Below, piece after piece: positions 1 through 42,427 of a stretch of 42,427 nt of DNA. Both the position numbers and the translations under genes were made by a program. The notes under the pieces are model-generated. The model made no database searches and had not been told where the DNA came from. It was given only the letters and a program-made list of their open reading frames with translations. The stretch's first letter is position 1. Each line of letters begins with the position of its first letter. This stretch comes from Candidatus Aminicenantota bacterium (GTDB lineage Bacteria; Acidobacteriota; Aminicenantia; JAMOAD01): positions 1 to 42,427 of the forward strand of contig JAMOUT010000054.1 in NCBI GenBank assembly GCA_027061995.1, in the 5' to 3' direction.

Positions 1-201
1 TTTTTCAATTAACTCAATCGTTTTATCATAATACAAAGGGTTTGTTATTATATGGATGGCATGTATATCAGGATGATTTTCAAACTTTTCTATCGTATGC
101 TCAATAATGGATTTTCCCGCAAGTTTTAAAAATTGTTTCGGAAACTCGTTTTTAAGTCTTGAACCCGAACCTCCGGCAAGAATAATAGCAAGATTCTTCA
201 T
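1..201 (-). CDS. IspD/TarI-family cytidylyltransferase, 3' end outside the window
   Basis: Only the N-terminal 67 residues are inside the window; the gene runs off the left edge. The start at 201 opens MKNLAIILAGGSGSRL, followed by PKQFLKLAGKSIIEHTI. This is the nucleotide-binding loop and PKQF motif of the IspD family, which moves CMP from CTP to a polyol phosphate. Members make CDP-methylerythritol (IspD, isoprenoid route) or CDP-ribitol (TarI, surface polymers). The N-terminus cannot separate the two. The neighbouring CDP-glycerol/ribitol-type transferase (1457-2986) and the polysaccharide setting favour a TarI-like role, but this is inference. The start lies 8 nt after the stop of the upstream AAA ATPase gene. 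Confidence 0.8.
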   Translation of the reverse strand, partial: MKNLAIILAGGSGSRLKNEFPKQFLKLAGKSIIEHTIEKFENHPDIHAIHIITNPLYYDKTIELIEK

Positions 202-209
202 AATTTCAC

Positions 210-1346
210 CTATGTTATAAAATTTAAATAATTGTTTTTGTTTATTACTTCAAAACTTGAGTTTTTATATGTCTTTTTCCACAAATCGGGAGGTTTAATC
301 TTTTTGTCTTTCCACTTAAACTCATATCCGAAAAGTTTGCCATCTCTTTCCTCAACATAATCAACCTCTTTTTTTGTATGAGTTCTCCAAAAATATATAT
401 TTGAAAAAATCTTTTTATAGGTGATATATTTTAATCTTTCCGAAAAGAGGAAATTCTCCCACAACATCCCTATATCATCTCTAAAAACAAGATCATTAAA
501 GTTCATTATTAAAGAGTTCCTGATACCATTATCAAGAAAATAGTATCTTGCGGTTTTTCTTATCTCATTTCTTAAATTTCTCGAAAATCCTCTAACTTTT
601 TTTATAATAAACATTTTTTCAAAAAGATCGAGGTATCTTGCTACTGTTTGTTTGGCAATACCAAGATTATTGCTTAACTCGTTTAAAGAAACCTCTTTAC
701 CTATTTGAAAAGCCAAAAGTCTTAATAGATCCGAAAGTTTATCTGAGTTTTTAATATTATCAAGCTCAAAAATATCTTTAAAAAGATAAGAATCTCTTAA
801 ATTTATCAGAATTTCCCTTTTTTCGTTAATATCGGCAGTGGTTAATACCTCGGGATATGTTCCGTAAATCAGAAAATTATCAAGATTTCTGATTATAAAA
901 GAATTATCATATTGATTTTTAAGCTCTAACATTGAAAGAGGAAAAAGTAAAAAAAGTTTATATCTACCGGTTAAAGGTTCACCCACTTTTGATAAAAGCT
1001 TAAAAGATGAAGAACCGCTGACAATAATATTTATTTCCTCAATATTATCAATCATAAGTTTTAAAGCAAGTCCTATGTTTTTTATCCTTTGAGCTTCGTC
1101 GATAATAATGGTTGTAAACCCGTTAAAAAAATTTTTTATTTTTTCAAGATCAAGGCTATTTAACAGATTATTTATCACCATATCATCTCCCAACCCGTAA
1201 AAATCTCGACCAACTATCTTTTCTTTTACTTTCAGGAGAATAGATGTCTTTCCTACCTGACGGGGACCTAAAAGAATTAAAATCTTTCCCTTATTAAGAT
1301 TATTCAACAGTTCCTTCTCATAAAATCTGTTAAGCCATTCATTCAT
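210..1346 (-). CDS. AAA_14/DUF4143 family ATPase
   Basis: 378 aa. Residues 27-35 (GPRQVGKTS) are a Walker A loop, residues about 79-86 (TIIIDEAQ) a Walker B, and IIVSGSSSF near 107-115 fits the sensor-1 strand. From about residue 190 the protein has the DUF4143 part: a winged-helix-like stretch (LNELSNNLGIAKQTVARYLDLF) and a nuclease-like end with KKEVDYVEERDGKLFGYEFKW, similar to the E-x-D...E-x-K layout of PD-(D/E)xK folds. This family is very common in anaerobes and archaea. Its function is unknown; links to defence or toxin-antitoxin roles are only suggested. It is unrelated to the glycan genes around it and looks like an inserted accessory gene. No ribosome binding site precedes the start, and a promoter ends 6 nt upstream, so the mRNA may be leaderless. 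Confidence 0.85.
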   Translation of the reverse strand: MNEWLNRFYEKELLNNLNKGKILILLGPRQVGKTSILLKVKEKIVGRDFYGLGDDMVINNLLNSLDLEKIKNFFNGFTTIIIDEAQRIKNIGLALKLMIDNIEEINIIVSGSSSFKLLSKVGEPLTGRYKLFLLFPLSMLELKNQYDNSFIIRNLDNFLIYGTYPEVLTTADINEKREILINLRDSYLFKDIFELDNIKNSDKLSDLLRLLAFQIGKEVSLNELSNNLGIAKQTVARYLDLFEKMFIIKKVRGFSRNLRNEIRKTARYYFLDNGIRNSLIMNFNDLVFRDDIGMLWENFLFSERLKYITYKKIFSNIYFWRTHTKKEVDYVEERDGKLFGYEFKWKDKKIKPPDLWKKTYKNSSFEVINKNNYLNFIT

Positions 1347-1352
1347 ATCTAT

Positions 1353-1381
1353 AAATTATCGCTTTTTTATTAATTTGTCAA
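1353..1381 (-). promoter_or_regulatory. Sigma-70-like promoter for the AAA ATPase, probably leaderless
   Basis: On the minus strand TTGACA (1376-1381) is separated by 17 nt from TAATTT (1353-1358). Only 6 nt lie between the -10 box and the ATG at 1346, so transcription would begin at or next to the start codon. No Shine-Dalgarno sequence is visible in that stretch. Confidence 0.55.
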
Positions 1382-1384
1382 CTA

Positions 1385-1416
1385 TACTTCCCAAATTCTA
1401 TATAATTTGGGAAGTA
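1385..1416 (-). terminator. 13-bp hairpin downstream of the polyol-phosphate transferase gene
   Basis: A perfect 13-bp inverted repeat (arms 1385-1397 and 1404-1416, core ACTTCCCAAATT) with a 6-nt loop lies between the stop of the TagB/TagF-like gene and the promoter of the AAA gene. It would terminate or stabilise the upstream transcript. No strong U-tract follows on the minus strand, so intrinsic termination is uncertain; 3'-end protection or insulation is an alternative. Confidence 0.5.
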
Positions 1417-1456
1417 ATATTGCCATATTTAACATAATTTAGCAAAACAAGGGTTT

Positions 1457-2986
1457 CTATTTTAATGAGATTATTCTTTGATATACCCTTTCACTGCTTT
1501 CACCGTTTTGATATTTAAAAGATAGATTAAAAATTCGTTCCCTCTCCTTTTCAAATCCATCTTTTCCTTCAATAAGGAAATGTTTTATCCACTTTATCAA
1601 ATCTTCAAAATTTTCCGCTTTGGGACCGGGAGTCATTTTATCATAATCAAACTGAAGTTGCCTGTGTAAATCGGAATATTCATCATAATCAAAAGGGTAA
1701 AAAAGAACCGGCTTACCCGTATGAAGAAAATCGGTATATATAGAGGAATAATCGGTAATCAGTAAATCGGTTTCTCTTAAAAGGGGATAGATATCTTTTT
1801 TACTATTGTATATTAAAATATTTGAGTATTTTTCAATGTTTTCGGTCAGATATTTATAGTTAGGCAAGGAATGCCCTTTAATGATAAACAGCAGATTATT
1901 TTTAAGTAAAAAATCATTCAGTTTTTCATAATTAAAAATATTATTTAAATCCATACTCATTTTCAAATCTCTGAAAGTAGGTGTAAAAACAATTATCTTA
2001 CCACTATGCTTTGATACAAAATCAACAATATTCAGATCCGTATTAATCAACTCTTCCTCTATTTTTTTATAAAAAACATCATTTCTCGGATAACCCGACG
2101 GGATGGTTTTTTCAAAGGGGACTCCGAGAGCAGGGGAAAAAACCTCCTTTGCATAAAAATCTGAAGTTGTTATTAATAGATCATATTCGGGGTATCTTTT
2201 CTTCAATATTTTCTTTTCTTGTTGAGTGAGTTTTGATAAAAAACGGTCGGGGAGCAATGCCAACTCAATGTATTTGAATCCCACTCCATGCCAAAGTTGT
2301 ATTTTTTTCGAACTTAAATAATTCAATATATCATAAATCAAATACCAATCCCTATTATCGAAAATCAGATATTTTGAGCGTAAAAGAGTGATATATGTTC
2401 TCGGTTTTCCATACCGAATAGCATTTATCCCCTGCGATTGAAGATAATCATAATACTCCTTATTATTTGTTAGCCAGTAAACATCAATCCCTTTAAGTTT
2501 TTGTAAATACAGGTAAAAATATTTTGAGTTTCCCGTAAAATTTCCACCGTATTCGCCTACAACAACAAACCTGTTTTTACTCTTCGGGATGATTTTATCA
2601 GCTATTCCGTATAATAATCCTTTTAAATATGATAAAAGAGATTTTTCTCTAACAAAAAGGCTGAAAGCGGGATTTTTACCTTTCACCAAAGCATAATTTT
2701 TAACTCTGTTTTTCTCGAGTGTTTTTGAAATCTCTTCATAATACATAGATGCTATCAAAATAATATCAAAATCGGATTTATTGATTTTTTTGATAAAATC
2801 ATTGAATTTATATATTTTCAAACCGCAACATTTACCGGATTTAAAACTATCGATAAAACCCAATACTTTAATATCGGGTCTCATCTTTTTAACATAAAAA
2901 CCGAAAGCTCTTGCGGCAATACCCGAGCCATAGATAAAAACACGATTTTCTCTCGGAATCTCTTGTATATCTTTAATTATTTTCAT
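1457..2986 (-). CDS. CDP-glycerol/ribitol polyol-phosphate transferase (TagB/TagF-like) with N-terminal Rossmann domain
   Basis: 509 aa. The C-terminal two thirds show the glycerophosphotransferase family pattern: QLWHGVGFKYIEL, FTPTFRD, IIKGHSLPN and LLITDYSSIYTDF followed by KPVLFYPFD. These enzymes move a polyol phosphate from CDP-polyol to a lipid-linked or polysaccharide acceptor at the inner membrane face. The first 105 residues are a separate nucleotide-binding-like domain (NRVFIYGSGIAARAFGFYVK ... FIDSFKSGKCCGLKI) resembling the PglD-N/epimerase-type fold. The same domain precedes the unrelated DUF115 transferase at 8079-9155. The gene lies 8 nt after rmlD. A CDP-polyol donor could come from the cytidylyltransferase at 1-201. 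Family call is firm; the polyol is not known. Confidence 0.85.
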   Translation of the reverse strand: MKIIKDIQEIPRENRVFIYGSGIAARAFGFYVKKMRPDIKVLGFIDSFKSGKCCGLKIYKFNDFIKKINKSDFDIILIASMYYEEISKTLEKNRVKNYALVKGKNPAFSLFVREKSLLSYLKGLLYGIADKIIPKSKNRFVVVGEYGGNFTGNSKYFYLYLQKLKGIDVYWLTNNKEYYDYLQSQGINAIRYGKPRTYITLLRSKYLIFDNRDWYLIYDILNYLSSKKIQLWHGVGFKYIELALLPDRFLSKLTQQEKKILKKRYPEYDLLITTSDFYAKEVFSPALGVPFEKTIPSGYPRNDVFYKKIEEELINTDLNIVDFVSKHSGKIIVFTPTFRDLKMSMDLNNIFNYEKLNDFLLKNNLLFIIKGHSLPNYKYLTENIEKYSNILIYNSKKDIYPLLRETDLLITDYSSIYTDFLHTGKPVLFYPFDYDEYSDLHRQLQFDYDKMTPGPKAENFEDLIKWIKHFLIEGKDGFEKERERIFNLSFKYQNGESSERVYQRIISLK

Positions 2987-2994
2987 TGTTTTTT

Positions 2995-3861
2995 TTAAAT
3001 ATTCAGAGAACTCAAATATTCTTTAAGCCCCGCTTTCCAATGCTTAAAAGTATTTATCCCCTCTTTTTTAAGATTATGATTTTCAAGAACAGAATATTTC
3101 GGTCTGTTTACCTCGGTTGCAAATTCTCCGGGAACAGCTTTTTTTAAGTTAGCATTTACCCCCGCAAACTCAAATATTGTTTTTGCGAACTCATACCAGC
3201 TGCATTCCCCTTCGGCTGTTGCATGGTAGATATCAAAAGGGGGCTTGCTTTTAATAATTTTTAAAATCTGCTTTGCTATCTCTTTGGTATATGTAGGAGT
3301 TGTCCTTTCATCATCAACAACCCTTATCTCATCTCTCTCTTTTGCAAGTCTGAGCATAAGTTCAACAAAATTATAACCTTTAACTCTTGAAGGATACTTT
3401 CCGTAAAGGCCCGCAACTCTTAAAATATAATATTTATCCGCTGTCTCTCTTATTTTGTTTTCCCCTTCCAATTTTGATTTTGCATAAATATTAAGAGGAT
3501 TGGGTTTATCTGTTTCAATATAGGGGGAGTTTTTTTCTCCGTCAAAAACATAGTCAGTGCTAAAATGGATTAATTCGGCTTTAAGCTGATTTGAAATTTT
3601 TGCAAGATTTTCAACCCCTGAGCTATTAACAGCATAAGCTTTGCCCGCCTCTTTTTCGCATTGAGGAACATTATGAAAAGCCGCTGTATTAATTATAATA
3701 TCAGGTTTAATATCATTAAAAACCGAGTAAACGGAATCCATATCGGATACATCAATATCAGTATGGGTAAGAGCTGTTATCTCTCCTGTAATATTTTCTC
3801 TCAACTCTTCGTAAATATCACTGCCGAGTTGACCGTTTGAACCAATTATTGCTATTTTCAT
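2995..3861 (-). CDS. rfbD: dTDP-4-dehydrorhamnose reductase RmlD
   Basis: 288 aa, normal length for the family. It reduces dTDP-4-keto-L-rhamnose to dTDP-L-rhamnose in the cytoplasm, the last step of rhamnose donor synthesis. Visible features are the Rossmann loop GSNGQLG (residues 7-13), STDYVFDG (101-108) and the catalytic YxxxK as YAKSK (126-130). rmlC lies about 760 nt upstream on the same strand, separated by the nucleotidyltransferase cassette at 3935-4586. rmlA and rmlB are absent from the window and must be elsewhere. A weak AAGGAAA ribosome binding site precedes the ATG at 3861. Confidence 0.95.
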   Translation of the reverse strand: MKIAIIGSNGQLGSDIYEELRENITGEITALTHTDIDVSDMDSVYSVFNDIKPDIIINTAAFHNVPQCEKEAGKAYAVNSSGVENLAKISNQLKAELIHFSTDYVFDGEKNSPYIETDKPNPLNIYAKSKLEGENKIRETADKYYILRVAGLYGKYPSRVKGYNFVELMLRLAKERDEIRVVDDERTTPTYTKEIAKQILKIIKSKPPFDIYHATAEGECSWYEFAKTIFEFAGVNANLKKAVPGEFATEVNRPKYSVLENHNLKKEGINTFKHWKAGLKEYLSSLNI

Positions 3862-3934
3862 CCGAATTTCCTTTTGTAAAATATTCGATTATTTATTTTA
3901 TAAATAAATAGGGTAAACTTTATCAAAGAACTAA

Positions 3935-4423
3935 TTATTTATCGTTCACTTTTTTTAATAAAAATTTAAGATCATCTATATCTTTATTCCTTCCTGCTAT
4001 TCTTTTGTTTGCTATTAGATCTTGTATTCCTATAAAATAGACAGGATAAATATTACCTTTAATTTTCAATTTTTCTTTTAATCTATTTTCCCACGCTTGA
4101 TTAAATGTAAATGGTTCAAGAGAATTTATCAAATCTATTCTATTAGGGGGTAAACCAAATTGAATAATCATATCTTTTTTCCTGATATCTTGAATAGAAT
4201 CAACATTAGGAATTAAACCACCCCAAAATTTTTTAAGAGCTTTAAACAGATTCTCAGTATTTTTATTATCAAGAGAATAATAAATATCTATATCACCGGT
4301 TAATCTTGTATGTCCATAGTATATAACCGCCTCCCCACCTACTATTAAATATTTTACATTACACTCCGCTAATAATTTCAAAAATTCCTTTATATCTTCA
4401 GAAAAATAATTAGGGTCTATCAT
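3935..4423 (-). CDS. Nucleotidyltransferase (AbiEii/DUF6036-like), second gene of a two-gene cassette
   Basis: 162 aa. The segment LIVGGEAVIYYGHTRLTGDIDIYYSL carries the minimal nucleotidyltransferase signature: GG, then an alpha helix, then a T-x-D-x-D metal-binding pair. Such proteins are found alone, as toxin components (AbiEii, MNT) or in DUF6036 families. A 58-aa charged protein is encoded just upstream and overlaps this start by 14 nt, so the two are translationally coupled, as in many toxin-antitoxin or MNT/HEPN-style pairs. The pair splits rmlC from rmlD and looks like an inserted accessory element. No HEPN domain is present. Activity is not known. Confidence 0.7.
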   Translation of the reverse strand: MIDPNYFSEDIKEFLKLLAECNVKYLIVGGEAVIYYGHTRLTGDIDIYYSLDNKNTENLFKALKKFWGGLIPNVDSIQDIRKKDMIIQFGLPPNRIDLINSLEPFTFNQAWENRLKEKLKIKGNIYPVYFIGIQDLIANKRIAGRNKDIDDLKFLLKKVNDK

Positions 4424-4586
4424 TCTTACGACAATCTCTTACATCTCTTGGATTCTTACCATAAACTTTCTCTTTCAATTTTTTTGCAACTTTCTGTCTT
4501 TCTTGAGGAGTCATATTTATTTGTTGCTCTATATCCCACTCCTCAGCCTCTTCAAAACTCTTAGATATTTTAACTATCCTTTTCAT
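4410..4586 (-). CDS. Small charged protein paired with the nucleotidyltransferase
   Basis: 58 aa, starting at the ATG at 4586 (MKRIVKISKSFEEAEEWD) and ending CRKNDRP. It is rich in Lys, Arg and Glu, with a central MTPQERQKVAKKLKEKVYG segment predicted to be helical. Small proteins of this style (I/VKISKSFEEAE ... TPQER) typically precede nucleotidyltransferases of the DUF6036 type in bacterial genomes. Here the stop overlaps the partner's start by 14 nt. A role as antitoxin or regulatory partner is inferred from this arrangement only. The rmlC stop-proximal region lies just upstream, and no strong ribosome binding site was identified. Confidence 0.65.
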   Translation of the reverse strand: MKRIVKISKSFEEAEEWDIEQQINMTPQERQKVAKKLKEKVYGKNPRDVRDCRKNDRP

Positions 4587-4623
4587 ATTATATTATCTCA
4601 TAATATATAACTCCAAGCAAATA

Positions 4624-5199
4624 TTACCCCTTGTAAACAAAATTATCCGCTTCCGCTCTTTTTATCCATTCCTTGAGAGTTTGAGCTTTGCTATCCTTTT
4701 CCGATAGTATGGGTGTTTTAACAGGCCATTTTATCCCTATGTCAGAATCATTCCACAAAATACCCGATTCACAACCGTGATTGTATCTTCCTGTTACAAC
4801 ATATTGAACATCAACTCTATCCGAAAGAGCGGCAAATCCTCTCGCAAAATAAGCCGGAGCCCAAAGCATATATCTGTTTTCTTCCGAAGCTTCCACACCC
4901 ACCCATTCTCCGAGAGTGGGAGAATTTTTCCTTATATCGACAGCCACAAGAAAAGCATTACCTCTTGTAACTCTCATAAGTTTGCCCATAGGCGGATCCC
5001 ACTGAAAATGAAGACCCCTTATCACATTTTTTTTTGAAATAGAGTGATTCTCCTGAACGAATCTGTCGGGCAAACCGATCTCTTTAAAACTATCCTCTCG
5101 GAAAACCTCCATAAAAGAACCTCTTTCATCTTCAAATACTTGAGGCTCTATTAAAACAACCTCTCCGTTAAAATATTTTTCTTTAATATTAAATGGCAT
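4624..5199 (-). CDS. rfbC: dTDP-4-dehydrorhamnose 3,5-epimerase RmlC
   Basis: 191 aa cupin enzyme, typical length. It epimerises C3 and C5 of dTDP-4-keto-6-deoxyglucose before RmlD reduces the product. Diagnostic segments are the RGLHFQ strand with the catalytic His (residues 61-66), the metal-free cupin core around MRVTRGNAFLVAVDIRKNSPT, WAPAYFARGFAALSD (about 113-127, usually HGF; here RGF), and YVVTGRYNHG, which supplies the tyrosine region. It begins 4 nt after the GT2-TPR gene, so the genes are co-transcribed. The call is firm. The replaced His in the usual HGF motif is a minor variation. Confidence 0.95.
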   Translation of the reverse strand: MPFNIKEKYFNGEVVLIEPQVFEDERGSFMEVFREDSFKEIGLPDRFVQENHSISKKNVIRGLHFQWDPPMGKLMRVTRGNAFLVAVDIRKNSPTLGEWVGVEASEENRYMLWAPAYFARGFAALSDRVDVQYVVTGRYNHGCESGILWNDSDIGIKWPVKTPILSEKDSKAQTLKEWIKRAEADNFVYKG

Positions 5200-5203
5200 A
5201 TTA

Positions 5204-6871
5204 TTATTCCTCTCGGTTATTTGTCATATTTTCTAAATATTCCTTTGCTTTTTGATGATAATGATTTAATTTTAAAGCATCCTGAAAATATCCCTTTGCT
5301 TTTTCTTCATTATTCATCAAATAATAAATTTCTCCGATGTGAAAGTATATATTCGCTTCAAAAAAAGTGGTGTTTTTTTCTTTTAATAATGAACGAAAAA
5401 GGAGCAATGATTCATCATATTTCTTAATATACTTAAAGATGGAAGCTTTTCTGTATATATTTATTTTGTCATTTTTCAATTTTTTTAAATATTTTAAAGA
5501 TTTGTAAAATTGACTATACTCCCCTACAAGATCATAGATAATCAAAGCTTTCTTAAACAATAGTGAAAATTTTAATTCAGGGTCAATACTTTTTTTTCTT
5601 AAAATCATGTTCGCTATTTCAAAATATTTTTTATATTCTTTTTTTTCATAATATAAAAACAGTAGAAGAGTATAATCTTCCATCCTCTTAAATTTTAATT
5701 TATTAATCTTAGAAATAATTATATTAAGATATTTTTTCCCTGCTTTTGCATTTAATCTTTTTTCGGCCATATAAATTTTAGAAAGTGTTCGGATTTTCAT
5801 TCTAAGAAAAAAAGGATCCTTTCTTTTGTTTAACTTAACACTCTTTTTTAATAATAACAAACCTTCCCCGAACTTCTGTTCTTCGATTTTCTTTATCCCT
5901 GAAATATAATAAAAAAAAGATTTTATCCATTTATACCTTTTTGCCAAACAATCATTTTCAATATTTTTAAAAGAGCTCGTCTTTAAAACAATTAAATTTT
6001 CTTTATTTTTACAAGAAAATTTAATTCTGTGAAAAAAATCATCAAAAAACTCTTTTATGAATAATTTATTACTAAATTTGGTATCTCTAATATGAAAATT
6101 ATAATATTTCCCTTTTTCTTCAATAGTGTTGGGGATAAAATTAAAATCCTCCAAATCAAAAAGATAAATTGTTTCACAAAAATTATCCAAACTTGTATTA
6201 ATATTACTTGTGTTACCTTCATAAAAATAATTATAATACACATAATTTAAATATCTCAAATAAAATTCTATTTCATCATACCCATACCCTTTTTTATTAA
6301 TATCAATAAAATATTTACCGCTTTCAATATAAAACTTCTTTAAAAACAAAACTGTTCCCGTTAAATCAGAAAGTAAAGGGGAATAAGGAAGTATAGAGTA
6401 TTTATCTATATTTACCCCGAAATGAACTTTATAATAATCGTGCGCCTCAAGATAATTTGTATTTGATATTGGCACATTTGTCCAGAAAATCCCCCCTCTT
6501 TGGTATTCCCTTTTTATTCTCTTTAATATTTCTTTGTTTTTTATTATTATATCGGAATCAATCATAAAGATAAGTTCGGAATCGGAAGCATCAATCCCTC
6601 TGTTCCTTGCATCATTAAGGTTAAACAAAGGTTTGTTATCAACTTTCACAACTTTTATATCCTTTGCTTTTGAGTTTTTTAAGAATTCCTCCTTATTCCG
6701 TTTAACATAAGTTTCCGTTCCGTCAGGATCATCATAATCCACTATTATAATATCAAAATTACCATAATCAATTTTAAGCCAAGAAGGTAAGGCTTTTTTC
6801 AGATACTTTAACCTGCCTTTACAAGTAGTTACCAATGATACGGAAACTTGTTCAATAATCTCTTTATTCAT
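5204..6871 (-). CDS. GT2 glycosyltransferase fused to C-terminal TPR repeats
   Basis: 555 aa. Residues 11-110 show a GT-A family 2 core: VSLVTTCKGRLKYLKKALPSW, IIIVDYDDPDGT, NLNDARNRGID and the metal-binding DSD at 105-107 (FMIDSDIII). Residues about 310-555 are helical repeats of TPR type (for example YDESLLLFRSLLKEKN and IYFHIGEIYYLMNNEEKAKG followed by ALKLNHYHQKAKEYLE). It is predicted cytosolic, with no signal peptide or membrane segment. It probably moves a sugar from an NDP donor onto a glycan or protein acceptor; the TPR tail may hold the acceptor. It lies 3 nt after the radical SAM gene, which also carries a TPR-like part. Acceptor and sugar cannot be told from sequence. Confidence 0.85.
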   Translation of the reverse strand: MNKEIIEQVSVSLVTTCKGRLKYLKKALPSWLKIDYGNFDIIIVDYDDPDGTETYVKRNKEEFLKNSKAKDIKVVKVDNKPLFNLNDARNRGIDASDSELIFMIDSDIIIKNKEILKRIKREYQRGGIFWTNVPISNTNYLEAHDYYKVHFGVNIDKYSILPYSPLLSDLTGTVLFLKKFYIESGKYFIDINKKGYGYDEIEFYLRYLNYVYYNYFYEGNTSNINTSLDNFCETIYLFDLEDFNFIPNTIEEKGKYYNFHIRDTKFSNKLFIKEFFDDFFHRIKFSCKNKENLIVLKTSSFKNIENDCLAKRYKWIKSFFYYISGIKKIEEQKFGEGLLLLKKSVKLNKRKDPFFLRMKIRTLSKIYMAEKRLNAKAGKKYLNIIISKINKLKFKRMEDYTLLLFLYYEKKEYKKYFEIANMILRKKSIDPELKFSLLFKKALIIYDLVGEYSQFYKSLKYLKKLKNDKINIYRKASIFKYIKKYDESLLLFRSLLKEKNTTFFEANIYFHIGEIYYLMNNEEKAKGYFQDALKLNHYHQKAKEYLENMTNNREE

Positions 6872-6874
6872 TTA

Positions 6875-8086
6875 TTATCCTCCGGGAGAGGTGCACCTTT
6901 TACAAATAAAATCATCGGGAGAATCAATGCTCCCCAAAGCCATTTTCTGATATTTTGTGAACCGCTCAGAATTTAAAAGTTCTTCAAGAGAACCAAAATC
7001 ATTTACATTTCCCATAACCGTCTCTTTTTGGTAATCCATACAACATAAGATAATATCTCCGTCATACACAAAGTGAAGCCACTCTTTAATTCTCGGACAA
7101 GTTGGTTTTAATTTTCCTATCATTTTTAACGCTTTATCATTCGTTATCTTCTCCTCAATATTCCCTGCTCTATCATGATAATAAAATGTTTTAATATTAA
7201 TATTATTTATATTAATATCAACTGCGGACTCCCTTATTATATTATAAAAGAAATCTTTCGCTCTTTTTTCCGCTGTAATCCGTTTATCATTCAATTTACT
7301 CCCGACTATCGTATTAATGGATGTTTTTAATTCCCCTTTTGTAATCTTAAAATAATTAATTAAGTTTTCCCTGTTTTTATAAAAATCGAATCCCATTATC
7401 TCTTTATATGATTTTTCATCAATACCATGCCAAGAGATCCAAATTTCATGAGGGGTATTCTTCATTAATTCAAACAGATTCTGAATTTTTTCTTCATTCA
7501 ACATGGATAAATTTGTCGATAGCTCTATGAATTTATACTTCAACCTGTTTTTCACTATTTTAATTTTTTCAAATAGATCTTTATCCAAAAAAGGTTCGTT
7601 TTCAAGATATAAACATAATTTTCCAAGAGGGATATTTTCAAGTAAATTCACGATATGTAAAAAAGTTTTACTATCCATTGTTCCCGGATGATGTTTTTGC
7701 CATGAACCATGGTAAGGACACATCTTACACTTTGCATTACAGGTTGATACTGTTTGTATCTGGATATTCAAAGGGAATCTTTCGAAAAATTGTCTAATAA
7801 CTCCGGTTTTGTCCTTTCGTAACCTATTTATATTATTTTCAGTTAACAAACTTAACAAATTATTAGCCATTCTTTGTTCGGGATTTAATTCAATAGACAT
7901 CCTTAACATATCTTTTTTAACATCCGAATCAGGCTCCATTTGTGCGAGATGATAGTAAATATTGGAGCTTATTATTTTATTATCTGATTTCTTTAATAAC
8001 TCGGAGAACATATCTTTTGATTTTTCAAATAAACCGTTTTTTTGCAATAAAGAAGCTTTTCCGTATTTTTTTATAAATTCATCCAT
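6875..8086 (-). CDS. Radical SAM protein with SPASM-like C-terminus and N-terminal TPR-like region
   Basis: 403 aa from the ATG at 8086. I prefer this start to the longer one at 8107 because GAGGGA lies at good spacing before it and it overlaps the upstream stop by 8 nt. The Cx3Cx2C cluster site reads STCNAKCKMC (Cys 116, 120, 123) and binds the [4Fe-4S] that cleaves SAM. The end contains CPRIKEW, ILCCMDY and ICKRC, a SPASM-like set of extra cysteines for auxiliary clusters. About 90 N-terminal residues are helical and TPR-like. SPASM proteins modify peptides, proteins or sugars. In this locus it sits between a DUF115 transferase and a GT2, so a role in sugar or glycoprotein modification is the simplest inference. 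Confidence 0.85.
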   Translation of the reverse strand: MDEFIKKYGKASLLQKNGLFEKSKDMFSELLKKSDNKIISSNIYYHLAQMEPDSDVKKDMLRMSIELNPEQRMANNLLSLLTENNINRLRKDKTGVIRQFFERFPLNIQIQTVSTCNAKCKMCPYHGSWQKHHPGTMDSKTFLHIVNLLENIPLGKLCLYLENEPFLDKDLFEKIKIVKNRLKYKFIELSTNLSMLNEEKIQNLFELMKNTPHEIWISWHGIDEKSYKEIMGFDFYKNRENLINYFKITKGELKTSINTIVGSKLNDKRITAEKRAKDFFYNIIRESAVDININNINIKTFYYHDRAGNIEEKITNDKALKMIGKLKPTCPRIKEWLHFVYDGDIILCCMDYQKETVMGNVNDFGSLEELLNSERFTKYQKMALGSIDSPDDFICKRCTSPGG

Positions 8087-9155
8087 TATTTCCCTCAAAT
8101 AAACCATTATAATCAGCCAATGGAAAAACTTTTAGTTTGGTTCCCGGAGTTGCATTATATACCTTGATTCCTTTTTTATCCAAGAATTTTTTTGCCGAGA
8201 TATAAGCCTTTTCCATTCTATCAAGCCGCGGATCATGCCATTTTCTTCCTTCTCCAAAATAATCGGGATGGAAATGATTAGGATCATCCCCATGAGAAAT
8301 CCATTCGACTTCACTTTTACCATAAGTGATATGTTTCGGCTTTTTATAACTATAATCAACACCTATCATATATATCGGGTTACACCCCATTATCGCCGCA
8401 AGTTGAAGCATTAAATATGTAACTGTCCCACCCCAATAAAGTTCGCACCACTCATCGGAGAATAGAGGTCCCCCCTCTTCAAAATCATTTCTTTTAAAAT
8501 TAATATTAACAATATTATCAAAGTTTTCAATCAGGTGAGCTAAATCATTCGGAATAAACTTAATAATATTGCTCAATTTGTTCCACTCAAAAGCAATATC
8601 TTCGGCCACCAATTTATCCTCTATTGTCCAATATTTTAAATTCAACTTCCATTTTTTAAAACCGAGATAAATTCTATTAGCTCCGATTGTTATCTCTTTT
8701 TGAAGTTTATTCATATCTATCAGATTCAAGCTCGGGCCGTTTCCTATGACAAAACATCTTTTGCCTTTGTGTATATTTTTAAATTGTGATAACTTTTTAA
8801 TCCTATACTCCATATTATTTGTAATATAAAAAGGGATTCCTTTGTTTTTTAAGTAAGCCATAATCTCGTTCAATTGTTCAACAGGTTTTGAAGAAGCTAT
8901 AATCACAGGGATATTCTCAATGTCCTTATAAGGATTCATTATCTTAAGATTTAAAAATTCACCACTCTTGTAAGAATCATAAAAATTTTCAATGATAATA
9001 CCACTCCCTTCAAGCAGATGAAAAACCATTTTCCCACTTAACCCCGCTCCCCATATTGCAACTCTATTTACACCATCTCCTTTTAAAACACTTAACATAT
9101 ATTTCCTTGCTTCAACAAAATCTTCCATTATATTATTAACAATTATTCTTTTCAT
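8079..9155 (-). CDS. DUF115/Maf-like glycosyltransferase with N-terminal Rossmann domain
   Basis: 358 aa. From about residue 128, GKRCFVIGNGPSLNLIDMNK and the following GANRIYLGFKKWKLNLKYWT match the DUF115 (MptE-like, PF01973) fold. This fold is found in Campylobacter Maf proteins that place nonulosonic acids on flagellin and is structurally related to GT42 sialyltransferases. Residues 30-115 form a nucleotide-binding-like domain (NRVAIWGAGLSGKM ... FYDSYKSGEFLNLKI), the same as in the polyol-phosphate transferase at 1457-2986. The CMP-sugar synthetase at 12376 could supply the donor. The start at 9155 follows GAGGTAA at good spacing. Family call is firm; substrate is inferred. Confidence 0.8.
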   Translation of the reverse strand: MKRIIVNNIMEDFVEARKYMLSVLKGDGVNRVAIWGAGLSGKMVFHLLEGSGIIIENFYDSYKSGEFLNLKIMNPYKDIENIPVIIASSKPVEQLNEIMAYLKNKGIPFYITNNMEYRIKKLSQFKNIHKGKRCFVIGNGPSLNLIDMNKLQKEITIGANRIYLGFKKWKLNLKYWTIEDKLVAEDIAFEWNKLSNIIKFIPNDLAHLIENFDNIVNINFKRNDFEEGGPLFSDEWCELYWGGTVTYLMLQLAAIMGCNPIYMIGVDYSYKKPKHITYGKSEVEWISHGDDPNHFHPDYFGEGRKWHDPRLDRMEKAYISAKKFLDKKGIKVYNATPGTKLKVFPLADYNGLFEGNNG

Positions 9156-9161
9156 TTTGAC

Positions 9162-9911
9162 TTACCTCGCAAAAATAGGATCATGCAGAACATTCCCGAT
9201 TCCTCCGTCAACATTTAAAACCGACCCTGTTATAAAACTCGCCATATCCGATGCTAAAAAAAGAGCCGCCTTTGCTACCTCCTCCGGATTCGCTATCCTT
9301 CCGAGAGGATGATATTCCCCCAAAGTTTTTAATCCTTTAGGATTATCTTTAAATCCATCCCTTAACATAGGGGTATCTGTCGCGGCAGGGACTATCGCAT
9401 TTATCCTGACTTCCGGAGCCAATTCAAGGGAAAGCACTTTGGTAAGGGCTACAAGAGCTCCTTTGCTTGTTGCATATACGGTAAACTTTGCCTTTGTAAG
9501 ATAAGTGTGAATACTTGCAATATTTATTATACTCCCGTTGTTCTTTCTCAACTCTTTTTCAAATCCTTGAATTAACCAAAAAGGGGCAAGCAGATTTGTA
9601 TCAAGAGTTTCTTTCCAATCATTATATTCAATATCTTTAATTTTTTTAATTATCTGAATGGCTGCATTATTAATTAAAACAAAAAGTTTTCCTTTGGTCA
9701 TATCTTTCACTCTTAGAAAAAAACTCTTTTCCCCCTCATCCTTACCTCCGAGTTTACTAATATCGTATTGTATAAAATCAAACTTCTCTTTAGTGTTTGC
9801 AATCTTTTCACGATCCACACCTATAACATTATAACCATTTTTCAGGAAAATATCACACAAGGCACCACCGATACCTCCGGCAGCACCAGTAATAAGTGCA
9901 TATTTTTTCAT
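9162..9911 (-). CDS. SDR-family NAD(P)-dependent oxidoreductase
   Basis: 249 aa classical short-chain dehydrogenase. It shows the TGAAGGIG cofactor loop (residues 8-15), NNAA (81-84), Ser133 in NIASIH, and the catalytic Tyr146/Lys150 in YATSK, then the PG-like IVPAATDTPM region. These enzymes oxidise or reduce a hydroxyl/keto group, often on a sugar or sugar acid. Its start overlaps the stop of the hydroxyacid dehydrogenase by 4 nt (ATGA), so the two act in one operon, plausibly in the same short pathway that feeds the CMP-sugar synthetase. The exact substrate is not deducible. Confidence 0.9.
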   Translation of the reverse strand: MKKYALITGAAGGIGGALCDIFLKNGYNVIGVDREKIANTKEKFDFIQYDISKLGGKDEGEKSFFLRVKDMTKGKLFVLINNAAIQIIKKIKDIEYNDWKETLDTNLLAPFWLIQGFEKELRKNNGSIINIASIHTYLTKAKFTVYATSKGALVALTKVLSLELAPEVRINAIVPAATDTPMLRDGFKDNPKGLKTLGEYHPLGRIANPEEVAKAALFLASDMASFITGSVLNVDGGIGNVLHDPIFAR

Positions 9912-10846
9912 CTCACCTCCTTCAAACCTTTTAATAACATATTTATACTATTCTCATGGACTTTTTCCCAATATTTAGAGCTACTGTTCGCATTATGAGA
10001 AGCCAATAAAACATTGTGCATACTTCTTAAAGGATTATCAATCGGCAGAGGTTCTTTTTCAAAAACATCAAGTGCCGCACCTTTAAGAAAATTATTTTCA
10101 AGGGCATAAATCAAGTCATTTTCTTTTATAATAGGTCCTCTCGCCGTATTTATTAAAACAGCCGATTTTTTCATCAATTTCAGTTTTTCCATATCAAGCA
10201 AATGATGACTCGAACTATTTAAATCACAATTTACGGAAATAAAATCGGATTTTTTTAGTAAATAATTCAGTTCCACCATCTCAATATTATACCTTCTAAT
10301 TATTTTATCGGAAATTTTCTTAATATCATTACCATAAATTTTCATACCGAAAGCATTGGCTTTTTTCGCAACCATACTTCCGACATTCCCGACACCTATA
10401 ATCCCAAGACTTGACTCGTTTAATGACAATCCTCTCAACTTTTGCCATCTTCCCTTTTTCATTAAATCGTCAAGTTCCACTATTTTTCTCGCAAAAGCAA
10501 GCATATAAGCCATAACAGTATCAGAAACAGGCTCGGAAAACGCATTCGGAGTATTATAAACCTTTATCCCATTTTTCTCGGCATAGAGTTTGTCGATGGA
10601 ATCCATCCCTGTTCCCCACTTTACAATCACTTTAAGTTTATTTGCATTATCAATCACCTTCTTCGTAAACCTATCGTCTCCGCATATTACTCCGTCAATA
10701 TCCCGTATCTGCTTTATTAATTCTTTTTCCTCTAAGCGCTCGTTTACTTTCGGAATTATAATATCCATATTGTTCTCTTTAAAAATGTCTCTGTATCTAT
10801 CAATCTCCAAAATCATATAGGGAGCGGAAATTAATATTTTTAACAT
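9908..10846 (-). CDS. D-isomer-specific 2-hydroxyacid dehydrogenase
   Basis: 312 aa, typical length for the SerA/LdhA-like family. The NAD-binding domain has GIIGVGNVGSMVA (GVGNVG 151-156), NTARGPIIKENDLI, and ASHNA near residue 284 with the catalytic His. Residues 76-107 (KWGTGMDSIDKL ... YNTPNAFSEPVSD) form the usual substrate-domain segment with the conserved N-P-A/V-like pattern. It interconverts a 2-keto acid and a D-2-hydroxy acid. The neighbours (cyclase, SDR, CMP-acid-sugar synthetase) suggest a sugar-acid precursor rather than serine biosynthesis. It overlaps the SDR by 4 nt and starts 1 nt after the cyclase stop. Confidence 0.9.
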   Translation of the reverse strand: MLKILISAPYMILEIDRYRDIFKENNMDIIIPKVNERLEEKELIKQIRDIDGVICGDDRFTKKVIDNANKLKVIVKWGTGMDSIDKLYAEKNGIKVYNTPNAFSEPVSDTVMAYMLAFARKIVELDDLMKKGRWQKLRGLSLNESSLGIIGVGNVGSMVAKKANAFGMKIYGNDIKKISDKIIRRYNIEMVELNYLLKKSDFISVNCDLNSSSHHLLDMEKLKLMKKSAVLINTARGPIIKENDLIYALENNFLKGAALDVFEKEPLPIDNPLRSMHNVLLASHNANSSSKYWEKVHENSINMLLKGLKEVR

Positions 10847-10847
10847 T

Positions 10848-11480
10848 CTATCTATCCTCCTCTATAAGAAAAGCTCGTGCGGGAAGAGCTTCAACATTAT
10901 TTATTTTCATCGGGATTGCATATAATCGATATATCCCTTCTTTAATGTTTTCCAGATATAACCCCTCGAGAATAAGTATATTATGACTTAACAATGCTTT
11001 GTGAACGGGAAATTCACTATTACCTTGTTTTTCTATTGAAAGATAATCAATACCAACCAATTTCAAATGTTTATCAATTAAATAATTCGCTCCCGAAGAA
11101 TCAAGACAAGTATAATGATTTGAAAAATTGCTCAGTTTATATAATATATTGTTTTTTGTTTTAAAAAGAATCCCCTCCACTGTCTCGGGTATTTTGATTT
11201 GTTTTAACACTTTATTATTGATAATATCTTTTTTTATTTCCACCACCAAAACATCCATTATAAAATGATCAATAGTATAATCATGAGATTTTTTCCCATC
11301 TTCGAGAAAATGATATGGAAAATCAATATGGGTTCCTGTGTGTAAATCCATTCTTATAAAAGATGTATTAGATAAGTCGCCAGCTTCTATCTTTGAATAT
11401 CTCTTAATTTCAGGCTTAAAATCATCTTCCCACACAACAATATTATCATCCACAGGCATCGAAATATCAAAAATCTTCAT
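10848..11480 (-). CDS. Cyclase/kynurenine-formamidase-like metal hydrolase
   Basis: 210 aa. The segment MDLHTGTHIDFPYHF (residues 44-58; H47, H51, D53, H57) is the metal-binding HxGTHxDxPxHF motif of the PF04199 cyclase family, whose members hydrolyse or cyclise amides, lactones or formamides using zinc or manganese. LEGLYLENI and LPARAFLIEE at the end match the usual family C-terminus. Its position between a GT2 (4-nt overlap) and a hydroxyacid dehydrogenase suggests opening or closing of a lactone or lactam in a sugar-acid route. That is inference; tryptophan catabolism genes are absent. Confidence 0.85.
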   Translation of the reverse strand: MKIFDISMPVDDNIVVWEDDFKPEIKRYSKIEAGDLSNTSFIRMDLHTGTHIDFPYHFLEDGKKSHDYTIDHFIMDVLVVEIKKDIINNKVLKQIKIPETVEGILFKTKNNILYKLSNFSNHYTCLDSSGANYLIDKHLKLVGIDYLSIEKQGNSEFPVHKALLSHNILILEGLYLENIKEGIYRLYAIPMKINNVEALPARAFLIEEDR

Positions 11481-12379
11481 CTTCTTTTGTTCGGATAATA
11501 AAATATGTTTTTCAGCTCTTTTGTTACATTATCCTTATGTTTCGCTCCATCATAAGTTCCTTTGAACTGGTTATATCTATACAAAATTATCTCCCTTATC
11601 CTAAGTTTCCCCTCCCGTAGAGAGTGAAAAAAATCCATTGTCGTGTTTAACAAGAAATATTTTAAAAAAGAAAAAAAGCCGAATTTTTGTTCCGGAAATA
11701 TTTTATAAAATGCCATTGCTTCTCTTTTATATCTATTCTTTATTTGTTTCCATGTTTCATTATGAATATGTAAAACTTCCGCTTTGGAACTATAATAAAT
11801 CAAAAAACCCTTATCAAGCACTTTTTTTGCCCAATCAAGGTCTTCAAGACCCGTAAGAGTTTCATCATATTTACACTCTTCCCATATATTTTTCCTTATT
11901 GCCGTATTTGCATTGTTAGAAAACGGATGATTTTGAATCCCGTCGATATTCTCGGGATACCATTTTTTAAAAATCTCCTTTTCAGAAAATTTTGACATAT
12001 CCCCTCCCCTTTGTTTTCCATAAACCAAACCAATCCTCTTATTTTTTAAAAGGGGAGTTACTAATTCTTCTAACCATTTCTCATTTACGGGAAAACAATG
12101 AGCACTTATAAAAACACATATTTCCCCCGAGGCTTGTTCGATACCTTTATTCAAAGAATATCCGAAAGAAAATTCCTCGGGTTTAATATTTATGATTTTA
12201 ACATCAAATTGTTTTGCAATCATAATTGTTTTGTCTATGGAGCCTGAATCAACCACTATTATTTCATAATCATAAGAAAGTTTCTGCCGTTTTATTAAGG
12301 ATAAAAGTTTCCCTATATTATTTTCCTCATTATATGCTCTTATTATTATCGAAATCAATATTTCTTCTTTTTTTTTCAT
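11477..12379 (-). CDS. GT2 glycosyltransferase
   Basis: 300 aa. It opens with ISIIIRAYNEENNIGKLL and IIVVDSGSIDKT, the GT-A family 2 signature, followed by FSFGYSLNKGIEQASGEICVF and the acceptor-side segment ALTGLEDLDW-like (ETLTGLEDLDWAKKVL) containing the catalytic ED. No membrane segments are visible. It resembles rhamnosyltransferase-like GT2 enzymes of O-antigen loci. It overlaps the CMP-sugar synthetase upstream and the cyclase downstream by 4 nt each, so all three are coupled in translation. Donor may be rhamnose or the CMP-sugar; sequence does not settle this. Confidence 0.88.
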   Translation of the reverse strand: MKKKEEILISIIIRAYNEENNIGKLLSLIKRQKLSYDYEIIVVDSGSIDKTIMIAKQFDVKIINIKPEEFSFGYSLNKGIEQASGEICVFISAHCFPVNEKWLEELVTPLLKNKRIGLVYGKQRGGDMSKFSEKEIFKKWYPENIDGIQNHPFSNNANTAIRKNIWEECKYDETLTGLEDLDWAKKVLDKGFLIYYSSKAEVLHIHNETWKQIKNRYKREAMAFYKIFPEQKFGFFSFLKYFLLNTTMDFFHSLREGKLRIREIILYRYNQFKGTYDGAKHKDNVTKELKNIFYYPNKRR

Positions 12380-13050
12380 TTTTCCACACTGATTTTCATT
12401 ATTGATTCGGCGATTCTGAAATCGAACAAATCATCAATATCAACAGATTCAAGCTTATTGACTTCAAACATAAACGGTGTATCTCCTATTCTTAATTCTT
12501 TTTTTAGAAATGATTGTTTTGAAAAAATATAAAAATTGGAATTTTCTTCAAAAAGAGGACTAAGATCTTGCGTTCTTATTAATTCCGCAGGATTATGATT
12601 TATAGGGTTTCCTGATAAATCATAAAACCTTGATTGATACCTTGTAACAGAAAAGACAGAATCAAATTTATCCGTATTTTTAAAATACAGCTCTATCGCA
12701 CTATTTATTGTCTCGGGTTTTAACAAAGGATTGGTTGCATGTGTCTGTATAAAATATTCATTATCAAAATTTCCGATTATATTTTTGATGATTTTATTAA
12801 CGGAAACAAAATCCCCCTTTAAATTATCCGGTCTCATTGAAATAACCACATCAAAATATCTCAGAACCATATCAGCTATTTGTTCACAATCAGTATCAAC
12901 GATTATCTTTGTTATTCTATCAATTTTCTTAAGGGTGTTTAGAATCCAGTAAAATAAGGGTTTGCCCGCAAAATCCCTAATGTTTTTGTTGGGAACTCTT
13001 TCAGAATGACATTTCATCGGAATTATTGCATATAAAATATTATTTTTCAT
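12376..13050 (-). CDS. Acylneuraminate/CMP-sugar cytidylyltransferase (NeuA family)
   Basis: 224 aa from the second ATG at 13050. I prefer it because GGAG lies 9 nt before it and only 3 nt before the first ATG at 13056. The N-terminus AIIPMKCHSERVPNKNIRDF is the CTP-binding motif of the NeuA/KdsB family (usually A-x-(3)-R-x-S-x-R-x-P-x-K-N; the first Arg is replaced here). GKPLFYWIL, FIQTHATNPLL, and DIDDLFDFRIAE near the end are also typical. It makes a CMP-activated acidic sugar such as sialic, legionaminic or pseudaminic acid, or an octulosonate. The absence of NeuB/NeuC-like synthases nearby leaves the sugar open. Confidence 0.88.
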   Translation of the reverse strand: MKNNILYAIIPMKCHSERVPNKNIRDFAGKPLFYWILNTLKKIDRITKIIVDTDCEQIADMVLRYFDVVISMRPDNLKGDFVSVNKIIKNIIGNFDNEYFIQTHATNPLLKPETINSAIELYFKNTDKFDSVFSVTRYQSRFYDLSGNPINHNPAELIRTQDLSPLFEENSNFYIFSKQSFLKKELRIGDTPFMFEVNKLESVDIDDLFDFRIAESIMKISVEK

Positions 13051-13145
13051 TCTCATAAACTCCGTATTTAATAAAAAATAAAATAAATTTCATAATCCCG
13101 TCCATACATATATTAATAAAATAAATTTCAGCTATTTCCGAATTA

Positions 13146-15866
13146 TCAAACATTTTTAATCTCATACACTAAAATTCGTTTTATTGCCGAGTTATAAATA
13201 TAAAGGAAACCATTGTATTCGATTCTTAGAAAAGTGTTTATCTCCTGATTCAATCTAATAGTGAAAAGCAGATTATCGTTCTTTATATGGTAAAGTTTGT
13301 TATTTATGGAAACAAAGTATTCATCCTTATCCGAAAAATGAAAAGAATCTATTTTCGGAGCCCCTCCCATAATCTTTTTCCTTTTGAAAACACCGTCATT
13401 CAAATCAATATAGCCGATACAAGGTTCCCCCCCGCAATCTCTGAAACCTACCACAATCTCTTTTCCGAAAAAATTCAAACCTTCGGGAAATTTATAATCT
13501 TCGTTGTGGTATGTCATAACTTTTTTGTTCTTTTCATCGATCACATATATAACAGAGCTGCGGTAATCAATAAAAAAGATATATCCCGATTTATAAAACA
13601 CCCTTCCTCCGTGTTTTATCCCTGAAAATCCATTTAAAATCCTTTCTTTATCCGTTTTAAAATTATATTCGATTAATCTTAATTTTTCACCGTCTCTATC
13701 ATTGTATAACAACCTATTATTGTCTTTATCATAAAAAATCGAACTCAATGATTTCATCCCTTTTATATCTTTTTTTAAGATATTTACTTTTTGACTTACC
13801 AAATCATATGAATATATCGTTGTTTTCGGTTCCTGGGGATTATCACCCCTATCACTTAGAAAAACAGTATTATCCGCGACAGTAAAATCAATAATCGGAC
13901 ATTTTAAAAAACTTAATTTGTAAGAGTTTCTCAATTTCATATGAACGGATCCGTTTTCCTCTCTGTTGCTTATTAATAAAACATTACCGGTAGATACAAT
14001 TTTGGCATAATGATCATCTCCCCCGTTATCAGTTTCCTTTAAAGACTTTGTTAATAAATCCCCCGCAAATTGTGAAAACAAAAATCTTTCATGATCACCG
14101 ATATCCTTTTTATTTCCTTTTAGTAAATATTTCTTTTGGGTATCCAAATATTCCATTAAAAGTTTTTTTTCCTTTTGTAAATATAATGATTCATAGTCAC
14201 ACATATTTAAAACATAGGAAAAATGTCTTACTTCATCAATCTTTAATCCCGAATGATAAAGAATTTTCCAAACAAATATAATCTTTTTAACATCTTTCTT
14301 TGAAATAAAAATTAATCCGTCTATTAAATATGAAACAATATTATCGGAATAAAAATCACTTTTTATCTCATGACTCATATTTATAATAAACAGAATATTC
14401 AAAAATTTCTCATGGAAAAAAAAAGTATGGTTTTTTTTAAGAAAAGATAGTTTTTTCCCTATTTCATCCGTTTGTCTTTGGTTAATAATAGCCCTTATAT
14501 AAATAGGATATATCTTATCATAAAACCAATATTTCTCACTATATTGATAACCTATCCCGTATAAATATTTTTTTGAATTATTCTCAACCATTTTCACCTC
14601 GGCAAGGATTAAAAGTGCAATTTTCATTTTCAAAAAAGTTGAGGAAAGATTTTCAAAAATTTTTTTTATAAATTTTTCTTCATTAAATAGTTTTGTAAGC
14701 TCATGTTCGTTCTTTGATGTTTTATGAAAAAAGATTAATAATTCAACATACTCATAGGGTTTTTTATCTTTTATTAAGGGGCCATAATTTTTTAATATTT
14801 TATCAGTTAAATCTGATTCATCCCTTTTAAGATGCCATTGCGCTCTTTCCAACAATAAATTCGCTCTATTCTTTTTCACAATAATATTTTCATTATCATC
14901 CATTGTTTTAATAAGATAATCGGTAATATTCTTATTATTAAATTCCGAATTTGACAACAGGCTCAGAGAAACCTCGTATAAATCCTCTTTTTTAACAAAT
15001 TCAAATATTTTTTTAATCTCTTCCAAATCACTTAACATATCAACTATTGAAATTATTTTACGATATTTTACTATCATTAATGCAAATTTTATCCAGTGCA
15101 TCGGGTTTTCTTTTAATAACACCGCTTTGTTTTTTATCAATATCTCTTGCGCTTTAATTAATTCTTTTTGCCTGATTAATAATTTAATTTCATTAAATAT
15201 AATAATTTCAATTTTTATCTTATTCTTTATCTTAGGGATTAAATTTTTATAAAAATCAAACAATTTCTCCTTAACTTCATTCTTTTCAAGCATAATAAAA
15301 TTCAAAAGAAGATTCAATGCATGATAATGGTCAACCGGAGAGGTAAAGTTTTTAAAAAGCTCCGATATTTTATCTTCACCATCCAATTCGGCTTCCGGGT
15401 TTGAACTGAGAATATAATCAATTATTTTCTCATAAAAGAATAGATCGGGATAATAGGTGATTTTATATTTTGTATTAAAAGAGATTCCCATTATTTCAAG
15501 AACTGACAATAACCAAAAGGTAAAAAGCCTCCTTGGTTCACCTTTAAACACAGGAAATTCTTTTTCATGTTCCATTTGCTCGGTTTTTAATTTTTCAATG
15601 TATTCCTTATCATCCGAGGATAATCCATGGTATCGCAAACTTTCTCTGAACATGGCAAGGTTTTTATCGATTTCCAATTTATTATTAATAAATAGTTCAT
15701 CCTCAGCAAAGGCTGCTTTGGATTCATACCTGAAAGAGAGCTCATATCCGTTTTCAAACAATGGATAAATCTCTTCCGCTGTTTTTTGCAGTGCTTTTTT
15801 CGTAATCTTTTTTTTGCTGTCTATTAACTTAAAATCAAGATTTTCCAAATTGATTGTTTCTATCAT
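13146..15866 (-). CDS. Large helical-repeat protein with C-terminal beta-propeller, unknown function
   Basis: 906 aa, no signal peptide. Residues 1-610 are mostly helical and charged, with TPR-like or HEAT-like pairs (for example ENIIVKKNRANLLLERAQWHL, LLILAEVKMVENNSKKYLYG). Residues about 620-906 are strand-rich with repeated blade-like units: GNVLLISNREENGSVHM, DNTVFLSDRGDN, DNNRLLYNDRDGEKLRL, GYIFFIDYRSSVIYVIDE, KEIVVGFRDCGGEPCIGY, DEYFVSINNKLYHI. I do not recognise the family. The closest architecture is a TPR-plus-propeller scaffold as in glycan-locus proteins. The start overlaps the stop of the degenerate nucleotidyltransferase by 4 nt. It sits 90 nt before the CMP-sugar synthetase, so a link to the glycan locus is likely but unproven. 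Confidence 0.7.
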   Translation of the reverse strand: MIETINLENLDFKLIDSKKKITKKALQKTAEEIYPLFENGYELSFRYESKAAFAEDELFINNKLEIDKNLAMFRESLRYHGLSSDDKEYIEKLKTEQMEHEKEFPVFKGEPRRLFTFWLLSVLEIMGISFNTKYKITYYPDLFFYEKIIDYILSSNPEAELDGEDKISELFKNFTSPVDHYHALNLLLNFIMLEKNEVKEKLFDFYKNLIPKIKNKIKIEIIIFNEIKLLIRQKELIKAQEILIKNKAVLLKENPMHWIKFALMIVKYRKIISIVDMLSDLEEIKKIFEFVKKEDLYEVSLSLLSNSEFNNKNITDYLIKTMDDNENIIVKKNRANLLLERAQWHLKRDESDLTDKILKNYGPLIKDKKPYEYVELLIFFHKTSKNEHELTKLFNEEKFIKKIFENLSSTFLKMKIALLILAEVKMVENNSKKYLYGIGYQYSEKYWFYDKIYPIYIRAIINQRQTDEIGKKLSFLKKNHTFFFHEKFLNILFIINMSHEIKSDFYSDNIVSYLIDGLIFISKKDVKKIIFVWKILYHSGLKIDEVRHFSYVLNMCDYESLYLQKEKKLLMEYLDTQKKYLLKGNKKDIGDHERFLFSQFAGDLLTKSLKETDNGGDDHYAKIVSTGNVLLISNREENGSVHMKLRNSYKLSFLKCPIIDFTVADNTVFLSDRGDNPQEPKTTIYSYDLVSQKVNILKKDIKGMKSLSSIFYDKDNNRLLYNDRDGEKLRLIEYNFKTDKERILNGFSGIKHGGRVFYKSGYIFFIDYRSSVIYVIDEKNKKVMTYHNEDYKFPEGLNFFGKEIVVGFRDCGGEPCIGYIDLNDGVFKRKKIMGGAPKIDSFHFSDKDEYFVSINNKLYHIKNDNLLFTIRLNQEINTFLRIEYNGFLYIYNSAIKRILVYEIKNV

Positions 15867-16117
15867 AACTCGTCCGATAAAAGAGCTATTACAGGCTCGG
15901 TGTCGGCTTCAACGCAACTACTCTTCGGGAGTAATGCAAAAAAGGGATATTGTCCCTTTTTAACATCTTTAAGATTCAAACCTAATACAATATCAATGAC
16001 TTTTGTAAAACAAGACTCGCCGTATAAAAGAACCGCTTGTCCCCCTATCATCTGAAAATCAGCTTCCTCACCATTAAATTTTTTACCGCTTCTTTTAATA
16101 ACTTCTTCAAATATCAT
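15863..16117 (-). pseudogene. Truncated nucleotidyltransferase remnant
   Basis: 84 aa open frame. The N-terminal half (MIGGQAVLLYGESCFTKVID) matches the GG...TxDxD nucleotidyltransferase start seen in the gene at 3935-4423, but the first catalytic Asp is Val (TKVID instead of TKDID) and the homology stops after about residue 50. The remaining 34 residues do not look like the family. Length is about half of a normal member. I read it as a decayed copy. Its 4-nt overlap with the 906-aa gene may keep it translated as a coupling leader. Confidence 0.6.
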
Positions 16118-16541
16118 TTGTCAGATTGTTTTAAAATACCTATCTTCAGTCTATTTTCTAAAATATAAGACAACTACCGCCCTTGATTAATTTTCAACAT
16201 CTTTCCAATAAATTATCATTATATTTTATTATCGGAACATTGTTTTCCGATTTAATATTCAATCATAAAAAAAAATCTTAGTCAAGAACAAAAACACTTT
16301 CAAAAAAACAGAAGAATAACTGTAAAAGCATTAGAAGAATATTATAACAACTGTCCCTTCAAAAATTGTTTTGTTTCCGTTTTATAAATTATTTCGGGAG
16401 CTTCGACTTTTCAGGCAATCTGTAATTTCAACCGTCAACTTTAGCAGGATAAAAAGGATTGAAACTACTATAATCCATCCCTTTTATAAACAGCCTATTG
16501 ACTCAATGAAGTTTACGAAAAAAATGAAAAGACTTTAGACA
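16118..16541. other. Intergenic stretch, mostly featureless
   Basis: 424 nt between the Ig-domain gene 16542-17618 and the nucleotidyltransferase remnant, both on the minus strand. It holds a small inverted repeat (TCGGAA ... TTCCGA around 16224-16242), a candidate minus-strand promoter at 16257-16285, and no convincing open frame. A lone GGATTGAAAC at 16456-16465 recalls CRISPR repeat ends but has no second copy. Confidence 0.5.
16257..16285 (-). promoter_or_regulatory. Weak sigma-70-like promoter upstream of the glycan locus
   Basis: TTGACT (minus strand, 16280-16285) and TTGAAT (16257-16262) are 17 nt apart. This would start transcription about 130 nt upstream of the remnant and the 906-aa gene, and could drive the whole glycan locus. 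The -10 box is poor (4 of 6). Confidence 0.3.
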
Positions 16542-17618
16542 TCATCTATCCATCTTTCCATTATCACCCTTTTTATGAATATCAAACCTTAATGTATTAA
16601 CCACTTTTACAGTATTTACAATGGTCGCACTATCAAGATCAAAAATCTCGATTTTAAGTTTAGTATCGTTCGGATTAAACATATCCATAACTATCGCCTC
16701 ATTTCCGATATGCTCAACCTTCCATTCAGCTTTTTTATTAAACATATAAAATAATCGCTTTTTCCCGTCCTTATTTATAAAACTTACTTCAAATTTACCG
16801 TTTTTAATTTTATCAAGTATATTAATCAACTCATTCAAATCCAATTTTATCTTCCTCTGATTTAAGGATAGCCTGCCGGAGGCTCTAATAAACACAGGGT
16901 TAAACTTATGATTTTTTAATTGTTTCATATCAATAGGATTTACATAACAATGCGGCAAAATTCTAAAGCAATTTGAATAAGTAACCTCTTTTCCTTTCGT
17001 AAACTTAATTCTATACATTCCGGCAAGAAACACGGAGGAGATAGAGTAGTCATAAGCACCTGTATCAGGAACATCTTTGCTTACCATCGGATCCGGATAA
17101 AAATCAAAATTACAAACATCACTATTATTTAATTTAACGATTTTTATATTAATATTACCGGTAATATCATGATTCTCCCACCTTATTTTAAGATAGTCGT
17201 TTTTACATATTTTTTCTATCTTCTCTTTGGAAGGACTGAGTATAGTCATTCGTTTGTGTTTTCTCTTTTTATTGCCAATATGAAAAATAGCACTGATAGC
17301 GGAAAATCGATTGTCTTCGGTTTCAATTCTTATACGATAACTTCCGTCCGGAATAACTTTTGATATCAACCAATTAAAACTCCCTTTATTAACAGCTTTC
17401 GGTGCAATTATTTTTTCTATACCATTGTTTTCCGTATTCACCAATAAAATAGATATATTATTATTCATTTTACCGATTACCGACCATTTAATGGTGTATG
17501 TTTTACCCTTCAACCATCTATCGCCTACGCGAGGACTAACTATCTTTAGGCTTTGAGAATAACCCGAAACAATAACCAACAATAATAACAAAAATAATAT
17601 TAAAAAATTCTTTTTCAT
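16542..17618 (-). CDS. Secreted protein with two Kre9/KNH-type Ig-like domains
   Basis: 358 aa. Residues 1-21 are a signal peptide (hydrophobic core, cleavage probably after SGYS or YSQ). Two repeats follow: LKIVSPRVGDRWLKGKTYTIKW (about 24-116) and MTILSPSKEKIEKICKNDYL with LKIRWENHDI (about 123-220). Both match the Ser-Thr-rich anchor (Kre9/KNH) Ig-like fold of the type 'SP..G..W..G..Y.I.W'. Residues 240-358 form an extra domain of mixed strands that also ends the paralogue at 17824. It is probably periplasmic or surface-located and binds carbohydrate or protein. GGAGG precedes the ATG. A sigma-54-like promoter lies just upstream. Function unknown. Confidence 0.75.
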   Translation of the reverse strand: MKKNFLILFLLLLLVIVSGYSQSLKIVSPRVGDRWLKGKTYTIKWSVIGKMNNNISILLVNTENNGIEKIIAPKAVNKGSFNWLISKVIPDGSYRIRIETEDNRFSAISAIFHIGNKKRKHKRMTILSPSKEKIEKICKNDYLKIRWENHDITGNINIKIVKLNNSDVCNFDFYPDPMVSKDVPDTGAYDYSISSVFLAGMYRIKFTKGKEVTYSNCFRILPHCYVNPIDMKQLKNHKFNPVFIRASGRLSLNQRKIKLDLNELINILDKIKNGKFEVSFINKDGKKRLFYMFNKKAEWKVEHIGNEAIVMDMFNPNDTKLKIEIFDLDSATIVNTVKVVNTLRFDIHKKGDNGKMDR

Positions 17619-17655
17619 TTAATAACCTCCTTCTTAATTATCAACAAAAGTTAAG

Positions 17656-17671
17656 AGCAATTTTTATGCCA
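17656..17671 (-). promoter_or_regulatory. Sigma-54-like (-24/-12) promoter
   Basis: On the minus strand TGGCAT AAAAA TTGCT places GG and GC exactly 10 nt apart, matching the -24/-12 consensus TGGCAC-N5-TTGC with one change. The expected start of transcription is near 17645, giving a leader of about 27 nt with GGAGG before the ATG at 17618. A 12-nt palindrome (TTTGTCGACAAA, 17750-17761) sits about 105 nt upstream, the usual distance for an activator site. Confidence 0.45.
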
Positions 17672-17749
17672 AACAAACATGTGAAAAAAATATATAAACA
17701 AGCTGTTTTAATATTCACATCAATAAAAAAATAGCGACAGAATTGTTTG

Positions 17750-17761
17750 TTTGTCGACAAA
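17750..17761. promoter_or_regulatory. 12-nt perfect palindrome, possible activator site
   Basis: TTTGTCGACAAA is a perfect palindrome in an otherwise AT-rich spacer between two paralogous genes. Its distance from the sigma-54-like promoter fits an enhancer-binding-protein site. No second copy was noticed. Confidence 0.3.
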
Positions 17762-17823
17762 TTTGTATATTAATAACCTTTGTTCTTGCTATTTTATAAG
17801 CATAGAGAATAAATCAAGTTTTT

Positions 17824-18894
17824 CTATTTTGCAAACTTCAGATTAATTTGTTTTATTATTCTTGATGTCGCAAGATCCTTTATTAAAATGCTCATTCTCA
17901 TTTTATCTGATACTAAAGATGAATATTTTTTTCGTTTTTTTCTAAATTTCACATTTGCCACATCCCCTGTATGAGAGGCCACCCACTTAAACTTACCTTT
18001 ATTATAATAACCCACTCTTATAGAACTCCTGTCCTTAACAACCTCAACCAAAAAAGTTCCCGTTGATTTTAACTTTCCCAAATAATTAAAAACCTGTTTG
18101 AAATTTATATGTAATCTCCACCACATCGAATCATGAACAGGACGAGGAATTACAATAACTCTTAAATCATAAGATCTGAATCTATTAGGGAAAGGATAAT
18201 AAGGCTGCATAATTGTAAATTTGGTGGACTCTTTAAAATAAGGACCATACGAAAGCACTGCTCTGTATTTACCCGATATTATATTGTTTGGGATATGCCA
18301 TAAATAACTCGTGGAAGAATTACTAACACCTACCCTTAGTATCCCTGGAGATATATTCTCCCCTGTGCTTTGATTAACACGATAAACAGCGACAATAAAA
18401 GTTCCGCTGCTACAATCCGAAGATGTCCATTGAATATTAAGATTACCATTCTTATAAGCTATAAAATTCCCTGTTTCGGGTGGAGTTATGAAATGAAACC
18501 TGCAACAATCATACAAAACAAAAACATCACTTTGATCGGATACGGCATGATCAACCGTTTCGACAATTATTTTATAATTTGCGGGGATAATAGTGTTGGA
18601 AATTAACCAATAATAGAAACCATTATTCGGAATTGAAAGCGCTATATTACTCACTTTCGTATTAGTATTAGCATCATACAATAAAATATTCACTTTAGAA
18701 TTCATATTTCCGTTTTTTGTCCATGAAATGGTATATTTTTTTCCCAAACACCAATTTTGCCATTCCTCCGGACTTGTAACTAAAATAGTCTGAGAAAAAT
18801 TCATCATAGTAATAAACAATACAATAAAAAAAAAGAGTGTTAATCTTTTCCCCATACGATTCTCTTGAAACATAAAATTTTCTTCCCCTAACAT
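17824..18894 (-). CDS. Secreted Ig-like (Kre9/KNH) paralogue of the adjacent gene
   Basis: 356 aa. The start at 18894 is chosen because AGGGAGG lies 6 nt before it; later ATGs at codons 8 and 14 have weaker sites. The signal peptide core is RLTLFFFIVLFITMMNF with an extended charged n-region. Domain 1 (ILVTSPEEWQNWCLGKKYTI) and domain 2 (FHFITPPETGNFIAYKNGNLN) are Ig-like Kre9/KNH units, followed by a C-terminal domain of about 125 residues like the one in 16542-17618. Cysteine pairs occur in LYDCCRFHF and SDCSSG. The two genes form a tandem duplication with a 205-nt gap. It may bind surface glycans; no catalytic motif is visible. Confidence 0.72.
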   Translation of the reverse strand: MLGEENFMFQENRMGKRLTLFFFIVLFITMMNFSQTILVTSPEEWQNWCLGKKYTISWTKNGNMNSKVNILLYDANTNTKVSNIALSIPNNGFYYWLISNTIIPANYKIIVETVDHAVSDQSDVFVLYDCCRFHFITPPETGNFIAYKNGNLNIQWTSSDCSSGTFIVAVYRVNQSTGENISPGILRVGVSNSSTSYLWHIPNNIISGKYRAVLSYGPYFKESTKFTIMQPYYPFPNRFRSYDLRVIVIPRPVHDSMWWRLHINFKQVFNYLGKLKSTGTFLVEVVKDRSSIRVGYYNKGKFKWVASHTGDVANVKFRKKRKKYSSLVSDKMRMSILIKDLATSRIIKQINLKFAK

Positions 18895-19113
18895 TCTTAA
18901 CCTCCCTAAGTTTAATTAACAATAAATACATTCAAAATACATACCATTTGAAATAACATCCTACTCTGTTATTTATATCATAAAAACAGAATTCCACCCC
19001 GTTTAATAGAAAAAAAAAACGAAAATTTGACAAAATTTCCAGCTGTTTTTTATTATAAGATTGATTAAAAAACAATAATATTATAATACTATCAAAAAAT
19101 ATTGTTACTCGAA

Positions 19114-19142
19114 TTGACAGAAAAACTTTAAAAAGTTATAAT
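19114..19142 (+). promoter_or_regulatory. Consensus sigma-70 promoter for the metallo-beta-lactamase-fold gene
   Basis: TTGACA (19114-19119), a 17-nt spacer and TATAAT (19137-19142) match both hexamers perfectly. Transcription would begin near 19149, about 35 nt before the ATG at 19184. A second, weaker pair (TTGACA 19027-19032, 18 nt, TATTAT 19051-19056) lies upstream. Confidence 0.85.
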
Positions 19143-19183
19143 ATAACAATATATTATGATTTTCGGTGAAAGGAGGCAGCAAA

Positions 19184-20293
19184 ATGGTTAAAATATCTGA
19201 AATAGGGAACGAATTTTTTTTAGCACGGTCAAATGAAAAGGATTTTCATAGAAATATATATTTCAAAAGGTTCAAGGGAAATGGTAAAACAGTAAACATA
19301 GTTTTTGATCCGGGGACTAAACTTGACGGTGACATAATCATGGAATCCGCAAATAAACTCTTCGGAGGAATTCAAAACATTGATCTGGTTTTCTTAAGTC
19401 ATCAGGACCCAGATGTTTCTTCTTTAACCCCTTTTATAATGGCAGGGGCAAAAAAATCGATTCTCATAACATCAATTGACACTTTCAGGTTAGTAAGTAT
19501 GTACGGTATATCCGAAAAAAGAACTCTTTTTATAGAAAACTTTAATACGGAAGTTTTGACAATAAAAAAAACAGGTCATAAAATAAGATTTGTCCCCGCT
19601 TACTATTGCCATTTCAGAGGGGCTATGATGTTTTATGATTATGAAACAAATATCCTTTTTTCAGGTGATTTCGCAGGCGGGGTGAATACAAGAAAAGGGG
19701 AGGGCTTTTTAGCTACCGAAGATTCCTGGGAAGGTATTAAAATATTTCATACCATTTATATGCCGAGTAATCTTGCTGTTAGAGAAACGGTTAATCGAAT
19801 AGGTCTTTTAAGTCCCCTGCCCGAAATAATAGCACCACAACACGGAGATATAATCACGGGAGACCTTGTTGTTGACTTTCTCACTCGGTTAGACCAACTT
19901 GAAGTAGGGATAGATTATATCAAAAAAACCGAACCTCAGAGAGAATTATTAATGGATTCTTTAACCGCTTTTATAAAGAGAATTAAAAATTCTTACCCGG
20001 GATTATGGGACAACTTAAAAGAAGCCCTTAATAAACCCGGACAATTTACAACCGTATTCAAAATCGAAAGGGATGATATAACGGATATCAAAATCGATTA
20101 TATGGATGCTTTAAGATATCTCATAGGTTTAATTGAAAAAGTTATCCCCCCCTCATCAACAAATGAAATAAAAACTTTACTGCATTTTGAACTTGAAAGC
20201 CACAATGTAATGCTTCCCGTTTCAATACTGTCAAAATTAAAAGTATCGGAAGACCATGAAGATGTTGATAATTTTGAAAATTTATTACAATAA
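19184..20293 (+). CDS. Di-iron ODP/FprA-type metallo-beta-lactamase-fold protein
   Basis: 369 aa from the ATG at 19184. A longer frame starts at GTG 19166, but AAAGGAGG (19168-19175 region) lies inside that extension and serves the ATG. The metal ligands follow the flavodiiron/ODP layout: H-x-D-x-D in SHQDPDVSS, His in YYCHFRGAMMF, Asp in LFSGDFAGG and His in PQHGDI. ODP proteins use two irons to bind or reduce O2 or NO. There is no flavodoxin domain, so it is a stand-alone ODP core with a C-terminal helical tail of about 120 residues. It may be an oxygen sensor or detoxifier in an anaerobe. The second His of the HxExDH motif is Val, which is not a ligand in characterised members. Confidence 0.82.
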   Translation: MVKISEIGNEFFLARSNEKDFHRNIYFKRFKGNGKTVNIVFDPGTKLDGDIIMESANKLFGGIQNIDLVFLSHQDPDVSSLTPFIMAGAKKSILITSIDTFRLVSMYGISEKRTLFIENFNTEVLTIKKTGHKIRFVPAYYCHFRGAMMFYDYETNILFSGDFAGGVNTRKGEGFLATEDSWEGIKIFHTIYMPSNLAVRETVNRIGLLSPLPEIIAPQHGDIITGDLVVDFLTRLDQLEVGIDYIKKTEPQRELLMDSLTAFIKRIKNSYPGLWDNLKEALNKPGQFTTVFKIERDDITDIKIDYMDALRYLIGLIEKVIPPSSTNEIKTLLHFELESHNVMLPVSILSKLKVSEDHEDVDNFENLLQ

Positions 20294-20327
20294 TTTTAGA
20301 AGTGTTAAATATAAAAAATATAAATAG

Positions 20328-20363
20328 ATAAAAACCTATAAAGTTTGCAAAAATGGTTTTTAT
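20328..20363 (+). promoter_or_regulatory. 9-bp inverted repeat overlapping the pseudopilin promoter
   Basis: ATAAAAACC (20328-20336) and GGTTTTTAT (20355-20363) are perfect complements around an 18-nt loop that includes the -35 box. It could be an operator, or a terminator hairpin for the preceding ODP gene although it is very AT-rich. Confidence 0.4.
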
Positions 20364-20373
20364 GCAATATAAT
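20345..20373 (+). promoter_or_regulatory. Sigma-70 promoter of the pseudopilin operon
   Basis: TTGCAA (20345-20350), a 17-nt spacer and a perfect TATAAT (20368-20373) lie 30 nt before the first pseudopilin ATG at 20403. AAGGAGG follows as the ribosome binding site. Confidence 0.7.
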
Positions 20374-20402
20374 AAAATATATAGGAATAAGGAGGTTAAC
20401 AA

Positions 20403-21062
20403 ATGTTGAAAATCCATGAAATTCGTAGCACAAAAAACATGAGAGGTTTTACCTTAATTGAGATGGTTGTCGTTCTTTCGGTAGTTGCTATTCTTGCGGC
20501 AATCCTAACACCCACAATTATGAAAAACATCAATGATTCTAAAATAGCAAGAGCGAATAATGAGGTTCAGGTAATAGCCGCCGCTATGGCATCTTTTTTC
20601 AAAGATACGGGAAGATGGCCCACCTCGAACGGAACAGCGGGAAATCCTGATTATCTTTATATTCTACATGGCCCGTCAACCGCTAATGATATGAATCCGG
20701 GAAGTTATTCCTCTTATTGGGGAAAAGGTTCCGCATGGAGCAATAGAAAAGATCTTTTCGAGAATCATCTTATGAGAAATCAACCAGGCATAAATGGAAC
20801 ACCGGGGGGAACAGTTTACGGAACAACAGGTGAATTAAAATGGAATGGTCCTTACTTAACAAGTCTGAAACCTGATCCGTGGGGAGTCCTTTACTCCTGT
20901 AATGTTATCAGTCTATGGTATACAGGCGGAAACTATAAATATTACGGAGTCTTTGTCTTGTCCGCAGGCCCTGATAAAGTCGCTCAAACATCCTTCGCTC
21001 AGGACTATAGGACAACAACGCCCACAACAGGCGGTGATGACATAGGTGTAAGGATTAAATAA
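20403..21062 (+). CDS. GspG/PilA-like pseudopilin 1
   Basis: 219 aa. The class III leader ends MRG and prepilin peptidase would cut before FTLIEMVVVLSVVAILAAIL, with the Glu at +5 present. The leader is long (about 15 residues), starting MLKIHEIRSTKN behind a clear GGAGG. The soluble part contains RWPTS, WNGPYLTSLKPDPWG and SAGPDKVAQ followed by GGDDIGVRI, matching the major pseudopilin GspG layout with its calcium-site loop and terminal D-D-I. It is an inner-membrane subunit of a type II secretion-like pseudopilus or type IV pilus. No assembly genes are in the window. Three further pseudopilins follow in tandem. Confidence 0.88.
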   Translation: MLKIHEIRSTKNMRGFTLIEMVVVLSVVAILAAILTPTIMKNINDSKIARANNEVQVIAAAMASFFKDTGRWPTSNGTAGNPDYLYILHGPSTANDMNPGSYSSYWGKGSAWSNRKDLFENHLMRNQPGINGTPGGTVYGTTGELKWNGPYLTSLKPDPWGVLYSCNVISLWYTGGNYKYYGVFVLSAGPDKVAQTSFAQDYRTTTPTTGGDDIGVRIK

Positions 21063-21075
21063 TACCAATGAGGAA

Positions 21076-21666
21076 ATGAGAAAAGGTTTTACCCTTATAG
21101 AAGCGATGATTGTTTTATCAATAATTGCGATTCTCGGGGCTGTTCTTGTTCCGGGAATTGTAAAAAACATGAATGATGCCAGAATATCCCGTGCAAAAGA
21201 TGATGTTCAAACACTCGGGAAGATGATGCTTCAAGCAAGAGATGATATGGGTATATGGACTACGGTAAACAGAAATAACCAAAACTCCGCTCTGTTAATA
21301 GGAACATCTCCCGATCCCGATGCTTCCGCAATTCCATTATCAAACACCGGAATAAGCTCGTGGAACAGAACCCCCATGGAATCATTTTGGTGGGAGCTTG
21401 TCAATGTAAACAATAGTTATAAGAAAATAGATACTAACCCACATAATCTCCCGAGCTGGAAAGGGGCTTATCTAACGGAGATTAAACTCGACCCGTGGGG
21501 TAATCCTTATCTTTCCAATGTAGCATACCTCTCAAATGGTTCAACCCCCGATAATACGAGAAAAGTATGGATAATTTCAGCGGGAACAAATAATCTTATG
21601 GATACTAATTTTGAAGGAACCGCATTGCAAACAGGCGGAGATGATATAGGGTTTGCAATTCAATAA
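21076..21666 (+). CDS. GspG-like pseudopilin 2
   Basis: 196 aa. Short leader MRKG, then FTLIEAMIVLSIIAILGAVL with Glu at +5. The C-terminal half has WKGAYLTEIKLDPWGNPYLSN, IISAGTNNLMD and GGDDIGFAIQ, the same GspG-type end as pseudopilin 1. The helix after the membrane part (SRAKDDVQTLGKMMLQARDD) is also shared. It begins 13 nt after the first pseudopilin, with GAGGAA before the ATG. It is probably a second major-type subunit or an alternative filament component. Confidence 0.88.
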   Translation: MRKGFTLIEAMIVLSIIAILGAVLVPGIVKNMNDARISRAKDDVQTLGKMMLQARDDMGIWTTVNRNNQNSALLIGTSPDPDASAIPLSNTGISSWNRTPMESFWWELVNVNNSYKKIDTNPHNLPSWKGAYLTEIKLDPWGNPYLSNVAYLSNGSTPDNTRKVWIISAGTNNLMDTNFEGTALQTGGDDIGFAIQ

Positions 21667-21687
21667 TAAATAAGAGGAGTTTTTCTT

Positions 21688-22818
21688 ATGAAAAACAGAG
21701 GCGTAACCTTAATAGAGGTTATTATCATAATAGGGATTATAGCTATACTTGCGGGAGCTCTATCACCCCTTATATACAAGACAACCGAAACAGCTCGATA
21801 TAAAAGAGCTCAAAAAGAGATTGGGTCGATATATGAAGCTATTACGGGAGATAGCAACAATTACTTCGGTTATATAGGGGATATGGGAAAATTCCCCGAT
21901 CCATTAACTCAACTTTACATTAAATCAACTCAACCGAATCCTATGGAAAATCCGGCCGGTTCGGGAATTTTCGCAGGTTGGAGAGGTCCTTATATATCTC
22001 CCACGAACTCGGATACCAACGGGATTAAAGACCCTTGGGGAAACTATTATCTTCAAGTATTCAATGCATGGGGAAATAATAACAGATGGATGCTTGTCTG
22101 CTCGGGAAAAGACGGACAATTCGATAATACAAATCCGAATGCTTTGGTTAACAAAGATAATTTGTATTATCCTAACGAACCTCTTCAAATAAACAGTTAT
22201 ACAAACGGTAGCGGCAATACGATACACACGATTCTTAATTCGGTTATCGTTAATGTATCCCTTTCAAGCAGTTCGATAAAACCCCTTAGAGTAAAATTCA
22301 CTTTGTATGATGTCCGTGAAGGGGGGCAAAATATTTTTTACGGAATAGGAAACCAGGGAGTCTTCAATAGTATTGTAATAGGTAATAAAGTTGTTGACGC
22401 AAATTTTATTCTTGATGACGGAACTATCATTAATTCTTCATCAGTCAGAAAATTTATAAACCTGCAACAATATAATCCTCAATCAGCTGAAATTCAGATT
22501 AATAGTTCACCGGAAGCTCTTTGTCTTATAACCACCACATACGGAGGATGCGGATTAAGCTCCAACTTTACCCTTGACTCGACTTTTAACCGAGCGGGCA
22601 ATATATGTTCAGGCTCCGATCTTAATAATCTTCCGAATTACTCGGTATATTTCGAGGGATACAATGCCTCCGGCGAAAAGATATGGGGTCCTATTGAGAT
22701 GATGAGATATGGTTCCTCACCCCATTTCAGATTTCAAACAACAGACAGCCCCTGCGGAATAAAAACAATCAGATTTTTTTCAACCGGAGGGGGGGCGACA
22801 ATAACAAGAAACTTCTAA
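21688..22818 (+). CDS. GspG-like pseudopilin 3 with extra C-terminal domain
   Basis: 376 aa. Leader MKNRG, then VTLIEVIIIIGIIAILAGAL; residue +1 is Val rather than Phe, which prepilin peptidases tolerate in some minor pilins. The GspG-like part (about 1-165) includes WRGPYISPTNSDTNGIKDPWG and CSGKDGQFDN. About 200 further residues form a strand-rich domain absent from pseudopilins 1 and 2, ending KIWGPIEMMRYGSSPHF and TIRFFSTGGGATITRNF. The stop overlaps the next start by 1 nt. Pseudopilin 4 has the same architecture, so the pair is a recent duplication. The extra domain could form a filament tip or bind substrate. Confidence 0.85.
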   Translation: MKNRGVTLIEVIIIIGIIAILAGALSPLIYKTTETARYKRAQKEIGSIYEAITGDSNNYFGYIGDMGKFPDPLTQLYIKSTQPNPMENPAGSGIFAGWRGPYISPTNSDTNGIKDPWGNYYLQVFNAWGNNNRWMLVCSGKDGQFDNTNPNALVNKDNLYYPNEPLQINSYTNGSGNTIHTILNSVIVNVSLSSSSIKPLRVKFTLYDVREGGQNIFYGIGNQGVFNSIVIGNKVVDANFILDDGTIINSSSVRKFINLQQYNPQSAEIQINSSPEALCLITTTYGGCGLSSNFTLDSTFNRAGNICSGSDLNNLPNYSVYFEGYNASGEKIWGPIEMMRYGSSPHFRFQTTDSPCGIKTIRFFSTGGGATITRNF

Positions 22819-24092
22819 TGTCCGATAAAAAAGGGTTCGCTCTAATTGAAGTAATTATTATAGTAGCTGTAATAGGTATTCTTGCGGGCATTCTATCACC
22901 TCTGTTATACAAATCATCGGAAGCCAATAAAACAAAAATCGTTAAACGGGAACTGGAGAAGATATATAGAGCCTGCATAGGAGATATGCAAAACAATTTC
23001 GGTTATCTCGGAGATATGGGAAAACTACCGGATAGTTTAACGGATCTTTACATACAGGGTTCCCAACCATCTCCGACCGAACATCCTGCGGGCTCAGGTA
23101 TTTTTGCAGGGTGGAAAGGACCTTATACCGATATTAAAAACAGTGATTCGGGAGGAATAAAAGATCCTTATGGAAATTATTATCTTCAGTTTTATTTACA
23201 ACTGAACTCAAATAATCCATGTTCAAACTCGGATACAAAATGCAGATGGTTTATAATGTCAACGGGAAAAGACGGAAACTATGATTCATCCAATCCTCTT
23301 GATACATCATCAAGTAATAATAGGGATAACATATATTTTCCCTCAACACCTGTGATTATAGACCGAGCGGGTTCCGTAAATACTATTTATTCATCAATAA
23401 CATTAAAAACAATAATAGCGAGATCTAAAGCGGCCACTTCAAAAAATATTAATTTTACTGTATATTACCCTAACAGTGGTTCACCCGCATATCTAACATC
23501 AAACTTTATAAATCCCGTTTCTTTTACCATCCCCGTGGGAAACAGATTCGTGGAATCATATATAATTAATGATAACGGGAATACTCTTTTGCCTAATATT
23601 GGCAAAAGTATTATTTTTTTGCCTGATGCAAATAAAATCGAATACCTTAAATTCAATACAACTCTTGAAAACTTAAATATAATAAATTTAACCCTTACAC
23701 CGCAAGTTTGTCCTGCTTCAACATGTATATCACCCTGTAATACCATATGCTGTAACTCTTCCATGACACAATGCACAAACTCCCCGTCTCAGCTATTGCA
23801 ATGTCATCTCACCGGTTGTTATGCCTTGTGTTGCACAGGTTCTGGAAGTTCAGGCTGTTCCATAAATGCGGCCGTAGATTCTTCCCTGAATGTTAATGGA
23901 ATCATTCCCGGATTCGACCTCTATATAGAGGGCTATGATCAAAACGGAGTTAAATTATTAGGACCGATAATTATGCAAAAAAACAGTTCCTCCCCTTTTT
24001 TCAGTTATACAAATAATAGTGCCGATTGCAATATAAGAACCTTTGTTATATATTCGAGTGGCGGCGGTGGTAGCATAACAAAAAACAGTTAG
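22818..24092 (+). CDS. GspG-like pseudopilin 4 with cysteine-rich insert
   Basis: 424 aa. Leader MSDKKG, then FALIEVIIIVAVIGILAGIL. It is colinear with pseudopilin 3 (WKGPYTDIKNSDSGGIKDPYG, STGKDGNYDS, ending GGGSITKNS) but carries an insert of about 50 residues at about 296-345 with eleven cysteines (CPASTCISPCNTICC ... QCHLTGCYALCC). In pseudopilin 3 the same place has one cysteine. Such density suggests disulfide-bonded loops exposed outside the inner membrane, or metal binding. It is the last gene of the pilin group. The segment is in frame, and flanking homology on both sides argues against a sequencing artefact. Confidence 0.85.
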   Translation: MSDKKGFALIEVIIIVAVIGILAGILSPLLYKSSEANKTKIVKRELEKIYRACIGDMQNNFGYLGDMGKLPDSLTDLYIQGSQPSPTEHPAGSGIFAGWKGPYTDIKNSDSGGIKDPYGNYYLQFYLQLNSNNPCSNSDTKCRWFIMSTGKDGNYDSSNPLDTSSSNNRDNIYFPSTPVIIDRAGSVNTIYSSITLKTIIARSKAATSKNINFTVYYPNSGSPAYLTSNFINPVSFTIPVGNRFVESYIINDNGNTLLPNIGKSIIFLPDANKIEYLKFNTTLENLNIINLTLTPQVCPASTCISPCNTICCNSSMTQCTNSPSQLLQCHLTGCYALCCTGSGSSGCSINAAVDSSLNVNGIIPGFDLYIEGYDQNGVKLLGPIIMQKNSSSPFFSYTNNSADCNIRTFVIYSSGGGGSITKNS

Positions 24093-24156
24093 ACTCAAAA
24101 GTAATGAATCATCACCAACTATTGACTTATTATAATAAAAGGGGTAATATAAAATC

Positions 24157-24528
24157 ATGAAAATAGGAATTATAGAGATAACCATTCTTTTAAGCGGGAT
24201 AGGTTTTCTGGTTTTGGTTTTTTCCCTCATCCCTCTGATTCATTCTTTAACAAGAAGTTCCAAAGAACTTGAGGAAACAGTTAAAGAAGCACGAAAAACT
24301 CTTAGTAAGATTGATTTAACCATTGACAAACTCAACAAAGAACTTGACTCGGTTGATAATATAATCATTGGTCTGTTAGAAACCCTTGCGACAACAACCA
24401 AAACATTAAAAACAGTAAACAAAAAAGTGTTGACCCCATCCTTCGGAATTATCAGCATGATTCCGGCGTTAAAATTCGGATGGGATTTTGTTTCAAAACA
24501 TAAAAAATATAAAAAAAAGGAGGGATAA
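24157..24528 (+). CDS. DUF948-like membrane-anchored coiled-coil protein
   Basis: 123 aa. Residues 5-28 are one membrane helix (IEITILLSGIGFLVLVFSLI), followed by a coiled coil (SSKELEETVKEARKTLSKID) and a second weakly hydrophobic part near ISMIPALKFGWDFVS. This is the DUF948 layout (PF06103), common just before YtxH proteins, as here. Function unknown; members are often linked to general stress or envelope. AGGGG lies upstream but 13 nt away from the ATG. The stop is directly followed by the YtxH gene, a conserved pair. Confidence 0.75.
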   Translation: MKIGIIEITILLSGIGFLVLVFSLIPLIHSLTRSSKELEETVKEARKTLSKIDLTIDKLNKELDSVDNIIIGLLETLATTTKTLKTVNKKVLTPSFGIISMIPALKFGWDFVSKHKKYKKKEG

Positions 24529-24529
24529 A

Positions 24530-24760
24530 ATGAATGAAAACAGAGAATCCGGATTATTTAGTATCACTTTTTCTTTTGTTACGGGAGCTTTAATCGGAGC
24601 GGGACTCGCTTTATTATTTTCACCTGTTACGGGAAAAGAAGCAAGAGAAATAGTTGGAGATAGAATGGATAATTTAAAAGAAGAATTAAAAAAATTGGAA
24701 GAAAAAGTAAATCAAGGTTTGGCAAAAATAAAAAAAGAGAAAGAAGAAGAGAAAAATTAA
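24530..24760 (+). CDS. YtxH-domain protein
   Basis: 76 aa from the ATG at 24530, preceded by AAGGAGGGATAAA. An in-frame GTG/TTG-type extension to 24488 overlaps the DUF948 gene and lacks a binding site. The glycine-rich helix FSFVTGALIGAGLALLFSPV followed by TGKEAREIVGDRMDNLKEEL is the YtxH domain (PF12732), a small membrane-associated protein family of unknown function often induced by stress. The C-terminus is a charged Lys/Glu helix. It is 1 nt after the DUF948 gene and 18 nt before eno. Confidence 0.85.
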   Translation: MNENRESGLFSITFSFVTGALIGAGLALLFSPVTGKEAREIVGDRMDNLKEELKKLEEKVNQGLAKIKKEKEEEKN

Positions 24761-26062
<1,302 letters not shown>

Positions 26063-26072
26063 AGGTTATCGG

Positions 26073-27014
26073 ATAAAACTTCTCTCAATTGAAAAACTAT
26101 TCGTAGAATATAATAATCTTTTATACCTTAAAAATATAAATTTTTTTCTTTCAAAAGGGGAAACAAAGATTATTATCGGTGAATCGGGAGGGGGGAAATC
26201 TCTCCTCGCAAAAGCAATTATCAATTATCTTCCTTATAATTTTAAAATAATAAGCGGGAAAATAATTTTCAATAACACTGATATACTAACTCTTAAGAAA
26301 GACAATTTAAAAGCACTTAGAGGTGGTAAAATATATTATATAACCCAAGATCCGTATAATTCTTTTGACCCCACATATAAAATAGAAAAACAATTTAAAG
26401 AGTTTTTAAAAGAAAAAGATTCCATTTACGAAAAAAAAACAACCTTTGATATTTTAAAAGAGCTCGGTTTTAATAACCCCGATAAAATATTAAAATCATA
26501 CCCTTTTCAACTCTCTGGCGGAATGCTTCAAAGAGTTTCAATCGCAAGAGGCCTTCTTGTAAACCCCGAATTAATAATTGCGGATGAACCTACAACCGGA
26601 CTTGATTTTGAACTTCAGATTGATTTTGTCAGATTACTGAAAAATATTATTACGGATAAAAATTTAAGTTTGATTTTCATAACACATAATATGAGAATTG
26701 TTGAAGAATTTAAAAGTGATGCAACAGTTGTTTTATATAAAGGGGAAATTGTGGAAGAAAACAGAGACATTCTAAACAATCCTATCCATCCTTATACTAA
26801 AATCCTTATTAATTCCATTCCCGCTAAGTGGACAAAAGATAAAACTATTGAAATTATAAAGAATGACAAAAAAACAGAAGATACCTCTTTTCCAGGATGT
26901 GTTTTTTATAACATGTGTCAGTTTAAAAAGGAGGACTGCAAAAAAGCTGTCCCTATTATAAAAACAAAGAATGGTTTTGTGAAATGTTTTTATTATGATG
27001 TAGAAAAACCTTAG
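26073..27014 (+). CDS. OppD/DppD-type ABC transporter ATPase with ATA at the start position
   Basis: 313 aa if read from 26073. No ATG, GTG or TTG is available upstream of 26523, yet the whole ABC domain is intact from 26073: Walker A GESGGGKSL, Q-loop ITQDPYNSFDP, signature QLSGGMLQRVSIARGLL, Walker B LIIADEPTTGLD and the switch His in FITHNMRIVEE. The C-terminus has the peptide-transporter oligo_HPY-like Cys cluster (CVFYNMCQFKKEDC). An AGAGG motif lies 7 nt before the ATA, and KLLSIEKLFVEY is a normal DppD start if ATA is Met. So the codon is either a rare AUA start or a base error. No permease genes are nearby, making it an orphan subunit. Confidence 0.8.
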   Translation: MKLLSIEKLFVEYNNLLYLKNINFFLSKGETKIIIGESGGGKSLLAKAIINYLPYNFKIISGKIIFNNTDILTLKKDNLKALRGGKIYYITQDPYNSFDPTYKIEKQFKEFLKEKDSIYEKKTTFDILKELGFNNPDKILKSYPFQLSGGMLQRVSIARGLLVNPELIIADEPTTGLDFELQIDFVRLLKNIITDKNLSLIFITHNMRIVEEFKSDATVVLYKGEIVEENRDILNNPIHPYTKILINSIPAKWTKDKTIEIIKNDKKTEDTSFPGCVFYNMCQFKKEDCKKAVPIIKTKNGFVKCFYYDVEKP

Positions 27015-27136
27015 CTACATTCTACAATAAAATTTTACGCCATGACTAAACCCTATTCCATTGATGCTCCCGTAAATAAAATATTTAAGTATGAGATATC
27101 AATAATCACAGCTTTAATATAACATTAAACGACCGA

Positions 27137-28708
27137 TTATCTTGCAAACTCCACTATTCTTTTTTCTCTGACCACGGTAACCTTGATTTGTCCGGGATAT
27201 TCAAGTTCATCCTCTATCTTAGAAGCTATCTTTCTTGCAAGAATTATAGCTTCCTCATCATAAACTTTATCAGCATTAACTATAATTCTAACCTCTCTTC
27301 CCGCCTGAAGTGCATAAGCTTTTGCAACACCATCAAAAGAGGAAGCAAGATTTTCGAGATTTTCAAGCCTCTTAAGATATACTTCAAGAATCTCTCTTCT
27401 GACACCGGGTCTTGCAGCCGAGAGAGTATCCGCAGCTTGAACAAGCATGGCTTCTATCGAAGGGAAATTCATATCTTGATGATGCGAGGCTATAACCTGA
27501 ATAACATCCTCGGATTCCCCGTATTTTCTTGCAAGCTTAACACCGAGTTCAAGGTGAGTTCCCTCAACCTCTCTGTCTATGGCTTTCCCTATATCATGCA
27601 ATAGCCCCCCTCTTGTCGCAAGTTCGACATTAGCACCGATTTCCGCAGCCATCTTTCCCGCATATGCGGCAACCTCTTTTGAATGTTCAAGAACATTCTG
27701 GCCATAAGAAGTTCTATATCTTAGCTTACCGAGAAGTTTGATAATCTCGGGATGGATATTCTTCAATCCGAACTCAAGAACAACAGCTTCACCCTCATCT
27801 ATCAATGACTGTTCAAACTTTTTCTTTGTATCGGCAATAACCTCTTCAATCCTTGCGGGATTAATTCTACCATCCTCCACAAGTCTCTGAAGAGCCCTTC
27901 TCGCCATCTCTCTTCTGATCGGATCCGCGGAAGAGATAATAACAGCTTCGGGAGTATCATCTATTATCAAGTTAGTCCCTGTTTGAGTTTCAAGAGCTCT
28001 TATATTCCTCCCCTCTCTTCCGATTATTCTCCCTTTCATATCATCAGAGGGAAGGTCAACAACGGAAACCGTTGACTCAATAACATAATCCGCAGCATTA
28101 CTTTGGATGGCGGTAGCCATAACCTCTTTTGCAAGCACCTCTTTTCTTCTGACATAATCCTCTTCGACTTTTTTCAAAAGTTTCGCAATTTCAGTTTGAC
28201 TCTCCTCCTCAACCTTAAGAAGAATCTGTTTTTTTGCCTCTTCAGGAGTCATTCTTGCGATTTTGTGAAGCTGTTGAATCTCCTCTTCAATAATTTCCTT
28301 ATGTTTTCTTTTAAGATTTTCAATCTCCCTCTCTTTGTTCTTCAGATAATTCTCATGCTTTTGCAATTCCCTCTCTTTGTTTTCAATTGAGGAAGCCCTC
28401 TTTTCTATGGTTTCCTCCCTCTGAAGCAATCTTCTTTCAAAATTATTCAGTCTGCTTTGTCTTTCATTATAATTTTTTTCAAGGTCCGATTTTAAAGTTA
28501 AAAATTGTTCCCTTGAATTAAGCTCAGCCTCTTTTTTGATTTTTTCAGCTTCTCTTGATGCATCATCAAGAATCCTCTTTGCTTTTTCCTCGTTTTCCTT
28601 AATCTCTTTGAACTTATTTTGTTTTATTCTTGATATAATTATAATGTAAGATAAAACTACCCCTAATAAAACTCCAAGTGCAAAACCTAAAACTGTTATT
28701 AAACTCAT
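27137..28708 (-). CDS. rny: Ribonuclease Y
   Basis: 523 aa, normal length. It is a membrane-bound endoribonuclease that starts mRNA decay. Parts in order: N-terminal membrane helix (ALGVLLGVVLSYIIIISRI, about 8-27), long coiled coil (about 30-200), KH domain (DLPSDDMKGRIIGREGRNIR and LIIDDTPEAVIIS), and HD domain with HSKEVAAYAG and LLHDIGKAID as metal ligands. GGAGGAGAAA precedes the ATG. It is the last gene of the hup-to-rny superoperon, 69 nt after zapA. The pairing of zapA with rny is common in many phyla. Confidence 0.97.
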   Translation of the reverse strand: MSLITVLGFALGVLLGVVLSYIIIISRIKQNKFKEIKENEEKAKRILDDASREAEKIKKEAELNSREQFLTLKSDLEKNYNERQSRLNNFERRLLQREETIEKRASSIENKERELQKHENYLKNKEREIENLKRKHKEIIEEEIQQLHKIARMTPEEAKKQILLKVEEESQTEIAKLLKKVEEDYVRRKEVLAKEVMATAIQSNAADYVIESTVSVVDLPSDDMKGRIIGREGRNIRALETQTGTNLIIDDTPEAVIISSADPIRREMARRALQRLVEDGRINPARIEEVIADTKKKFEQSLIDEGEAVVLEFGLKNIHPEIIKLLGKLRYRTSYGQNVLEHSKEVAAYAGKMAAEIGANVELATRGGLLHDIGKAIDREVEGTHLELGVKLARKYGESEDVIQVIASHHQDMNFPSIEAMLVQAADTLSAARPGVRREILEVYLKRLENLENLASSFDGVAKAYALQAGREVRIIVNADKVYDEEAIILARKIASKIEDELEYPGQIKVTVVREKRIVEFAR

Positions 28709-28777
28709 TTTCTCCTCCTTTTAGGGTGGAGATGGTAATTAAAACTGATTTACCCTATCTCATCCTTTATAAGAATA

Positions 28778-29053
28778 TCATTCAACAAATGAAATTTTTT
28801 TCTCGACATCTTCAATAGTTTTTTCATACTGATACAATTTATTTTTTAATTGAAAATTTTCATCTGCGATATTTAAAAGTGTAATAATAGCCACTTTTAA
28901 AGGATCCGCTTCCGGAATAAAATTACCAACTTCCACCATTTTTTCTTCTATCATTGTAGCTAATTTATAAAGATAATCTTTTCCTATATCTTTACTAACA
29001 TTAATCTTAATGGTTGTTCCGTAAATCTCAATTTCTACAAAATTTTTATTCAT
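28778..29053 (-). CDS. zapA: Cell division protein ZapA
   Basis: 91 aa from the ATG at 29053; a GTG one codon earlier is less likely. Residues FVEIEIYGTTIKINVSKD and YLYKLATMIEEKM match the ZapA globular head, followed by the helical tail with ADPLKVAIITLLNIADE and a coiled coil to the end. ZapA bundles FtsZ filaments at the division site in the cytoplasm. The start overlaps the stop of the ZapB-like gene by 8 nt and has no strong Shine-Dalgarno, so translation is probably coupled. Confidence 0.9.
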   Translation of the reverse strand: MNKNFVEIEIYGTTIKINVSKDIGKDYLYKLATMIEEKMVEVGNFIPEADPLKVAIITLLNIADENFQLKNKLYQYEKTIEDVEKKISFVE

Positions 29054-29216
29054 CACCGTTTTCTAATAACTCGATTTTTGCAAGTAATTTTTCAAGCTTT
29101 TCATACACAAGAGCATTTTTTTGTTTTAATTCCTCATTCTCCTTTTTCATTTTTCTATATCTGTCGATTAAATTTTCTATCTTTGATTCCAATTTATTAA
29201 TACTTTCCTCATTCAT
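29046..29216 (-). CDS. ZapB-like short coiled-coil protein
   Basis: 56 aa, starting MNEESINKLESKIENLID behind TAGGAGGT and ending LLENGDE. Apart from the ends it is one continuous heptad-like helix (ENEELKQKNALVYEKLEKLL), as in ZapB/DUF904 proteins that work with ZapA on the Z-ring. It lies between pheT and zapA, a place where such small coiled coils are often found, and overlaps zapA by 8 nt. No catalytic feature is expected. The family call rests on size, coiled coil and position. Confidence 0.7.
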   Translation of the reverse strand: MNEESINKLESKIENLIDRYRKMKKENEELKQKNALVYEKLEKLLAKIELLENGDE

Positions 29217-29226
29217 ATATACCTCC

Positions 29227-31260
29227 TTATCTTATTTTAACATTAAATTTTTTCACTAATTCATCTTTAATCTTATTAAAACTTTCTTCCGCCTCTTCAG
29301 AATTCAGTGTTCTGTCCGAAGCTCTGAAAATAAATCTTATAGAGATTGATCTATTATCATCACCTATGTTTTTACCTTCATAAACATCAAGAAGATAAAA
29401 TTCTTCGAGATATTTTATCGCAAGACTTCCTATTGCTTTCTTAATATCGGAATAACTGTTTTCTTTTGAGACAATTATGGACAAATCAAACCATACGGAC
29501 GGATATTTAGGGACATCTTTATACTTTACCTCTTTTAATTCATTAATAAATTCAATCGGATAAAGCTCCGCATAAAACATTTTTTTATCAAGATCATACA
29601 GTTGCTTCAAATCATCGGCAATCTCTCCCATATATCCGATTTTTCTATTATCCATAATAATCTCAAATGAGACCCCTTTCTTAAACACGGAATTATCATG
29701 ATTTATTAAACTTATTTCTTTTCCCGTTTTTTGAAAAATCGATTCAATCGCCCCTTTTAATGCTCGGAAATCATACATATCACTTTTTTTCTGTTCCCAT
29801 CTGTTCTCTCCTTCACCTGCTATTAACATGGAGAGATGTTCTTCCTCCCTGATTTTGTTTTGCTCAAGATAAAAAATTCTTCCGAGTTCAAATATTTTAA
29901 TCCCCTTCTGTTCCCTATTAAGATTATATTCACTGTTTTTTAAAAGAGACGGTAAAATAGAGGCTCTTAAAAACTCGAAATTCAATGATAACGGATTCTT
30001 AATTTTAATAATTTCCCGTTTTTCTAGAGAGACTGAAGCCTCTTTTTCCGATAGAAAACTATAATTTACAACTTGTGAAAATCCGTAATTCATTAAAATA
30101 TTTTCAACCCTGTTTTTGATTTTTCTATCTTCGTCATTATAAATCCCGCTAAAAACAGAGGGAATAGTCCCCTCAATATTATTATATCCGTAAAGAATAC
30201 CTATCTCCTCTATTATATCTATCTCTCTGAATATATCTCTTCTGAAAGAAGGAATCAAACATTCGATTGATTTTCCGGCGGAAGATAATATCTTGATTCC
30301 CAATCTTCTTACAATCTCAACTATCTTATCATCGGATAATTCATAGACTCCCAAAACCATTCTAACCCTTTCAAATCTTAACTTGATAATATTATCGGAG
30401 ATCTCACCGGCTCTTACATCTTTAACAGAGGGAATAATTTTACCTCCCATTTTATAAAAAAGATAAGCTGCATATTTTGCGGCAAGAACAGTGGCTTTAA
30501 TATCAGCACCTCTTTCAAATCTATAACTTGATTCCGTTGATACTCTTAATCTTCTTGCGGTATATCTGATGAATCTCGGTATAAAATAGGCACTCTCTAT
30601 AAAAATGTCCGTTGTTTCATCATTCACTCCCGTCTCCTCTCCACCTATTACACCTGCAATTGCAACCGCTTTCTCGGTATCAGCTATAACAATATCATCT
30701 TCTGTCAGTTCTCTTTCTTCTTCATCAAGACACAATATTTTTTCCCCTTTTATCCCTTTACGAACTATGATTTTTCTACCCTTCAAAAGATTCAGATCAA
30801 AAGTGTGAATCGGATGGCCTGTTATCATCATAACATAGTTGGAGACATCAACCGCATTATTGATTGATCTTATACCGAGAGATTCCAATCTCTTTTTTAA
30901 CCATTCGGGAGATTCCTGAATCTTAAAATCTCGCACAACAATCCCTGAATATCTTCTGCATCTTGTATCTTTAATCTCTACCTCTATATAATCATCTATA
31001 TTCTCACCTTTAACAGTCTCATATTCAAACTTTAATTCGGGAGGTGAGATATTTAAAAAAGCCGAAAGTTGCCAAGCAACCCCTATATGCCCGAGAAGAT
31101 CGGGTCTGTTGGGGGTAATCTCAACATCAAAAATCGTATCATCATCGGTTCTTTCCATCTCCTCAACCGGAAGCATGGCATTATTAAATACGGAGGTCAA
31201 CTCCTCCACCGATATATCAATATCAATTAATTCTTTTAAAATATTATAGCTTATTTTCAT
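29227..31260 (-). CDS. pheT: Phenylalanyl-tRNA synthetase beta subunit without EMAP domain
   Basis: 677 aa. Family members such as E. coli PheT are near 795 aa; this one lacks the N-terminal tRNA-binding (EMAP/OB) insert: the sequence runs from [20 protein letters not shown] directly to FDVEITPNRPDLLGHIGVA. The B3/B4 editing domain, B5 domain, catalytic-like core and the C-terminal FDX-ACB domain (YKDVPKYPSVWFDLSIIVSK, about 590-677) are present. With PheS it forms the alpha2-beta2 enzyme that loads Phe on tRNA-Phe. The start overlaps the pheS stop by 1 nt. Confidence 0.95.
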   Translation of the reverse strand: MKISYNILKELIDIDISVEELTSVFNNAMLPVEEMERTDDDTIFDVEITPNRPDLLGHIGVAWQLSAFLNISPPELKFEYETVKGENIDDYIEVEIKDTRCRRYSGIVVRDFKIQESPEWLKKRLESLGIRSINNAVDVSNYVMMITGHPIHTFDLNLLKGRKIIVRKGIKGEKILCLDEEERELTEDDIVIADTEKAVAIAGVIGGEETGVNDETTDIFIESAYFIPRFIRYTARRLRVSTESSYRFERGADIKATVLAAKYAAYLFYKMGGKIIPSVKDVRAGEISDNIIKLRFERVRMVLGVYELSDDKIVEIVRRLGIKILSSAGKSIECLIPSFRRDIFREIDIIEEIGILYGYNNIEGTIPSVFSGIYNDEDRKIKNRVENILMNYGFSQVVNYSFLSEKEASVSLEKREIIKIKNPLSLNFEFLRASILPSLLKNSEYNLNREQKGIKIFELGRIFYLEQNKIREEEHLSMLIAGEGENRWEQKKSDMYDFRALKGAIESIFQKTGKEISLINHDNSVFKKGVSFEIIMDNRKIGYMGEIADDLKQLYDLDKKMFYAELYPIEFINELKEVKYKDVPKYPSVWFDLSIIVSKENSYSDIKKAIGSLAIKYLEEFYLLDVYEGKNIGDDNRSISIRFIFRASDRTLNSEEAEESFNKIKDELVKKFNVKIR

Positions 31261-32252
31261 TAAAATTGCCTCAAAAATCTCAAATCATTTTCATAAAACA
31301 GACGAAGACTTCTCGCTTTATATTTAACCATTGCAATCCTATCTATCCCCAAACCGAAAGCAAAACCTGTATATTCCTCGGAATCTATCCCTACATTCTC
31401 AAACACGGCGGGATCAACCATTCCGCATCCCAATATCTCAAGCCATTCCCCGTTCATCATAACATCAACTTCAGCGGAAGGCTCAGTGAACGGGAAAAAA
31501 GAGGGTCTGAATCTGACTTGAACATCCTCTTTAAAAAGAGCTTTAAGAAAAGTTGTAAGTGTTCCTTTAAGATCAGCCATGGAGATTTTCTTTCCGACAA
31601 CCAAACCTTCGAGTTGATGGAAAACCGGAGAATGAGTATCATCAGGCTCATCTTTTCTAAAAACTTTTCCCGGAATAATTATTTTAAGGGGAGGTTTTTT
31701 CTTTAGCATAGTTCTTATCTGCACCGGCGAAGTATGGGTTCTTAAAAGATATCTGTTATCACGATCTTCATAATCAATATAAAAAGTATCATGCTCATCT
31801 CTTGCAGGGTGTTCCTCGGGAATATTAAGAGCCGTAAAATTATAATAATCTGTTTCAACCTCGGGACCATCCTCAATATGATACCCCATTTTTAAAAAGA
31901 TATCGATAACTTCATCCATAACCTGCAAAAGAAGATGTTTGCTTCCTATATCAATTTTATAGCCGGGCAGAGTCCAATCTTCCTCTTTTTGGCTCAAAGA
32001 ACCTATTTTAAGATTCCTCTCAAACTGTTTGAGTTCTTGCTCGAAAAATGATTTTAGCTCATTAATAGCCTGACCGAAAATTTTCCTTTTTTCGGCAGGA
32101 ATCTTACCCATCTGTTTAAAGAGTTCATTAATCTTCCCCCTTTTTCTTCCGACAAATTCACCTTTTAGCGCAAGGAGCGAAGGATTATCCTTTATCTTAT
32201 TTAATTTTTCAATGAACTCTTTTTTAAGACTATCTATAACCTCATCATGCAT
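31260..32252 (-). CDS. pheS: Phenylalanyl-tRNA synthetase alpha subunit
   Basis: 330 aa from the ATG at 32252 ([13 protein letters not shown]). A longer frame from a TTG at 32276 would add 8 residues and overlap rplT by 32 nt; the ATG overlaps it by only 8 nt, a pattern repeated elsewhere in this window. Class II motifs are visible: [44 protein letters not shown], and [15 protein letters not shown] with [13 protein letters not shown]. The N-terminal coiled coil (about 1-85) binds tRNA-Phe in other members. It is the catalytic subunit and partners pheT downstream. Confidence 0.96.
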
Positions 32253-32601
32253 TTGCCGAAGCTGTTGCTTTATCAACTATAGCTTTGAATCCTTCGGGAT
32301 CTCGAACAGCAATATCAGCCAAAATCTTACGATCAATATCTATATTAGCCTTTTTCAAGTTATTTATAAATTTGGAATAGGATAATCCATGCAGTCTTGC
32401 CGCCGCATTTATCCTTATTATCCATAATCTTCTAAAATCTCTTTTTCTTATTTTTCTGCCGGCATAAGCATAAGTAAGAGATTTTTCAACCTGCTCTTTT
32501 GCCGTTCTATAAAGAGTATGCTTTGAACCTACATAACCTTTGGCTAATTTTAATATTTTTTTTCTTCTTCTCGCCTTTTTAGGGCCTCTTTTAACTCTCA
32601 T
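32245..32601 (-). CDS. rplT: Ribosomal protein bL20
   Basis: 118 aa, standard size. The basic N-terminus ([20 protein letters not shown]) and the core [20 protein letters not shown] and [18 protein letters not shown] are the bL20 signature. It binds 23S rRNA early in 50S assembly; in several bacteria it also represses its own operon by binding the leader mRNA. It follows rpmI by 32 nt, with GAGGAAAAG before the ATG, as in E. coli infC-rpmI-rplT. The conserved-operon repression was not checked here. Confidence 0.98.
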
Positions 32602-32633
32602 CTTTTCCTCCTCGGTTTCGATTAATTAGATAA

Positions 32634-32834
32634 TTAGAATTTGTAGGGAAGTAAAGCTTTAATAGCTCTGATTTCCCCTTTTGAAACAAGTGCCGGTTTC
32701 CTCAAATTTCTTTTTCTTTTTTTAGATTTCTTTGTGAGTATATGGCTTTTATAAGCCTTACTCCTTCTCGGTTTACCACTTCCCGAAATCTTAATTCTTT
32801 TGTTTGCACCTCTATGCGTTTTAATTTTTGGCAT
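32634..32834 (-). CDS. rpmI: Ribosomal protein bL35
   Basis: 66 aa. [20 protein letters not shown], then [20 protein letters not shown], matches bL35 from end to end. It is a 50S subunit protein. The ATG overlaps the infC 3' end by 14 nt and its AGGAGG lies inside infC, so translation of the two is linked. Gene order is the same as in E. coli. Confidence 0.97.
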
Positions 32835-33369
32835 TCTTTTTACCTCCTGTTAAATTAATTGGTAATATACTAACAGATACATTCGGCCCCTCACGGACAG
32901 GCTCTCTTTCAAAAGCCGCTATCTCCTCAAGGTCTTCCCGAACTCTATATAATATTTTAAAACCTAATTCAGGTTTCGCTCTCTCTCTTCCTCTTAAATA
33001 AACCATTGCTCTAACTTTATTTCCTTCTCCGATAAATTTTTTAATTCTTTTAAGTTTAACCTGATAATCGTGTTCCCCGATTTTAGGTTTAAACTTAACA
33101 ATTTTAACCTGAATCTGATTTTGTTTCTGTTTTTTCTTTGCTTCATGCTCTCTCTTTTGTAATTCATATAAATATTTTCCGAAATTCAGTATCCTGCAAA
33201 CAGGCGGTTTAGCATTCGGAGCTACTTCCACCAAATCAAGGTTTACATCTTCAGCTCTCTTTAAAGCTTCCTCTTTCGAGATAACTCCTATCTTTTGACC
33301 CTTATCATCAATAAGCATCACCTCGGATGCTCTGATTTCTTCGTTAATTCTTAATTTTTTCGAGTTAAT
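32821..33369 (-). CDS. infC: Translation initiation factor IF-3, probable AUU start
   Basis: 182 aa if started at ATT (33367-33369). Canonical starts give a truncated protein (GTG at 33321, ATG at 33318) lacking the conserved [12 protein letters not shown] segment, which is in frame upstream. The only in-frame codon after the stop at 33373-33375 with a perfect AGGAGG at 6 nt is this ATT. E. coli infC also starts with AUU, through which IF-3 represses itself. The N-domain ([35 protein letters not shown]) and C-domain ([20 protein letters not shown]) are complete. The AGGAGG overlaps the thrS stop. Confidence 0.93.
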
Positions 33370-33379
33370 TAATCACCTC

Positions 33380-35311
33380 CTAAATATTATAATCCAAACT
33401 CTTGGATTTAACCTTTAATTGTATCATTTTTTTCATATCATTAATAGCTATATCTCCATAATCACCTATCCCTTGAATTCTAATTGAAAGATTATTATTA
33501 TTTTCCTCTTTCTCTCCAACAATAGCCATATAAGGGATTTTGTCCATCTCCGCTGCTCTGATTTTATATCCGAGTTTTTCATTTCTTGAATCCACTTTCA
33601 CTCTTATACCATCTTCCAGAAAAATCTCTTTCACCTTATTGGCATAATCAAGATGTTTCTCTGAAACAGGAATAATTATCAATTGGGTCGGAGCAAGCCA
33701 TAGAGGAAATTTTCCCCCGTAATTTTCTATTAAAACTCCGAAAAACCTTTCAAATGACCCCATTAATGCTCGGTGTATCATGATAGGTTGTTTTTTCGCC
33801 CCATCCTCATCAATATACGAGATATTAAATCTATCAGGCAGATTAAAATCCACTTGAACAGTTGAACACTGCCATGACCTTCCTAACATATCCTTTATTT
33901 TAATATCTATCTTAGGACCATAAAAAACACCCTCTCCCGGATCTATCTCATACTCTATCGCGAGTTTTTCAAGTGCATTTTTCAGAGCATTTTCCGCTCT
34001 TTGCCAATTTTCCGGCGTGCCTACCGCTTTATCCGGTTTCGTGGAAAGATAAACGGAATATTTATCAAATCCGAATGTCTTTAATATCTTAAAATTAAGC
34101 TTTAAAATATCTTCAATATCCCTATCAAGGTCTTTCGGAAGCGAGAAAATATGGGCATCATCCTGAGTAAACCCCCTGACTCTCAAAAGTCCGTGTAAAA
34201 CACCGGATCTTTCATACCTGTAAACAGTTCCCAATTCCGCCCACCTTATAGGAAAATCCCTATAACTTCTCATCTTAGCTTGATATACCTCTATGTGAAA
34301 AGGGCAATTCATCGGTTTTAACTGATATTCCGCATTGTCAAACTCCATTGAGGGAAACATATTCTCCTTATAAAAAGAGAGATGTCCGCTTGTTTCCCAA
34401 AGATCTATCTTAGCTATATGCGGAGTGTTTAATAATTCGTATCCCGCTTTATAATGTTCCTCTATCCAATAATCCTCTATTTTCCTTCTTATAAAAGCAC
34501 CTTTCGGCATCCATAAAATAAGCCCCGGACCGATTCTATCCGATATCATAAATAATTCAAGTTCTTTCCCCAGTTTTCTATGATCTCTTTTTTTCGCTTC
34601 TTCAAGAAATTTCAGATAATCCTTTAATTCCTCCTCTTCAAAAAATACGGTTCCGTAAATCCTCTGCATGGGAAGGTTATTCTCATCCCCTTTCCAATAA
34701 GCGGCTGAAGAATAAAGTAATTTAAAATTCTTTATTTTACCTGTCGAGGGAAGATGAGGACCTCTGCAAAAATCTATAAAATCCCCCTGCTTGTAAAGGC
34801 TTGCGATATCATCCGATTTTTCTTCAATAAGCTCTACTTTTAGAGTTTGCCCTTTTTCTTTAAATATTTTTACAGCTTCAGCCTTATCAACTTCAATTCT
34901 CTCAATGGGGAAATTCTTTTTTCTGAGTTTTTTCATCTTTTTTTCTATCTCTTCAATATCCTGCGGGGTGAAAGGGGTTTCCCGGTAAAAATCATAATAA
35001 AATCCGTTTTCAATAGCGGGACCTACTCCGACCTGAACTTCGGGGAAGAGTTCCATAACAGCCTGAGCCATAAGATGTGCCGTGCTATGCCTTAAAACTT
35101 CAAGAGCCCTCGGATCCTTTTTATCCACAAGATTTATTTTTTCCCCTCCGACTATCCTGTATTTTAAATCAACCGAGCCTTTCCCCTCTATCTCGGCAAA
35201 AACAAAATTGCTAACTTCAAAATTATTGTTTTTAAGAAATAGAATAATAGGTGTCCCTTTTTCAACCTCAAATGATTTTCCATCTATACTAATTTTAACA
35301 CTATTTTCCAT
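33380..35311 (-). CDS. thrS: Threonyl-tRNA synthetase
   Basis: 643 aa from the ATG at 35311; a TTG at 35323 is less likely. The enzyme has an N-terminal TGS domain (about 1-60), editing domain with HSTAHLMAQAV and the second metal-binding HLPSTGKIKNF region, catalytic domain with PMNCPFHIEVYQ, YRYERSGVLHGLLRVRGFTQ and FGVLIENYGGKFPLWL, and an anticodon-binding C-terminus. No Shine-Dalgarno is visible; only 23 nt separate it from the tRNA-Val 3' end, so tRNA processing would leave a very short leader. Order thrS-infC-rpmI-rplT-pheS-pheT follows E. coli. Confidence 0.97.
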   Translation of the reverse strand: MENSVKISIDGKSFEVEKGTPIILFLKNNNFEVSNFVFAEIEGKGSVDLKYRIVGGEKINLVDKKDPRALEVLRHSTAHLMAQAVMELFPEVQVGVGPAIENGFYYDFYRETPFTPQDIEEIEKKMKKLRKKNFPIERIEVDKAEAVKIFKEKGQTLKVELIEEKSDDIASLYKQGDFIDFCRGPHLPSTGKIKNFKLLYSSAAYWKGDENNLPMQRIYGTVFFEEEELKDYLKFLEEAKKRDHRKLGKELELFMISDRIGPGLILWMPKGAFIRRKIEDYWIEEHYKAGYELLNTPHIAKIDLWETSGHLSFYKENMFPSMEFDNAEYQLKPMNCPFHIEVYQAKMRSYRDFPIRWAELGTVYRYERSGVLHGLLRVRGFTQDDAHIFSLPKDLDRDIEDILKLNFKILKTFGFDKYSVYLSTKPDKAVGTPENWQRAENALKNALEKLAIEYEIDPGEGVFYGPKIDIKIKDMLGRSWQCSTVQVDFNLPDRFNISYIDEDGAKKQPIMIHRALMGSFERFFGVLIENYGGKFPLWLAPTQLIIIPVSEKHLDYANKVKEIFLEDGIRVKVDSRNEKLGYKIRAAEMDKIPYMAIVGEKEENNNNLSIRIQGIGDYGDIAINDMKKMIQLKVKSKSLDYNI

Positions 35312-35334
35312 GATACAATACAATAAAATAAAAT

Positions 35335-35408
<74 letters not shown>

Positions 35409-35417
35409 ATTAAACCC

Positions 35418-35693
35418 TTACTTGGCTACTTTCTCTTTTAATGCTTTACCCGGAACAAATTTAGGCGATTTTTTCGCTTTAATTTTAATCGTTTCTCCGG
35501 TTCGGGGGTTTCTCCCTTTTCTTGCTTTTCTTTCAACAACTTTAAAAGTTCCGAATCCAACAAGAATAACCTTCTCTCCTTTCACAAGAGCATCGGTAAC
35601 TGTTTCAATAAAAGCATTTACCGCTTTTGTTGCTTCAGTCTTCGTTAATCCTGCATCCTTTGTAATTTTAGCTACTAAGTCAGCTTTATTCAT
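35418..35693 (-). CDS. hup: DNA-binding protein HU
   Basis: 91 aa. [28 protein letters not shown] and [13 protein letters not shown] match HU/IHF from start to end, with the beta-arm GRNPRTGE that wraps DNA. It packs the nucleoid and bends DNA as a dimer. GGAGG precedes the ATG, and a strong promoter lies 29 nt upstream. It heads the operon that continues through tRNA-Val and thrS to rny. Confidence 0.97.
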
Positions 35694-35721
35694 TTAAAAC
35701 CTCCAAAAATTTTATAGCTTT

Positions 35722-35750
35722 ATAATAAATTAAAAATCCCCTGTTGTCAA
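35722..35750 (-). promoter_or_regulatory. Strong sigma-70 promoter of the hup-to-rny operon
   Basis: Minus strand TTGACA (35745-35750), a 17-nt spacer and TATTAT (35722-35727). It overlaps the last codon and stop of the thioredoxin-TPR gene. The leader would be about 20 nt with GGAGG before hup. Confidence 0.75.
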
Positions 35751-36574
35751 CTGTTTTCAGACAATTTTTTTATTTTTTCCCTTATTTTTTTTGCTTCCGA
35801 AGAATTCGGGAATCTTCTAATAATCTCTTTATAAACTTCAATTGCCTTTTTTTTATTATTACCCCGCTCATAATAGTAAGCGGCTCCGAAAAGTGCGTCT
35901 TTTCCGTCTTTTTCAGAAAACTTGTCTTTTATCGAAAGCAAAACTTCTGCAGCCTTATTAAATTTTTTCCATTTATAATAAGCATAAGCCTTCTTATCAT
36001 ACCCCTCTTTCTCCATTTTCTCATCCTTTCCTTTTGCCTTGGCTATAAGTTTATCAAGAATATCTATCGCTTTTGCAAATTCAGCTCTTGCAATATATTT
36101 TGTCGCTATATCACTCATAAGTTTAAAATTATTTTTCTCCTTTCTATATCTGTTAAGATAATCTTTCAGAGTCCCTTTACCAATCTTAAAACCTTCAAGT
36201 ATTTTTATCATCTGTTCGGTTGTTTTATAACCGAGAATCCTGTCAATCTCCTCGCCGGTTTTTTCAAACACTATTGTAGTGGGATAACCGTAAACCTTAA
36301 AAGTTGATTCCGCAACCTTATCTTTCTCAGGATTAACCTCAATAAGCATATAATTCTCTTTCTTAAAATAATCAAGCATCTTTTTATCTTTCAGAGTTGT
36401 TTTAAACAGCATTCTGCAGTGGGGGCACCAATCGGTATGAAAAACAAAAAACACCCTTTTTTTACTCTTTTTTGCCTCTTTTAATGCGGTTTTCCAATCA
36501 TTCCGAAAAAGGGAATTTGATGAAAACATAAAAAACGGGATTAATAAGAAAGATAAAAGCAGATTTTTTTTCAT
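35747..36574 (-). CDS. Exported thioredoxin-fold protein with TPR repeats
   Basis: 275 aa from the ATG at 36574 (MKKNLLLSFLLIPFFMFS), preceded by GAGGAGAG. A longer frame to 36643 lacks a binding site and would mask the signal peptide. After the signal peptide (about 1-20) comes a thioredoxin-like domain with VFFVFHTDWCPHCRM (CPHC active site) and GYPTTIVFEK (cis-Pro). From about residue 135 there are TPR-type repeats (EFAKAIDILDKLIAKAKGKD, KKKAIEVYKEIIRRFPNSSE). It is predicted to be periplasmic and to reduce, oxidise or bind thiol proteins. The partner is unknown. Confidence 0.85.
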   Translation of the reverse strand: MKKNLLLSFLLIPFFMFSSNSLFRNDWKTALKEAKKSKKRVFFVFHTDWCPHCRMLFKTTLKDKKMLDYFKKENYMLIEVNPEKDKVAESTFKVYGYPTTIVFEKTGEEIDRILGYKTTEQMIKILEGFKIGKGTLKDYLNRYRKEKNNFKLMSDIATKYIARAEFAKAIDILDKLIAKAKGKDEKMEKEGYDKKAYAYYKWKKFNKAAEVLLSIKDKFSEKDGKDALFGAAYYYERGNNKKKAIEVYKEIIRRFPNSSEAKKIREKIKKLSENS

Positions 36575-36609
36575 AATACACTCTCCTCGGATAGAATATA
36601 GAATAAAGT

Positions 36610-36639
36610 ATGATACAGTTATTTTCCCCGTTTTGTCAA
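36610..36639 (-). promoter_or_regulatory. Sigma-70 promoter of the thioredoxin-TPR gene
   Basis: TTGACA (36634-36639) and TATCAT (36610-36615) are 18 nt apart on the minus strand, about 36 nt before the start codon at 36574. Confidence 0.6.
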
Positions 36640-36659
36640 ACAAAATATAAAAATAATCA

Positions 36660-36738
36660 AATCTGTTTTGAAAGTCCTTAGCTCGGAGCTACCTTCCTCT
36701 GAAACAGATTGAAGATTTTCTGCGGAATCGGGCGATTC
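36660..36738. repeat. Nested inverted repeats downstream of metH
   Basis: AATCTGTTT (36660-36668) pairs with AAACAGATT (36702-36710); inside it TAGCTC-G-GAGCTA (36679-36691) is a near-perfect palindrome; next to it GAATCG-GG-CGATTC (36725-36738). The stretch lies between metH and the promoter of the thioredoxin gene. It may end metH transcription, though no U-run follows. Confidence 0.4.
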
Positions 36739-36778
36739 AACTTTATGTTTTTAACTTATTGACACACCATTTTCATAT

Positions 36779-39193
36779 TCAATCAATCAAAATTTCTATC
36801 TTTTTTATTGTATCCATAGCATCTTTACCATAGGCATCGGCACCTATCTCTCTTGCAAAAGAGGGGGAGACCGCGGCACCTCCGATTATAACCTTTTTAT
36901 CGGGAGCCATCTTATTTTTCATCTCCACAATCTTTCCCATCTCCTCCATCGTAGTGGTCATTAAAGCTGAAAGAGCTATTATATCAGCCTCCCCTTTAAC
37001 GGCTGTATCAACAATAATATCAGCCGGAGTGTTTTTTCCCAGATCAACAACATCATATCCGTAATTTCTCAGAACAAGTGCAACTATGTTCTTACCTATA
37101 TCATGAAGATCTCCCTTGACTGTGGCTATAACGATTTTAACCTTTTTTTCCGCGCTTGCATTTAATTTAAGTTTTTCCTCAAGAACGGAGGAAGCCTCCT
37201 CCATTGCTTCCGCTGACAGAATCAATTGGGGGAGAAAATATATCTTTTTCTCATAAAAATCCCCCACTTTTTTTAAAGCTGGAGAGAGAATCTCTTCAAG
37301 AACTTTCAAAGGTTCGTTTCCCTCATCTATAAGTTTAAGTGTAAGTGTTTTTGCAATCTCTTTCTCACCCTCTATTATTGCATTGTTCAATCTCTCTTCA
37401 TCCGTCAACTCTTTGTTTTGATTATCCGGTTTTTCCTCAATCTCAACCTCTGTATTTCTGAAAATCTCAACAAAACTCGATAAGCCCTTATCCCTTCCGG
37501 ATATGGCATCCGAAGCTTTAATTATATCAATCATCTCTTTGTCAAGAGGATTCAGAATGGCACTGTCAAGTCCATTAAATATGGCATTCGCAAGAAAAAC
37601 CCTGTTTAAAAGAGCTCTCCCCGGAAGACCGAAAGAAAAATTGGATAAACCTATAACAGTGTTAAGCCCCATATCTTTTATCGTCTTTATGGCTTGTATG
37701 GTTTGTTCCCCGTTTTTCTGAGAGGTGGAGATTGTAAGGACAATAGGGTCAACAAGAATATCCTCGTCCTTAAATCCGTAATCTTTCGCTTTTTTATAGA
37801 GTTTTTCTATTATCTTAACCCTTTCATCAGCATTCTCGGGGATACCGTTTTCATTCAAAGCCAATAATATCGCTCCCGCACCATACTTTCTCGCAAGAGG
37901 CAACAGAGTCTCGTAAGATTCGGGATCTCCCGTAATGGAATTTATAAAAGGTTTTCCGCTGTAAACTTTCATCGCAAGCTCTATTGAATTCGTTTTATTA
38001 TTATCTATCAAAAGGGGAAGTTGTGATATACCCTGAATCTGTTTTATTGCAAGAGCATAAAATTCAGGTTTTTTATCTCCAGTTCTTCCGAAATTTATGT
38101 CGAGTGCATCAGCTCCAGCTTCCTCCTGTTTTCTCGCAAGTTTTCTAACCAAATCAAGTCTTTCCTCTTTAAGTTCCCTTAAAAGTTTTTTCTTTCCGAA
38201 AGGATTTATATTTTCCCCTATTATTTTAAAACAGGATTCGGAGCCGGCTTCAAACGCCCTGTTTCTGCTTGTAATAATCGTATTTTTATTATCCCTCGTT
38301 TGTTTAACGGGAGGTTTGCCTTTGTATCTGTTTGCTATCATCTTTATATGTTCCGGATTTGTTCCGCAGCAGCCCCCCACAATATTCACCCCGTTTTCAT
38401 AAAATTTTTCAACATATCTCATATATTCATCAGGTTTCATGGGATAACTGATTTTACCATCCTTTTTTTCGGGGATACCCGCATTTGCATATACAATCAA
38501 AGGTTTATCGGAATATTTTTTTATCTGTTTTACAAACTCCACGAACTCTCTCGGATGTCCTCCGCAATTTATACCGAATATATCAGCATCAGTGGAATTA
38601 AATGTCGCAGCCGCAATCTCCGGAGTTGTTCCCGTCAGAGTCAATCCACCCTCAATGGGATAAGAGATTGAGATTGCGACAGGAATGTCAACAGCATCCT
38701 TTGCGGCTCTCAAACCTATCTTTGCCTCGAGAATATCTATCTGAGTTTCTATAAGAATAAAATCAACTCCCCCCTTTGAAAGAGCTTTAATCTGCTCATA
38801 ATAATTATCATAAACCTCATCTTCGCTTAACTCCCCGAGAGGTTTTATCAATTTGCCGATAGGACCGATGGAGCCCGCTATAAACACCTGTTTACCCGAT
38901 TGTCTCACGGCCTCTTTCGCAACAGCAACAGCTCTCAAATTCAATTCCTCGACTCTGTCTTCAAGATTATAATCTCCGAGTTTTATCCTGTTGCCCCCGA
39001 AACTGTTTGTCTCTATTATATCGGCTCCCGCTTCTATAAAAGATTTATGAACATCAATGATAATCTCTTTTTTTTCAATATTCATAAGCTCGGGGCAACC
39101 TATATCAGAACTTTCCGTTCTTTTCATTATCTCGGTTCCCATTGCACCATCAAGAATTAAAACTCTCTTTTTAATCTCTTCCAATATTTTCAT
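36779..39193 (-). CDS. metH: Cobalamin-dependent methionine synthase MetH lacking the reactivation domain
   Basis: 804 aa. Domains in order: homocysteine-binding barrel with zinc-ligand cysteines (DGAMGTEI, GINCGGH near 207, VGGCCGTNPEH near 275), pterin-binding barrel (GENINPFGKKK near 326, DALDINFGRT), cap helices, and B12-binding domain with DLHDIGKNI near 697, SALMTTTM and GGAAVSPSFAREIGADAYGKDA. It methylates homocysteine using methyltetrahydrofolate. E. coli MetH is about 1227 aa with a C-terminal SAM-binding reactivation domain; here that domain is the separate upstream gene 39190-39816, which overlaps it by 4 nt. Confidence 0.94.
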   Translation of the reverse strand: MKILEEIKKRVLILDGAMGTEIMKRTESSDIGCPELMNIEKKEIIIDVHKSFIEAGADIIETNSFGGNRIKLGDYNLEDRVEELNLRAVAVAKEAVRQSGKQVFIAGSIGPIGKLIKPLGELSEDEVYDNYYEQIKALSKGGVDFILIETQIDILEAKIGLRAAKDAVDIPVAISISYPIEGGLTLTGTTPEIAAATFNSTDADIFGINCGGHPREFVEFVKQIKKYSDKPLIVYANAGIPEKKDGKISYPMKPDEYMRYVEKFYENGVNIVGGCCGTNPEHIKMIANRYKGKPPVKQTRDNKNTIITSRNRAFEAGSESCFKIIGENINPFGKKKLLRELKEERLDLVRKLARKQEEAGADALDINFGRTGDKKPEFYALAIKQIQGISQLPLLIDNNKTNSIELAMKVYSGKPFINSITGDPESYETLLPLARKYGAGAILLALNENGIPENADERVKIIEKLYKKAKDYGFKDEDILVDPIVLTISTSQKNGEQTIQAIKTIKDMGLNTVIGLSNFSFGLPGRALLNRVFLANAIFNGLDSAILNPLDKEMIDIIKASDAISGRDKGLSSFVEIFRNTEVEIEEKPDNQNKELTDEERLNNAIIEGEKEIAKTLTLKLIDEGNEPLKVLEEILSPALKKVGDFYEKKIYFLPQLILSAEAMEEASSVLEEKLKLNASAEKKVKIVIATVKGDLHDIGKNIVALVLRNYGYDVVDLGKNTPADIIVDTAVKGEADIIALSALMTTTMEEMGKIVEMKNKMAPDKKVIIGGAAVSPSFAREIGADAYGKDAMDTIKKIEILID

Positions 39194-39816
39194 CTTTCAA
39201 CTCCTATAAAAGCTGTTATTGTTTTTTGAGGCAAAAGCAGATTGGTGTCGGTTATCTTAACCCCTATTTTTTCCAATTCAAGCTCCTCATACAATTGCTT
39301 TTGCACTGAGATATCAAGATCTCCGTATCCAGGGCTGTATCTTTTCGTAAGCGAATATCGGTTTTGCCTTGCCTCTATATCAAAAAAATGATTTATCGAA
39401 TTAGCGGCACCCTCAACAGCTTCACTTCCGACAGCATCATATATCAGTGCCTCATTCATCTTTTTATTTTCATTCAACTCTTTTATCCTGTCCTCGATCC
39501 ATGAACCTATCGTTATCCCGAAAAAAATAACCGCAAAAGAATCTTCAAAAAGTTTTGACAGATTTTTACTTTTAAGTTTAAGATTCGTATTTTCAAAGGA
39601 GATATCATAATCTTTGATATCTTTAATCTTTCTTATAATATAGCTCCCTTTACCTTTCCCGTTTTCATAGGTCAATTTTAATATCTCATCAAGTTTTTCC
39701 GCAAAATCCTTTGATATTTTTGTTTTACCCCTTTTGTATCCCAATAAGGATAAAACAGCCTTTTTGTTTATTATATATGAGATATTATCTTTTAAAATCA
39801 GTTTATCAAAAATCAT
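39190..39816 (-). CDS. Stand-alone MetH reactivation (AdoMet-binding) domain protein
   Basis: 208 aa. DAVGSEAVEGAANSIN, YSLTKRYSPGYGDLDISVQK and LLLPQKTITAFIGVER match the activation domain at the end of normal MetH (R-x-S-x-G-Y-x-x-x-P-like core, here RYSPGYGD). In E. coli that domain binds SAM and flavodoxin to reduce oxidised cob(II)alamin. As a separate subunit it would dock on the 804-aa MetH encoded directly after it with a 4-nt ATGA overlap. Split forms are known in several anaerobes. The N-terminal 80 residues are less conserved. Confidence 0.85.
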   Translation of the reverse strand: MIFDKLILKDNISYIINKKAVLSLLGYKRGKTKISKDFAEKLDEILKLTYENGKGKGSYIIRKIKDIKDYDISFENTNLKLKSKNLSKLFEDSFAVIFFGITIGSWIEDRIKELNENKKMNEALIYDAVGSEAVEGAANSINHFFDIEARQNRYSLTKRYSPGYGDLDISVQKQLYEELELEKIGVKITDTNLLLPQKTITAFIGVER

Positions 39817-39866
39817 CTTTACCTCGCAATTATTTTTGCCTCGCTATTATCATTGCCTTACATTAG

Positions 39867-39896
39867 ATTATACCGTAAAATTATACTATTTGTCGG
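39867..39896 (-). promoter_or_regulatory. Possible promoter of the metH operon
   Basis: A perfect TATAAT (minus strand, 39867-39872) lies 18 nt after CCGACA (39891-39896), a partial -35 box. It would start transcription about 45 nt before the activation-domain gene. I saw no SAM or cobalamin riboswitch core between them. Confidence 0.4.
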
Positions 39897-40247
39897 AGGA
39901 AAAATAAAGAAATCAAAACCGGTTTATAAAGCTTTGAACCCCGAGTTTTTTACCGGATTGCAATTTTACGGTTGACATTTTCCACGCACCAAATCATGAA
40001 GCAGAGCAGCCGATCGAATTGTTCTATGATAAAAAACAAAATAATTCATAAATACCGAAATAGATTGTATCTTAATGCTTCTTATATCTCAATGTTAATT
40101 CATATAATTACTAATATAAATTTTGTCCTTTCCTAATTAGTTAATATTTTCATCTATTATAAACATAGTATTGTTTTTAAGACCGGAATACTGTATTGAT
40201 TGTTTTTTTCAGAACACAATTTATGATAATACTATTTTCAAAATATT
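39897..40247. other. Intergenic stretch without recognised gene
   Basis: About 350 nt between the metH operon promoter and the small hydrophobic ORF. It holds a self-complementary AAACCGGTTT near 39917, a plus-strand TTGACA at 39974 without a matching -10, and no frame that I can support. It looks like decayed sequence. Confidence 0.4.
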
Positions 40248-40322
40248 CTATTTATAAATGATACTTGATAAAAACAAGCTCCCTACAAGCAAAACCCCTA
40301 TTATATATTCTCTAAATCTCAT
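40248..40322 (-). CDS. Possible 24-aa hydrophobic peptide
   Basis: An ATG 1 nt after the propeller stop opens MRFREYIIGVLLVGSLFLSS and ends IIYK. It is one hydrophobic helix with a basic N-terminus, like a small membrane peptide or the start of a decayed membrane protein. No clear Shine-Dalgarno. It could be translated by coupling to the upstream propeller gene. Very short, so support is weak. Confidence 0.25.
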   Translation of the reverse strand: MRFREYIIGVLLVGSLFLSSIIYK

Positions 40323-40323
40323 G

Positions 40324-41430
40324 CTATTTATCCGTTATCTTGAATTTGCGGAGCTTGAATTTCTGATCGGAAAATCCGGCACTCACCGTTTCAAGAATAT
40401 AAAGAGATTTTGTTTCTCTCTTATAGTAAGCTTTCAAATCATCAACATATTCGGACTCTGTCTTTATCAATTTTATTTCCTTGATTATATTTCCATTAAT
40501 ACTATTATAAATTTGAATATAAATATCTTGTCTGTTTCTTAAACTATCATACTTTGTAAAAAGCAACCCTACTTTATTATTGCCAATATAAAATAATTTT
40601 ATAACAAAAGACATCTTTTTCACCTTTTCATTAAGCATATTAAGGTTTCTCCTTTTTATCGCTTCTCTAATCTCTTTAGAAATGTAAGGAGATATAAAAT
40701 TTTTGCTTCTTTTTCCGAAAACAAACACTTTGTTCTGTTTTTTACTTAATCTTACGATTCGTATCTTTGTTGATAAAACATAAAAGAAGTATTTTTGTGA
40801 AAAAGAAGAACTACTGCCTATAGGCATTAAGCCTATTGTGTTTAAAAAAAAATCATTTGCTTCCTTTTGGTTCTTTACTCCGTATGCTATGGTTGCCGGT
40901 AATAATAATTTTTTTGTTTTTCTTTTTACATTATAAACAAAAAGTGTATAACTTTTCCTTGTTTTTCTATCAAAACTATCAAATTCTTCTCCTGTCATTA
41001 ATACTTTATCTTTATCAATATACTGCATTTCTGTTATAAAAGACTCAAATTTAATTTTTTTATTTTCCATAAATCTTAATTGTCTATCTATTTTATATAA
41101 AAATAGAGCTCTTCTTCTTATATCATAAATTAACAATTCGTCTTTATAAGATGTAAAACAAAGGAGATTTAAAAATTCATTCGGGCCGACTCCTTTTCTC
41201 CCGAGCACTTTAATAAACTTCCCTTTTTTACTATATATCTTTATATTCGATGCTTTCCTATCCATAATAAAAACATAATCTTTATCCGTTACAAAAAAAG
41301 AAATAGGCTCCACTATTATAGTCTTAGCTTGTTTAAGATAGAAATTATCGACTTCAAATATTTTTTGAGAATGCACCATATTTACTAAAATCAAAAGCAA
41401 CAAACTAATAATTATCTTTTTTCTTTTCAC
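40324..41430 (-). CDS. Secreted 6-bladed beta-propeller protein
   Basis: 368 aa. The signal peptide is RKKIIISLLLLILVNMVHSQ; no lipobox cysteine is seen, so it is probably cut by signal peptidase I. The mature part is strand-rich with blade-like units: DKDYVFIMDRKASNIKIYSK, GKFIKVLGRKGVGPNEFLN, YKDELLIYDIRRRALFLYK and similar. This is the 6-bladed beta-propeller (DUF5128/NHL-like) pattern, with the G-x-G-P-x-E-F motif common in that family. In Bacteroidetes such proteins often sit next to small NVEALA peptides; here a 63-aa exported peptide gene lies 99 nt upstream on the same strand. Role unknown; peptide binding is an attractive guess. Confidence 0.78.
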   Translation of the reverse strand: MKRKKIIISLLLLILVNMVHSQKIFEVDNFYLKQAKTIIVEPISFFVTDKDYVFIMDRKASNIKIYSKKGKFIKVLGRKGVGPNEFLNLLCFTSYKDELLIYDIRRRALFLYKIDRQLRFMENKKIKFESFITEMQYIDKDKVLMTGEEFDSFDRKTRKSYTLFVYNVKRKTKKLLLPATIAYGVKNQKEANDFFLNTIGLMPIGSSSSFSQKYFFYVLSTKIRIVRLSKKQNKVFVFGKRSKNFISPYISKEIREAIKRRNLNMLNEKVKKMSFVIKLFYIGNNKVGLLFTKYDSLRNRQDIYIQIYNSINGNIIKEIKLIKTESEYVDDLKAYYKRETKSLYILETVSAGFSDQKFKLRKFKITDK

Positions 41431-41471
41431 ACAAACCTCCGTTTTCCAAAGTTTATTTTAATTATAAATTA

Positions 41472-41504
41472 AACGGTACCGATATGTTAATTATCGGCAC
41501 CGTT
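41472..41504 (-). terminator. 12-bp hairpin between peptide and propeller genes
   Basis: Arms 41472-41483 and 41493-41504 (on the minus strand AACGGTGCCGAT ... ATCGGTACCGTT) pair over 12 bp with one G-U, loop 9 nt, followed by TTTAATTTATAAT. It could stop most transcription after the peptide gene and let part continue into the propeller gene, giving more peptide than propeller. Confidence 0.55.
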
Positions 41505-41529
41505 CTTGTTCAATAATTAAACTACCGTT

Positions 41530-41721
41530 CTAATAAAAAATTATCAATGTGCAATCACCACAACGAGTAATTAAACAATCCTGCGCAATCGGACAATAAT
41601 ACAGACCATCAATTATTATTGAGCTCGCATAAGCATTTTTACTCGTAAAATTCGCAATAGAGATAAAAATCCCAACAACCATCAAGACTATCATCAAACT
41701 TGTAATAATTTTTTTACCCAT
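41530..41721 (-). CDS. Exported cysteine-containing peptide precursor, NVEALA-like layout
   Basis: 63 aa. MGKKIITSLMIVLMVVGIFI is a basic-plus-hydrophobic signal segment, and NAYASS gives a good A-x-A cut site after residue 32. The mature 31-residue part holds four cysteines spaced C-x7-C-like (YYCPIAQDCLITRCGDC: C-x5-C-x4-C-x2-C) and ends in LIIFY. Bacteroidetes NVEALA proteins have the same size, signal-like N-terminus, Cys-rich end and adjacent 6-bladed propeller gene, but the NVEALA motif itself is not exact here. AGGAGG lies 17 nt from this ATG and 4 nt from a micro-ORF that overlaps the start by 8 nt, which suggests coupled translation. Confidence 0.7.
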   Translation of the reverse strand: MGKKIITSLMIVLMVVGIFISIANFTSKNAYASSIIIDGLYYCPIAQDCLITRCGDCTLIIFY

Positions 41722-41734
41722 TCTTTTTTAACAT
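41714..41734 (-). CDS. 6-codon micro-ORF coupled to the peptide gene
   Basis: ATG at 41734 reads MLKKNG then TAA and sits 4 nt after AGGAGG (41739-41744). Its stop overlaps the peptide ATG (ATGGGTAA, 8 nt). Ribosomes ending here could restart on the peptide gene. A frameshift reading (MLKKNGKKIITS if one base is absent) is the alternative. Confidence 0.4.
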   Translation of the reverse strand: MLKKNG

Positions 41735-41782
41735 TTTTCCTCCTAAAATATTAATCAATTTCTTAACATTTTTCAACAAAAT

Positions 41783-41863
41783 TTATAATCCTAAACATTT
41801 AACGAGCGGAGAAGTAAAGCTTCCGCTCATTTCATCGGAAATTTCAGTCTTGTTTTTAACCAC
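41783..41863 (-). CDS. Candidate 26-aa peptide (GTG start)
   Basis: A GTG at 41863, 9 nt after a perfect AAGGAGGTG (41871-41879), opens a frame with an acidic front (KNKTEISDEMSG) and a short end with one cysteine (TSPLVKCLGL). It overlaps a 12-codon ATG frame (41827-41865, MWLKTRLKFPMK) that shares the same ribosome binding site; only one is likely used. The hairpin at 41804-41828 lies inside it. Could be a secreted signal or modified peptide, or a chance frame. Confidence 0.3.
   Translation of the reverse strand: MVKNKTEISDEMSGSFTSPLVKCLGL
41804..41828 (-). promoter_or_regulatory. Hairpin after the leader ORF
   Basis: GAGCGGA (41804-41810) and TCCGCTC (41822-41828) form a perfect 7-bp GC-rich stem, loop 11 nt, in AT-rich surroundings, between the leader frames and the peptide gene. 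No U-run follows, so a role in translation or RNA stability fits better than termination. Confidence 0.45.
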
Positions 41864-41865
41864 AT
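41827..41865 (-). CDS. Candidate 12-aa leader peptide (ATG start)
   Basis: ATG at 41865 has ideal spacing (7 nt) from AGGAGG and encodes a basic 12-mer. It ends on the right arm of the hairpin at 41804-41828, as leader peptides of attenuators do. It competes with the GTG frame above. Confidence 0.35.
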   Translation of the reverse strand: MWLKTRLKFPMK

Positions 41866-41889
41866 ATTTACACCTCCTTCATCAAAGCT

Positions 41890-42087
41890 TAAAGCATAGA
41901 GCCTCGAAGCATCGGAGCTAAAAACATTTTTGGGCAGCTGCACCAATTTTTTTCTTATTCCTTGATTTACCCTCACAAGTTTTTTCTCATTGTTTCGCTC
42001 CCGATTTATAAATTGGTGCGGGATCTCCGCTCACTTCGTTCGCTTCGACATTCATAATTATTACCGACTCCGAGGCTCTATGCTTTA
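41890..42087. repeat. 198-nt nested inverted-repeat element
   Basis: Outer arms 41890-41909 and 42068-42087 are complementary in 19 of 20 positions (TAAAGCATAGAGCCTCG[A/G]AG). Inside, GCACCAATTT (41940-41949) pairs with AAATTGGTGC (42010-42019), and GCGG/CCGC (42018-42030) forms a small third hairpin. The composition (CGAACGAAGTGAGCG-like) differs from the flanks. It may be a MITE-like repeat or a structured RNA. A 48-aa minus-strand frame (41987-42133) crosses it but is probably incidental. Confidence 0.6.
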
Positions 42088-42165
42088 TGCTTATTGGCTT
42101 CTTTGAAAGTTTTGTAAACTTAATTTTTTTCATAATTCTTTATAGTTGACTTCAATTTTTTATTT

Positions 42166-42177
42166 TACAGCGCTGTA
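42166..42177. repeat. 12-nt palindrome TACAGCGCTGTA
   Basis: A perfect palindrome 11 nt after the stop of the partial propeller gene, flanked by A/T runs on both sides. Possibly a short terminator or a protein site. Confidence 0.35.
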
Positions 42178-42188
42178 TTTTTTTGAAT

Positions 42189-42427
42189 TTATAATTTTAC
42201 TCTAATCAACCTAACAGTATCATCAGAATTTTTAATAGGGACGAAAATATAATCATTGAAAAACCAGATTAGTTTTGATCTTGAAGAAAATCTCTCTATT
42301 TTGAAAGTATCTATATCTAATTCTATTTTGGATATAACTCTTCCGGAACTTGAATAAACTCTGATTATAGGACTCTTTAAGTAATAATGACCTTCATATG
42401 ATGCAATCCATATATTTCCATTACTAT
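42189..42427 (-). CDS. Second beta-propeller protein, N-terminal part outside the window
   Basis: The last 78 or so codons are inside; the gene begins beyond the right edge. It reads GNIWIASYEGHYYLKSPIIR, VYSSSGRVISKIELD, and ends TVRLIRVKL. GNIW..., SPIIRVYSSSGR... and the alternating strands are blade repeats of the 6-bladed propeller type, as in 40324-41430. Two propeller genes thus flank the peptide and repeat element. Signal peptide cannot be checked. Confidence 0.6.
   Translation of the reverse strand, partial: SNGNIWIASYEGHYYLKSPIIRVYSSSGRVISKIELDIDTFKIERFSSRSKLIWFFNDYIFVPIKNSDDTVRLIRVKL

Follow-up and report, generated by a model that had tools for sequence, protein, structure and literature searches.

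A candidate NeuB-independent route to CMP-activated sugar acids encoded by a gene cassette of Candidatus Aminicenantota

Known CMP-sugar pathways build their acid by an aldol-type condensation (NeuB, KdsA). The closest described systems are the nab clusters for nonulosonic acids (sialic, legionaminic and pseudaminic acid), across which NeuB is given as the one conserved gene in an excerpt of PMC7371886. The locus described here resembles nab clusters in its NeuA-type CMP activation, the fold of its likely CMP-sugar transferase and its glycan setting, but NeuB is missing from its relatives at the level of the locus and, in some carriers, of the whole genome, and is replaced by a D-2-hydroxyacid dehydrogenase (2HADH) together with either a short-chain dehydrogenase (SDR) and a PF04199 hydrolase or an HpcH aldolase. 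With the Kdo pathway (KdsA, KdsB) the locus would share the CMP activation of a 2-keto sugar acid, whereas KdsA was not noticed among the cassette genes and a kdsA/kdsB-like locus (names by eye) lies apart on contig C12 of the same genome; Kdo synthesis, having this locus of its own, was set aside. Oxidative sugar catabolism by D-xylose 1-dehydrogenase and a lactonase likewise employs an SDR and a lactonase to turn an aldose into an aldonate, and such a pair occurs as overlapping genes on a Thalassovita plasmid, but the proposal for the cassette is that its products go into CMP activation and a glycan instead of breakdown, with PF04199 in place of SMP-30 in the window. Maf flagellin glycosyltransferases and GT42 sialyltransferases are similar in fold to the model of the DUF115 protein, which differs in its 358-aa length, its own N-terminal Rossmann-like domain and its polysaccharide-type operon, no flagellar gene having been noticed among the ten window proteins scanned. 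The E. coli K3 capsule, with its 4-deoxy-2-hexulosonic acid, is named in the reference list of PMC10433991. The gene set as such is not described in any title or abstract opening listed by searches of an open-access library, from which closed-access print could differ.

The window, 42,427 nt long, is the whole of contig C54 from the genome of a Candidatus Aminicenantota bacterium (G000, 95% complete). The list of open reading frames and Pfam and NCBIfam scans, with Pfam covering ten window proteins, place a NeuA-like cytidylyltransferase, a GT2, a PF04199 hydrolase, a 2HADH, an SDR and a DUF115 protein on the minus strand from 13056 to 8079, and the gene run goes on downstream as far as 4624:

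13146..15866, minus strand: 906-aa protein (ORF906), 89 nt upstream of NeuA; no match in the Pfam scan
12376..13056, minus strand: NeuA-like CMP-sugar-acid synthetase of a divergent subfamily, motif PMKCHSERVPNKN (PF02348, 106 bits)
11477..12379, minus strand: GT2 glycosyltransferase (PF00535, 80 bits), of a kind that accompanies the NeuA subfamily in 8/15 loci
10848..11480, minus strand: PF04199 metal-dependent hydrolase, proposed aldonolactonase (64 bits)
9908..10846, minus strand: 2HADH, proposed aldonate 2-dehydrogenase (PF02826, 192 bits)
9162..9911, minus strand: classical SDR, proposed aldose 1-dehydrogenase (PF13561, 158 bits)
8079..9155, minus strand: DUF115/MptE-like protein, proposed CMP-sugar transferase (PF01973, 47 bits, cut-off 34.6)
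6875..8107, minus strand: radical SAM/SPASM protein (PF04055 and PF13186); counterpart at the same position in genome G003, 64% identical
5204..6871, minus strand: second GT2 (PF00535, 45 bits; weak C-terminal TPR matches below cut-off); counterpart at the same position in G003, 46% identical
4624..5199, minus strand: RmlC, dTDP-4-dehydrorhamnose 3,5-epimerase, a glycan context (PF00908, 204 bits)

The genes are tightly packed, with 4-nt overlaps at the NeuA/GT2, GT2/PF04199 and 2HADH/SDR junctions, a 1-nt gap between PF04199 and 2HADH, and a 29-nt overlap between DUF115 and the radical SAM gene. The original prediction had put all six genes in contacts of 1-4 nt; the genes, their families and the strand were confirmed, and the SDR/DUF115 gap is 6 nt. 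Genome G003, of the same family and another genus, keeps the identical order ORF906-NeuA-GT2-PF04199-2HADH-SDR-DUF115-radical SAM-GT2-RmlC with proteins 32-80% identical, and because this collinearity is retained in another genus, the block is more than chance. The ORF906 homologue adjoins PF04199 genes in both G003 and G004.

The NeuA-like gene appears to encode a CMP-sugar-acid synthetase, and it belongs to a distinct subfamily. Its best NCBIfam model is PseF (102 bits, below the cut-off of 205.7), and its AF2 model (pLDDT 91) is closest to CMP-Kdn synthetase 9t4z (TM 0.86), with resemblance also to the NeuAc and Pse CMP-synthetases; the PF02348 match and this fold identify a NeuA-type cytidylyltransferase, the N-terminal motif of which is divergent. 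K24 and N25 of the KN motif and D206 and D208 of the C-terminal DxD are invariant in 10/10 aligned sequences in two alignments; the KN lysine and the DxD have catalytic roles in NeuA enzymes. Plasmid records label members of the subfamily just "acylneuraminate cytidylyltransferase family." In a NeuA tree, for which the bootstrap had not settled, test and control sequences were weakly separated (66/84).

The partners of this subfamily were surveyed at 15 loci, sampled from genome sets that represent part of all public genomes, and compared with 15 control cytidylyltransferase loci. 2HADH occurs within about 3 kb of NeuA in 14/15 NeuA-subfamily loci, which span several phyla and include plasmids and a viral contig, against 0/15 controls, and NeuB in 0/15 against 8/15. 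The controls were chosen by the author among lower-scoring matches (eight annotated plasmid matches, six from genome searches and one SpsF-like gene of the window's own genome, which the NeuA query did not match), some of them being contig ends; the neighbour queries were taken from the test loci, and the NeuB query was the one of the window's own genome only. Four test loci were not found through NeuA, namely the window and, via PF04199, L030, L035 and L036, and therefore their PF04199 is present by construction. Restricting the count to the 11 loci that NeuA by itself retrieved gives 2HADH in 10/11, DUF115 in seven, GT2 in six, SDR in five, HpcH in three, and PF04199 and gluconolactonase in two each. 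Loci L071, L073 and L074 are close relatives and not independent. Extended SDRs were counted four times, once (L106) for a GalE-like protein. Loci L032 and L033, with 2HADH and PF04199 and no such NeuA in view, were excluded from the 15. The full GT2-PF04199-NeuA-2HADH-SDR set is found in G404 and G273, which belong to other families of the phylum.

The cassette has two flavours, the window type with SDR and hydrolase and an aldolase type in which HpcH adjoins NeuA and 2HADH (5/15 loci), one being the viral contig with NeuA-HpcH-2HADH. Searches of viral contigs with the PF04199 protein and of a phage collection with the L035-type NeuA gave no useful lead. On two alphaproteobacterial plasmids, of the named strains Thalassovita gelatinovora and Sulfitobacter sp. 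D7, NeuA has nearby, instead of PF04199, a gene for gluconolactonase and an SDR resembling sugar dehydrogenases. The Thalassovita SDR, with D-xylose 1-dehydrogenase as its best model (280 bits, cut-off 400), overlaps an SMP-30/gluconolactonase gene (PF08450, 234 bits) about 6 kb from GT2-NeuA-2HADH; in Sulfitobacter, within 6 kb of NeuA, there are an SMP-30 gene and, not adjacent to it, an SDR that shares 64% identity with the Thalassovita one. On these plasmids SMP-30 is proposed to act as the lactonase, coming from a different family than the PF04199 protein of the window. At the Gemmobacter and Pararhizobium loci GT2, NeuA and 2HADH are present, and neither the whole 141-kb plasmid p5 nor the 45 kb read contains an SDR, PF04199 or SMP-30 match; these loci, lacking SDR and lactonase in the DNA searched, are a point against an oxidation route.

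It is probable that a 2-keto sugar acid is CMP-activated here without NeuB. This agrees with the earlier expectation that CMP activates an acidic sugar which NeuB does not make, an expectation upheld by the NeuA model matches and by G273 (99% complete) and G487 (96%), which carry the NeuA subfamily and 2HADH with no NeuB in the genome. The proposal for the operon as a whole, with the steps given below, is that it supplies a surface glycan with a CMP-activated 2-ulosonic acid made independently of NeuB, a reading close to, but short of, an even call. Its substrates and the order of its steps are what we infer: C1 of an aldose would be oxidized by the SDR, giving the aldonolactone, which the PF04199 hydrolase would open to the aldonate, 2HADH would oxidize C2 to give a 2-ketoaldonate that closes to the ketose acid, the divergent NeuA would join this to CMP, and either the paired GT2 or the DUF115 enzyme, which is Maf/sialyltransferase-like, would pass it to the glycan. 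This order of aldose oxidation is tentative and falls somewhat short of likely. The broadest form of the proposal is rather doubtful, namely that 3-hydroxy 2-ketoaldonate CMP-sugars, made by stepwise oxidation of an aldose and not by condensation with PEP or pyruvate, enter the surface glycans of several phyla, with an aldolase-based sister cassette that is also on a viral contig. If a NeuB-free route exists, a group of acidic surface sugars escapes genome surveys that rely on NeuB, and a function would be assigned to a cytidylyltransferase subfamily now annotated by family name only; since T. gelatinovora and Sulfitobacter sp. D7 carry the genes, it can be tested directly in named strains.

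The candidate enzymes of the oxidation route retain their motifs. The SDR contains TGxxxGIG and YxxxK, and its top two NCBIfam models, both below cut-off, are glucose 1-dehydrogenase (176.9/215 bits) and aldose dehydrogenase (166.7/341); for the SDRs of G404, G273 and G357 a generic SDR model is best and the aldose or glucose dehydrogenase models rank lower. The PF04199 protein fails the KynB equivalog test (arylformamidase TIGR03035, 128.6 bits; cut-off 223.05) and retains the metal-ligand motif, HxxTHxDxPxH with a later H and E being conserved in 8/8 aligned homologues. Its best solved relatives are kynurenine formamidases (4/8 matches). That the SDR and PF04199 matches stay below curated function cut-offs counts against the oxidation route, as do these formamidase relatives and a PF04199 gene that stands beside the ORF906 homologue in G004, where the 20 kb read contain no NeuA of the window type. 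2HADH has the Arg and His that serve catalysis in such enzymes. In the 2HADH tree it falls into a single clade (100/98) with its counterparts from the eight further loci that lack HpcH, and three changes instead of one are needed to account for the module members.

An alternative is that NeuA activates a 2-keto-3-deoxy sugar acid, which an HpcH/HpaI-type aldolase followed by a phosphatase makes from pyruvate and an aldehyde, the aldolase of the window being encoded elsewhere and 2HADH, SDR and PF04199 preparing the aldehyde or finishing the side chain. The five loci with HpcH beside NeuA and 2HADH, including the viral contig, point this way, all five proteins matching HpaI/GarL/RhmA pyruvate aldolase models below cut-off. 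Moreover, the nearest NeuA to that of the window in the tree, outside its family, is L077, followed by three NeuAs of HpcH loci; three of the five aldolase-type NeuAs are 49-56% identical to it (the other two 39 and 42%), against 39-42% for the NeuAs of window-flavour loci beyond its family, and therefore its substrate may be aldolase-made. However, no HpcH lies within the stretches read in the nine window-flavour loci, and 2HADH, the most constant partner, would be superfluous for a 2-keto-3-deoxy acid made by an aldolase. A hidden HpcH aldolase was sought in the window's own genome and rejected: the sole clear PF03328 protein belongs to a citrate-lyase-like operon (by eye), and a second match, below the family cut-off, is PtsI-like (by eye). 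We regard the aldolase origin as unlikely.

The original prediction had also reported no NeuB or NeuC and named their presence elsewhere, with normal sialic or legionaminic acid, as what would overturn it. Searches with PF03102 and PF02350 find neither on contig C54; elsewhere in G000 there are one NeuB (G000:C87:50627-51328) and a PF02350 epimerase (contig C19), so that the absence holds for the contig and the NeuB half of the objection is borne out. NeuA could activate an ordinary nonulosonic acid from this single NeuB, the remaining genes serving another purpose. Five of the seven carriers have at least one NeuB, and a PF02348 search of G000 yields KdsB-like and SpsF-like genes and one weak match (names by eye) and no canonical-type NeuA. 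On the other side stand G273 and G487, the NeuB-free loci, and sister genome G001, which has the same NeuB and no match to the window NeuA or PF04199 protein; NeuB and cassette therefore occur independently. In both G000 and G003 NeuB adjoins a nucleotidyltransferase with a CBS-like N-terminus (by eye), on a contig other than that of the cassette. SpsE pairs with SpsF, and the SpsF-like gene could serve the C87 NeuB. Supply of the window NeuA by NeuB is improbable, and the ordinary sialic/legionaminic pathway was set aside in the absence of NeuB from the loci.

There is a slim chance that SDR, 2HADH and PF04199 together produce a substituent, hydroxy acid or amide, for a different sugar, leaving the CMP-sugar step to NeuA, GT2 and DUF115, as the formamidase relatives of PF04199 and the best matches of 2HADH (phosphoglycerate dehydrogenase and glyoxylate reductase) would allow, but 2HADH is tied to NeuA because 14 of the 15 loci pair them, even without SDR or PF04199.

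For the last step of the NeuB-independent route, the original prediction had suggested the DUF115 enzyme. PF01973 above cut-off and a Maf-like predicted fold place this protein in the Maf/DUF115 family, and the modeled fold makes it a likely CMP-sugar transferase, with the paired GT2 as the other candidate. The best fold match of its model, the pLDDT of which is only 71, is Maf 5mu5 (Foldseek E 8e-7; VIA Z 15.8, rmsd 4.0 over 197 residues), followed by MptE (Z 12.2) and the CMP-sialic acid transferase Cst-I (Z 12.0).

The minus-strand genes running from NeuA to DUF115 form a real cassette that is conserved, has no NeuB and would serve to make some CMP-activated sugar acid. The literature searched gave no description of such a cassette; its nearest known relatives are the CMP-ulosonic acid pathways, to which it would be an addition. 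The window is one contig of a 2.36 Mb genome (104 contigs, 95% complete), in which transcription would proceed from ORF906 to RmlC in the following order.

15866-13146, minus: ORF906, 906 aa, no Pfam match
13056-12376, minus: NeuA-like
12379-11477, minus: GT2
11480-10848, minus: PF04199 hydrolase
10846-9908, minus: D-2-hydroxyacid dehydrogenase (2HADH)
9911-9162, minus: short-chain dehydrogenase (SDR)
9155-8079, minus: DUF115
8107-6875, minus: radical SAM/SPASM
6871-5204, minus: second GT2
5199-4624, minus: RmlC

From NeuA to RmlC adjacent genes overlap by 4-29 nt or are separated by 1-6 nt, and ORF906 lies 89 nt upstream of NeuA. The same block is found in the same order in G003, a genome of another genus of the family, with protein identities of 80% (SDR), 68% (2HADH), 66% (NeuA and DUF115) and 58% (PF04199). 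ORF906 homologues adjoin a PF04199 gene in G003 (L030:7654-11025) and G004 (L031:7618-9848); the G004 homologue has 535 aa, with no window-type NeuA in the 20 kb read there.

The N-terminal motif of the window NeuA is PMKCHSERVPNKN, replacing the usual PAR.GSKR.P.KN, and its relatives carry PM(K/R)xxSERVPGKN or close variants, the K and N of the KN motif and a C-terminal DxD being invariant in all ten aligned sequences. Match scores drop steeply below this subfamily in the three genome sets searched: at least 330 bits in 4 of 148 genomes of the class of G404 (next match 116), above 190 bits in five of 396 genomes drawn from the phylum, own genome included (next 99.5), and 344 bits in one of 38 genomes of the class of G116 (next 155). 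The closest structure to its AlphaFold model (pLDDT 91) is the CMP-Kdn synthetase 9t4z, followed by CMP-NeuAc and CMP-Pse synthetases.

Among 15 loci with window-type NeuA, 2HADH was present in 14, DUF115 in 10, cassette-type GT2 in 8, classical SDR in 7, PF04199 in 6, HpcH aldolase in 5, extended SDR in 4, HAD phosphatase in 3, gluconolactonase in 2 and NeuB in none. Fifteen control cytidylyltransferase loci gave NeuB in 8, SDR in 3, extended SDR in one, and no 2HADH, PF04199, HpcH, gluconolactonase, HAD, GT2 or DUF115. Four of the test loci came in other than through NeuA, and among the 11 found through it 2HADH occurs in 10; the sole locus lacking it, L077, has a NeuA with no partner genes. 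Such a constant pairing would place the 2HADH step near the acid that NeuA activates. In addition to its window-type set, G273 has a second one (L147, from contig C14; 8391-11480) that runs 2HADH-extended SDR-cytidylyltransferase-HAD, with a cytidylyltransferase of canonical NeuA-type start.

According to PMC7371886, NeuB is the sole gene conserved over nonulosonic acid pathways and species. Having no NeuB, the cassette lacks this defining feature. The single NeuB of the own genome lies on contig C87 beside a nucleotidyltransferase, a pair also present in G003. The sister genome G001 has this NeuB (55%) and gave no match to the window-type NeuA or the PF04199 protein. NeuB is absent genome-wide from the cassette carriers G273 (99% complete) and G487 (96%). 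One or more NeuB genes are present in each of the remaining five of the seven carriers examined.

The complete order GT2-PF04199-NeuA-2HADH-SDR recurs in G404 and G273. An HpcH flavour is seen in two Bacteroidota loci (L035 and L036, NeuA-HpcH-extended SDR-PF04199-HAD-2HADH), an Acuticoccus plasmid (HpcH-NeuA-2HADH-HAD), G487 (HpcH-NeuA-2HADH, at a contig end) and the viral contig IMGVR_UViG_3300005077_001133 (7959-10352), whose consecutive NeuA-HpcH-2HADH genes, with glycan-like genes around them, mean that the virus may supply or alter an acidic sugar. In a Chitinophagaceae genome (L033, 3963-6415) HpcH and 2HADH flank a cytidylyltransferase that by eye is KdsB-like, not NeuA-like, so that two kinds of CMP-ulosonate synthetase may share these partners.

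In the 2HADH tree, the enzymes of all nine HpcH-free loci, window included, form one clade (100/98) separate from HpcH-linked enzymes and the included genomic paralogues. Module 2HADHs taken together require three changes on this tree, and a single origin is thus not demonstrated. The NeuA topology disagrees with the flavour split, the window NeuA being nearest, outside its own family, to that of L077 and three HpcH-linked ones; modules therefore seem to have been swapped, and the two flavours may yield similar acids.

The extra enzymes of the window flavour are the SDR, with glucose and aldose dehydrogenases as nearest models, and the PF04199 metal hydrolase. On a Thalassovita plasmid an SDR gene (best match D-xylose 1-dehydrogenase) overlaps an SMP-30/gluconolactonase gene, and homologues of both, not adjacent to each other, occur on a Sulfitobacter plasmid. 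Together these genes point to an aldose-oxidation order, in which an aldose would be oxidized to a lactone, the lactone opened to an aldonate, and the aldonate converted to a 2-ketoaldonate that would then be activated with CMP. Against this route stand the Gemmobacter and Pararhizobium loci, whose stretches, as far as read, contain neither an SDR nor a lactonase; the function-model matches, which are below cut-off; and the closeness of the window NeuA to some aldolase-linked NeuAs.

The DUF115 protein scores above the PF01973 cut-off. The best structural match to its model (pLDDT 71) is 5mu5, a Maf glycosyltransferase, with a Z of 15.8 over 197 residues; MptE comes next (Z 12.2), ahead of two CMP-sialic acid transferases, Cst-I (Z 12.0) and Cst-II (Z 11.4), and the matches span residues of about 115-357. 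This supports a CMP-sugar transferase fold, the activity being putative. By eye, the N-terminal domain of a TagF-like glycerophosphotransferase-type protein (1457-2986) resembles that of the DUF115 protein. Upstream of ORF906, a short nucleotidyltransferase-like frame (15863-16117) looks, also by eye, like a shortened relative of the protein encoded at 3935-4423 (162 aa), and four prepilin-like proteins, judged by eye to have type IV pilin-type N-termini, lie in tandem at 20403-24092.
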